From positions 1 to 51,489 of the forward strand of contig OMVX01000005.1 of NCBI GenBank assembly GCA_900314605.1: a stretch of 51,489 nucleotides of DNA. Reading direction: 5' to 3'. The notes beneath the pieces are model-generated. The model saw only the letters and a program-made list of their open reading frames with translations. It did no database searches and was not told the origin of the DNA. This document shows, piece after piece, positions 1 to 51,489 of the stretch. Source of the stretch: an uncultured Methanobrevibacter sp. (GTDB lineage Archaea; Methanobacteriota; Methanobacteria; Methanobacteriales; Methanobacteriaceae). Position 1 is the first letter of the stretch. Every line of letters begins with the position of its first letter. The position numbers and the translations under genes were made by a program.

Positions 1-182
1 AAACTCGGTAACATTTTTATCATCAAATAAATATATGTTATACGTTATATTTAAATATACCGATTCAAATTTCCCTATTTTAAATTTAATTTATTTTTTA
101 AAAACACCGTAATAAAATAATATAAATTTATTTGAATTTAGAAAAAATAAGAGTTTTGTGCAAGTTTATCATATAAAAAAAT

Positions 183-1004
183 CTAGCACCCTATATATGC
201 TATATTTCCATACATTGCCCCTCCTAATTTGCCATGGTTATAGTAGAATTTAGAGTCATATGCAAGGCCTTGATATATTGCTCCACCTCTTCTTGTTGCA
301 TTGTTGTTTTTAAATGTACAATTAAATGCCTGTCCAAAGTTCATTGCTCCTCCAAATTCTCCTATGTTTTCTGTAAAAATACAGTTGTATGCATAAATAT
401 CATTTGTTGCTCCACCATTATGGTCAGATGTGTTATTAGTAAAGTTACAGTTGTATACATAAGCTCTAGCACGTATTGCTCCTGCACCATCATAATCAGT
501 TGAATGACCATTAATAAAATTAATATCATGGATTGTAATGTTAGTGGTTGTAGGGTTAGTGATTATGAATATACGTGCAAGGTGATTTCCATCTAGTGTT
601 ATACCATTTCCATAAATAGTAAGATTACGTCCAATCTGTATACCTTTAATATAAGCAGAATCAGTTCCACTATTATAAGTATAATTATTTGTTAAGTAGA
701 TAGTGTCATTAGTATTACCATTAATCGCTTCATTCAATTGACTAAAATTCAAGGTGTTTGAATCTGTAATTGTTGGATTATTAACTTTACTATCTAAATT
801 ATTGCCATTATTGTGTTTATCTAAATTAAGTTCATTATTTTCAATTGATCTTGAAATTTCTTCATTGTTATTATTATCTAAAACAATTTTATCATCCTTT
901 ATTTTATTAATACTTGTCTCTGTAGAATCATCTGCTGCAGATATTGCAGAAATACTAATAAGAGATAAAATCAGTATTAATACCAAATATTTCTTATTTA
1001 CCAT
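183..1004 (-). pseudogene. Adhesin-like surface protein, truncated at its C-terminus
   Basis: The N-terminus is a classic signal peptide (MVNKKYLVLILILSLISIS, then AISAAD). An Asn/Asp/Ser-rich segment follows, then right-handed beta-helix-type repeats with recurring GGA(I/M)Y and N-x-A motifs. This is the pattern of the large exported adhesin-like proteins of Methanobrevibacter. The frame can be extended to a GTG at 1016, but that GTG lies inside a good Shine-Dalgarno (AGGTGA), so I place the start at the ATG at 1004 (273 aa). The protein ends in the middle of a repeat (TAG at 183) without the Ig-like or anchoring C-terminal part usual for the family, and the remaining 182 bases do not resume the repeat in that frame. 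It is either a truncated relic or a short secreted variant. Confidence 0.75.
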
Positions 1005-1140
1005 AAAATTTTTCACCTAGTCGATATTTTACTAATACAATAATATTAAACCTTTTTATTTAACTAATGAGGGAATTTTTCTATTAGATAATTAGTTAGA
1101 TGCTCAATCCATGTTGAAAGAAAATTAAGTTTATTGTCTA

Positions 1141-2238
1141 TTATCCATATCCATAATTTTCTACAGTTACCCTTCTAATAATATCAATTCCACTACAAAC
1201 CAAATAAACTATAAATACAGTTACAATTCCCATTGCTAATAAATTAGGAGAATTATAATAAGCAGCTGGTTTAAATACATTCCATGTGAATGCACGACCG
1301 AAAGCATTAGAATGAATTAAATAAACACCTAATACACTTCCTGCAAGATAATTTATATATTTATTTGAAAATGGTTTTCTTTTTAAGAATGCTAAAAACA
1401 AACATACAGATGCACTAAGGACAAAAAAGTTATTTTCTAAGGAAAATAGCCTATATAATGCTAAATCTGTAATATCAAAAGAAGGTAAAGCCCACCATAA
1501 ATGAGCAGTACTATTTGTATCCAAAATTCCAAAAATACAAGTTCCAATATATATTATAATTAGAGATATTATTAATCCTCCAAATAGTTTATTAAAACTC
1601 AATTTATTAGTGTCAACATATAAACAAATATAACTACCTATAAAGTAGAGTACAAAGAACCAAACCAAAGGAGTATACTGAAAAGTATTACCAACAAATA
1701 CAGTTTGAGTAGGATAGGATACCATTGCCGGTAAAATTGTTGGGCATATAGACCATAAAAGTACAGATAATAATATTATTTTAACATGTGTTCCTCTTGA
1801 TATGGATTTAATAAATTTATTTAAAAATGGAGAAAACAACATTAATATAATATAACATGTTATAAACCAGTATCCATTATGACTAATAGGCAAAAGGGAT
1901 TTACCAAGATTAGCAACTGTTAACTCTGATGGAGATAAAAATGCAATAGCCAATCCTAAAAATAAAAAAGAATAAAAATAAATCTCTCCCCCTAGAATTA
2001 ATAACTTCCGAAGAGTGAATTTAATATCAATCATAAAATAAGCTGAAATTAAAACAAAAAGAACTACTCCAATTTTACCAAACATAGCTAAAAAATATAC
2101 AAAATAAGTGTTAGTATTGGTAATAGCAAAATTAACACCCTTCATTCCATGTACTATATAATGATGTGCTACAATAAGTAACATGGTAATAATTCTTAAA
2201 ATCTCTAAGTTTGTATTACGTTGACTTTTAGATTTCAT
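1141..2238 (-). CDS. Membrane acyltransferase, acyltransferase 3 family
   Basis: This 365-aa protein has about ten hydrophobic segments. It opens with RNTNLEILRIITMLLIVAHH, the signature first helix of the acyltransferase-3 (OafA/WecH-like) family, including the conserved histidines in VAHHYIVHG. Family members transfer acetyl or other acyl groups to cell-surface polysaccharides at the membrane. The end of the protein is again hydrophobic, with VLGVYLIHSNAFGR as the usual late H-containing helix. It stands alone between an adhesin fragment and a nicotianamine-synthase-like gene transcribed divergently. The substrate cannot be told from sequence; a surface glycan or pseudomurein-associated polymer is an inference. 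Confidence 0.85.
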   Translation of the reverse strand: MKSKSQRNTNLEILRIITMLLIVAHHYIVHGMKGVNFAITNTNTYFVYFLAMFGKIGVVLFVLISAYFMIDIKFTLRKLLILGGEIYFYSFLFLGLAIAFLSPSELTVANLGKSLLPISHNGYWFITCYIILMLFSPFLNKFIKSISRGTHVKIILLSVLLWSICPTILPAMVSYPTQTVFVGNTFQYTPLVWFFVLYFIGSYICLYVDTNKLSFNKLFGGLIISLIIIYIGTCIFGILDTNSTAHLWWALPSFDITDLALYRLFSLENNFFVLSASVCLFLAFLKRKPFSNKYINYLAGSVLGVYLIHSNAFGRAFTWNVFKPAAYYNSPNLLAMGIVTVFIVYLVCSGIDIIRRVTVENYGYG

Positions 2239-2478
2239 AATATAATTTTGTTAAATCTATAATAAAAAATTTATGAATAAAATTTCTAGAGAGTATTAAT
2301 TTATTGAGCTTATATCTGTTTTATCCAAACATGTTTTTCTAACCAATGAATAAGATTTAATAATATGACAAAATTAGATAAAATTTTTATATCAAATGAA
2401 CTTTAAATTATATAAGGTTTATTTAAAAAATAATAATATAAAACACTAAAAAAAATCAAAAAATTATGATGTGATATA

Positions 2479-3300
2479 ATGAGTTGTTACAAATACTGGG
2501 GTAAACTTGAAGAGATAGCAAATAAATTATCCAGTTATGGTGATTTAGAAAAATATGGAGAATCTGCATTAGATAAGATTAATATTGATGAAATTGTTGA
2601 GATATTAGATGAAGTGGAAATAATTGCCCATGATAAAACCATTGATTTTGATTCAGCAAAACATATTCTTGACGATGAAAAAATGAACCGAACATTAAAA
2701 TTAATTAGAAAATTTTATGTTTATGTTGGCGCAAGACTTGAAACAGAAAATGCATTAAAGATTTTAGAATCCGATAATCCCCTAGAAACATTAGATTCAT
2801 TTGAATTTTATGATAGATATATAGGACTAATTGAAAATGAAAGCCAATTAGCTAAGTTTAACAAAGATAAAACCTTTGTATTTTTAGGATCAGGTCCTCT
2901 CCCATTAACTTTAATAATGTTTAATAAAGTATTTAATTGTAAATGTATAGGAATAGAACAAGTTCCAGAAGTTGCAGAATTATCACGAAAAGTTTTAAAA
3001 AGATTAGAACTTGATAATGACATACAAATTGTTGTTGGTGATGAAACCATAATTGAAACCTTAGATTATGATATTTTAATGGTTGCAGCTCTTGCAGAAC
3101 CTAAAGACAGGGTGTTTGCAAATATCTGGGAATATGTTGATGAAAATAAACCAGTTATTTATAGAACATATACTGGTATGAGAGCAATATTATATTCTCC
3201 AGTTCTTGATAAAGATACAAGAGGTTTTCATAAAGAAATTATGCTTCTTCCAAGTGGAAAAACAAATAATACCTCTGTATTAATTAGAAAAATTGAATAA
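2479..3300 (+). CDS. Nicotianamine synthase-like aminocarboxypropyltransferase
   Basis: This 273-aa protein resembles the archaeal nicotianamine synthase family, whose Methanothermobacter member condenses aminocarboxypropyl groups from S-adenosylmethionine onto glutamate to give a nicotianamine-like metal chelator. An all-helical N-terminal domain (about 1-120) is followed by a Rossmann-like SAM-binding domain with FVFLGSGPLPLT (about 134-145) and the acidic strand-end CIGIEQVPE, then a conserved RTYTGMRAILYSP segment. Length and domain order fit the archaeal family. The ATG follows GATGTGAT as ribosome binding site. It is monocistronic, with no visible metal transporter next to it. The exact product is inferred from the family. 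Confidence 0.82.
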   Translation: MSCYKYWGKLEEIANKLSSYGDLEKYGESALDKINIDEIVEILDEVEIIAHDKTIDFDSAKHILDDEKMNRTLKLIRKFYVYVGARLETENALKILESDNPLETLDSFEFYDRYIGLIENESQLAKFNKDKTFVFLGSGPLPLTLIMFNKVFNCKCIGIEQVPEVAELSRKVLKRLELDNDIQIVVGDETIIETLDYDILMVAALAEPKDRVFANIWEYVDENKPVIYRTYTGMRAILYSPVLDKDTRGFHKEIMLLPSGKTNNTSVLIRKIE

Positions 3301-3345
3301 GCTAATAATTTGATTATGTATAACACTATAAAAATGAATAATAGA

Positions 3346-3660
3346 TTAATCAGCATCCTCATCCATTGTTTCAAGTAGAAAACTTACAGGTCTAAAACCA
3401 TCATTACAGGATATCATTGCTGATTTTTTATTTTTCATCCAACCATTATAAAAATCACTGGCACCATTTGCTAAAGCCATAACAAATGGAGATAAACTTT
3501 CCCATGCACTATCACAAAAATTAGAAGGTTTCACCCATCCGTTGGCAATAAAAACCTCTCCTTCTTCAACATCACACTCATGTTCTAATGGATTTTCATA
3601 TTTTTCAATAAGATCATCATGTCTTACTTTTCTTATAACTGTAATTTTTACTTTCTTCAT
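3346..3660 (-). CDS. TIGR04076 family protein
   Basis: This 104-aa soluble protein matches the small TIGR04076 family of unknown function. It begins with KVKITVIRKVRHDDLIEKY and has a Cys in the middle (HECDVEEGEVFI). It then carries the family hallmark C-D-S-A-W near SNFCDSAWESLSPFV and a late Cys (ISCNDGFRPVSF) close to the C-terminus. Members are found across anaerobic bacteria and archaea, and conserved cysteines suggest a redox or metal role, but no reaction is known. It lies 45 bases upstream, in transcription order, of nothing obvious, and its 3' end converges on the nicotianamine-synthase-like gene. An AGGTGTCC-like ribosome site precedes the ATG. Confidence 0.75.
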   Translation of the reverse strand: MKKVKITVIRKVRHDDLIEKYENPLEHECDVEEGEVFIANGWVKPSNFCDSAWESLSPFVMALANGASDFYNGWMKNKKSAMISCNDGFRPVSFLLETMDEDAD

Positions 3661-3704
3661 CAGGACACCTTAAAATTTTAAAATATTTATTAAACAACAA
3701 ATAT

Positions 3705-5096
3705 TTAATCTGACCTATCAGTATTAAATTTATCTTTAGATTTTATACCAACAAGTGAAGCAAAGATTGCAATTATACATGCAGTTGTACTTATTCCACA
3801 AATAATATGAGAGGATTGGAGAATCATACCAGAGTATTTATGTGCAAGTGGAAGAGTACCCATTATCCATGCAAATACAAGGGTAAGTATACCTAAACTC
3901 ATTGTCTGACCAATAGTCCTCATAGTTGCCTGTGAAGCAGATGCAATAGGAGCATCCTTTGGTGGAACAGAACTCATAATAGCATTCATATTTGGACTAG
4001 AGAATAATCCCATTCCAATACCCTGTAAAATCATTGCCAGTATAACAAAATATAATGGAGTCTTTCCATCTAAAAATGTTAATATTGTAAGAGCCACAGC
4101 AGCAATAGACATACCAATAGCAGCTAATTTTTGAGGATGTATCTTATCTGAAAGTTTACCTGCATTTGGAGCCATAACTGCCATAATAATTGGAGTAATA
4201 ATTAATATCATTCCAGCTTTTTGAGCATCCCATCCTCTAACATACTGAAAATGATAATTTAATATGGTTGTAACTACCATTACCGCAATATAACTACATA
4301 AAGCTGCAATATTAGAAGATGTAAATTTTTTATTTTTAAATAAATTCATATTGAAAACTGGAGATTTTACTCTAAGCTCATAAGCTCCAAATATTCCTAA
4401 AATAATTAATCCCAGAACAGTTAAAATCAAACCATTCATTGTTGTTAAACTTGTAAAACCATAAATAAAAAGTAAAATACCTATTGAATAAATAATAGAA
4501 CCTACAGTATCAATTTTATCATTTTCATATGTTTTCCATTCTTTAGGTATTTTCCAAACTAAAAGAATAATACACATTAGTAAAAATGGGATAATAAAAT
4601 AGAACATAGATCTCCAACCAAGATTATAAACTAAAAATCCACACATAACAGGAGATAATGATGTTGCAAGATAAACACCTGTGACTGTAAATCCTACTGC
4701 TTTACCTCTGTTTTCAGGCCTAACCGCCTGTACAACCATAGCCATTGCAGATACATTTACAAATGCAACACCTGCTCCCTGAAGTACACGGCAAAATAAA
4801 AATGATTCTGTAGAAAATGCAAATACTGCCCCAATAGAAGCAATTAAATAAAGGATAAGTCCACAAATTAAAGATTTTTTAACACCAAATTTACCAGATA
4901 TTTGTCCTGCAGGAACAGTAAAAACTGCTACAACAAGGAAAAATATTGTTGGAACCCAATTTTGTATAACATTATTCATTGCAAATTCCCGAGCAATAGC
5001 AGGCACTCCAATTACAATACCATTTGATAAAAATACAGCAAAAAAGGAAGTAATAAATGATACAAATATTACAATTTTTTCAAAATCAAATTTCAT
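3705..5096 (-). CDS. MFS multidrug-type exporter, DHA2-like (14 TM)
   Basis: About 14 hydrophobic helices in about 463 aa, with the MFS loop signature GQISGKFGVKKSLICGLIL after helix 2 and the antiporter-type GxxxGPxxGG region represented by TGVYLATSLSPVMCGFLV. This is the layout of the 14-helix drug:H+ antiporter family. An in-frame ATG exists at 5108, but the ATG at 5096 (MKFDFEKIVIF) is preceded by GGGGAT at good spacing, while the upstream one has no ribosome site, so I chose 5096. It sits between TIGR04076 and an ADP-ribosylglycohydrolase on the same strand, with 40 to 80 base gaps. The substrate is unknown. Confidence 0.85.
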   Translation of the reverse strand: MKFDFEKIVIFVSFITSFFAVFLSNGIVIGVPAIAREFAMNNVIQNWVPTIFFLVVAVFTVPAGQISGKFGVKKSLICGLILYLIASIGAVFAFSTESFLFCRVLQGAGVAFVNVSAMAMVVQAVRPENRGKAVGFTVTGVYLATSLSPVMCGFLVYNLGWRSMFYFIIPFLLMCIILLVWKIPKEWKTYENDKIDTVGSIIYSIGILLFIYGFTSLTTMNGLILTVLGLIILGIFGAYELRVKSPVFNMNLFKNKKFTSSNIAALCSYIAVMVVTTILNYHFQYVRGWDAQKAGMILIITPIIMAVMAPNAGKLSDKIHPQKLAAIGMSIAAVALTILTFLDGKTPLYFVILAMILQGIGMGLFSSPNMNAIMSSVPPKDAPIASASQATMRTIGQTMSLGILTLVFAWIMGTLPLAHKYSGMILQSSHIICGISTTACIIAIFASLVGIKSKDKFNTDRSD

Positions 5097-5178
5097 AACA
5101 ATCCCCATAAAACTTCATATATAATATTATTTGTAGATATACCTAAACTAATAATTAAGGGTATAAAAAGAGAATAAA

Positions 5179-5967
5179 TTAATATAAAAATTTATTTTCA
5201 AAATCTATCAATATATTTAAAAGCGTGTAATCCAATCTATGAATTGATTTATAATGAATTTCCTTTGGAACTTCCCAGAATGCTGCGGCAATACTTCCTG
5301 CAATAGCTGCTTGAGTATCAGCATCACCACCTAAAGATACAGCATTTCTGATAGTATCTTCAAAATTTTCACCTTTTAAAAAACATATAATTGCCTCAGG
5401 AACACTTCCCTCACAAGAAACATTAAAGCTATATGTAGGTCTTATATCTTCAAGCGAATAAGATAAATTATAATTATATCTCAATTCAATATGTTTTTTA
5501 ATTTCTTCTTTAGAACTATCAATTCTTGCTAAATATATGGCATCAGCAACTGCAAGAGCTCCTTTAATAGCTTCAGGATGATTATGAGTTACCTCAGCAG
5601 AGGTTTTTGCTAAAGACTGCACTTCTTCAAGTGTTTGACCAACCCACGCAACAGGAGAAACCCGCATTGCAGAACCATTAGCCCAACTACCATAAGGTGA
5701 AGGATTGTCTGATTCTACCCACTCTTTAAACATTCCACCATATCCTGCATTAGGATATAATTGACCGTAACATTTTAATTTTTCAATTAAAACCTCTTTT
5801 GATGTTTTATCCTCAATTAACCAATCTGCAATAGCTAATGTCATTACAGTATCATCAGTGAAAATAGAACTTTTACTAAAAAGAGGAAATTCCTTATGTT
5901 TAATAGAATTAAATTCATAACAAGAACCTATAATATCTCCTGCAATAGCTCCTATAATTCCTTTCAA
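5179..5967 (-). CDS. ADP-ribosylglycohydrolase family protein (DraG-like)
   Basis: This 262-aa protein has the metal-binding motifs of the ADP-ribosyl-glycohydrolase fold: GAIAGDIIGSCYE at the N-terminus, FTDDTVMT (about 37-44), and near the C-terminus GGDADTQAAIAGSIAAAFW, whose Asp residues bind the di-Mg centre. Family members remove ADP-ribose from modified proteins or hydrolyse related ADP-ribosides. The start is TTG at 5967, supported by a strong GGTGAT ribosome site just upstream and by the family-typical sequence MKGIIGAIAGD. It is next to the MFS gene on the same strand but separated by 82 bases. No matching ADP-ribosyltransferase is visible in the window. Confidence 0.87.
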   Translation of the reverse strand: MKGIIGAIAGDIIGSCYEFNSIKHKEFPLFSKSSIFTDDTVMTLAIADWLIEDKTSKEVLIEKLKCYGQLYPNAGYGGMFKEWVESDNPSPYGSWANGSAMRVSPVAWVGQTLEEVQSLAKTSAEVTHNHPEAIKGALAVADAIYLARIDSSKEEIKKHIELRYNYNLSYSLEDIRPTYSFNVSCEGSVPEAIICFLKGENFEDTIRNAVSLGGDADTQAAIAGSIAAAFWEVPKEIHYKSIHRLDYTLLNILIDFENKFLY

Positions 5968-6504
5968 TTTATCACCACATAAAACTTAAGATTATCTTTT
6001 AAAATTCTTAATTTTAATAAATACCTAAAAAGGTTTTTATTTAATACTATAATTTTAAATCCTTTGTATATATAAAATTCTATTCATATCTTTATAATTT
6101 ATTAAATTTTTAAAAATCTTTATATTACTAATAATACAAATAATATTTTAGAGGGTGCATATGTATAAAAGGAAAATACTATTTTTTCTTATTTTATATC
6201 TGACTATGTGAAAGTATTTTATACTGGTCAGTGTATTTTATGAATGGCTATGAGAAATTTGCTATAAAATCATTTAATACATGTTTTAATATTAAATATA
6301 GTCATAATATCATATAAATGAAAATATTATCTTTTCACCCTTTTTACGACTTAAAGATTAAAAAATTTGAAAGATACTGGGCATTTATTTTATTACTAAT
6401 TAATTAGTTGATAATAATTGATTATTATTGAAATAAATAGATAATTTATCTTTAAAGAAATTTTATTAATCTTATAAGAAGAAAATAATGATGGAGTGAT
6501 AATA
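5968..6504. other. Intergenic region with a signal-peptide-like mini-ORF
   Basis: This 537-base stretch separates two divergently transcribed genes. The only notable content is the mini-ORF at 6161-6211, annotated separately. The rest is AT-rich promoter-like DNA, with runs such as TTTATAATTTATTAAATTTT near 6090-6112. I see no RNA gene or longer coding frame. Confidence 0.6.
6161..6211 (+). pseudogene. Signal-peptide-like mini-ORF, probable 5' remnant of a secreted-protein gene
   Basis: A good ribosome site (GAGGGTG) lies 4 bases before an ATG that opens MYKRKILFFLILYLTM and then meets TGA. Basic residues followed by a hydrophobic run look like the start of an exported protein. The frame after the TGA soon meets another TGA and gives no recognisable protein. 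It is either the beginning of a decayed secreted-protein gene or a chance leader. Confidence 0.3.
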
Positions 6505-7395
6505 ATGGTTTTTTGTCCAGAATGTGGAAAAGAAAATTCAGATGAAGATAAATTCTGCAAATCCTGTGGTAAAAACTTAGAAGATTCTGAAAATAATTCA
6601 AAAGATAAAAAAGAATTAGATAAAAATCAGCAAACTTCTAAAAATAATGAAAATTTGAATTCTGATAATAAAACATTACTACTTCCTTTATTATTAGGAG
6701 TAATTGGTGTTTTTATTGGTATTATAGAAGGTTTGAACTGCCCTGCAATACTAGGATGGGAAAATATTGTATGTGAAATGACTAGTGCAATACTTGGAGG
6801 ATGCTTAGGCATATTCCTATACCGCTTTAAAAAAGAATATTTCATTGCGGGCATCCAATTTATCCTTACTGGTATTTTAATGATGTTCTTTTTAGGAAAT
6901 ATGGCTTTAATTGGAGGTATAATATTTATAATATCTGGAATATTAGCTATATTTATAACAAAAAAATTAAATGCAGATAATAAAAAATTGTATATTTTAC
7001 CTGTTGCTACGGTAGTAATTATATTTTTAATAATACTTGTAATGGCAGGTTTGAATATTTCAGAAGAAAATGCATTATCTGATAGTGTAAGTATTGATAA
7101 TGTAAATAATTCAATTGAATTATCTTATGGTTATTATGATGGTAATGTTAAAGGAGATATTCATTTTAATAAAACGATTGATTATATATCTATGGAAATG
7201 ATATTTTTAGATGAGAATGGTAAAGTTTTAACAAGAACTTATCCTTTAGATGTAAGCAATGTTGAAGAAGGAAAAACATATCAATTTGACGGATTTTATA
7301 TGGAAAAAGAAAAACCATATACTGCAGAAATCATTTTAAAAAATGATATCTCAAGTGATGAACCATTCTACAGCCAAAATATAACTTTAAACTAA
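6505..7395 (+). CDS. Zinc-ribbon membrane protein of unknown function
   Basis: The protein opens with a C4 zinc ribbon (CPECGKENSDEDKFCKSCGK). A charged Asn/Lys linker follows, then five or six hydrophobic helices (about 50-190), and an extracytoplasmic beta-rich tail of about 90 residues. This zinc_ribbon_2 plus membrane layout is common in Methanobrevibacter, but its function is unknown. The reading frame extends to a GTG at 6496, which is part of the ribosome site GGAGTGAT; the ATG at 6505 gives the family-like start MVFCPECGK (296 aa). It is monocistronic and followed immediately by a terminator-like hairpin. Confidence 0.78.
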   Translation: MVFCPECGKENSDEDKFCKSCGKNLEDSENNSKDKKELDKNQQTSKNNENLNSDNKTLLLPLLLGVIGVFIGIIEGLNCPAILGWENIVCEMTSAILGGCLGIFLYRFKKEYFIAGIQFILTGILMMFFLGNMALIGGIIFIISGILAIFITKKLNADNKKLYILPVATVVIIFLIILVMAGLNISEENALSDSVSIDNVNNSIELSYGYYDGNVKGDIHFNKTIDYISMEMIFLDENGKVLTRTYPLDVSNVEEGKTYQFDGFYMEKEKPYTAEIILKNDISSDEPFYSQNITLN

Positions 7396-7430
7396 AATAG
7401 AATAATAAATTTATTCTATTTATTTTATTT
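7395..7430 (+). terminator. Stem-loop terminator after the zinc-ribbon gene
   Basis: An 11-bp perfect inverted repeat (AAATAGAATAA, TTATTCTATTT) with a 5-base loop begins at the last base of the stop codon. T-rich sequence follows. It is also close to the 3' end of the convergent aldo/keto reductase gene. The stem is almost all A-T, so its strength is uncertain. Confidence 0.45.
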
Positions 7431-7532
7431 TTATTACAAAAAAATAGACCAATATTAAGATGAAATAATTATTTTAAAAAAAAGAGTTTAAAAAAATATA
7501 AAAAAAATTAATAATAAAATAAAAATACCTAA

Positions 7533-8663
7533 TCAGAAACCATAGTTTTCAGTTTCAAAAGTTTCTTTAACATTCTTTAAAACTTCAGGTATATTTATCT
7601 GTTGTGGACATTCTTCAATACATGACCCACATTCAACACAATCAGATGCAATTCCTACATTAGGAAGTTTAGAATAATTTAGATATGCATTTCCTGCTTG
7701 TGACCAATCTTCACGACCAAGAATTTTATGTTTATTGTACATATCAAAGATTTTTGATATATCAATGTCTGCAGGACATGTATCAACACAATATCGGCAT
7801 TTAGTACAGTTAACAGTAATATTACTATTTATAATATTTGAAACTTCTTCAAGAATTTTATATTCCTCTTCATTTAATGGATCAGCATTATTAAATTCTT
7901 CTATATTATTTTCAACTTGTTCTAAACTGCTTGCACCTGTCAATACAACACATGCATCTAAATTTGCTACAAATCTCATTGCCCATGAAACAATTGACCT
8001 ATTAGGATTATATTCTTTCATAAGCTTTTCTGCCTCTTCAGGCACATCTGCTAAAAATCCTCCTTTATATGGTTCCATTATCATGACAGGTTTATTATAT
8101 TTTTTTGCTACTTCCAAACATTTTCTTGACTCAATTGCTTCATCTTCCCAATCAAGATAATTGATTTGTAACAATACAAATTCTAATTCAGGATGAGTGA
8201 GGAGAATTTCTTCTAAAAATTCTGCATTACCATGTGTGGATAATCCAATGTGCTTAATAAAACCTTCTTCTTTTTTATTTTTAATAAATGAATATAAGTC
8301 AACATTTTTCCATGCAGTTTCAGTAAATCCACTTACATTATGTAACATATAATAATCAAAATAGTCTACTCCACAATTTTCAAGTTGTTCGGCAAATATT
8401 GGCTCTAATTGAGATTCCTCAGAAATAATAAACAAAGGCATTTTAGTTGCAATTTTATATGCATCTCGAGGATATCTCTCAACAACAGATTTTTTAAAAG
8501 CATTTTCACTTTTACCCTCATGATATATGTATGCAGTATCAAAGTGATTAAAACCTGCATCCATATATGTATCTACCATTTTATTGACTTGCTCATAATC
8601 AATACTTGTAAAGTCATTTTCATCTATAAGAGGAAGTCTCATCATCCCCATTCCTAATTTCAT
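7533..8663 (-). CDS. Aldo/keto reductase with C-terminal 2x[4Fe-4S] ferredoxin domain
   Basis: Residues 1 to about 270 form an aldo/keto reductase barrel with the catalytic Asp and Tyr in FDTAYIYHEGKSE, Lys in IATKMP and His in YMLHNVSG. The C-terminal 100 residues carry two ferredoxin-type clusters, CTKCRYCVDTCP and CVECGSCIEECP. This fusion is widespread in strict anaerobes; electrons probably pass between ferredoxin and a carbonyl substrate, but the substrate is unknown. The ATG has GAGGTG in front. A second, diverged copy lies at 10624-11841 on the other strand. The gene is downstream of a radical SAM gene on the same strand, 85 bases away. Confidence 0.9.
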   Translation of the reverse strand: MKLGMGMMRLPLIDENDFTSIDYEQVNKMVDTYMDAGFNHFDTAYIYHEGKSENAFKKSVVERYPRDAYKIATKMPLFIISEESQLEPIFAEQLENCGVDYFDYYMLHNVSGFTETAWKNVDLYSFIKNKKEEGFIKHIGLSTHGNAEFLEEILLTHPELEFVLLQINYLDWEDEAIESRKCLEVAKKYNKPVMIMEPYKGGFLADVPEEAEKLMKEYNPNRSIVSWAMRFVANLDACVVLTGASSLEQVENNIEEFNNADPLNEEEYKILEEVSNIINSNITVNCTKCRYCVDTCPADIDISKIFDMYNKHKILGREDWSQAGNAYLNYSKLPNVGIASDCVECGSCIEECPQQINIPEVLKNVKETFETENYGF

Positions 8664-8748
8664 AATTACACCTCTATATAAAATATATCCTATTAATAAT
8701 AATTTTTACTACTTGAAAATTAAAATTGATCCAATGATATTAAATAAA

Positions 8749-10224
8749 TTATTCATTATTAGATTTATGAAGAGTTTTTTTAATTCTAAAGGAAATATAT
8801 TGACTTCCTCCTCTCACATTCCTTTTTAATTCTTCCCATGTTAAATTAGCTATAAATGTTTTAAATATATATGCAAATGAGAAATAATATTTACTCATAA
8901 GATTATCTCTGATTTTTTCTATTTCTTTAGGACTTGCATATGGATAATCTACAAGACAATTAAGATATCCATCCTCATTTAACCATTTAGAATAATCTTC
9001 AGTTATTAGATATCCATTGTTTTTGGCCCAATTATAAAATTCTGTTCCTGGAAATGGTACAGCCTGTTGGAAAAAGCACATATCAGGATATACTTCTTTT
9101 GCAAATTCATATGTCTGGTTAATGGTTTCAAGATTATCTCCTGTAAGACCTATCATAAAACAGCCAAAGACTTTAATGTCTAATTTGTGTGCTGCTTTTG
9201 CAAAATTACGTGACTGTTCAAGGGTTATTCCTTTTTTGGTTTTATCAAGAACTTCCTGATTTCCAGACTCATATCCACATACTAGTAATCTGCAACCTGC
9301 CTGTTTCATTTTAGCCATAGTTTCATAATCTAAATCTACACGAGTATTACAGCTCCATACCGGTTTAAGATTTCTTTTTATAATCTCATCGCAGAAATCC
9401 ATTATCCTTTTTTTGTTTACTGTGAATGTGTCATCTTCAATAAAGATTTCTTTAATTTCAGGAATTTCCTTTAATATATATTCGATTTCATCTACAAGAT
9501 CATCTACACTACGAAGCCTATATAATCTTCCACCCATAGTTGATGGGTAAGAACAGAAATTACATTTATTTGGACAGCCCCTACTTGAGATTATTTGTAT
9601 CATAGGTTTCTGTGCAAAAGCATAAGCATAATCATCATAATTTAAAAATTCCTCATAAACTTTACTTACCCATGGAAGTTTATCTAAATCTACTAATGGT
9701 CTGTCAATATTATGTACAATGCTCCCTTCACTGGTTCTATATGATATTCCTTCAATATCTTTAAGATGATTATCATCTACAATATGACCATTACCTGCCT
9801 GAATAATTTCAGGTACTGTAAAATCATATTCCTGGCGAACCACAATATCAATACCTTTACACTTATTTAATACTTCTTCAGGTAATATTGTTGGATGTGT
9901 ACCTCCACAGATAATTTTTATATTTGGAAATTTATTTTTAATTTCATTAATTGTAATATAATCATAGCTACATGTAGGTGTAGTTGTCTCACATACAATA
10001 TAATCAGGACCATATGAAGATATTGCATTTAAGGTATCATCAAGTGTAAAGTTTCGAGTAATACAATCAATTAAATTAACCTCAATTCCTTTTTCCTTAC
10101 ATACTCCAACACAGTATGCCAACCAATAGGGATAATATAAAGTTCCGGATTTAGTCTTTTCAGGCCATCTACTAGCCCTACTAATATTAAATTTGTAAGG
10201 TAAATTTAAAAATAAGATTTTCAT
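8749..10224 (-). CDS. B12-binding domain radical SAM protein
   Basis: This 491-aa protein has an N-terminal cobalamin-binding-type Rossmann domain (about 1-140, with IICGGTHPTILPEE) and a radical SAM core with CxxxCxxC at Cys217, Cys221 and Cys224 in SSRGCPNKCNFCSYP. IEDDTFTVNKKR and the Elp3-like region with GCFMIGLTGDN follow. This is the class B cobalamin-type architecture, used for methylations and rearrangements at unreactive carbons, including lipid and cofactor tailoring. An ATG preceded by GGTG is the clear start. It is flanked by two Fe-S aldo/keto reductases, which could supply electrons or act on the same pathway. The substrate cannot be deduced. Confidence 0.88.
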   Translation of the reverse strand: MKILFLNLPYKFNISRASRWPEKTKSGTLYYPYWLAYCVGVCKEKGIEVNLIDCITRNFTLDDTLNAISSYGPDYIVCETTTPTCSYDYITINEIKNKFPNIKIICGGTHPTILPEEVLNKCKGIDIVVRQEYDFTVPEIIQAGNGHIVDDNHLKDIEGISYRTSEGSIVHNIDRPLVDLDKLPWVSKVYEEFLNYDDYAYAFAQKPMIQIISSRGCPNKCNFCSYPSTMGGRLYRLRSVDDLVDEIEYILKEIPEIKEIFIEDDTFTVNKKRIMDFCDEIIKRNLKPVWSCNTRVDLDYETMAKMKQAGCRLLVCGYESGNQEVLDKTKKGITLEQSRNFAKAAHKLDIKVFGCFMIGLTGDNLETINQTYEFAKEVYPDMCFFQQAVPFPGTEFYNWAKNNGYLITEDYSKWLNEDGYLNCLVDYPYASPKEIEKIRDNLMSKYYFSFAYIFKTFIANLTWEELKRNVRGGSQYISFRIKKTLHKSNNE

Positions 10225-10623
10225 TAATACACCAAATTAAATTTTTAAAAAATTAAAATAAATAAATATAACTTCTTAAATTTAAGAATTATTATTTGAG
10301 ATATTATCTAATATTTAATCAATTATAAAATTGATTTTTATATTATATAAATTTATTAATAGAATTTACAAATGAATTTACTATAATTAAATTAAATAAA
10401 TTATTTTAATATAGCTAGATATAACTAAAATAATAAATATAATTAATAAAGATTTAAAGCGATAAAAACAAACTAAATGCATTTAGTAAATATTTTAAAA
10501 AAAAAAAAATTATCATTATATAAAAAAAGATTTATAATTAGATAGAATAAAAAATGATAAAACAAGAAAAAAATAATTAAAATAATGCATCATTACTGAA
10601 TTTAAATATTAAAGGGATATAAT
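10225..10623. other. AT-rich divergent promoter region
   Basis: About 400 bases between the divergent radical SAM and aldo/keto reductase genes. It contains a run of 13 A at about 10498-10510 and many A/T-only stretches usable as archaeal TATA elements for both genes. I found no coding frame, RNA gene or clear inverted repeat. Confidence 0.6.
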
Positions 10624-11841
10624 ATGGAAAAGAGAGTTATAGAAAAAACAGGAGATGAAATATCCTCACTTGCTTTTGGAGCAATGCGATTAGATATTAA
10701 AAAGGGAAGGGAAGAATCTAAAAAAATGATTCGATATGGAATTGATAATGGTATAAATCTGATTGATACAGCCTATCTTTATGGTCTTGGAGAGAATGAA
10801 AAATTTTTAAGTGAAGCACTTAAGGATGGTTATAGAGAAAAAGTTAAAATATCTACAAAAATACCTGCATTTAATATTCGTAAAATAGAAGAATGTGAAA
10901 TATACCTAAATAACCAATTAAAATCCCTTAAAACGGATTGTATCGAATATTACTTCTTACATAATATTGATTTAAAAATTTTAAAAAGACTTGAGAAAAA
11001 AGGCATATTTGAATTTTTAGATAAAGCAAAAAAGGAAGGTAAAATCAAATACGCTGGATTTTCCTATCATGGAAACATAAGTCATTTTAAAGAGGTAGTG
11101 GACCTATATGATTGGGATGCATGTATAATTCAATATAACTATTTTGATGAAGGAATTCAGATGGATATTGACAGTATAAAATATGTAAAATCCAAAGGCA
11201 TGGGAGTTTTTGTAATGGAACCTCTTAAAGGAGGTATTCTTGCAGGTAAATTACCTGAAAAAGCCGAAAAAATATTTAAAAAAGAAGATCCTAACAAAAC
11301 AAATGGAGAATGGGGACTTTCATGGATACTTAATCAAGCTGAAATAACCTCCATATTATCTGGAATAACCAGTTATGAAATATTAGAAGAAAACATCAAT
11401 ACTGCAAAACGTGTAAAAATTAATTCCTTAAGTGAAGATGAAATAGATACAATCCATAAAGTTAAAAATATAATGAAAGAATCATTGAAAATAAACTGTA
11501 CTAATTGTGGTTACTGTATGCCCTGTAAATATGGTGTAGATATACCTAGATGTTTAGGTATATATAATGAAAAATATTTATTTGAAGAAAGTAGATTTAC
11601 AGGATTAAAACATTATTTTATGCAGGTTTCAGGAATTGTAGGTGGAAAAGAACAGTATGCAAGTAAATGCACTCAGTGCAATAAATGTATACGATTATGT
11701 ACACAAAAATTAAATATTCCTAAAGAACTTAAAAAGGTTGAAAAAGAATTTGAAATACCTGGATTTAAACAGATATTATGGATTTCAAACCATATTGTTA
11801 TGCCTATTGTAAATAAAATCAATAAATATAAAATGTCATAA
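10624..11841 (+). CDS. Aldo/keto reductase with C-terminal 2x[4Fe-4S] ferredoxin domain (second copy)
   Basis: This 405-aa protein has the same architecture as the gene at 7533-8663 but is diverged. The barrel carries IDTAYLYGLGENEKF, ISTKIPAF and the His in YFLHNIDL. The C-terminus carries CTNCGYCMPCKYGVDIP and CTQCNKCIRLC cluster motifs; the first has a shortened spacing (CxxCxxCxxC) before the usual Pro. A basic extension of about 30 residues follows the second cluster and is longer than in the first copy. The start ATG has GGGATAT in front. It is transcribed away from the radical SAM gene, alone, with a 348-base gap after it. Confidence 0.88.
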   Translation: MEKRVIEKTGDEISSLAFGAMRLDIKKGREESKKMIRYGIDNGINLIDTAYLYGLGENEKFLSEALKDGYREKVKISTKIPAFNIRKIEECEIYLNNQLKSLKTDCIEYYFLHNIDLKILKRLEKKGIFEFLDKAKKEGKIKYAGFSYHGNISHFKEVVDLYDWDACIIQYNYFDEGIQMDIDSIKYVKSKGMGVFVMEPLKGGILAGKLPEKAEKIFKKEDPNKTNGEWGLSWILNQAEITSILSGITSYEILEENINTAKRVKINSLSEDEIDTIHKVKNIMKESLKINCTNCGYCMPCKYGVDIPRCLGIYNEKYLFEESRFTGLKHYFMQVSGIVGGKEQYASKCTQCNKCIRLCTQKLNIPKELKKVEKEFEIPGFKQILWISNHIVMPIVNKINKYKMS

Positions 11842-12189
11842 CAATTCATTAAATATTATAATAATCCATTGGGTCAATTAAGATTTACTAATAAAAAAAA
11901 TTACTAAATCAACTGCTTATTATTCTTTTAAATATAAAATTAGTTTATTAACTTAATCCAATAAATATTTATTTTAAAGTTTAATGATTCTTTGCCAAGC
12001 AAAAAATTATTTTAAAAAACTGGAAAAAAAACTTTTTAAAAAATGAGTCTGTAAAATTTTACAGACACTAAAAAATAGAATGAAATTATTAAAAAAATAT
12101 AAATTTATCAAACATTATTTAATATTAAAAACTATAAAATATATAATTAATTGTTTTTATAAATATAATAAAATCATGGAGATTATAAA
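11842..12189. other. Intergenic region with perfect palindrome
   Basis: This 348-base gap has no coding frame. Its one structured element is the 20-bp palindrome at 12047-12066. The rest is AT-rich, and the TATA-like runs near 12130-12170 could drive the LemA gene. Confidence 0.6.
12047..12066. promoter_or_regulatory. Perfect 20-bp palindrome upstream of the LemA gene
   Basis: GTCTGTAAAATTTTACAGAC is a perfect dyad with no central spacer, about 125 bases before the LemA start. It carries GC-containing arms in otherwise A/T-only DNA, the typical look of a dimeric regulator's operator. It has no T-tract after it, so it is less likely a terminator. The regulator is unknown. Confidence 0.45.
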
Positions 12190-12744
12190 ATGAATTTAAT
12201 ACTTATTATTGTAATAATTATAATAATTGCTTTAATTTTGTTTTTAATTAGTACCTATAATGGTCTTGTAAAATCTAGAAATAAAGTTAAGAATAGTTGG
12301 GCTCAAATTGAAGTTCAATTAAACAGACGTGGAGATTTAATTCCAAATCTTGTTGAAACTGTAAAAGGATATGCATCTCATGAAAGTAAAGTATTTGATG
12401 ATGTTACCCAAGCAAGAGCAGGACTTATGAATGCTAATGGTGTTCAGGAAATGGCTGATGCAGATAATACATTAAACCAAACTTTAAAATCATTATTTGC
12501 TGTTGCAGAAAATTATCCTGATTTAAAAGCAAATGAAAACTTTAAAAACTTACAAAATCAGCTTGAAGAAACTGAAAATAAAATTTCATATTCTAGACAG
12601 TTTTATAATGATACTGTTTTAATGTATAATAACAAATGCGAAACATTCCCAAGTAATATTTTTGCTAATGCATTTGGATTTAAACAAGCTGAATTCTTTA
12701 AAGCTCAAGAAGGAACTGAAACAGTACCTAAAGTTGAATTTTAA
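12190..12744 (+). CDS. lemA: LemA family membrane protein
   Basis: This 184-aa protein has one N-terminal transmembrane helix (about 3-24) and the LemA core: [40 protein letters not shown], and a helical C-terminus with [20 protein letters not shown]. The family signature RR.DLIPNLV is complete and the length is typical (about 185 aa). LemA proteins are membrane-anchored with a large extracytoplasmic helical domain; their role is undefined, but they are very often encoded next to a DUF2207 protein, as here. A GGAGAT site precedes the ATG. A strong terminator-like hairpin starts at the stop codon. Confidence 0.93.
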
Positions 12745-12766
12745 AAAATTCAACTTAATTTTTTTT
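12731..12766 (+). terminator. Hairpin with T-tract between lemA and the DUF2207 gene
   Basis: A 12-bp perfect inverted repeat (AAGTTGAATTTT, AAAATTCAACTT) with a 2-base loop overlaps the end of lemA. After two A, a run of eight T follows. This looks like an intrinsic terminator placed 28 bases before the next start codon, so it could attenuate expression of the downstream gene. Confidence 0.6.
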
Positions 12767-12793
12767 GTAATTCTACTTTTTTTAGTGATTTAA

Positions 12794-14647
12794 ATGAATA
12801 AAGCTAATCTTACGACTTTTTTAATTATTGGTATTTTAATTCTATTTCTTGTATTTGGAGTGGCTGGTTTTTATTTTTTAAGTGGTGGTCATAATAACCA
12901 TAATAATGCAGATACTAATAGTCATAGTAGTAGTAATAGTGGAAATAGAGATTATAAAATATCAAATGGAGATATTAACTTAACGATTAATGATAATGGT
13001 TCCCTAAATGTTAGAGAAACTTATACTTATAACTTTGATGGATCATATCAGGGTGTAAAACGTAATATTCCTCTTAAAAATAATGAGAAAATAACTAATC
13101 TACAAGTTTATTTAGAGGGAGCCTATGGAACAGTTGATGAGGATTCTTCCTCTAATGCATATAATATTACTACCTATCTTTACAGCGATGAAGCTAAAAC
13201 TAAAAAAATAGCAGATAATGCAGAGGTAAAAATTACATATGATTATGAAATGGACCATATAGTTAAATTTTACAGTGATACTGCAGAATTCCAATATAAA
13301 ATATGGGGAGATACATGGGATAAGCCTGTTGAAAGTTTAACAGCACATATAAACTATCCTTCAAGTAATCATGTTGAATATTGGATTAATCCATATGAAT
13401 ATAAAGACACCCAAAGTAAATGGGAAGGAAATACACTTGTAATAACAAGAAATCAGCAAACAGACAAATATTTAGAGATTAACTCCCTTATACCTTTAGA
13501 TGCCTTCACATCTATTGATAAAATAACTTATCATAACAATAAACAAATAGATAAAGTCCGTCAAAATCAGAAAAATTATGTGAAAAATTACGAACATGAT
13601 ACAACATTCTTGCCATTTTTAGGAATACTTGAACTTTTAAGTTTAATTATACCTGCAGGTTTATACTTAATATATGGTCGTGAACCTAAAATAGAATATA
13701 AAGGAATATATGAAAGAGAAGTACCAAGTAAAGATAAACCGGCTTTTGTTAATGCAATGGGTGTATCAGGAACCTTAAAAAGTATTGGAGATTTAAATGA
13801 AAATGGATTTAAATCTACAGTTATGGATTTAATAAATAGAAAATATTTAATTTTAATCCATAAGGATGAAAAAGATACTGTTAAACTTCAAATAGCAGAT
13901 AAAAATATTTCCGAACTTGAAAGATTTGAAGTTGAAGCAATTAATCTTTTAAAAAGATTTGAGGTTAATGGTATAATTGACTTTAATTATATGGAAAATG
14001 AACTACAGTATGAAAGTATGGCAAGTGCCTATATGAATAGTCTAGAAGAGTGGAAAGAGAATTATAAAGAAGAATATATTAACCCACAAATAGATCAATT
14101 CTTCCATGATAAAGGAGCAAGATATATAAGATATTATGGAATTATACAAATAATTCTATCAATATTAATAACCGTATTTTCCTTCTTCAGTGAAAACAAA
14201 CCAGCATTCTATACATTACTTATAATGAGTATAATTGTTATAGTAATATCCATAATACTTATTATTATACCAAATACTATTGGTGGACAGTGGACTAAAA
14301 AAGGCAGAGAATATTATCAAAAGTGGAATAACTTTAAAAAATACCTTAAATACTTTTCACTTATGAAAGAATACCCTCCAGAGTCTATTGCTATATGGGA
14401 TGAATATTTAGTATATGCAACTGCACTTGGAGTTGCAGATGAAGTAGAAAAAGCTATGGGAGAATTAGCATATAATTCAAGTGGATATGATGATTACAGT
14501 GCAATCTATATATTCTACTCTTTTGGAGGATACTATGCATTTAATAGAACATTCTATACTGCAAGTTCAACTATAAATCAGGTCGACACCGATTCTATAG
14601 GTAATATTGGTGGAGGATCTGGTGGTGGAGGTGGTGGAGCATTCTAA
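12794..14647 (+). CDS. DUF2207 family membrane protein
   Basis: This 617-aa protein has an N-terminal membrane segment (about 9-30) and an Asn/Ser/His-rich linker. A DUF2207 extracytoplasmic beta domain (about 55-260) follows, with SLNVRETYTYNFDGSYQGVK and the conserved IPLK segment. Membrane helices lie at about 275-293 and as a pair at about 445-495. The protein ends in a glycine-rich tail (GGGSGGGGGGAF) typical of the family. DUF2207 and LemA proteins are regular neighbours in bacteria and methanogens. It is 49 bases downstream of lemA, with the hairpin in between. The function is unknown; a cell-envelope complex with LemA is an inference. Confidence 0.9.
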   Translation: MNKANLTTFLIIGILILFLVFGVAGFYFLSGGHNNHNNADTNSHSSSNSGNRDYKISNGDINLTINDNGSLNVRETYTYNFDGSYQGVKRNIPLKNNEKITNLQVYLEGAYGTVDEDSSSNAYNITTYLYSDEAKTKKIADNAEVKITYDYEMDHIVKFYSDTAEFQYKIWGDTWDKPVESLTAHINYPSSNHVEYWINPYEYKDTQSKWEGNTLVITRNQQTDKYLEINSLIPLDAFTSIDKITYHNNKQIDKVRQNQKNYVKNYEHDTTFLPFLGILELLSLIIPAGLYLIYGREPKIEYKGIYEREVPSKDKPAFVNAMGVSGTLKSIGDLNENGFKSTVMDLINRKYLILIHKDEKDTVKLQIADKNISELERFEVEAINLLKRFEVNGIIDFNYMENELQYESMASAYMNSLEEWKENYKEEYINPQIDQFFHDKGARYIRYYGIIQIILSILITVFSFFSENKPAFYTLLIMSIIVIVISIILIIIPNTIGGQWTKKGREYYQKWNNFKKYLKYFSLMKEYPPESIAIWDEYLVYATALGVADEVEKAMGELAYNSSGYDDYSAIYIFYSFGGYYAFNRTFYTASSTINQVDTDSIGNIGGGSGGGGGGAF

Positions 14648-14661
14648 ACTCCACTACTAAC

Positions 14662-14682
14662 TTTTTTTTTAAAAAAAAAAAA
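14662..14682 (+). terminator. T-run/A-run after the DUF2207 gene
   Basis: A run of nine T followed by twelve A starts 15 bases after the stop codon. Oligo-T tracts are the main archaeal termination signal, so this is the probable end of the lemA/DUF2207 transcript. Confidence 0.5.
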
Positions 14683-14897
14683 CATTTCCTCTTTTTATAT
14701 ATAATAATTATAGTTAATACTAAAGTGAAAATATTTTTTTTTATAATGATTAAATTAGGTAAATGACAATAAATTTACCAAAATAAACTAATTATAATTG
14801 AAAATAAATAAATTAAAGAAAAAATAAGTTAATAGATAAACTTAATATATTATAGAATTTTAATTAAAAATAATAAAAATTAAACTGAGGCAGAATT

Positions 14898-15665
14898 ATG
14901 AGCAATAAAAAGGTTGTAGCATTAACTCGTCCGGCAAGTAGATCTGATGAAGCTAAAATATTAATAGAATCATATAATGCTGAAGCACTTATAGTTCCAA
15001 CCCTTGAAATAGAGCTATTAAATTCACCGACCCTTAAGGCATTTATGGAAGAAGTAGAAAATATGGATTGGTTAATATTTACCTCAGTTTCATCTTTAGA
15101 TTCCATTTATAAATATTATCCTGATTTTAATGAAAAAGTAAACAATAAATGTAAAACTGCAGTTATAGGTCATAAAACTGCAGAAGTTGCAGAAAAATAT
15201 GGTCTTAAAGTAGATTTAATACCAAAAGATTACACTGCAGAAGGCTTACTTGAAAGTTTTCAGGAAATAAATATTAAAGATCTAACTATTGGTATTCCAA
15301 GAACATATTCTGCAAGAAAACTTCTACCTGAAGAGCTTGAAAAAAAAGGAGCAAAAGTTATACTTGCTGAAAGTTATAAGTCAATACTACCTCATGATAC
15401 AAATAAAATAAATAATCTGATTACTAAAATATTAAATAAAGAAATAGATGCAATAACATTTACAAGCCCTCTTACAGTCCATAATCTATTTAAAGTTGCA
15501 GATAAAAGAAGTGATGATTTAGCTATAGGATTATCTGATTATTTATTATGTGTTTCAATTGGGCCAATAACAGCAAAAGCATTAGATGCATATAATGTAA
15601 AATATGTTTATCCTGAGAGATATACAGTTAAAGATATGATTGAATTAATGTTTGATATGATTTAA
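14898..15665 (+). CDS. hemD: Uroporphyrinogen-III synthase
   Basis: This 255-aa protein has the two-lobed HemD fold: LTRPASRSDEAKILIESYNA at the N-terminus, LIFTSVSSLDSIYKY in the first lobe and the conserved ITFTSPLTVHNLF and VSIGPITAKALDA in the second. HemD cyclises hydroxymethylbilane to uroporphyrinogen III, the common precursor of coenzyme F430, cobalamin and sirohaem in methanogens. The length is normal. A GAGG site lies before the ATG. Its usual pathway partners are not adjacent. It could share a transcript with the glycosyltransferase 125 bases downstream, but oligo-A runs and a simple repeat lie between. Confidence 0.9.
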   Translation: MSNKKVVALTRPASRSDEAKILIESYNAEALIVPTLEIELLNSPTLKAFMEEVENMDWLIFTSVSSLDSIYKYYPDFNEKVNNKCKTAVIGHKTAEVAEKYGLKVDLIPKDYTAEGLLESFQEINIKDLTIGIPRTYSARKLLPEELEKKGAKVILAESYKSILPHDTNKINNLITKILNKEIDAITFTSPLTVHNLFKVADKRSDDLAIGLSDYLLCVSIGPITAKALDAYNVKYVYPERYTVKDMIELMFDMI

Positions 15666-15695
15666 TATCTTATAAAAAAAAAAACATTAACATTT

Positions 15696-15727
<32 letters not shown>

Positions 15728-15790
15728 TAATATTACAGGAAAAAAATACTATTTAATCTTTTAAAAAAAAAATAGTAATTAAGTGAGACT

Positions 15791-16909
15791 ATGAGCTATA
15801 AAATAAGTATTATAATACCAGTATATAATGGAGAAAAAACCATTGAAAATACATTAAATAGTCTTATTAAACAGACAATAGGTATAGAAAACTTACAGGT
15901 AATCATAGTTAATGATAAATCAACTGACAACACACAAAGAATAGTTGAAAATTATATAAAAGATTATCCTAATATTGAACTAATTAACCTTGATAAAAAT
16001 ATTGGAGCAGCATATGGACCTAAAAATATAGCTCTAGATTATGTTAAAGGACCATACATTATGTTTTTAGATGCTGATGATACCTATGAGCTTAATAGTT
16101 GTGAAGTATTATACAATACTATTGAAGAGGAAAATGTAGATATTGTATTTGGCAGATACAAAAGAATATACTCTGATGTAGATAAGGAGAAATATCAAAA
16201 TCATTACATAAACAATAAAAACGAACTAATACAAAAGTCTCATTCTGCATTTAAAGACAGATTAAATGATTACACCGATGATATAATTGATAATATACAT
16301 ATTACAGGATTAAGTGGATTTATCTGGAAAAATATTATATCCTATTTTATTTATGGAAAAACATATAAAAACCCAAATATTTCCTGTGGAGTCTACGATA
16401 AGATTTACCTTAAAAATTTAAATGATAATATTAATATTCTTCGAAGTCTTCCTTCATTCTGGACAAAAATTTATAGAACAGACCTGATTTTAAAAAATAA
16501 TATTAAATTTCCAGAGGTCATATCAGCTGAAGACTTAAACTTCCTAATGGAAGCATATTTTCATGCAAATGGAATAATATTTCTAAATAACCAATTTGTA
16601 TATAATTATTATATGATCGATAATGAAGAAGATAAATCCATTACCAAAGATATAAGTTTTAAATTAGTCCTTGACTCATTAGTTGGATATAGAAAATGCT
16701 CTACCCTTTGTATGAAATATGGATTTGAAGATGTTGAAATAATATTAAATCCCTTTTTACTTAATTTTATAAGTCTTATTAAAAAGTCTAATTTAACAAA
16801 AGATGAAAAAAACATAATACATGATGAATTTAATAAATTTAAAAAAGAATATAATTGTGGTATTAAAGGAAAATTGATAATGTTTCTAATTAATAGGCTT
16901 TTAAATTAA
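15791..16909 (+). CDS. Glycosyltransferase family 2
   Basis: This 372-aa protein has the GT-A fold of family 2 in its first 120 residues: ISIIIPVYNGEKTIENTLNS, VIIVNDKSTDNT, and the nucleotide-sugar/metal motif MFLDADDTYE. No membrane helix is evident, so it probably works at the cytoplasmic face on a lipid- or protein-bound glycan. The C-terminal 250 residues (with ISAEDLNFLMEAYFHA) match the common long GT2 variety of Methanobrevibacter surface glycan loci. GTGAGA precedes the ATG. It converges with the MATE gene. The substrate is unknown. Confidence 0.87.
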   Translation: MSYKISIIIPVYNGEKTIENTLNSLIKQTIGIENLQVIIVNDKSTDNTQRIVENYIKDYPNIELINLDKNIGAAYGPKNIALDYVKGPYIMFLDADDTYELNSCEVLYNTIEEENVDIVFGRYKRIYSDVDKEKYQNHYINNKNELIQKSHSAFKDRLNDYTDDIIDNIHITGLSGFIWKNIISYFIYGKTYKNPNISCGVYDKIYLKNLNDNINILRSLPSFWTKIYRTDLILKNNIKFPEVISAEDLNFLMEAYFHANGIIFLNNQFVYNYYMIDNEEDKSITKDISFKLVLDSLVGYRKCSTLCMKYGFEDVEIILNPFLLNFISLIKKSNLTKDEKNIIHDEFNKFKKEYNCGIKGKLIMFLINRLLN

Positions 16910-16992
16910 TTTAAGTATATTTCATCCGCTATTTTTGTAGATATTTAGTTTTAAACCCTAATATTATGGATATTATTAATAATTATAAAATA

Positions 16993-18366
16993 TTAGGTAC
17001 ACTTCTTTTTAAATCTATGAAGAAATATTTTAGTCCAAATAAAACCAAGTAATGAACCTAAGAAACAACCAAATATTAGACCTATAAATATTCCTTGAAC
17101 ACCCCATCCAAAGATTAAACCAAATATATATGCACATATAGATTCTAATAAAAGTGATTTTACTGAAATAAGAATAAAAGAATAACCTCCTTTACCAACA
17201 CCTTGGAAAAGGGAAGATGCCATTACTCCCGGAGTATAAGCTAAAACATATAAACTTAATAAAGACAGGGTTTGTGAAATTTGTGGTCTTAACATAGCAT
17301 TTGTAGAATTATAAGTAAATAAGGATGCTATTTGTGATGAAAATAAAAACATGATTATTGCAGTTAAAAGTGAAAATAGAAAACCTAATTTAATTGAATA
17401 AGAAAATGTAGTGTTTAAGTTTTCAGGATTCCGTGCACCATAAGCAACACCAGCAGCAGTTAAAATTGCTATTGATATACCATTTGCAGGCATAATGGCA
17501 TATATTAAAATCTGAAGAGAAGCAGAACACACTGCAAATGACATAGTACTGGAAACTTGTAAAACTAATGAATTTATAATAAAAAATAAAGCTGCAAGTA
17601 TTAAATTTTCTAAGATATAAGGAATAGCAACATTAAAAATATTTTTAATAAGTTGAGGCTTAAAGAAGAAATTTTTATATGTTAAATCCAGAAAAACAAC
17701 TCTTTTAACCCATATCCAATAAGAAAATATAATAGATGAAAATAAAACAGATAAGACTGTAGCCCATGCAGAACCTTTGATACCTAAATTTAATGTATAA
17801 ATAAATATCGGATCTAATATAAAATTTAAAACTGAACTCAAACATAATACAGATATTACCCTTTTAATATTACCTTCAGCTCTAAAAATTGCAGCTACAA
17901 CATTAGAATATGTAAATAAAATTAAAAAAGAAAATGCAATATAACTGAAATCTAATGCATAGTTTAAAGCCCCTCCTACATTTAAGAATATTAATAGTGG
18001 TTTGATAAAAATTAAAATAATAAATGTAAATATAATTGAAACTAAAATACATACTAATATAGCATGAATACCCGTGTTATTTGCTTGTTTATAATTTTCT
18101 GCACCAATATATCTTGAAATTACAGAGTTTGCACCAGCACCAATACCTGTTCCAAGTCCAATTAAAGTCATGAATAATGGAGTTATTAAACCTATAGCGG
18201 ATAATGCATTTGGTCCTAATCCAGACACCCATATACTATTTATTAGATTATAAAACATAGTTAAGGCTAAAGATAACATCATTGGGAAACTAATTTTCAA
18301 AATAGCCTTTTTTGGATCCCCGGTAATTCCTTCTATATTCTTGCTATTATTGTTATTATTTGTCAT
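16993..18366 (-). CDS. MATE family efflux transporter next to NRPS1
   Basis: Twelve membrane helices in 457 aa with MATE family features: GDPKKAILKISFPMMLSLAL at the N-terminus, INSIWVSGLGPNALSAIGLI, GIGAGANSVISRYIGAENYK and FRAEGNIKRV. The open frame reaches 18411, but the ATG at 18366 (MTNNNNNSKN) has AAGGAAT at ideal spacing and matches the start of the second MATE gene here, so I use it. It begins 73 bases after NRPS1 on the same strand and is likely co-transcribed. MATE proteins export organic cations and peptides by Na+ or H+ antiport, so export of the NRPS1 product or self-protection is a reasonable inference. Confidence 0.9.
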   Translation of the reverse strand: MTNNNNNSKNIEGITGDPKKAILKISFPMMLSLALTMFYNLINSIWVSGLGPNALSAIGLITPLFMTLIGLGTGIGAGANSVISRYIGAENYKQANNTGIHAILVCILVSIIFTFIILIFIKPLLIFLNVGGALNYALDFSYIAFSFLILFTYSNVVAAIFRAEGNIKRVISVLCLSSVLNFILDPIFIYTLNLGIKGSAWATVLSVLFSSIIFSYWIWVKRVVFLDLTYKNFFFKPQLIKNIFNVAIPYILENLILAALFFIINSLVLQVSSTMSFAVCSASLQILIYAIMPANGISIAILTAAGVAYGARNPENLNTTFSYSIKLGFLFSLLTAIIMFLFSSQIASLFTYNSTNAMLRPQISQTLSLLSLYVLAYTPGVMASSLFQGVGKGGYSFILISVKSLLLESICAYIFGLIFGWGVQGIFIGLIFGCFLGSLLGFIWTKIFLHRFKKKCT

Positions 18367-18438
18367 AATATTCCTTTTAATATTTAATTGTCTAAAATAA
18401 TAATCTTTCAATCATCTATCTATAATAATATTTAAAAA

Positions 18439-21400
18439 TTAATTAATATTATCTGAGAGAATATTTTGATATTTACTTACATCTTTAGATATTATATCTT
18501 GATGTGTAGAATCTATAAAAATAAACTCATAATTATCTGAAATCTTCTTCAAATCATCTTCAAGTATATCTGAAGTATATAAAAATGTAATATGAGAATT
18601 AATTTTAGGAGTATTAAAATCATAAACCGAATTAAGCAAAATAATCTCTTTTAACTTTTCTTTAAACTCATATGAATAAGTATTATTATCTAAAAATTCA
18701 TCAATTAAATCCATTGAAAGTTTTTCAGTACTATTAAAGTCTAAATATCCATCAATAAGTATAATTTCTCCAACAAGCTTATTTTCCTCTAATTTTTCAG
18801 CAATTAAAGATGCATAAACACAACCTAAAGAATATCCAACAATAATATCTCCATCTTGGAATAAATCTTTAATAGCATCATAATAATAATCAATTGTAAT
18901 ATTATTATCCTTTAAATTTTTAATCTCTTCTAAAGACAAATCATGTTTAAAATCATCAATAGTATAAATATTACCTTTAAAATCTATTTGTTCAATGAAA
19001 TCTGAAAATACAAAAGATAAACCAACAATATCCGGGAATAAAAACATGTTTTGATTAATAGTACCTTCTTTAATTAGATTAAATCCATATTCATTATCAT
19101 TAATAATACTTTGAGCAATTTTATAAGGAGTTCTAAGATTCAAAATAGATTTAATATCTACATCCATATCTAATAAAGAAATAACTTTAATAGCAGTTAA
19201 AGAATCTCCACCTAACTTAACAAAATCATCATTAATACCAATTTTATCCATATTAAATATTTTTTCAAAAACTTCAACTATTGCCTTTTCAGTGTCTGAA
19301 CTTGGAGGAACATAATCCTCATGTAAAGCATCAAAATTAATCTTAGGTAAAGCACGCTTATCAACTTTACCATTTACATTTAAAGGAATAGAATCCAACT
19401 TAACAACATAAGAAGGAACCATATAATCAGGTTTATTATTTAAAACATAATTTTTAATATGGTCTTCAAGTGAGTGATTAGTCTCCATATTAGAAACAAA
19501 ATAGGCTACCAATTCATTATTAGAACCATTTCTAACTATTTGAACAGTTACATCCTCAATACATTCCATTTCACGAATTACAGATTCAATCTCAGATAAT
19601 TCTACACGATTACCACGTATTTTAACCTGACTATCACGACGACCTACAAAACCAAGGCTTCCATCTGGTAGAAAACGTACCATATCACCAGTACGATATA
19701 AGATACCATAATCCCCTTCATCAAAAGGATTATCAATAAATGTATGATTTGTTTCATCATCACGATTCAAATAACCACGAGCAAGCTGATAACCGGCTAA
19801 ATATAATTCACCTACAGCACCGATAGGAACACGTCTAAATTCTTCATCTAAAACATAAGCCTTAATATTATCAAGTAAAAATCCGATAGATGAATAATCA
19901 ATCTTATCTTTAGTATCAATAGCTGTTACATCAACACATGCTTCAGTAGGTCCATAAGAATCAGCAAAACGATAATTCACATTAAATTCATCATCACCTA
20001 ACTTCTCACCACCAGTTGTCATCACTTTCAATGAAGTCTCCTCAACTTGACTGACAAAAAGCTTTGCAACCTGTGTAGTAAGCTCAATATGAGTAACATT
20101 ATGACTTAACAAATAATCATTTAGAGCTTTCATGTTTAACTTAATATCATTAGGAACAACACATACGGCTGCACCAGAGCATATAGAAGGGAAAATACAT
20201 TTTATCGCAACATCAAAACCAATAGAAGCAAATAAACCATAAACATCATCTTTAGACAAAGCATATGTTCTAATATAAAACTCAGATAAATTCAATATAG
20301 CTTTCCTAGTTAATTTTACTCCTTTCGGTATCCCTGTAGTACCACTAGTATATAAAACACAAGCCAAATCCCCATACTCAACAGGCAACTTATCTAATCG
20401 GTTAATATCTTCTTTAAGAATATCTGAAATATTAAAAAGAACAGAATCCGTGGTTAAATCCATAGCCCTCTTATAAGTCTCATCACTAACAATAACTACA
20501 GGTGCATCAGTATCATCTAAAATAAACCGTATACGTTCATCAGGATGCTTATCATCTAAAGGAACATAAACAGCACCACAGGACAAAACACCTAAAACAG
20601 AAAAAATATACAATTCAGATCTCTCTACCAAAAATGCAACTTTATCCTGCTCTTTTACACCCATAGATTTCAAAGTTAAAGCAATCTTATTTGCAATAAA
20701 AGCACCTGCAGTGTAAGTATAAGAACAATCCTTATAAGATACAAGCATATTATCCGGATATCTTAAAAGAATATCATTAAATGCATCTAAAACATCAACA
20801 TTAACCAAATCATGACTAGTGTCATTATATGTATCTAAAAGCTCTAAATCAGAAGGTCTAGAATAATTAATATCAGATAAGTTATCTACACTTAAAATAT
20901 CTTGTAAAATCATTTGATAAGTATTAGCAAAAACTTCAATGAAATTTTTAGAATATTTATCAGAATATTTTATCTCTAAACTGTAATTATCTTCATTTTG
21001 AAAAATCTCAACATCTAAATCACTAATAAAATCCTCAGTAGGTTCAATGATTTGATTTTTCATGTCATTAAATATATCCTCATCAGAACTAAGGTCATTT
21101 TCTATAATCCCGTCAGGCATAAACTGGAAGAGAATATCTGCATGAATATCATAATCTTTAGCCAATAATCTATAAGGATAAAAATTATAAGAAGATACAC
21201 CATAAACCAAATCAGATATATATTCCATAAAAGATGTAATTGACTGATTTTTACAATCAGCCACTAAAGGTAAAGTATTTACAAACATACCAAATGATTC
21301 ATAATTGCTTAAATTGTCACGACCATTATCCAAAATATTAAACAATACCTTATTATCACCAGTAAATCTAGATAATGTGTAAGCAAAAACACCAGTAAAG

Positions 21401-22848
21401 AGAATATTCTCACTAACACCATAAGATTTCAAAAAATCAATAATCACTGGCTTAGCTATATTTAAATCCGAAGAATAAGATCCTGGTTCATTATTATCCA
21501 CCTCAGTTAAAAGAGGATTAATATCATCAACTTCACTTAACATAGACTCAAAAAAAGATTCCGCATTAGAATATCGTGAATTTTTAATAATCTCATCATC
21601 ATAAACACGAGATTTAACAAAACCCTCATCAAATTTTAATTTTTTACCTTTTAATATATCAGATAAATGCTGTTTATAAACTAAACTAGAAAATCCGTCA
21701 AAAATCAAATGATGAAAAACACTAAGTAAAACTAAATCATCATCATTATCTTTTTCAACTAATAAAAAACGAGACAAATTATTATTTAAATCAAAAGATT
21801 TATTCATAAACTCGTAAATTTCATCTTCATCATATTCCTTTGAATAATCAACCTTAGGATTATCACCACTCTTCAAACAAGGAACACCATCAACAACACT
21901 AAGAAAAGATTTCAATAAAGGATGAACATTAAACATCTCATTTAAAGCTCTAAAAATATCATCGGCAGAATAAGTACTAGGAATATTAAGGGCAATAGGA
22001 ATATTATAAACTCCTTTTTTCTCATGTTTTAAAATATCAAGATAAACATTTAACTGAGACTCATTTAAAGGACAACCCTTATCCAAAGAATATTTACTAT
22101 AATCATAATCAATTAATGCATTATTTTTAATATGAGCTGCAATTTTTTCAGGAGTACCTAAAGAAATAAGATCATTCACAGATAAATTATAATCAACTAA
22201 TTCTTTAACAATTTTCATTGCAATAATAGAAGTACCACCTAAATCTATAAAATTATCATAAACACTAATATTTTCCTGATTAAAAACCTTTTCAAAGATA
22301 TTAACAACAATTTCTTCAAATTCATTCCTAGGTTTAACAAAATCAACAACATCCAACTCAACAGGAGGTAAACTCCAAACATCAATTTTACCATTAGGAT
22401 TTAAAGGCAGCATATCCATACGAACATAAAAAGAAGGAATCATATAAGAAGGTAAATGAATATTTAAATAGTCTTTAAGGTCATTCTCATCAATATCAAC
22501 ACTTGATGAATAATAAGCAATTAAATGATTTTGATGATTAACTTTACCTTTAACAACTTTTACCTGTGTAAAACCACCATAATCAAAAATAACAGATTCC
22601 ACACCTGCAGGTTCTATCCTGAAACCATTTAAATTAATCTGATTATCTTTCCGACCAACATAAACAATACTACCATCCTTATCAAAATAACCTAAATCAT
22701 TAGTAAAATAAGCCTTTTCATTATTAAATTTATAAAAAGATTTACCTGTTTGTTCAGGATTTTTAAAATATTGTTTAGTAACAACTGGCCCAGAAATAAC
22801 AATCTCACCAATAGCCCCCAAAGGTAATTGTTTTTTATTATCAGCCAA
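18439..22848 (-). CDS. NRPS1, 3' part: A1 C-terminal subdomain-T1-C-A2-T2-TE
   Basis: This 1469-codon frame begins at a TTG with no ribosome site, so it is the continuation of the gene starting at 24479 after a frame disruption. Order: A1 end with GRKDNQINLNGFRIEP (about 65-80) and PNGKID; carrier T1 with LGGTS (Ser207); condensation domain with HHLIFDG (379-385); A2 with LYTSGTTGIPKG (832-843), D879 in FDV, DSYGPTEAC, YRTGDM and NGKVDK; carrier T2 with LGGDS (Ser1216); thioesterase with GYSLG (Ser1340) and His1449 in DSTHQD. The frame thus supplies the second module and release domain of a two-monomer assembly line. The MATE gene follows 73 bases on. Whether full-length protein is made depends on the shift at 22849-22858. 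Confidence 0.92.
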   Translation of the reverse strand: MADNKKQLPLGAIGEIVISGPVVTKQYFKNPEQTGKSFYKFNNEKAYFTNDLGYFDKDGSIVYVGRKDNQINLNGFRIEPAGVESVIFDYGGFTQVKVVKGKVNHQNHLIAYYSSSVDIDENDLKDYLNIHLPSYMIPSFYVRMDMLPLNPNGKIDVWSLPPVELDVVDFVKPRNEFEEIVVNIFEKVFNQENISVYDNFIDLGGTSIIAMKIVKELVDYNLSVNDLISLGTPEKIAAHIKNNALIDYDYSKYSLDKGCPLNESQLNVYLDILKHEKKGVYNIPIALNIPSTYSADDIFRALNEMFNVHPLLKSFLSVVDGVPCLKSGDNPKVDYSKEYDEDEIYEFMNKSFDLNNNLSRFLLVEKDNDDDLVLLSVFHHLIFDGFSSLVYKQHLSDILKGKKLKFDEGFVKSRVYDDEIIKNSRYSNAESFFESMLSEVDDINPLLTEVDNNEPGSYSSDLNIAKPVIIDFLKSYGVSENILFTGVFAYTLSRFTGDNKVLFNILDNGRDNLSNYESFGMFVNTLPLVADCKNQSITSFMEYISDLVYGVSSYNFYPYRLLAKDYDIHADILFQFMPDGIIENDLSSDEDIFNDMKNQIIEPTEDFISDLDVEIFQNEDNYSLEIKYSDKYSKNFIEVFANTYQMILQDILSVDNLSDINYSRPSDLELLDTYNDTSHDLVNVDVLDAFNDILLRYPDNMLVSYKDCSYTYTAGAFIANKIALTLKSMGVKEQDKVAFLVERSELYIFSVLGVLSCGAVYVPLDDKHPDERIRFILDDTDAPVVIVSDETYKRAMDLTTDSVLFNISDILKEDINRLDKLPVEYGDLACVLYTSGTTGIPKGVKLTRKAILNLSEFYIRTYALSKDDVYGLFASIGFDVAIKCIFPSICSGAAVCVVPNDIKLNMKALNDYLLSHNVTHIELTTQVAKLFVSQVEETSLKVMTTGGEKLGDDEFNVNYRFADSYGPTEACVDVTAIDTKDKIDYSSIGFLLDNIKAYVLDEEFRRVPIGAVGELYLAGYQLARGYLNRDDETNHTFIDNPFDEGDYGILYRTGDMVRFLPDGSLGFVGRRDSQVKIRGNRVELSEIESVIREMECIEDVTVQIVRNGSNNELVAYFVSNMETNHSLEDHIKNYVLNNKPDYMVPSYVVKLDSIPLNVNGKVDKRALPKINFDALHEDYVPPSSDTEKAIVEVFEKIFNMDKIGINDDFVKLGGDSLTAIKVISLLDMDVDIKSILNLRTPYKIAQSIINDNEYGFNLIKEGTINQNMFLFPDIVGLSFVFSDFIEQIDFKGNIYTIDDFKHDLSLEEIKNLKDNNITIDYYYDAIKDLFQDGDIIVGYSLGCVYASLIAEKLEENKLVGEIILIDGYLDFNSTEKLSMDLIDEFLDNNTYSYEFKEKLKEIILLNSVYDFNTPKINSHITFLYTSDILEDDLKKISDNYEFIFIDSTHQDIISKDVSKYQNILSDNIN

Positions 22849-24479
22849 TATATATATACTTTAGAATTACCTAAAGGCTTACCAATAACAGAATAATCAG
22901 AAAAATCTTTACTCAATTCATGAATAATAACAGAACCAGATGTTTCAGTACAACCATAAGCATTCCACAGAACAGTAGAACGGTCAGCAGTAATTTCTGC
23001 TTTTGACAAATTAGAACCCGCAAAAATTAAATTATCCAAGTTCAAATCAAAATTATTATATAAATACAATCCTAATTCTTCTGTTGTAATTAAAACATAA
23101 GTATGATATGTCTTTAAATATTTTACAATATTAGAAATAGAACTTTTACTGGTTTCACGAATAATAAATGCTTCAAAACCATGCATAAGTGCAGCATAAA
23201 CAGGAAGAGAAGCAACAAAAGTAAACTTACCTAAACACATAAAATTACCAGTACCACCCTCTGGCAAATTAAAATAATTAATATAATTATTATTAATATT
23301 AATAATATTCCTTTGAGTTAACTCCACACCTTTAGGAACACCTGAAGTACCACTCGTATATAAAATAAGAGCAGTCTCATCCAAATCAATATCAACCTCA
23401 TTTAAATTACCATTTTCATTATTATTTATAGTATTTAAATGTATAGATTCAACATTATCAAAATCACAATCACACTCATGAATAATATATTTAGGAGAAC
23501 AATTACTAATAATAGTTTGAATATAACTTATAGGATAACTATCATCAACAGGAATAGTAATAGCACCAATTTTCATAAGACAAATAGTCAATAAAGGAAT
23601 ATGATATGATCTAGGTAGATATACGATAATTTTATCAGATTTACCTATTTTATAATCATTTTGGAGAATATATGATATGGATTTTATTAAATCAGATAAT
23701 TCAGCATAGGTGATTCTGTTTATTTCATCATTGATTGCAAAATTTTCCGGATATTTCTTAGCTGATTCAAGTATAATTTCAGGAATTTGTTTATCCTCTA
23801 CTATTAAATCAGTACCTATTGAAAATTCATTTAATAAATTTAATTGCCTATCACAGACAATATCCACTTGACTACATGATTGATTAATATTATTTAAACA
23901 ATTGCCCATCATCATTTCAATATTTTCAAGCATAGAATCAATTTCAATTTTACCAAAAGTATTAATATCATATACAATCTCAATAGATTCCTGAGATATA
24001 TTAAATACCATACTTGAATTAAAATTTTTAATATCTACATCTCTTGTTTGGTTAACTAGTGCATAATTAAAAATATAATCACAAGAATTTGGATATAAAT
24101 CATTAACATAATCATTTAGACTTTCCATAGAATTATCTAAAGCAGTGTCAATTGTATTTTTAACAGATTTAATAAAGTCAAAAATAGAAATTTTAGGTTT
24201 ATATTTAATTTTAAAAAGTGTATCATCAGAACTTAAATTACTGTAACAGAAAATAATACCCTCACTGTCTGTGATTCTTGATAAATAAATTGAGATAATA
24301 GCTGTAGAAAATTCAAAAAAAGAAATATTATTTTCAGTTAAAAAATTAGCTAAATCAACATTGTCCTTTAAATAATTATATTTTAAGGCATTAAAATTTT
24401 TTGAATCATTAATATCTTTTAAAAAACTATTAAAAGAATAAACATCCTTTAATTCATTCATCCAATACATCTTTTGCAA
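22692..24479 (-). CDS. NRPS1, 5' part: condensation C-lobe and A1 N-terminal subdomain
   Basis: Residues 1-210 form only the second lobe of a condensation domain, starting at its YW motif (KMYWMNELKD) and lacking HHxxxDG. A1 follows with ITYAELSDLI, LYTSGTSGVPKG (373-384) and NAYGCTETSG. After residue 543 (KVYI) the frame leaves NRPS homology because of a TA-repeat shift, and residues 544-595 are out of frame. The usual Asp that binds the substrate amino group is missing in KFTFVAS (418-424). The start is TTG at 24479: GGAGG lies 8 bases upstream, and the decayed copy at 45602 has an ATG at the matching place. Together with 18439-22848 this is a two-module NRPS. Confidence 0.88.
   Translation of the reverse strand: MQKMYWMNELKDVYSFNSFLKDINDSKNFNALKYNYLKDNVDLANFLTENNISFFEFSTAIISIYLSRITDSEGIIFCYSNLSSDDTLFKIKYKPKISIFDFIKSVKNTIDTALDNSMESLNDYVNDLYPNSCDYIFNYALVNQTRDVDIKNFNSSMVFNISQESIEIVYDINTFGKIEIDSMLENIEMMMGNCLNNINQSCSQVDIVCDRQLNLLNEFSIGTDLIVEDKQIPEIILESAKKYPENFAINDEINRITYAELSDLIKSISYILQNDYKIGKSDKIIVYLPRSYHIPLLTICLMKIGAITIPVDDSYPISYIQTIISNCSPKYIIHECDCDFDNVESIHLNTINNNENGNLNEVDIDLDETALILYTSGTSGVPKGVELTQRNIININNNYINYFNLPEGGTGNFMCLGKFTFVASLPVYAALMHGFEAFIIRETSKSSISNIVKYLKTYHTYVLITTEELGLYLYNNFDLNLDNLIFAGSNLSKAEITADRSTVLWNAYGCTETSGSVIIHELSKDFSDYSVIGKPLGNSKVYIYWLIIKNNYLWGLLVRLLFLGQLLLNNILKILNKQVNLFINLIMKRLILLMI
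22849..22858 (-). repeat. (TA)5 dinucleotide run at the NRPS1 frame break
   Basis: Five TA units lie exactly where NRPS1 changes frame. With four units the coding strand would read on as G-N-S-K-V-Y-I-L-A-D-N-K, joining both parts of A1 without loss. One extra TA unit therefore explains the break. Confidence 0.8.
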
Positions 24480-25043
24480 AATTGATTCCTCCTAGGATAA
24501 TAAAAGTAATATATCTCTGTTATAATATCTATTTATTAGACTCATACTATTAAAATACGATAATATTTAAAATTGAATATTTTATTTTCTGAAACTACTG
24601 AATTTTAAATTAAAGATAATATAAACTATCTGATTAATAAAATAATCAATAAATATTATTGAAAATATATAGTTTAATTTAGTTTTATATGTAATTTAAA
24701 CTTACCGATTCTATAAAAAAAATAAAGTGATTAGATTTATAATATATTTAAAAAGGTGATATTGTTCTTTTTTCTGTTTATTTAGTTAATGTTAATCATT
24801 TTTAAGGATATTTTTGAGTTTTAATTATTTATTTTTATTTTCATTCTTAAATTAATAGCTTTTTTAACTCATACCATTTTTGACTAAAATTTCCTAAAGT
24901 TAGTCTTTATAATTATATTTCATTTTAGGACACCATGAATTATGAAGAGGGACAATATAAATAAAATATATTTTCTACAGATTAAGTAGTTATAAATAAT
25001 TAATCATTATATAGATTAAAACTATTAATTTATTAATTATAAT
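24480..25043. other. AT-rich intergenic region upstream of NRPS1
   Basis: These 564 bases hold the NRPS1 promoter and leader, with the GGAGG ribosome site at about 24488-24492 (minus strand). There is no coding frame with recognisable similarity, RNA gene or clear palindrome. The region also follows the 3' end of the PH-like gene. Confidence 0.6.
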
Positions 25044-25618
25044 TTAACTCCATCCCTCATCTTCAACACCTGTAGCATTTTCATTAATGACCCTTGATAA
25101 ATGTTCAGCAAGTGCATTTGCATCTTTATTACCCTTTTTGTGTGGATTGACCCATATTTCAAATTCCTGATTTTCTATTAGATGAATATTAAAATATTGG
25201 GGTTTTAGTTTTCTTGAAGTTTTGACTATATTGTCCCATGGAATTCTTATATCTTTCCCATCATTGCTTGCTTTGTCAAAAACAATCCCATTAGGAACTA
25301 CTTTTAATATTGTATTAATTCGTTTATTTTGTTCAACAGTTTTTTTCCCATTAGTCATAGCATATCCTGCAACTCCCCAATTAAAAGTTGCTAAAGTTTT
25401 CATTAAATCACTAGAAATATTTTTGGTAATAATTTCAATTTCAGGAGTGATAACTGTAACATTATTCCTTCTCTTATATCATATTTTTCTGATACTTCCT
25501 TAACTTTAATTTCAAAATCTGAATTAATTTTTTCCAATTTTTTATCTAACTTTCCTGTAACTTTATTATCTAAACGATGTTTAGCTCCCCATTTTAATGA
25601 CTTTTTTAATAAACCCAT
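25044..25618 (-). pseudogene. PH-like domain protein, interrupted by a one-base frameshift
   Basis: Two frames together make one protein of about 190 aa. The 5' frame (25618 down to about 25465, ribosome site GAGGTG) encodes a basic coiled segment, MGLLKKSLKWGAKHRLDNKV to EKYDIREG. It then runs into a non-coding-looking tail that ends at 25403. The downstream frame, read upstream of its first ATG (25403), continues as NVTVITPEIEIITKNISSD before joining MKTLATFNWGVAGYAM. That part then has a bacterial-PH-like core (IPWDNIVKTSRK, FNIHLIENQEFEIWVN). A single missing base within about 25461-25468 explains everything. Either the gene is recently broken or the consensus has an error. Function unknown. 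Confidence 0.6.
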
Positions 25619-25708
25619 CTTAACACCTCAAAAATAAAATTTTTATTATTAAATTAATATTATTCTTACTTATTCTAATTTTGTTAAATAATATATTCTA
25701 AATAACCA

Positions 25709-27073
25709 TTAATTTTTAAATTGCGCTTTTATTCTTCTGATTTCAAATCTTGCAAATGCGAAATTTATAACACTAGCAATTGATCTACCAAGACATAATC
25801 CAAGCCAGATACTTATTAAATGCCAATGAAATTCAAATACAAAAAGTTGGATTAAAGGAACAACAAAAATAATTTCTCTTAAAATTGTAAACATTAAGCT
25901 GTAAAAACCTTTTCCAATACCCTGATAGAAAAAACTTGATGGAATTCCCATACCCGTTAATATTAAACATGGGCAGACAAATCGAAGAAAAGTAGTAATG
26001 CCCGGAACTAATTGAGCAGTTTCTGGAGTATATGCAAAAATTGTAGCTAATTGAGGTGCAAAGACCACTAATATTAATGTAATTACAGTTCCTAAAGTTA
26101 AACCCAATTTAACACCATAAATGTGTGTTCTTGAAAGGTATTCGCCATTTTTTGCACCATATGCACTACCTGATACTGCAATAACAGCAGATCCTATTGC
26201 TGTTAAAGGCATTATTGCAAATAGGTATAATCTCTGACCTGTTGTGAACGTTGCTACTCCATAATCTCCTCCAACCATTGAAATAATAATCAAAATTATT
26301 GACATTGAAATTGCCATAATTAACATATCAAGTGAAGAAGGTATACCAACTTTAAGAATATCCTTTGATATTTTAGAATCAAATTTAAAGTTTTTAAGAT
26401 TAACATCAATATATGTATTCTTTTTAATTAAAATCCAGTATAAAATTACTATTGCAGAAACAGCAGAACTGACAACAGTTGCAAGTGATGCTCCAGCAGA
26501 ACCCAAATTAAAGGTATAAATAAATATTGGATCTAATAATGCATTTAAAATAACTGTAACAACTACAACATACATTGCACGTTTCATATCCCCTTCTCCA
26601 CGAAGGATTCCACTACAACCATTTCCAAACATTAAAGTGAATAATCCTAAAAACAATGGTGTAGAATAAGCTATAGCCTCATTTAATGTTTGACCAGAAG
26701 CACCATAACTTTCAAGTAATGGCCTTTGAATAAAAAAGAAGATAATGGTTAATATAATTGATGCACCTAAAAAAATAAACAATGCCTGTGTTGCTGATTT
26801 AGTAGCCATCTCACGATTTTTCGCTCCAATAAACCTTGAAATACTACTTGTCGCACCATTTCCAAGTCCAACACTTGCTCCTGTCAACACCATGAAAATA
26901 GGTGTTACAAAACCGATTCCCGCAATTGCAGTCTGTCCAAGTCCTGCAACCCAAATCCCATCAACAATATTGTATAATGCTGTTAGAATCATTGAAATCA
27001 TAATTGGTATAGCTAATGTCTTTACAGCCTTTTCAGGTTCTCCCCTCATTAACTCCACATTTTTGTTTGTCAT
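25709..27073 (-). CDS. MATE family efflux transporter (second copy)
   Basis: This 454-aa protein has twelve membrane helices and the same family marks as the MATE protein at 16993-18366: GEPEKAVKTLAIPIMISMIL, VDGIWVAGLGQTAIAGIGFV, GLGNGATSSISRFIGAKNRE and LRGEGDMKRA. The two are clear paralogues, about a third identical by eye. The ATG has GGAGAT in front. A remnant of a MarR-type regulator ends 19 bases upstream, the normal arrangement being MarR then MATE, so the transporter has probably lost its cognate repressor. Its substrate is unknown. Confidence 0.9.
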   Translation of the reverse strand: MTNKNVELMRGEPEKAVKTLAIPIMISMILTALYNIVDGIWVAGLGQTAIAGIGFVTPIFMVLTGASVGLGNGATSSISRFIGAKNREMATKSATQALFIFLGASIILTIIFFFIQRPLLESYGASGQTLNEAIAYSTPLFLGLFTLMFGNGCSGILRGEGDMKRAMYVVVVTVILNALLDPIFIYTFNLGSAGASLATVVSSAVSAIVILYWILIKKNTYIDVNLKNFKFDSKISKDILKVGIPSSLDMLIMAISMSIILIIISMVGGDYGVATFTTGQRLYLFAIMPLTAIGSAVIAVSGSAYGAKNGEYLSRTHIYGVKLGLTLGTVITLILVVFAPQLATIFAYTPETAQLVPGITTFLRFVCPCLILTGMGIPSSFFYQGIGKGFYSLMFTILREIIFVVPLIQLFVFEFHWHLISIWLGLCLGRSIASVINFAFARFEIRRIKAQFKN

Positions 27074-27091
27074 AATTAATCTCCATAGTAA

Positions 27092-27307
27092 TTATTCTTT
27101 AATTATTTCCTCACTTTTTCTTGCTATTTCTCCTAACTGAGTTTTTGTCTTATTGTCTAATTTATCAATTCCAACAAGCTCTTCCCACTTTTTAAGGTCT
27201 TTTTCAAGTAAAATAGCTAATTTTTCACCATTTATTGTTGTTTTTAATATGTATTTTCTTCTGTTTGTTTCCTCGAGTTTTCTTTCAACATATTGATAAT
27301 CAAATTT
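27092..27307 (-). pseudogene. MarR family regulator, C-terminal remnant
   Basis: The minus strand encodes about 70 residues up to the TAA at 27092: wing-like DYQYVERKLEETNRRKYIL followed by KTTINGEKLAILLEKDLKKW. This matches the wing and dimerisation helix of MarR proteins (G-Y/V-E-R-K...RR...L T..G..L). An in-frame TGA at 27308-27310 and the lack of the upstream helix-turn-helix show that the first half is gone. It lies directly before the MATE gene, as expected of a former local repressor. Confidence 0.65.
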
Positions 27308-27340
27308 TCACATTTAATTTTAAAAATATCATAAACAAAA

Positions 27341-27664
27341 TTAAACTTGAAGCATTAAAATTCTTATACCTTCATATTTCCTCTGTCTTTTTTGCAGAAC
27401 AATTTCATCTGTAATTCTTCGACCTTGTTTTGAAACTCCAAAATTTCCTGGCCTATACATAACAATTATTCCGCTAGTACATAAATTAGAAAAAGATTTA
27501 TCATATTCCTTTAAATCATCATCACTTAACTTCTTTTTTAGGGAATGTTCATTGAAGTTCTTTTTAACGGAAATTCTCATTTTACCTAAAATATATAATA
27601 TATTCTTTTCAGTTTCAGATAATTCCTTGACTATCTCTTTTGTATCATCATCACTATCTATCAT
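27341..27664 (-). CDS. Small winged-helix-like protein, third gene of a regulatory operon
   Basis: This 107-aa charged protein contains a likely winged helix: TEKNILYILGKMRISVKKNF, then a recognition-helix-like stretch and the wing-like GIIVMYRPGNFGVSKQGRRI. I do not recognise a named family. The ATG is preceded by GGGGGC. It follows the DUF3467-like gene by 24 bases and probably shares its transcript. A DNA-binding or regulatory role is inferred from the fold pattern and from the HTH gene at the head of the operon. Confidence 0.6.
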   Translation of the reverse strand: MIDSDDDTKEIVKELSETEKNILYILGKMRISVKKNFNEHSLKKKLSDDDLKEYDKSFSNLCTSGIIVMYRPGNFGVSKQGRRITDEIVLQKRQRKYEGIRILMLQV

Positions 27665-27688
27665 AATGCCCCCAAAATAATCAAAGAA

Positions 27689-27955
27689 TTAAGCATCCTT
27701 ATATGTTTCTAGTTCTTTATCAAGTAAATCCCTTAATTGTTTTGCAACACCAGGAGACATTATGAGTTCTGTTTTTGCAGTTCTTATCATCCCTACATTA
27801 GGACCATTTAAAACATCATTGTTTTTTTCAATTTCATCTTTAAATAAAATTAGTCTAATGTCAAAAGGTGATGATGCGATTGCCCCACCAGTAATATAAT
27901 ATTCTGTCAAATCTTCTGGAATAAATAAATTTAATTCTTTTTTCTCTTCGCCCAT
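27689..27955 (-). CDS. DUF3467-like protein
   Basis: This 88-aa protein resembles DUF3467: a short beta-rich start (EYYITGGAIASSPFDIRLIL), then a region ending in R-T-A-K-T-E-L-I-M-S-P-G-V-A-K-Q-L and an amphipathic helix LRDLLDKELETY. The phrase M-S-P-x-x-A-K-x-L is the family hallmark. The function of DUF3467 is unknown. It lies 12 bases after the HTH gene and 24 before the winged-helix-like gene, on the same strand, so the three form one operon. Confidence 0.72.
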   Translation of the reverse strand: MGEEKKELNLFIPEDLTEYYITGGAIASSPFDIRLILFKDEIEKNNDVLNGPNVGMIRTAKTELIMSPGVAKQLRDLLDKELETYKDA

Positions 27956-27967
27956 TATAACATCTGC

Positions 27968-28369
27968 CTACTCTGTTGTAATTGAAAACTCTAAAGTAGG
28001 AGTTTCATCAAGAAATGATTCAATTTCTTCATAATTTGAATATTGTTTAATATTTGATGGGTCAACATCACTACTTTTGAAAGATAATTCTTGTTTGTTT
28101 GATCTTCTTAAAAATTCATTGGCTTCTATTAATCCTAAAGCTAATACTCTTTCATCATTAGAGTTTAATTTAAACCTTTTTGCACCTATTTTTTCAATAT
28201 CTAAAATACCTATTTCTTCTAATTGATTCATATGAATATAAACTGTTTTTGTTGAAACATCAGCCATCCTAGATATTTCATCAGCAGTTAAAAAAGAATC
28301 GTCATATGTTAATAGCTCTTCCAATATTTTTATTCTAGCATTTTCTCCAAATAATTCATTTAACAACAT
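27968..28369 (-). CDS. Winged helix-turn-helix DNA-binding protein
   Basis: This 133-aa protein opens with an ArsR/MarR-like winged helix: NARIKILEELLTYDDSFLTA, DEISRMADVSTKTVYIHMNQ and LEEIGILDIEKIGAKRFKLN. The C-terminal half is acidic and lacks a recognisable ligand or metal site. It heads a three-gene operon with a DUF3467-like gene and a second small winged-helix-like gene. TTGAG precedes the ATG at 28369. It is probably a transcription regulator, possibly of its own operon. Confidence 0.8.
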   Translation of the reverse strand: MLLNELFGENARIKILEELLTYDDSFLTADEISRMADVSTKTVYIHMNQLEEIGILDIEKIGAKRFKLNSNDERVLALGLIEANEFLRRSNKQELSFKSSDVDPSNIKQYSNYEEIESFLDETPTLEFSITTE

Positions 28370-28923
28370 CTCAATCTTCTCAAACTTTCATCTTTAAAAG
28401 GTAATTTATAATTTAGTGTTAATTATATATAAAATATTACATTGATTACTAAAAAAATTGTAATTTACTTCCAAAAATTATTGGACATAAAATAAAACAA
28501 CCAAAAATTTCAAAATAATTAGAAAAAAAAATAGAAGACACTTTCAAATTATATTTATGGATAAAAATTGAAAAGCAATTTTATAAAAACCCATTTTAAC
28601 TAATTAAAATTTTAAGGTTAGGGCTACTCAAACAAGGGATTTACTTGAGAAAAATAAATAAATACACAGCAAAATCAGTTGCAAAAACAGTATATTTGAA
28701 TGTATTTGGTCCCTAATCACATGCCAATGTTTTATTTCAAAAACAACCCTACAACAATTATCTGAGAACTAAAAAATTCAGACCCTCAAAATATGATAAA
28801 AAATAATAAATGTAATTAAAAAAATAAAAACAACACTTAGAAATTTTTATTAAATCTAGCAACATAAAAAACCAAAATTGATAGTAGACACTTAGTGTAA
28901 AATACTTACATTTTTCAAAACCT
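28370..28923. other. Intergenic region containing a possible decayed coding relic
   Basis: These 554 bases lie between the HTH operon and the orphan gene. Most of it is featureless A/T-rich DNA. One stretch (28636-28806, plus strand) reads like protein with a single internal stop and is listed separately. Confidence 0.55.
28636..28806 (+). pseudogene. Possible decayed gene fragment
   Basis: The plus strand reads GIYLRKINKYTAKSVAKTVY, then LNVFGP, a TAA at 28714-28716, and SHANVLFQKQPYNNYLRTKK up to TAA at 28804. The composition (basic, few A/T-only codons, GC higher than its surroundings) looks coding. No start codon or family can be assigned. It could be a transposase relic. Confidence 0.25.
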
Positions 28924-30102
28924 TCAACTAACAAATACTTTCTTAATATTTTTTATCTCATTATTCTCTAAAGGGTCGATATGAAAAATATAAATTAGAT
29001 CAGAAAAATTCTCCTTTCTAAAATCTATTTCTTCTGGACATAAAATGGACATATAAATATCATTATATTTAATATTAAAAAATTTCTGATAATTAATAAA
29101 ATCATTATCATCAAAAATAATACAAGGATAATTATTAATATTGGAACTAGTGGTACACCAATTAAGCCCATCATAAGTTCTTATTTCAATAATTTTATCT
29201 GTACAAGACACAATATCTAAAAATTTGATCTTAATTTCAGAGAATAAATGTTTCTGAGAATAAATTTCATTTAAATGGTTTAATTCTATATAATTTCCAA
29301 CAATAAAATCATTGCCAAAAGGATTTCTTTTTTCAAAAGTTAAAATATTCTCCTTAAATGACATATAAGATTTTGTTTTTTTAAATTGCTTTAATGTTTT
29401 TTGACCTATTAAATTTAATAAATCCTTGCTAAAAGTAGGAGTAATCATCTCTGGACACCTATATTGAATTTCTTCTTCATCTAAAAGTAAAGGAAAAGGA
29501 TCAATAATTAATCTAAATATTGTTAAAATTCGGATTGATGATAATAAATGGTTTTTAAATAGCTTAAATTGATTGTGATGGAAATCATCATTAAGGCCTT
29601 TACGAAAACAATATAAATTTTCTTTACCGTTAATATGAACAATTTGATTTATTTCCCTTAAAAGATTACTAATATCTTTTTTAAAATCCGGTATTTTATC
29701 AAGGACGTCTTTAAATACAAAACCCTCCTCTGATAACCAATCAATGATTTTAGATCTTTTTCTCCCTTTATATTGTTTTTTTAAAAATAAATCCATATTA
29801 TTTTTGATTCGGTAATCTTCTTTATCAGATAAATCTAGCATAACAGTGGCTAGTTCATTTGCACATCTTAAAGAATAATAAGCATTATCAAAGTATCCCC
29901 ATTCATATAATTCTATTGCATTTGATAACAATTGGCCTAATTCATCTATAATTAAATTAATATTTACATTGTGGGAAAAACTTCCTCTAAATAGTTTACT
30001 AGTATACATTTCAGAAACTTCAAATATTAATTTATAATAAAATTCTTTATTTTCTATTGGATAAGGTCTTAAATATTTATATTTCAACATTTCTTCATAC
30101 AT
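28924..30102 (-). CDS. Orphan protein of unknown function, possible HEPN-like N-terminal region
   Basis: This 392-aa soluble protein is not recognised. The first half is helical, with LLSNAIELYEWGYFDNAYYS followed by LRCANELATVMLDL, which resembles the helical pairs of HEPN or TPR-like proteins. The second half is mixed alpha/beta with WCTTSSNINNYPCIIFDDND. The open frame begins at a GTG (30111) within AGTGAA, so the ATG at 30102 is the more likely start. It is alone, with a 554-base gap downstream and a divergent srp19 upstream. High Phe/Asn/Lys and isolation suggest an accessory gene; a defence role is only a guess. Confidence 0.6.
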   Translation of the reverse strand: MYEEMLKYKYLRPYPIENKEFYYKLIFEVSEMYTSKLFRGSFSHNVNINLIIDELGQLLSNAIELYEWGYFDNAYYSLRCANELATVMLDLSDKEDYRIKNNMDLFLKKQYKGRKRSKIIDWLSEEGFVFKDVLDKIPDFKKDISNLLREINQIVHINGKENLYCFRKGLNDDFHHNQFKLFKNHLLSSIRILTIFRLIIDPFPLLLDEEEIQYRCPEMITPTFSKDLLNLIGQKTLKQFKKTKSYMSFKENILTFEKRNPFGNDFIVGNYIELNHLNEIYSQKHLFSEIKIKFLDIVSCTDKIIEIRTYDGLNWCTTSSNINNYPCIIFDDNDFINYQKFFNIKYNDIYMSILCPEEIDFRKENFSDLIYIFHIDPLENNEIKNIKKVFVS

Positions 30103-30285
30103 AAAATTCACTACTTTATTATCTGTTTTTTAATTAGATTTTAGTTTGATTATTTTTAAAATTAGTGATATAAATATATTTAATAATATATAAAGAAATA
30201 TATGTAAATAGTATATTATAAATAGAAAGAATCTATATTTAACTTTAATTATAAAATAAAAATTATCATATCTTAGGAGATTAAT

Positions 30286-30567
30286 ATGAAAAATGAACTT
30301 ACTACAATATGGCCAGTATATATTGATTCTAATAGAACTGTAAAAGAAGGTCGTAAAATATCTAAAGAAAATGGAGTAGAAAATCCTAGTCTTAATGAAA
30401 TTAGAAAAGCATGTTATAAATTAGAATTAAAACCAATAGTAGATAAAGAAAAAAGTTATCCTGGATTATGGTATGAGCATAGTGGACGTGTAGCTGTAGA
30501 AACTGATATGAAAAAAAATGATCTTTTAAAAGCAGTTGCAGAAAAAGTAAAATCCATAAGACAGTGA
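30286..30567 (+). CDS. srp19: Signal recognition particle 19 kDa protein
   Basis: This 93-aa protein matches archaeal SRP19. It has TTIWPVYIDSNRTVKEGRKI at the N-terminus, the central NPSLNEIRKACYKL, and the C-terminal KSYPGLWYEHSGRVAVE. SRP19 binds the tips of helices 6 and 8 of SRP RNA and helps SRP54 assemble for co-translational membrane targeting. The length is typical. TAGGAGAT lies before the ATG. It is 43 bases upstream of the DHH nuclease and likely co-transcribed. Confidence 0.95.
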   Translation: MKNELTTIWPVYIDSNRTVKEGRKISKENGVENPSLNEIRKACYKLELKPIVDKEKSYPGLWYEHSGRVAVETDMKKNDLLKAVAEKVKSIRQ

Positions 30568-30610
30568 AGCTTTAATATATTTTTAAATCTGAAAGTTATT
30601 TGGTGGTAAA

Positions 30611-32044
30611 ATGAGAGAAGAAATTGCATTGGATATTGAAGATTTACCAGAGGGTATGAAAGACTTATACAGTCAAGCAAAGAATATGATTCTTACAAAT
30701 GAAGATATAAAAGTCTATTCACATAATGATTGTGATGGAATCTCTTCAGGTGCAATTTTATCTATTATCCTTGATAGATTAGGAAAAGAACATGAAATAG
30801 AATTTGTTTCATTAGATAGATTAGAAGATTTGGAAATTAAAAATAAATTAACCATCTTTTCAGATTTAGGTTCAGGCCAGCCTGTTGAAAAAAATGCTAA
30901 AAGAGACTCTGAAATTCTTATATTAGACCATCACCCTCCACTTAGAGACTTGGATTATAAGGACACTGTGGATTTTAAATTCCTTGAAATTAATCCTATG
31001 CATTTTGGCATTAATGGAACATACCATATTTGTGGTGGAGGATTATGTTATTATCTTGCTAAAGAATTTGGATATAAAGATTTAAGTTGGATTGGTGTTT
31101 TATCTGCTGTTGGAGATATGCAAAATACACATACTGGTAAAATGGAAGGTTTAAATAAACTTATACTTCAGGATGCAATTGATGAAGGATATGTAAATAA
31201 AATTAGTGATCTTTCATTATATGGCCGTGAAACAAGACCTTTATTTGTAGCATTATCCTATTTTAGTGATGTTAACCTACCAATTACAAACAGTAAAAAT
31301 GAATGTATAGAACTTTTAAAAAGAATAGATATTGATAGACAAGACGATGATGGAGTATTTAGAAAACTTTCAGACCTATCTTATGAAGAAAAAAGCAGAT
31401 TATTCTCAGAACTTGTTAGAATGTTATCAAAAGAAGTTCCAGGTAAATATGTTAAACATATTCCTAAACTTGTCTATGCCGATAGTTATGAATTCCTTAA
31501 AGAAGAAAATCATACTTCCCTTAGAGATGCATCTGAATTTTCAACTGCTATGAATGCATGTGCAAGAAATAAGGAAGAAATGGTTGCACTTGAAATATTA
31601 AAAGGTAATCGAGCAGATGCTCTTGATGCTCTCAGTTTAATTTCAAGAGAACATAGAAGATATCTTGCTTTGAAGATTAAAGACCTAGATGAAACTAATG
31701 CTATAACTGAATTAGACAATTTACAATACTTTGATGGTAATAATATTAAAAGTGAAGTTGTTGGAACTATTACTGGAATGATATTATCACAGGGAAACTG
31801 GCAGAAACCTATTATAGGTTATACTAGTGTAAGTGAAGAGAATGATGATTTAAAAATATCCCTTAGATGTTCAAGACTTCTAGCTTATGATGGAATACAT
31901 TTTGGAAATATTATACGTAAAGTTGCAAAAACCGTAGGAGGAAATGGAGGAGGACATTCAGTCGCATGTGGAGCTTATATTCCCAAAGACAAATTTGATG
32001 AATTCATAAACACATTTAATCAAGAATTAGAAGGTAAATTATAA
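30611..32044 (+). CDS. DHH-DHHA1 family phosphoesterase, archaeal RecJ-like nuclease
   Basis: This 477-aa protein has the DHH catalytic motifs [11 protein letters not shown] (about 38-48), FSDLGSG and LILDHHPP (the DHH motif), and a C-terminal DHHA1 domain with [16 protein letters not shown]. Length and order match the archaeal RecJ-like, GINS-associated nuclease group, Mn/Mg-dependent exonucleases linked to the replisome. GGTGG lies 4 bases before the ATG. It follows srp19. Direct interaction with GINS is a family inference. Confidence 0.88.
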
Positions 32045-32170
32045 AGATAACAAATTAAATTAGAAACTAAAGTATTGTATAACAACAAATATTAATCAAA
32101 AAGCCAAAACTAAACAGAAAATTTTTTAATAAAAATATTTATAAGTTTAAGCCAACGATATATATAAAAT

Positions 32171-33655
32171 ATGAGTATGCTTAAAGAAAAATTCAAAGGA
32201 ACATATTTTATTTCTTTTATATCAATCACCACAGCAATCTGTGAATTCGGTATAAGTTCAATTTTTATTCTATTTCTCTTATATATATTGAATTTTTCAC
32301 ATCCATTAGCATCAGAAACTTATGCTTACTATTATGGGATTGCTTACTTATTTCCAATATTTATAGGATACCTATCTGATAAATATCTAACAAAAACCGG
32401 TGCTTTAACAATTGGATTTATTACAATGATAATAAGTCAATTAAGTTTAGCTTTTTCAGCATCATTATATGTTCCAAGTACTATCCAGTATGACCATTAT
32501 ATTTCTAATCTACAGAATCTAAGTTTTTTAATTGGACTATTTTGCCTTGCATTAGGTGTGAGTTTTACAAATATTTCAATTAGCCATATAATAAATAGTG
32601 TAAACAAGACGGAAAGATTAAAAATAGATGGATTATCTATTTATTACCCTATTTTAAATATTGGAGTAATAATTGGAGTAATCTTAATGAGTTTAATAAT
32701 AGGTGATAAAAATTATTATCTATACAAATGGGGTTTTCTAACCTTAGCATTTATATTAATAATAGGACTCATAATATTCAGATTATTAAAAAATAAATAC
32801 TTAGTTGATAATGATGGCAAACTAATGGAAGATAATAAGAAATATAAAAATCCTATAAAAAAAGAGTCCCTTAGAGTTTTAAGTAAAAAATCCTCAAAAA
32901 GCATCCAACAAATTAAAAATCTAAATTTAAAAGAAAAAGTAATACTTTATAAGCAAAGCCTAACAAAAGTTGAAAAAGATAAACTGGTAGTGTTTTTTAT
33001 ATTTTTAGTATTTATTATTATATACAGAATATCATACACTCAAACAACCACATCAATGATATTTTTCATAGACAATTATGTAGATAGGAATATAAGCTTT
33101 TTTAATATCCCTGTACAATTTTTCTCAATACTAAACCCTTTATTTGTTTTAATTTTAGGGCCAATATTCTTAAAAATTAATTATAAACTTGAAGAGAAAA
33201 AAATAGAATTTGGAATAGTAAAAAGAATAATATTAGCTTTAATTGTTTTAGCCATTGTATTTATGATATTATCAGGTATAGGATATTATATAGATATTGA
33301 TGCTGTAAGTAAAATAAATTTATTATGGATGCCTCTTATTGAAATTATTATAGCTATCTCTGAACTGTTATTTTCTATAGCAGGGTATTCTATGATTGGA
33401 GATTTAACCTATGAAAAATATTATTCATTATTTTTCGGATTGTTTATAGCAACAGGATCCATATCTAGATATATGTCTGGACTAATTGCAATAGAATTTC
33501 CAGTATATGATACTCCAAAATTTGTATATTCTATACCTATTGATGGAGTAATGGAATATTACTGTTTATTTGTATTTATGAATTTAGTTGCAGCAGCTGT
33601 TCTAATAATTTATAGAAAGAAAATAACAGAAAAAATGCATATTGATGAATCTTAA
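32171..33655 (+). CDS. MFS transporter, POT/PTR-like (peptide transporter family)
   Basis: This 494-aa protein has about 12-14 helices and features of the proton-dependent oligopeptide transporter branch: an N-terminal EFGISSIFILFLLYIL, YYYGIAYLFPIFIGYLSDKY in place of the usual loop 2-3 signature, and a long charged loop in the middle (about 215-270). There is no Shine-Dalgarno before ATG at 32171 and a TATA-like stretch lies close by, so the message may be nearly leaderless. It ends 47 bases from the stop of NRPS2, tail to tail. A role with the peptide product is possible by position only. Confidence 0.75.
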   Translation: MSMLKEKFKGTYFISFISITTAICEFGISSIFILFLLYILNFSHPLASETYAYYYGIAYLFPIFIGYLSDKYLTKTGALTIGFITMIISQLSLAFSASLYVPSTIQYDHYISNLQNLSFLIGLFCLALGVSFTNISISHIINSVNKTERLKIDGLSIYYPILNIGVIIGVILMSLIIGDKNYYLYKWGFLTLAFILIIGLIIFRLLKNKYLVDNDGKLMEDNKKYKNPIKKESLRVLSKKSSKSIQQIKNLNLKEKVILYKQSLTKVEKDKLVVFFIFLVFIIIYRISYTQTTTSMIFFIDNYVDRNISFFNIPVQFFSILNPLFVLILGPIFLKINYKLEEKKIEFGIVKRIILALIVLAIVFMILSGIGYYIDIDAVSKINLLWMPLIEIIIAISELLFSIAGYSMIGDLTYEKYYSLFFGLFIATGSISRYMSGLIAIEFPVYDTPKFVYSIPIDGVMEYYCLFVFMNLVAAAVLIIYRKKITEKMHIDES

Positions 33656-33702
33656 AAGAGCATTTATAATTCAAAGAAAAAAATAGAAATAGCTGAAATT
33701 AT

Positions 33703-36700
33703 TCATACCATTATATCCTCTAAATATTCATTAATTAGCATCTGATTTAAAATTCTAGAGAATAATTTAACAAAAGAAATTGCTGTATCATTAGTAAACA
33801 TATCACCATGTTTTATATGAATAACATAACCATCATCCAAGTCATTGATTATACAGAAAAATTCACTGAAAACATCCTTTTCAATAAAAATATCCCTAAC
33901 TATCATCTTATCATAGATATTAGATACATCATTTAAATCAAAATTATACTCAAATAAAACATTATTATTTAAATTGAATTCTTCCCTCAGTAATCTATAG
34001 GGATAAACATGATTTGACATAGAATTAAAGACTAAATTAGAAAAATAACTTAAATAGTTTTTAATCTTATCATTTTTACAGTTAACTAAAATAGGAATTG
34101 TTAAAGCGTACATTCCAAGAGCATTTTGCATATAGGTTTCATGACGACCATGTTCAACAAAATTATAATAGATATTTGTCTTTCCAATAAAGCAAGCATA
34201 AGAATATGCAAATACAGCATTTAAAAAAGTACCAACAGTAATATTGTTATCAAAGGTGAATTTTTCAACTTTATTACGAATTTCTCTAATCGGAAGAGAT
34301 ACCATTCCCCGTGATCCATTCAAATCAGCTTCTATTGTATTAACATTATCAATTTCTTTAAATTGCATCTTATAAAATTCATGAGCTGATTTATAAAATG
34401 GTTCAAATTGACTTTCAAAAGAATCTTTACTTCCATAGACAAAGCCTAAATCAGGATTTTTATTTAATTTACCTTCTAATCCAGCAATCAAATCATTTTT
34501 AACTATGTTAAAACCCATTGCATCATTGATTATATGATGTATATCATAAAATACAAATTTACTATTATCTTTATCAATAATATAAAAACGAGCTAAATAC
34601 TTTTTCAAATCAAACTCTCGAATAAGATTAGAAAAATCATCATCATATCTTGTTTCAATTAAAGGATAACTATCACAAATTAAAAGAGGGAATAAACCAT
34701 CATCTAAAATACGCCCTTTTAAAATAGGATGTTTATCAATTAAAGTAAAAATAGCTTCCTTAATCTGATTAATAGATTTATCATTAGGACATTCTATTTT
34801 ATCCCATGTAGAATAAGCTGTACCTAAATCCTGATTAATTTCATTATAATATACTTCAAGTTGTGGTTGGGATAAATTACATATAATATTATTATCTTCA
34901 AAATAGAAATTAGCGATAAAATCTAATTCGAATCGAATATTATCAAAGAATAAACTTATCTCCTCACCAATAAATGTGTCCTGAGGATAATCTCCAATAA
35001 TATAATAAATATCATCTACACGATTTATATTAAAATCAACACCATAAACTTCTCTATTACCCTCATCATTAAGGTCAAAATCTTCATTAACAGATTTAAA
35101 TAATTCATTTTCAAAAATAAACTCTGTACTTAAAAAATTAAAAGTTACAGGACAATGTTTATATTTAAAATCATGGGTAAAATAGACTAAGGAGGAATAA
35201 TTTAAGCCAAAATTAGAAATATTTCTAAAAGCAGTTTTAAGGTTATAAACATCTCTCATAATAGAAATATCATCATACATAGTACTAATATTAACAAAAA
35301 CAGGATATTGACTTGTAAACCAACCAATAGTCCTATGAATACTAGCAATACTTTCATCACGACCGTAAGATTCACGATTGAATATAATATCTTTACCATA
35401 GGTTTTTTTATAAGCACGTGCAATTGCCAATGCCAAATATTCCTCTTCAGATAACATTAACAAATTATCAGTTCTATAATCTACATTCACATTAAAATTA
35501 AAGCTAATTGATTTTCCTTTAATTTTTAAATCATCTAATAATCCATTAATTTCAATCCAATGTTGTTTTTCATCTGGAGAAATATTTTCAACTAAATTTT
35601 TTACATCTTCAACCCAATTTTTATAAGAATAAGGTCTTATAAACTTTAGCTGATTAGACTGTCTAAAATTTGGATATATCATATTATTTTTAAGTTCATA
35701 TGTTTCATAATCTATATAATCCTCAGAATCTAAAGTTTTAATAATACTTTTTGAGTTTTGAGCAATTAAATATGGAGTTTTATAATTTAATATATCCGTA
35801 GCAGAACAAGAAATACCTTTTTTATTAAGCAGTGAAATTATTCGAATAGAGCTAATAGAATCTCCACCTAATTGAATAAAATCATCATTTAAACCAATGC
35901 CTTTTTGATTAAATACATATTCAAATACATTAATAATTTCCTTTTCAATATTATTTTCAGGAGCAACATAATCTTCACGGAAATTGGAAAGGTCAAGTAG
36001 AGGTAAAGCCTCTAGGTCAATCTTAGAATTAACTGTTAAAGGAATTTCATCTAGAAACATAACAAATGAAGGGACCATATAATTAGGTTTATGTTTTAAT
36101 ATATGATTTTTAATAGTTTCCTCATCCAAAGAGTCAGCAACCACATATGCAATGAGCTGAGCGTTATCTTTATTTCTTATACTCTGAACCGTAACATCCC
36201 TAACATGGTCAATTTGACGAATTGATGATTCTATTTCAGATAATTCTACCCGATTACCTCTAACTTTAATTTGACTGTCACAACGACCAATAATAGCTAA
36301 AGAACCATCAGATAATATTCTCATCATATCTCCAGTTCTATATAATTTACTATAATCAGGATCCTCATCAAATGGATTATCAATAAATGATTCTCCAGAT
36401 TCCTTTTCACGATTTAAATAAGCTTCAGCTACCTGATAACCTGCTAAATACAATTCACCTACTGCACCAATTGGAACTGGTCTAAATTCATTATCCAAAA
36501 TATATGCTTTAGTATTATAATTTAAAAACCCAACACTAGAGCTATCAATTTTATCATCATTAATAATAGAAGAATTAAAGGCAAATGCTTCAGTAGGACC
36601 ATATGCATCAACTAAAAGATAATCATCAGGACTTGAAAATTCTCCCAGTTTTTCACCTGCAACTAGTAAAATTTTAAGAGAAGTACTTTCTATACTTTTC

Positions 36701-39700
36701 ATAAATAATTTAGCTACCTGTGTAGTAATAAAGGAATGAGTAACATTGTGATTAATGAAAAAATCATTTAATTTAAGCATATTTAATTTAATACTTTTAG
36801 GAATTACGACTAAACATGCACCTGAATAAATTACAGCAGAAATTATAAAATTACTCATATCAAAACCTATAGAAGAAAACAATCCAAAAGTATCATCCTT
36901 GTTCAAATCATATTTATTAACATAGGTCGTGGATAGATTAAGTAATGCTTTTCTTCTTATCTTAACACCTTTAGGATGTCCTGTCGTACCACTAGTGTAA
37001 AGTATACATGCTAAATCATTATAAACAATTGGCAAATATTGTAATGTTTTAATATCTTCATTAAATATTTCAGATATATTGAAAATTTTACAATTATTAT
37101 TAAAGGTTTTAACACGCCTGTAAGTATCATCACTTACAATAATAACCTTGGATTCAGTGTCATTTAAAATAAATTCTAGTTGAGAGTCAGGATGGGCAGT
37201 ATCCAATGGAACATAAATAGCTCCAATAGATAAGATTGCTAAAATATTAAATAAGCATAATGGTGAAGGTTCAACTAAAAAAGCTACATTATCATTCTTT
37301 TCAATACCTAAATCAATTAAATATTTTGCTATTTTACGACTAATAAAAGCAACTTCCCCATTATTATATTGTTTATCATTAAAACTAACTAAGGTATTAT
37401 TAAGATATTTGGAAAGATTAAAATTAAATACATCTAAAATATCTTCATATTCTAAAATATAATCTGTATTATTAATTTTATTCAATAAATTCAAATCTTT
37501 AATAGATACATAATCTATATCAGCTAGATTCTCTTTAGTTAAGATTTCTGTTAAAATTTTAGCATATGCCTCAACAAATCGAATAGCAGTATTTCTAGAA
37601 TATTTCTCTGAATGATATAAATTAACAAGATAACCATCATCTAAATCATTTACAGTACATAAAATATCCGAAACTGGATCAATACTAAGTTCAGATATTA
37701 TAAGATCATCTTTAACATAAGAAGTATCATTTAAATTATAATTATACTCAAAAAGTATATTATTGTTTAAATTGAACTCAGATGCAAGTAATCTGAAAGG
37801 ATAAATACTGTTAATAACAGAATCAAAACTCAAATAGGAAAAATTTTTCAAATAATTTACTATATTATCATTTTGACAGTCTACCAAAAGAGGAATTGTT
37901 TTAGCAAACATTCCACAGGCATTTTGAAGATAATCCTCATGACGACCATGTTCAGTAAAGTTATAGTAAACATTATTACTTCCGGTAAAACGAGAGAGAG
38001 TATATGCAAATACAGCATTTAAAAAACTACCTACTGTAATTCCATGAGATTCTATAAAATCTTCAACCTCCTTTTTAACACCTTGAATAGGAAGTGAAAC
38101 AAACCCTTGAGTACCATCTATATCTCTTTCTAATGTATTTGCTTGTCCTATATCAGCTAATTTTTTAGAGTAAAACTCATGTGCAGAATTATACTTAGGA
38201 TTAAATTGAGATTTGTAAGAATGATAACTATCATTAACAAAAGCTAAATCCACTGTCTCATCTAAATTTCCATCTAAAGCAGCAATTAGATCTTTTTCAA
38301 TTAACTGCATACTAGTAGCATCAATAATAATATAATGAATATTAACAAATATGGCTTTTCTCTCATCTTTATTTATAATATAAAAATCTGTAAGTGACTC
38401 TTCCAAATCAAATTCTTTTATATAATTTTCAGTATCATCATTATGAATTACATTAATGTCTAAAGAAGCATCACATACTAAAAGAGGTGAAATTTCATTA
38501 TGAGTAATTCTTGCTTTTAGAATATGCCGTTTATTAATTACAGCCCATATTGCATTTTTAATCTCATCAACTGATTTATCCATATCACAGTCTATAATTC
38601 TTGAAACAGAATAAGCCGTACCTTTATTATTTGTTTTTTCATCTAAATATATTGCTAATTGAGATTCAGATAAAGGACAAACGATAGTTTTATCTGTGTA
38701 ATTTTCATAAACATTACTCTCTAGCCAAGCATCACCTTCTCCATTATTTTCATAAACATTTTTCCCTAGCCAATTATCATCTTCCATATTAAATTTAAAA
38801 TTATCAAGTAATCTAAAATTTTCAAAATAATTGTCATAGGATGTGGTGAAAAGGTTACTATTATACTCTGATTCTAATTGAGAGTATATATGACTTAAAT
38901 CATCTAAAAGAATCCCCCAACTTATACCATCAATTATTAGATGATGAATAATAAAAATAAGAAATGTTTTATCATTATGGTGAATTAAACTAATATCAAT
39001 TAATTTATTAAAAACATTAATCGAATTCTTTCTATCTTTAATAATTTCTTCCATATTATTTTTTAAATCATCTTTTATCTTAAATTCATTAATTTCAGAT
39101 ACTCGTGAATTTAATGGTAATATTTCTTGGACAGGTTTATTATTTTCTATTTTAAAGGATGCTCTTAACATATCATGAAGATTTGTTAATTCATCAAAAG
39201 ATTTCTGTAATAAATTAATATTCAAATCCTTTTTTGATTCTAAAATAAACTCCTGAGTATAATCATTTCTGTTAATTTGATCAAAAAAGTAGTTTTGTAT
39301 AGGAAGTAAATCAATAATACCCTTGATAGAATCATAAGTAACTTGAGGTTTCTTTTCAATATTTTGAGCAATTAAATATGGAGTTTTATAATTTAAAATA
39401 TCATTATATTGGACGAAAAATCCTTTATTTTGAAGAATTGAAATTATACGAATAGCTTTAATTGAATCTCCACCTAAATAATAAAAGTTATCGTTTATTC
39501 CAATTTTTTTCACATCTAAAACATTTTCCCATACTTTAACAATTGATTTTTCAATATCATTTGTAGGTGCAATATAGTTGTCATTGATGAATTCTGGTTC
39601 AGGTAATTTATTAATGTTAATTTTACCATTATTACTTAAGGGTATAGAATCTATCTGCATTATTGAAGTAGGAATCATAAATGGAAGTAAAATAGTTTCT

Positions 39701-42700
39701 AGATATTTAAATAATTCATCTATATCAATAATCTCTTCAGATACAAGATAGGAATATAATTGAGTTTTATTAGAATTAGGAATTGTTACAGCTTGAATAA
39801 TATTTCCATAGTTTTCAATTGCTTTATTTACCTCTTCAAGTTCAATTCTTTGACCATTAATTTTAATTTGTGAGTCTTTTCTTCCAATAAAGTTTAATTC
39901 ACCATCAAAATCAAGATATGCAAGGTCTCCAGTACAATAGATAATATCATTACCAAATAAATTATTAATAAAATGATGCTTAGTTTCATTTTTATCCAAA
40001 TAACCTGCTGATACTTGTTTTCCACCAATACACAATTCCCCTGGAATACCAATAGGACATAACTGTTTATCATTATTTAAAATATAGATATGTGTATTAA
40101 GATTAGGCTTTCCAATAGTAACCTTATTTGTAGAAGATATTTCTTTAATACTTGCAAAAATAGTAGTTTCACAAGGACCATATCCATTATAAATAATCGG
40201 ATTATATTTTTTACGAATATCTCGAACTAGATTTTCATTTAAAGCCTCACCTGCAAGGATTAATTGATATGTATTCTTCATTACATCATCAAAGTTTGGA
40301 AGAGTAAAAAACATATTTAATTTACTTGGAACCGTATTTATCATTGATTTTGAATACAAAATATCTTTAGGAATTTTACTAAAGTCATAATTTTCATTAA
40401 TAATATACAATTGTATACCATATACTATTGAATATATAATTTCAAATAATGAAGTATCAAATCCAATATTTGTTGTATGATAAAAGATTTTAGTATTAGT
40501 ATTATAAAACTTATTTTTAGCACTAATTAAAAATTTTTCAACATTTTTATGACTTATTATAACTCCTTTTGGAACTCCGGTAGTACCTGAAGTATGAAGT
40601 ATACACAGATTACCTTCACAAGTTGATTCTATTTTAGAATCATCATAATCATATAAGAGTTTTTGATTTAAATTAACAATATTAATATTATCTAAATCCA
40701 AATCCAAATTGGTTAATATGACCTTAGGGTTAGTCTGATTAACAATATGTTTAATCCTGTTTTTAGGAGCAAAAGGATTAATAGGAATATAAACCCCATT
40801 TAATTTCAAAATACTGTAAAATGCCAGTACAGATTCTATACTACGTTTAGCTATTACAATAATATTATCCTGTTTTTTAATATCAAAATTATCATGAAGA
40901 TAATTTGCTAAACTATTAGTTTTTAAATCAAATTCTGCATATCTTAAATCTGTTTTATCATCTGACAATATAACCTGTGTCGGATTTTTATCAATTTGAG
41001 TATTTAATTCACTTAATATTGAATTAGAATCAAAATCATCATTAGAACCTGACATTTTAATAATATTATCTTCTTCCAATGGAGATAAAATTTTAATATC
41101 CCTAATTTTTTTATTCATATTTTCTTCAATATTGTTAATTAAATAAATATAATGATTTAATAGATTATGGATTTTTTCAAAAGAATATAAATCTTGATTA
41201 TACTCAAATTCAATAATTAAATCAGAAGAACTATTTTTTACTGTACATGTTAAATCAAATTTTAACTCATCTACATCTAAACGATTATCAAAATCATTAG
41301 CTGTATTTTGTATAAATAGTATATTAAATAATGGATTATATGAGTTAGCTGTAGACAATTTATACTCATCAATAATCTGTTCAATAGAATAATCCTGATT
41401 TTCAAATATACCAGATAAAATTTCTTCAGTAATGATTAAATTTTCCTTTAAAGTCTTATCAACTAAAATATCCTGAATAAAGGGTAAAGTATTAACAAAC
41501 ATTCCTAAAGTTTCTTCTAAATTAGGATGAGTTCTTCCACTAGTCAAAGTTCCTATCTGAATAAAACTTTCATTAGTATATTTATGAAGTAAAACAACAA
41601 ATTGCAATAAAAGTAACTTATAAATTGTTGTATTATTCTCTTTAGCTACCTTTACTATAAGATTTTTATCTATATTAGAAGAAATTTTATTTCCATTAAA
41701 GCTTTGAATTAAAGGTCTTTTAAAATCAGCAAACAATTGACTTCCACTATCTGAAATATTCATATTCCTCCAAAAATCAGCCTGTTTAACTTGTTGCTTT
41801 TTAAGCCAAAAAACATAATCCTTATATTGAATTTCACTTGTAGAAATTGGTTTATTATTATATGAATCCTTAATTTTATCATACAACAGATCATTACTTA
41901 TCTGATCTCCAATAATATGATGCATATCTCTAAAAATATAGGTTTCACCTTTAAACTCAATAACTTTTATTCTAATTAAAGGTTCGGATTCTAAATTAAA
42001 AGGACGGATATTTTGACGGATTACTTCCTCTATATCATCTTTAACTTTTATTAAATCAAGTTTTATTCGGCGATTATTATGAATTTTCTGTATATATTCA
42101 CCATTTTCAATGTGAAAAGAAGTTCTAAGTATTTCTTCACAATCAATAACATGATTAATTGCTTTTTCAAGTCTTTTAACATTAATTGGCTTTTCTAATT
42201 TTATTAGATTTGGTAGATTATAATTAGTTAAATTAGGATATTGACAATAAATAACATATAATCTCTTTTGCTGGGAAGACATAGGATATTTATTAGAATC
42301 TGAAGGGACGATTTTTTTAATATCATCAATAGAAGACTTATTTTCCAGTGCATCTGATATTTCTCTGATTGTTGGATTGTTCATTAAATCTGTATGTTTT
42401 AATGAAATATTAAACTCATGAAAAATATAGGAATTTAATTTCATTAGTGTAATAGATGTAAAACCTAATTTGAATAAATTATCTGTAACACCAAAATAGT
42501 TCTGATTTAAGATTTTTGTACAAAAGCAATAAAGAGTTTTTTCTAAACTACTGTTTGGTTTTACATTTTCAATATCCATCTTCGGTTTAGGTAAGAGCTT
42601 TCTATCGATTTTACCATTAGGAGTTTGGGGAAATTCCTCTAATTGAATTAAAAATGTTGGAATCATAAAAGCAGATAGGGTACTTGAAAGATAATCTATT

Positions 42701-44589
42701 AAATCATCTATTTTAATATTAATTTGAGAGGTAAAATATGCACATAAATGTTTTTCATGATTTAATTCATAAACCGTTGCAATTGCATTTTCAATATTAG
42801 GAAATTTACTTATAACCTGTTCAATTTCTTCTAATTCTACTCTTTGCCCTCTTAATTTAATCTGATTATCTACTCTTCCTTTAATAATTATCTCATCTGA
42901 AGGTAATTGAACTGCATAATCTCCTGTTTTATAATATGGCACATCATTTATAGAGATAAAAGTCTTTTTTGTTTTATCCTCCATTTTATAATACCCTTTA
43001 CTAACACCAAGCCCACCAATATACAATTCTCCAATAACCCCATAGGGCAATAATTTTCCATCAATATCCCTAACATCTGTTATGTAATTTTTAAGAGGTT
43101 TACCATTAGTAATATAATCAGAATTAGTAATTTTTTTTGAATTAGACGTTAAACTAGTCTCTAATGGCCCGTAACCATTATAAATATCAATATCTGCATA
43201 TTTTTTAATAATATCATAAACATTTCCAGTAAATTTCTCACCACCACAACCAATACCCTTAAGATGTTTTATAGAATTAGCAAATTCCGGAACCTGTAAA
43301 TATGACAACAACCTTGAAGGAGTTAAATTAACAAATTCAGGTTTTGTCTTTTCAATTAAACAAGACAACAATAAAATATCCTCAATTTCATCATCATTTG
43401 CAAAAATCAACTCTTTACCACTTGTAAAACTAATTAAGATATCCTCTTCAGATATATCAAATGCAATAGATGTAATAGACAATAACTTTTCGTAATTATT
43501 TTTAATATGGGTTGCAGTTAAATTAGATATTCCACAATGTTTAGAAATAACTCCTTTTGGATTACCAGTAGAACCTGAAGTGTATAGTATAAAAATAGGA
43601 TCATCAGCCTTTAATTGAACATCTGGAAAAATCGGATCTCCTTCATTGATTAAATCATCAGGGTTGATTCCACCTTCAATAGATTCATATGTAATAATAA
43701 ATTTTGAATCACTATTTTGTTTAATATAATTTATTCTTTCAAGAGGATAATTCATATCTAAAGGTATTGCAACACAACCTGCTTTAATTATTCCTAAAAA
43801 ACTAGTGATTAATGTTTTATTACGTGGAAGCATAAATGAAACAGAATCCCCTTTTTTAAAACCTCTCTTTAATAATCCATTAGCAATATTATTTGATTCA
43901 TCATTAATTTGTTTAAATGTATAAGCTTCACCAGAAACTCTTAAAGCAATTTTATCAGGTGTTTTTATAGATTGAGCTTCCAATAATTCATTAACTAATG
44001 GATTTCTTAACAATTTAAATTCAGGAACTTTATTCTCACATCTAAGTAAAATGTTTTCGATTTTGAGTTTATCTATCCCTTTATTTATAAACTGATTTAT
44101 GACTTTTTTTATACTTCTTAAAAAAGAGTTAATATATGAATGAGTATATCTACTAGAGTCAAATTTTAATTTTAATATATACAACTGAGACTCTTCAAAA
44201 AGACTTAAACTTATGTTATAATCTTCTTTATCCTCACCCCCATTATAAATAAAATTAAAATAAGATTCCTTATTTTTTGATGAAACAGGATGAGATAAAT
44301 ACTCTTCAATAATTTTAATATAATCAATAACCGTTTCTTTTCTGTTATTCGAATTAAAAATTAATGGAATATTGTTAACATGAATAAAAATAGAAGTATT
44401 ATTAGTATACTTTGTTAAAGTTATGCATACAGCAGCTAAAAACAATAAATTATAATCCAAATCTTCTACACTACATAAACTATCAATTAAAGATTTTTTT
44501 ATAGATATACTGTCAAAAGATAGTTCTCCCATATCATTTTTATTTACCCTATTATATGGAAGAATAGTAGGTTCAAAATTTCTATTCAT
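33703..44589 (-). CDS. NRPS2: C-lobe-A1-T1-C1-A2-T2-E(N-lobe)-C2-A3-T3-E(C-lobe)-C3
   Basis: This 3628-aa non-ribosomal peptide synthetase has landmarks as follows. A condensation second lobe spans 1-205. A1 has LYTSGSTGNPKG (335-346), FDIS and NGYGPLETS. T1 has LGFTS (Ser712). C1 has MHHIIGDQ (889-896). A2 has LHTSGTTGVPKG and NGYGPCETT. T2 has LGGDS (Ser1709). An epimerisation N-lobe spans 1755-1935 with HHLIIDGISWGIL. C2 (1968-2390) has HYIIIDA, with Tyr for the catalytic His. A3 has LYTSGTTGHPKG and DAYGPTEAF. T3 has LGGDS (Ser2911). The epimerisation C-lobe (2985-3230) has YGRDES and RTIGWFTSQYPV. C3 (3235-3628) has HHIINDA, then stop. There is no thioesterase. The ATG lacks a ribosome site but has a TATA-like element about 30 bases upstream, suggesting a leaderless message. 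Confidence 0.93.
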   Translation of the reverse strand: MNRNFEPTILPYNRVNKNDMGELSFDSISIKKSLIDSLCSVEDLDYNLLFLAAVCITLTKYTNNTSIFIHVNNIPLIFNSNNRKETVIDYIKIIEEYLSHPVSSKNKESYFNFIYNGGEDKEDYNISLSLFEESQLYILKLKFDSSRYTHSYINSFLRSIKKVINQFINKGIDKLKIENILLRCENKVPEFKLLRNPLVNELLEAQSIKTPDKIALRVSGEAYTFKQINDESNNIANGLLKRGFKKGDSVSFMLPRNKTLITSFLGIIKAGCVAIPLDMNYPLERINYIKQNSDSKFIITYESIEGGINPDDLINEGDPIFPDVQLKADDPIFILYTSGSTGNPKGVISKHCGISNLTATHIKNNYEKLLSITSIAFDISEEDILISFTSGKELIFANDDEIEDILLLSCLIEKTKPEFVNLTPSRLLSYLQVPEFANSIKHLKGIGCGGEKFTGNVYDIIKKYADIDIYNGYGPLETSLTSNSKKITNSDYITNGKPLKNYITDVRDIDGKLLPYGVIGELYIGGLGVSKGYYKMEDKTKKTFISINDVPYYKTGDYAVQLPSDEIIIKGRVDNQIKLRGQRVELEEIEQVISKFPNIENAIATVYELNHEKHLCAYFTSQINIKIDDLIDYLSSTLSAFMIPTFLIQLEEFPQTPNGKIDRKLLPKPKMDIENVKPNSSLEKTLYCFCTKILNQNYFGVTDNLFKLGFTSITLMKLNSYIFHEFNISLKHTDLMNNPTIREISDALENKSSIDDIKKIVPSDSNKYPMSSQQKRLYVIYCQYPNLTNYNLPNLIKLEKPINVKRLEKAINHVIDCEEILRTSFHIENGEYIQKIHNNRRIKLDLIKVKDDIEEVIRQNIRPFNLESEPLIRIKVIEFKGETYIFRDMHHIIGDQISNDLLYDKIKDSYNNKPISTSEIQYKDYVFWLKKQQVKQADFWRNMNISDSGSQLFADFKRPLIQSFNGNKISSNIDKNLIVKVAKENNTTIYKLLLLQFVVLLHKYTNESFIQIGTLTSGRTHPNLEETLGMFVNTLPFIQDILVDKTLKENLIITEEILSGIFENQDYSIEQIIDEYKLSTANSYNPLFNILFIQNTANDFDNRLDVDELKFDLTCTVKNSSSDLIIEFEYNQDLYSFEKIHNLLNHYIYLINNIEENMNKKIRDIKILSPLEEDNIIKMSGSNDDFDSNSILSELNTQIDKNPTQVILSDDKTDLRYAEFDLKTNSLANYLHDNFDIKKQDNIIVIAKRSIESVLAFYSILKLNGVYIPINPFAPKNRIKHIVNQTNPKVILTNLDLDLDNINIVNLNQKLLYDYDDSKIESTCEGNLCILHTSGTTGVPKGVIISHKNVEKFLISAKNKFYNTNTKIFYHTTNIGFDTSLFEIIYSIVYGIQLYIINENYDFSKIPKDILYSKSMINTVPSKLNMFFTLPNFDDVMKNTYQLILAGEALNENLVRDIRKKYNPIIYNGYGPCETTIFASIKEISSTNKVTIGKPNLNTHIYILNNDKQLCPIGIPGELCIGGKQVSAGYLDKNETKHHFINNLFGNDIIYCTGDLAYLDFDGELNFIGRKDSQIKINGQRIELEEVNKAIENYGNIIQAVTIPNSNKTQLYSYLVSEEIIDIDELFKYLETILLPFMIPTSIMQIDSIPLSNNGKININKLPEPEFINDNYIAPTNDIEKSIVKVWENVLDVKKIGINDNFYYLGGDSIKAIRIISILQNKGFFVQYNDILNYKTPYLIAQNIEKKPQVTYDSIKGIIDLLPIQNYFFDQINRNDYTQEFILESKKDLNINLLQKSFDELTNLHDMLRASFKIENNKPVQEILPLNSRVSEINEFKIKDDLKNNMEEIIKDRKNSINVFNKLIDISLIHHNDKTFLIFIIHHLIIDGISWGILLDDLSHIYSQLESEYNSNLFTTSYDNYFENFRLLDNFKFNMEDDNWLGKNVYENNGEGDAWLESNVYENYTDKTIVCPLSESQLAIYLDEKTNNKGTAYSVSRIIDCDMDKSVDEIKNAIWAVINKRHILKARITHNEISPLLVCDASLDINVIHNDDTENYIKEFDLEESLTDFYIINKDERKAIFVNIHYIIIDATSMQLIEKDLIAALDGNLDETVDLAFVNDSYHSYKSQFNPKYNSAHEFYSKKLADIGQANTLERDIDGTQGFVSLPIQGVKKEVEDFIESHGITVGSFLNAVFAYTLSRFTGSNNVYYNFTEHGRHEDYLQNACGMFAKTIPLLVDCQNDNIVNYLKNFSYLSFDSVINSIYPFRLLASEFNLNNNILFEYNYNLNDTSYVKDDLIISELSIDPVSDILCTVNDLDDGYLVNLYHSEKYSRNTAIRFVEAYAKILTEILTKENLADIDYVSIKDLNLLNKINNTDYILEYEDILDVFNFNLSKYLNNTLVSFNDKQYNNGEVAFISRKIAKYLIDLGIEKNDNVAFLVEPSPLCLFNILAILSIGAIYVPLDTAHPDSQLEFILNDTESKVIIVSDDTYRRVKTFNNNCKIFNISEIFNEDIKTLQYLPIVYNDLACILYTSGTTGHPKGVKIRRKALLNLSTTYVNKYDLNKDDTFGLFSSIGFDMSNFIISAVIYSGACLVVIPKSIKLNMLKLNDFFINHNVTHSFITTQVAKLFMKSIESTSLKILLVAGEKLGEFSSPDDYLLVDAYGPTEAFAFNSSIINDDKIDSSSVGFLNYNTKAYILDNEFRPVPIGAVGELYLAGYQVAEAYLNREKESGESFIDNPFDEDPDYSKLYRTGDMMRILSDGSLAIIGRCDSQIKVRGNRVELSEIESSIRQIDHVRDVTVQSIRNKDNAQLIAYVVADSLDEETIKNHILKHKPNYMVPSFVMFLDEIPLTVNSKIDLEALPLLDLSNFREDYVAPENNIEKEIINVFEYVFNQKGIGLNDDFIQLGGDSISSIRIISLLNKKGISCSATDILNYKTPYLIAQNSKSIIKTLDSEDYIDYETYELKNNMIYPNFRQSNQLKFIRPYSYKNWVEDVKNLVENISPDEKQHWIEINGLLDDLKIKGKSISFNFNVNVDYRTDNLLMLSEEEYLALAIARAYKKTYGKDIIFNRESYGRDESIASIHRTIGWFTSQYPVFVNISTMYDDISIMRDVYNLKTAFRNISNFGLNYSSLVYFTHDFKYKHCPVTFNFLSTEFIFENELFKSVNEDFDLNDEGNREVYGVDFNINRVDDIYYIIGDYPQDTFIGEEISLFFDNIRFELDFIANFYFEDNNIICNLSQPQLEVYYNEINQDLGTAYSTWDKIECPNDKSINQIKEAIFTLIDKHPILKGRILDDGLFPLLICDSYPLIETRYDDDFSNLIREFDLKKYLARFYIIDKDNSKFVFYDIHHIINDAMGFNIVKNDLIAGLEGKLNKNPDLGFVYGSKDSFESQFEPFYKSAHEFYKMQFKEIDNVNTIEADLNGSRGMVSLPIREIRNKVEKFTFDNNITVGTFLNAVFAYSYACFIGKTNIYYNFVEHGRHETYMQNALGMYALTIPILVNCKNDKIKNYLSYFSNLVFNSMSNHVYPYRLLREEFNLNNNVLFEYNFDLNDVSNIYDKMIVRDIFIEKDVFSEFFCIINDLDDGYVIHIKHGDMFTNDTAISFVKLFSRILNQMLINEYLEDIMV
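35756..35790 (-). repeat. 35-bp direct repeat, copy in T3 of NRPS2
   Basis: This is the second copy of the repeat at 39362-39396. Identity continues past one mismatch for five more bases. It encodes the end of carrier domain T3. Confidence 0.85.
38701..38781 (-). repeat. Tandem 45-bp imperfect repeat inside NRPS2
   Basis: Two copies, starting at 38701 and 38746, encode the 15-residue units DNWLGKNVYENNGEG and DAWLESNVYENYTDK. They lie exactly at the border between the epimerisation N-lobe and condensation domain C2, so they look like a junction scar. Confidence 0.75.
39362..39396 (-). repeat. 35-bp direct repeat, copy in T2 of NRPS2
   Basis: This stretch is identical to 35756-35790 and encodes part of LNYKTPYLIAQN at the end of carrier domain T2. 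The copies are 3606 bases apart, an exact multiple of three. Confidence 0.85.
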
Positions 44590-44616
44590 AAATTATAATA
44601 TGTAAATAATAATATT

Positions 44617-44626
44617 AATATATATT
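44617..44626 (-). promoter_or_regulatory. Candidate TATA box of NRPS2
   Basis: On the minus strand AATATATATTAA lies about 30 bases before the NRPS2 ATG. Archaeal TATA boxes sit 25-30 bases before the transcription start, so the message would begin at or near the ATG, fitting the absence of a Shine-Dalgarno site. Confidence 0.35.
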
Positions 44627-44653
44627 TGATTTAGAATAGATGTTATACATCAA

Positions 44654-45602
44654 TTAATCTAAACAAATAACAGGAATAACAACAGCACCTAACCTCATCA
44701 AACAAACAGTCAATAAAGGAATATGATATGACCTAGGCAAATATAAAATGATTCTATCAGATTTACATATTTTATAATCATTTTGAAGGGTGTATGTTAT
44801 AGAATTTATTAAATCAGCTAATTCTTTATATGTAATCCTGTTTATTTCATCATTTATTGCAAAATTATCAGGAAATTTACGAGCCTTTTCAAATATAAAA
44901 TCAGGAATAGATTTATCACCTATCTTAAAATCAGAACCTTTAGAAAATTCATCCAATAACTTTAATTGCCTACTACAAACAATATCCACATCACCACAAA
45001 ACTGATTAATATCATTTAAACAATTATTTATAATGAATTCAATGTTTTCAAGCATAGCCTCTATTTCAAATCTACAAAACTATAATATCATACTCCACCT
45101 CAATAGAATCCTTAGATATCTTGAATATTAGACTTGAATTAATATTATTTTTAAGAGAGGTATCATTTGTTTGATTAACTATTGCATAATTAAAAATAGA
45201 ATTACAATAATCAGGATATAATTCATTAACATAACCTTTAAGATTTTCCATAGAATTATCCAAAGCAATATCCATTACATTTTTAACAGAATAATAAAAT
45301 CAAAAAAAAGAAAGATTATCATCATATTCAATCTTAAAAAGAGTATCATTAGGACGCAAATTACTGTAAGTGAAAATAATACCTTCACTACTACTGGTTC
45401 TTGATAAATACAATGATATAATACTTGTATAAAATTCAAAAAAAGAAACATTATTCTCAGATAAAAAATTCTCTAAATCCTCATAATCTTTTGAAAAATC
45501 AAAATCTACCTTATCAAAAATTTTAGAATGATTATTATCATTTAAAAAATTATTAAAAGAATAAATATCTTTTAATACATTCAACCAATACTCATTATAC
45601 AT
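44654..45602 (-). pseudogene. Decayed copy of the NRPS1 5' end (C-lobe and start of A domain)
   Basis: Three broken frames align end to end with NRPS1 residues 1 to about 311. 45602-45300 has YWLNVLKDIYSFNNFL against YWMNELKDVYSFNSFL. 45275-45072 has MENLKGYVNELYPDYCN. 45055-44654 has INRITYKELADLINSI and LYLPRSYHIPLLTVCLMRLG. A TGA interrupts at about 45300 and a frameshift at about 45068. Homology stops abruptly after VVIPV, 65 bases before NRPS2 begins. A GAGGGTG site before the ATG shows it was once a gene start. It is a truncated paralogue, either the remnant of another NRPS or a partial duplication of NRPS1. Confidence 0.85.
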
Positions 45603-45721
45603 AAAAAAAACACCCTCAAAAATTATAAAAGCAGAATTTTGTAGAAACCTTCATAATTTTTGGATGATGTGTTAAATAGGATTTCTACAAAACTAAAATC
45701 ATATAACTACTAAAATAATCA

Positions 45722-46013
45722 TTAAATTTGTATCTGATTGTTAATTAAGGAATTAGGATTATTTTGACTTAAAATTTTTCCATCTAAAACTTCAATATAT
45801 CTGTTAGCTAGTTTAGCGACATTCATATCATGAGTTACAATTATTAATGTTACTTTTTTATTTTTATGTAAATCAATTAATAACTTTAGAATTTTATTGC
45901 TTGTATTAGAATCTAGTGATCCTGTTGGTTCATCTGCTAATATTATTGATGGATTGTTTGCAAGTGCTCGAGCAATTGCAACTCTTTGACGTTCACCACC
46001 AGATAATTTATTT
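45722..46013 (-). pseudogene. ABC transporter ATP-binding protein, C-terminal remnant (LolD/MacB-like)
   Basis: The minus strand reads [20 protein letters not shown], then the Walker B region [20 protein letters not shown], the H-loop [20 protein letters not shown] and a short end to the TAA at 45722. The Walker A half is absent. This is the second half of a lipoprotein/macrolide-type exporter ATPase. It joins directly to the permease remnant upstream. Confidence 0.85.
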
Positions 46014-46245
46014 GGCTAAATACAGAATCTCCAGTTTCTTTACTGGAAATTTAAAAATCAGCACCCCCTGCATGGAGTGAATTTTCAAAAGAATTTGTTA
46101 AACCATTTGTTATTCCTCCTAGAGCTACAATAACTATAATTCCTATAGCAATACCTACTAATGATAGAATGGCACTATTTTTCCTTCTAAATGGATTTTT
46201 AATAATGAACTTTAAAAAATTCATGAATATTATTATATATAACAT
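46014..46245 (-). pseudogene. ABC transporter permease, N-terminal remnant (MacB/FtsX-like)
   Basis: The frame from 46245 gives FLKFIIKNPFRRKNSAILSL, one membrane helix, then ALGGITNGLTNSFENSLHAG and GADF, where a TAA (46051) intervenes. The same frame goes on as [15 protein letters not shown] before meeting the ATPase remnant. This is the start of a MacB/FtsX-type permease: cytoplasmic end, first helix and beginning of the outer domain. The remaining 300 or so residues are missing. The ATG used may be at 46245 or at the internal one (MNFLKFI). Confidence 0.8.
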
Positions 46246-46655
46246 ATATAAAAATTGTTATGTATAGAAGCAAGACTATTAATTTTTAGGACCTTTTTAG
46301 GTTTTCTATACAATCATCTTTTTAAACCATTATATAATCAATATTCCTTTAGAGTTCTATACATATTTTTAGAGAATTTAAGATTGTTTTCCTTAGTTTC
46401 ATATTGAGATTCTATTTTTCATTTAAACAAAATCAATCAGCTAAACCTAAAATTAAAAAATGAGGTCAAATTTAGAAAGAAAATTATTAGGACAATAACA
46501 AAGTATTAAAAATTTAGAAACAATAAAATTCCTCCAATCATTAAGTTTCGGTCCATAATAATAACAAGAAAAATTTAAATAATATTTAAATTATAAAGTC
46601 AAACAAGCATATTTATAAAATTCAAAAAAAAATGATAGAGATATGAGGAATAAAA
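46246..46655. other. Intergenic region without recognisable features
   Basis: These 410 AT-rich bases separate the ABC remnant from the COG1497-type regulator. Promoter-like A/T runs occur at about 46574-46600. I see no gene, RNA or strong repeat. Confidence 0.55.
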
Positions 46656-47468
46656 ATGGATGTTTTCAAAAAAAGAGGGGCGATGACTAAATTTCAAATT
46701 TTAAGTGAAATTTCAAAACAGGAACCTCACCTTAAACAAAAAGATTTAGCAGAACGTTTAGGTATAACTGTCCAAGCAGTTTCAGAAAATATTAAATCCC
46801 TAATAGATGAAGGATATATTAGCTCAAAGGATGGACGTTCCCCTTATAAAATAACCCAAGAAGGTATAAAAAAAGTTAAAAAAGATGCTGTCACATTACG
46901 TAAATATTCTGATAGTGTACTTGAAATTATGAATCATTATCAGTCAGTATGGCCAGCAATTGCTAAAGAAGATATGATAAAAGGAGATAGTGTTGGGTTA
47001 TTTATGGAAAATGGTCTTCTTTATGCATCACACAGTAAACAAGCTGCAAATGCAACTGCAATATCCAATGCTAAAAGAGGAGAAGATGTTGCACTAGGAG
47101 AATTAAATGGAATGATTGAATTAAATATGGGTAATGTACTTATTATAACAATCCCAACAATTAAAGATGGAGGATCTAAATCAACAGATTTAAATCTTAT
47201 AAAAACCATTTACCAGGAAGGTTTTAAAGAATGGGGAGATAATAAACAGATTGATACAATTGCAGCAATAGGGACTGTTTCACATGCGATCGCAAATAAA
47301 TTAGACCTTCCAATTGATATTCAATTTGCAGCGGCACCAGCAACTGCATCTGCAGCTAGAAAAGGACTTAATGTTATGGTATTATCTGTTGGTAATATGA
47401 CAAAAAGTTTTATTAAAGCAGTAGAAGCAGAAGACATTAAATACCATGTAATTGACGGTAAATTATAA
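46656..47468 (+). CDS. Predicted archaeal transcriptional regulator, COG1497-like winged helix
   Basis: This 270-aa protein begins with a winged helix: AMTKFQILSEISKQEPHLKQ, KDLAERLGITVQAVSENIKS and the wing LIDEGYISSKDGRSPYKIT. A linker and an alpha/beta C-terminal domain follow, with GELNGMIELNMGNVLIITIP and PIDIQFAAAPATASAARKGL, which may bind a small ligand. This matches the methanogen regulator group COG1497. The ATG has GAGGAAT in front. It is monocistronic. The target and ligand are unknown. Confidence 0.85.
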   Translation: MDVFKKRGAMTKFQILSEISKQEPHLKQKDLAERLGITVQAVSENIKSLIDEGYISSKDGRSPYKITQEGIKKVKKDAVTLRKYSDSVLEIMNHYQSVWPAIAKEDMIKGDSVGLFMENGLLYASHSKQAANATAISNAKRGEDVALGELNGMIELNMGNVLIITIPTIKDGGSKSTDLNLIKTIYQEGFKEWGDNKQIDTIAAIGTVSHAIANKLDLPIDIQFAAAPATASAARKGLNVMVLSVGNMTKSFIKAVEAEDIKYHVIDGKL

Positions 47469-47570
47469 TAATTTAACTTAATAAATTTAAAAATTTATTA
47501 TTAATTTATCCAATAAATAAAAATCATCAACTTACTACAAATTATTTTTTTTATAAAACATTAAATACTC

Positions 47571-47592
47571 TTTTTTTAAAAAAAAAAAAAAA
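47571..47592 (+). terminator. T-run/A-run downstream of the regulator gene
   Basis: Seven T followed by fifteen A lie about 100 bases after the regulator stop codon. It is a plausible archaeal oligo-T terminator. Confidence 0.35.
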
Positions 47593-47630
47593 TCTACATA
47601 AACAGAATAAAATAAAAAAATGAATAAACA

Positions 47631-47678
47631 ATATACATAAGTTAATATTATTAAAATATACATAAGTTTATATTATTA
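47631..47678. repeat. Tandem 23-bp repeat in the promoter of the gene at 47719
   Basis: Two copies (47631-47653 and 47656-47678) share 22 of 23 bases, with core ATATACATAAGTT, two bases apart. The second copy runs into TATA-like sequence. The pair sits 40 bases before the start codon, so it could be a regulator site or doubled promoter. Confidence 0.55.
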
Positions 47679-47718
47679 TATTACCTAAATATTAATATAA
47701 TATCTTAGAGGTGAAAAT

Positions 47719-48225
47719 ATGGATAAAGAAAAAACTGGTATACTATTTATTGGAATTATTATTATAGTTGCTATGGTTTTATTACTAGCTTACCATTATA
47801 GTGGACCAATGATATTACAAAAATATGAAGACGTAAATGTTACAAGTACATTTTCAGCAGATATTCCTACACCAAATAATATAACAAATCAAACAATTGA
47901 TAACATTACTATTATGAATGATACAGAAAATAATCTTACAATTGCATCTTATAATTGTGAAGGAAAATCTTTTGATGACCTCGTTACAGAGGGAAGTAAG
48001 TTTTTAGCTATAAAAAATTCATATAAAGATGGAGCTGAAAAGATAAAATTAGCTAATCAGACTGTTTGGCATAATAAAAAAACTGGTACTTATATGGTCT
48101 ATTACTCACTAGAGGAATCTCATGATCATGTAATCATTGTATCAAATGATAATAATACATTAGCTCATATTATTAGTACTGTCAATAACCCATCTAAAGA
48201 AGGGCTTCAAGCTAGTGCTGAGTAA
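47719..48225 (+). CDS. Membrane-anchored extracytoplasmic protein of unknown function
   Basis: This 168-aa protein has a short cytoplasmic start (MDKEKTG), one membrane helix (about 8-26) and an outer domain rich in Asn/Thr with several N-x-T sites. It ends in a small alpha/beta unit (VWHNKKTGTYMVYYSLEESH). Similar short one-helix proteins are common in Methanobrevibacter and have no assigned role. GAGGTGAAAAT precedes the ATG. It is alone behind a tandem repeat. I do not recognise a specific family. Confidence 0.7.
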   Translation: MDKEKTGILFIGIIIIVAMVLLLAYHYSGPMILQKYEDVNVTSTFSADIPTPNNITNQTIDNITIMNDTENNLTIASYNCEGKSFDDLVTEGSKFLAIKNSYKDGAEKIKLANQTVWHNKKTGTYMVYYSLEESHDHVIIVSNDNNTLAHIISTVNNPSKEGLQASAE

Positions 48226-48259
48226 GATATTTAATCTTAAATCATTTTTTAATTTTTAA

Positions 48260-48535
48260 TTATTTACTTATTTTATTATTTTTTACCATTTCAATTAATG
48301 CTGAACTGATATCAGTATTACTGTAACTCTGATTTTTCAGTTGCTCAATTAAGGCTTTATTAATATTCTTATTTTTATTATCATTGTCTAATATTATTTT
48401 AAGTTCCTCTATAACCTTTTTAGATTTTTTTAACTCAACATCTTCTTTTGAAGGGACTTTCAAATTTATGATTTTTGTTTTAGTAAATTTCTGTATACTT
48501 CTTAAATATTTTACATCACGAGTACTGACAAAGCT
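48260..48535 (-). pseudogene. DEAD-box RNA helicase, C-terminal remnant
   Basis: The minus strand reads SFVSTRDVKYLRSIQKFTKT, then KIINLKVPSKEDVELKKSKK and a helical tail with YSNTDISSALIEMVKNNKIS, ending in TAA at 48260. This is the segment that follows the last helicase motif of DEAD-box proteins (SFV...L..I...T...I.....PS..D). All motor motifs are missing. Homology starts at about 48535, exactly where the oppositely oriented remnant begins, so a rearrangement joined two partial genes. Confidence 0.75.
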
Positions 48536-48770
48536 TAATGGAGTGTTGGATAATTGTAAAGAGGTTGTTGAATCCCAAATTAAATCATTAAATGCTTTAA
48601 CTCCTACTGAAAAAACTAAATATGAAATTAATTCTAGGAAAAAATTAATTAAAGAAATTATCAGTAAAATTGATGATTTAACTAATGAATTAATTTTATC
48701 TGAAGATAGTAATCTTGAAGATGTAATTGAACAAATGGATGAGTTGATTGGTTCTGTTAAAGAATATTAA
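48536..48770 (+). pseudogene. C-terminal remnant of an unknown gene
   Basis: The plus strand encodes LNGVLDNCKEVVESQIKSLN, ALTPTEKTKYEINSRKKLIK and EIISKIDDLTNELILSEDSN before TAA at 48768. It is a charged, helical, coding-like sequence of about 75 residues. No ribosome-site-backed start is present and the frame upstream of 48536 is only the antisense of the helicase remnant. I do not recognise the family. It ends at a strong terminator hairpin. Confidence 0.5.
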
Positions 48771-48787
48771 TGGAGGATATGGATATT

Positions 48788-48820
48788 AAGCAGATAACAT
48801 TTTAGTTATCTGCTTTTAAA
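48788..48820 (+). terminator. Stem-loop terminator
   Basis: An 11-bp perfect stem (AAGCAGATAAC, GTTATCTGCTT) with a 6-base loop is followed by a T-rich stretch, 17 bases after the stop of the unknown remnant. It also lies 60 bases from the 3' end of the helicase-like pseudogene, so it may serve both strands. It is GC-richer than its surroundings. Confidence 0.65.
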
Positions 48821-48876
48821 ATTAGCTCAATTTTTTCTTATTTGCTAATTTAGAATGTGCATATCAAATATTTTAA

Positions 48877-50487
48877 TTAAATCCTCCGAAGATATTTTAA
48901 AGCCTCTTGTATTGCCTCACTTGTAGATATCACCTCAGATGAAATATTTTCTGTTGAAATTTCCAGTTCTGTTAGTATAGATTTGTAATCCATATTTTCA
49001 TTAACTATTCGACTAACTTCTTTTTCAAAGCCTTTTTTATTAATAACAAATAGATTTCCATTATTTTTATAGTATAACCAGTTTATTTCTCTAGCATTTG
49101 CACAATTAATAAAATCCTCTGAATTATATGTTAAGTTTGTATTTTTGTGGTTTGTTCTAAATAGTTTATTAAGACCGCTTCTTATGGTTATACTCTTTTC
49201 TTGGTCGAAATTGTCTGTTGATTCTTTTACTTTATATACTGATTCGTTGAATTGTTCACCAACTTCGTTAGCTATTTCTTTTAGTATCTTGATTGTTAAA
49301 TCTTCTAGATTAAATAGCTCTTCGGATTATGATTCAATATATGGTATTATTTTATCTGCAAATGCCCTTCCTAAATGTCTTAAGGCTTTTAATGGTGAAT
49401 CTTCATATTCTGGAGCATATTCATTCTCAAATTCTTTAGCAGTTTCGTCATCTACTACCATGCTAGATGGATAATAACTAATGTGATATCTTCTCGTTAT
49501 AAAATTTTTAAATTCTTCGTATTCGTTCATTGTAAATATGGGTAATCCCAAAGCTAGATAATCAATTGTGCATTGAATATTGGTTTTATCTTTTGTTGAA
49601 GGAGTATCTTTATTGTATATGCATCGTTTCATAGGGTCTTGCATATCTTCACGAGATATTAATGTGTATGATTCATCTATAATAGCTGGTAGTGTACTTT
49701 CTTCTAATCTGCTTCCAAATACTGAAATTGTGGATACTGCTTTTTCTCGTTCTAGTGGTGTTGAGTATAGCCATGCGAAGTTTAAACAGCTTCCAGTTTT
49801 GTTTGTTTTTGGTGTACCAGTCAGAATTAGTCCATATAGTCCTTTGGTTTTACCTATTTCTTTGATACACCAACTGAATGGACTCCATAGCATAAATCGT
49901 AATAGGGTGCAATCATTGTCAATAGCTGAATCTCTAGTCTCTAGTAATTTATTAATTAATTGAATGCTTTCTTTGATTTGTTCTTTTGAGGGTTCGAGTC
50001 CAGTTATTGCTGTATTTTCTATTACTTTACCATCTTTGAAGAAAAATCCTTCTTTGAATACTTGTGTTTATGTTTTTATAAATTCCTTTCCTTGATTTTT
50101 TGTATTGTAGCAGTTGAGGAATATTTCATTAAATAGACTTTTAATAGCTTTAGAGTCATATAGAAATAATCGTTCGGTTTCAAGTTTTTTTATTAATTCA
50201 TCGAATGTTACATTTTCTATAGTTTTTTAGGTATCGTAAAGAATGTTGTGCTATTTAATGCTGTATACAGGTTCAAATAATTCTAATTTATCTTTAGTTA
50301 TTGTTATTTGGTTAATATATATCCTTGCGATTAAATCATTTTTATCTTTTGATTTTTTATATATGCCATTTTTACTCTGAAATATATTTTTAGTTAAATC
50401 AATTTTCTTCTTTTGGTCATTTAGAAATTTTTTAATCTTTGGATTAAGTTCTTGGTCTTTAAGGATGTAATTATCTTTAATTGCCAT
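48877..50487 (-). pseudogene. Plasmid/virus-type P-loop helicase-like protein with four in-frame stop codons
   Basis: One frame runs from ATG 50487 (MAIKDNYILK) to TAA 48877, 537 codons, broken only by TAG at 50251 and TAA at 50227, 50068 and 49327. Between them the protein reads without a shift: VTFDELIKKLETERLFLYDS, LRFMLWSPFSWCIKEIGKTK, the P-loop LILTGTPKTNKTGSCLNF, a Walker-B-like ESTLPAIIDESYTLIS and TRRYHISYYPSS. The C-terminal part has NCANAREINWLYYKNNGNLF. The P-loop plus Walker B suggests a D5/SF3-like replication ATPase of a plasmid or virus, but that assignment is tentative. The start overlaps the small upstream gene by 11 bases. Every stop could derive from a Gln codon by one C-to-T change. 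Confidence 0.6.
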
Positions 50488-50653
50488 TATCATCACTTTT
50501 TTTTATTTTCTGTTTGTATAAATTCATTAATGCGACTCTTAATATACTGGAGATATTAAGACATGTCTCATCCTCTAACTCTTATAAAATGTTACATATT
50601 CTATTATCGCATCTTAAACTGATGCTTTTAACAAATTTATTTTTTTTAACCAT
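50477..50653 (-). pseudogene. Ribbon-helix-helix-like small protein with one in-frame stop
   Basis: From ATG 50653 the minus strand reads MVKKNKFVKSISLRCDNRIC, NIL, a TAA at 50582-50584, then ELEDETCLNISSILRVALMN and LYKQKIKKSDDNGN to TAA at 50477. The pattern of a basic beta-strand (SISLR) followed by two helices with N-I-S-S-I-L-R-V-A-L is that of ribbon-helix-helix DNA-binding proteins, such as plasmid copy-control or CopG-like factors. It overlaps the start of the helicase-like gene (ATGGCAATTAA), as in a plasmid replication operon. Confidence 0.5.
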
Positions 50654-51409
50654 TTTAAGCACGTTTAAAATTTTTATAGGAAATATTAAAATTTAAACAA
50701 TTAAAAAAATAGCTGTTTTTAGCTTTTTTTAATTGTATTTTATGGTATTTTTTCTAATGTATTTAAAAGAAAAAATTTTTTTTGTATTATTTGGTTCGAT
50801 TTTTTGTAGGACATTATGAAAAATTGTTAAGTTATTAAAAGTAGTTGGTCAAAATGCAAAAATACATATTTACTATGTCCTAATTTTCCTTATTTTATAT
50901 TTTTAAGGTGTATATGAAATAGCTGTTGTTATTATTGATAATAGGATAATTGCGAATCAAATACATCATTGAAAAAAATGTAGATTTATCATTAGATAAG
51001 TGGGCAATTAATTAATTACTTGAGCAGTTGCTTATGTGGTTGTGTTGTAATAGCTTCAGCATTTTTTTTATTGATGGTGCTGTTGGTCATCGTTGTTGTA
51101 AGCTGAAATATAGTTGTTCGCAACATCTCGAATTGCATTCTCAAAAAGGACGGAGAATGCTCTATTTTGGATTTGAAAAATTGTTTTTTATTTTATATAT
51201 AAGCAATTGATTAACTAATTATGCAAGTAGAAAATTTTTGAAGTTTTTTTTGGAAAAAATTTCAAGCACACTACTCTGAATATATAAAATGTTACAACAT
51301 TATAATATGTGTATAAATATTAAGATTTGAAAATCGTTATTAATATTTTAAAAAAAAGAAGAAAAAGAAGAGTTTTAGTAAACTATTAAATATATTAAAC
51401 TGTTTTTCA
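50654..51409. other. Long intergenic region with one hairpin
   Basis: About 750 bases without a supported gene. Short open frames here (for example 51028-51210, plus strand) have odd Cys/His-rich content and no ribosome site. The one structured element is the hairpin at 51135-51160. The region may be the untranslated remainder of the integrated element upstream of its small DNA-binding gene. Confidence 0.5.
51135..51160. other. Perfect 8-bp hairpin
   Basis: GCATTCTC and GAGAATGC flank a 10-base loop that includes GGACG. It is GC-richer than the surrounding DNA and has no T-tract, so it could be an origin, a binding site or an RNA element rather than a terminator. Confidence 0.35.
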
Positions 51410-51489
51410 TTATTTTACAGTTATTTTCACCTTTTTAATTACTTTATTGTAATATGAATTTTCAGGTACAGTAATAACTGCATTATATA
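51410..51489 (-). CDS. Adhesin-like protein, C-terminal end (partial)
   Basis: The last 80 bases on the minus strand encode AVITVPENSYYNKVIKKVKI, TVK and a TAA at 51410. This is the typical end of an Ig-like (Big-type) repeat seen at the C-terminus of Methanobrevibacter adhesin-like proteins (A.VTV......Y.......V.ITVK). The gene continues beyond the window edge, so size and the N-terminal repeats are unknown. A purine-rich run (51352-51371) lies after the stop. Confidence 0.6.
   Translation of the reverse strand, partial: YNAVITVPENSYYNKVIKKVKITVK

Follow-up and report, generated by a model that had tools for sequence, protein, structure and literature searches.

How does an epimerisation (E) domain come to lie in two pieces with a complete module between them, and could the pieces still act as one enzyme? 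Domains of the C superfamily (C, E, Cy) are two-lobed, and the lobes are regarded as one sequence unit. NRPS2, a 3,628-residue protein of a Methanobrevibacter-like archaeon, departs from this arrangement. It is encoded by a minus-strand open reading frame at positions 33703-44589 of the window, the whole stretch of 51,489 nucleotides analysed, which forms contig C31 in a draft genome of 103 contigs. Domain searches (33706..44589) give the order lone C-lobe, A1-T1-C1-A2-T2-E_N-C2-A3-T3-E_C-C3 and find no intact E domain anywhere in the 3,628 residues. All NRPS2 features below lie on the minus strand.

The separation of the two E lobes, E_N and E_C, by a complete C2-A3-T3 is confirmed. Pfam Condensation matches in full at 37525-38679, a whole C domain, and in part on either side of it, with profile positions 3-181 at 38818-39321 and 265-420 at 34954-35409. 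Against a profile of intact archaeal E domains (412 positions), E_N (residues 1757 to about 1945; 38755..39321) covers positions 1-182 with 216 bits and E_C (residues about 2971 to 3225; 34915..35679) covers 140-411 with 381 bits, and on gramicidin S synthetase 1 (5ISW) the two occupy neighbouring halves of a single E domain, chain residues 84-242 and 253-432. Among solved structures, both halves match E domains above C domains (E_N 4e-24, E_C 1e-12; the best E-domain targets are bacitracin synthase 3 or gramicidin S synthase 1), and the intact E domains of relatives are about 50-58% identical to them. The sequence-only reading of this DNA, that NRPS2 holds two E-domain lobes, each once, around a complete C-A-T module, is borne out by these searches. 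E_N carries the catalytic motif HHLIIDG (residues 1882-1888; 38926..38946), the HHxxxDG of E domains, which is retained in 9/9 split copies. E_C carries E3073 in NRESYGRDES (35371..35373), which aligns with the Glu that E domains conserve in EGHGRE and is kept in the split copies, as well as RTIGWFTSQYPV, which contains the GWFTSxYPV motif. The lobes are not contiguous; about 1,030 residues, holding C2-A3-T3, intervene.

The setting of the lobes is likewise that of E domains. The carrier domains T2 (residues 1672-1745; 39355..39576) and T3 (residues 2874-2947; 35749..35970) both have the GGDSI motif, in these genomes the mark of carriers preceding E, and T3 groups with such carriers. The condensation domains C2 (residues 1966-2395; 37405..38694) and C3 (residues 3232-3628; 33706..34896), the latter terminal and with its HHIINDA intact, both fall within the post-E clade of C domains (support 1.0). 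Downstream of C3 there is no thioesterase. NCBIfam yielded no E-specific model; contiguity apart, each feature tested identifies the split domain, by sequence, as an E domain.

The halves overlap, since the SYxxW helix that connects the lobes occurs in both, as TTSYDNYF at the end of E_N and as SYKNWVE at the start of E_C. Ahead of the E_C copy stands IYPNFRQSNQLKFI, which matches the end of an N-lobe significantly: when the 14 residues preceding the helix were shuffled, 999 of 1000 trials scored lower and 1 in 1000 reached the score, making this stretch very likely a genuine remnant of the last N-lobe helix. The match of the E_N tail is weaker, its score being reached by 14 to 60 of 1000 shuffles, and the tail is clearer in the eight other split orthologues described below (SYESWLEDVRN). 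A further candidate, EDYIDYETYEL before IYPNF as a remnant of the HH-bearing strand, is unsupported, as shuffles score equally. NWLGKNVYEN and AWLESNVYEN form a short tandem repeat in the linker between E_N and C2 (about 38690-38760).

When the E-domain profile was run against 139 genomes of the family, eight from another genus proved to have this split too (G156, G119, G111, G144, G154, G141, G147 and G138), with breakpoints identical in 9/9 split copies. G111 is a single contig; the copies of G156, G119 and G111 are nearly identical, that of G147 is cut by a contig end, and that of G138 is interrupted within C2 and lies in two open reading frames. In these eight orthologues A3 is missing and C2-T3 alone stands between the lobes. 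One further orthologue, in G120, is unsplit and reads A1-T1-C1-A2-T2-E2-C2-A3-T3-E3-C3, with both E2 and E3 whole. The comparison of orthologues for which the sequence-only reading had called thus supplied eight split copies and an unsplit one. Named records carrying the same gene belong to uncultured Methanobrevibacter, including rumen and goat-ileum genomes. The same comparison disposes of an assembly chimera or collapsed repeat, which would have undone the earlier proposal and might be suspected in one contig of a 103-contig draft, NRPS genes being repetitive. The junctions, however, are identical in eight other genomes, one of them a single contig, and the NRPS2 reading frame is open across 10.9 kb. 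Because the split is shared by nine genomes, we reject this explanation, to which we attach practically no probability.

The orthologues also bear on how the split arose. In a rooted tree of A2-T2, G120 is outermost, the window is next, and the eight others follow (support 94 and 90). Trees of the separate lobes place E_N with E2 and E_C with E3. Approximately unbiased (AU) tests rejected a forced grouping of E_N with E3 (p-AU 0.0013) and of E_C with E2 (p-AU 0.030, a value only moderately low, the clade of E_C with the E3 of G120 having modest support, 59). The unsplit orthologue, the GGDSI carriers and the post-E type of the C domains that follow agree with the lobe trees. Since E_N descends from E2 and E_C from E3, and since orthologue, carrier types and C-domain types concur, we conclude from these comparisons that E2 has lost its C-lobe and E3 its N-lobe, a complementary loss from two ancestral E domains. 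One loss event or two may have been involved, both being compatible with the data.

The sequence-only reading had instead proposed that a module was inserted at, or recombined into, the lobe boundary of one E domain. Such an event would yield the same final domain order and would fit breakpoints that lie at the lobe boundary. It is contradicted by the unsplit orthologue, which has two E domains rather than one, by the grouping of the halves with different E domains in the lobe trees and AU tests, by the GGDSI and post-E types, and by the N-lobe remnant that leads E_C. Moreover, each half has its own copy of the connecting helix and the two copies differ, which a clean insertion into one domain would not produce. 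We therefore reject nested insertion as very improbable. The same reading had named as its own refutation a better alignment of the halves to separate full-length domains; in terms of history this holds, the halves belonging to E2 and to E3.

With complementary loss as the origin, three stages can be read in living genomes: two intact E domains in G120, complementary lobe loss in the window, and the additional loss of A3 in the eight others, both separated lobes having stayed under strong selection. Other parts of the line are less well preserved. The C2 of the window reads HYIIIDA for HHxxxDG (residues 2085-2091), a Tyr (codon 38332-38334) replacing the second catalytic His, whereas all other orthologues read HH; condensation by this C2 is consequently doubtful. 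The window's A3 (residues 2400-2865; 35995..37392) retains its core motifs as judged by eye, and since A3 is absent from the eight other split orthologues, their T3 would need to be loaded by A2 or in trans. A shortened form of 2,403 residues (L089, L090 and L091, of G156, G119 and G111) has lost A1, T1 and the C1 N-lobe, so that two successive lone C-lobes precede A2; a transposase-like open reading frame lies upstream of it in G111. To judge from these losses, the assembly line is shrinking, with both E lobes retained.

The surroundings of NRPS2 contain several other features. Convergent with it is a gene for a POT/MFS transporter (32171..33655, plus strand), a candidate exporter, which also adjoins the orthologous loci, including that of G120, at 51-60% identity. 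Directly upstream (about 44650-45700, minus strand) lies a degraded NRPS start, its C-lobe and A-domain fragments spread over two frames and broken by stops. A second synthetase gene, NRPS1 (18439-24479, minus strand), is broken into two open reading frames (22692-24479 and 18439-22848) by a frameshift at about 22.7-22.85 kb, within an A domain, explained either by gene decay or by an error in the sequencing. The C-terminus of NRPS1 is thioesterase-like (GYSLGC), and two MatE-family efflux proteins (16996-18411 and 25712-27073, minus strand) flank it. A relative (G051:C1, L048/L049) has a single uninterrupted frame for an NRPS of 10,816 residues, in which a T-E-C unit occurs three times in nearly identical form.

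Do the lobes still work? The sequence-only reading framed the choice as one between reassembly around the nested module and loss of epimerisation, and we accept that framing. Among split orthologues, dN/dS is 0.12-0.26 for E_N and 0.10-0.22 for E_C, compared with 0.15-0.23 for A2 and 0.13-0.21 for C3, in pairs with dS of about 0.3-0.6; the ratios are less reliable for pairs that include the window or G154, where dS is larger. These values indicate purifying selection on E_N and E_C as strong as that acting on the domains around them. Positions that never vary among 17 intact E domains number 23 in E_N and 55 in E_C; the split copies conserve 99% and 98% of them, respectively, a retention no lower than among intact E domains themselves, and the motifs HHLI[IV]DG, NRESYGRD and GWFTS are all kept.

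An internal control is provided by the N-terminal lone C-lobe of a C-type domain (residues 1-185; 44035..44589), which is present in orthologues and is conserved but has lost its active-site motif. Its sequence marks it as an example of a lobe kept for structure only, and E_C, with its motif retained, is unlike it. This comparison bears on the alternative that both E lobes are leftovers kept as a structural scaffold, for example by packing on T2/C2 and T3/C3, with epimerisation lost. Lone lobes without motifs do persist in this family, both as the N-terminal C-lobe and as the C-lobe that is all G156, G119 and G111 keep of C1, and a C2 without its catalytic His together with the loss of A3 elsewhere would suit a line that is being pared down. 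A scaffold, however, does not account for catalytic motifs and invariant positions retained as well as in intact E domains when the N-terminal lone lobe did lose its motif, and C2 and C3 are of the post-E type, which fits a D-configured donor. On balance we regard the scaffold explanation as unlikely.

Because both lobes are strongly conserved in nine genomes, they probably reassemble, the conserved halves coming together as one working enzyme. We think it likely that, after complementary lobe loss, the N-lobe of E2 and the C-lobe of E3 form one hybrid epimerase. As the comparison shows, an ancestor with the order A1-T1-C1-A2-T2-E2-C2-A3-T3-E3-C3 lost the E2 C-lobe and the E3 N-lobe, which left one complementary pair. 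In the mechanism we propose, the E2 N-lobe, with HHLIIDG, would dock in the folded protein with the E3 C-lobe, which bears the catalytic-type Glu and GWFTSQYPV, and C2-(A3)-T3, or C2-T3 in the eight other split orthologues, would be looped out between them. A single active site would then form at the E_N/E_C interface, as in an ordinary E domain, and would act on the aminoacyl or peptidyl group of T2, T3 or both before C2 or C3 accepts it. We lean towards the view that this is a natural split enzyme, in which the E2 and E3 lobes reassemble across the nested C-(A)-T and one hybrid epimerase serves two carriers.

The structure prediction that the sequence-only reading had suggested, made on E_N-C2-T3-E_C of the G111 orthologue with AlphaFold2, gave folded lobes (pLDDT 73.6, from 31 alignment rows) but a pTM of 0.42. 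With 8 alignment rows the pLDDT was 40.6, and larger alignments were discarded because MAFFT placed E domains on C2. Foldseek matches were dominated by C domains and module structures and did not separate an assembled E domain from the middle C domain. Other observations count against docking. The duplicated SYxxW leaves one connecting helix too many in a docked pair, the Tyr in the window's C2 suggests that part of the line may be decaying, and non-catalytic lone lobes such as the N-terminal C-lobe persist in this family. The conservation and dN/dS evidence would be fitted equally by complementation between two polypeptides, E_N of one chain pairing with E_C of another. Most NRPSs act as monomers, however, and these data hold no sign of a dimer, so that we judge two-chain pairing highly unlikely and favour reassembly within one chain.

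If the lobes reassemble, contiguity in sequence would be dispensable for an E domain, and complementary deletion could shorten assembly lines with epimerisation retained. Domain-calling software would miss such epimerases, and the lobe boundary would be a naturally tested engineering site. The finding also bears on the little-known peptides of rumen methanogens. The first report of an archaeal NRPS, from Methanobrevibacter ruminantium (PMC2812497), does not use the term epimerization domain, and our searches of open-access papers found neither 'split epimerization' nor an E domain with separated lobes.

The E domains of gramicidin S synthetase 1 (5ISW) and tyrocidine synthetase A (2XHG) resemble the pair described here in their adjoining alignment, in HHxxxDG, the EGHGRE Glu and RTxGWFTSxYPV, and in the GGDSI carrier before and the post-E C domain after; in NRPS2, by contrast, the lobes are non-contiguous, trace back to two ancestral E domains, and have C-A-T or C-T between them. 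The X domains are catalytically inactive C-type domains (PMC8949500), members of the C superfamily retained without their original catalysis and thus a model for the scaffold explanation, but their HHxxxDG is altered whereas the E_N of NRPS2 keeps the motif. PchE, in which an epimerase is inserted in an A domain to give an interrupted adenylation domain (PMC8807600), is likewise a single chain in which the two parts of a catalytic domain stand on either side of another domain; there, however, a tailoring domain lies within an A domain, while NRPS2 shows complementary lobe loss with a whole module between the parts. Finally, the XUC exchange units, engineered fusions between the donor and acceptor subdomains of C domains (PMC11546977), demonstrate that C-superfamily lobes of different parents are combinable. 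In that case the lobes are joined directly by design, whereas in NRPS2 the hybrid would be a natural one, assembled in space from lobes about 1,030 residues apart.
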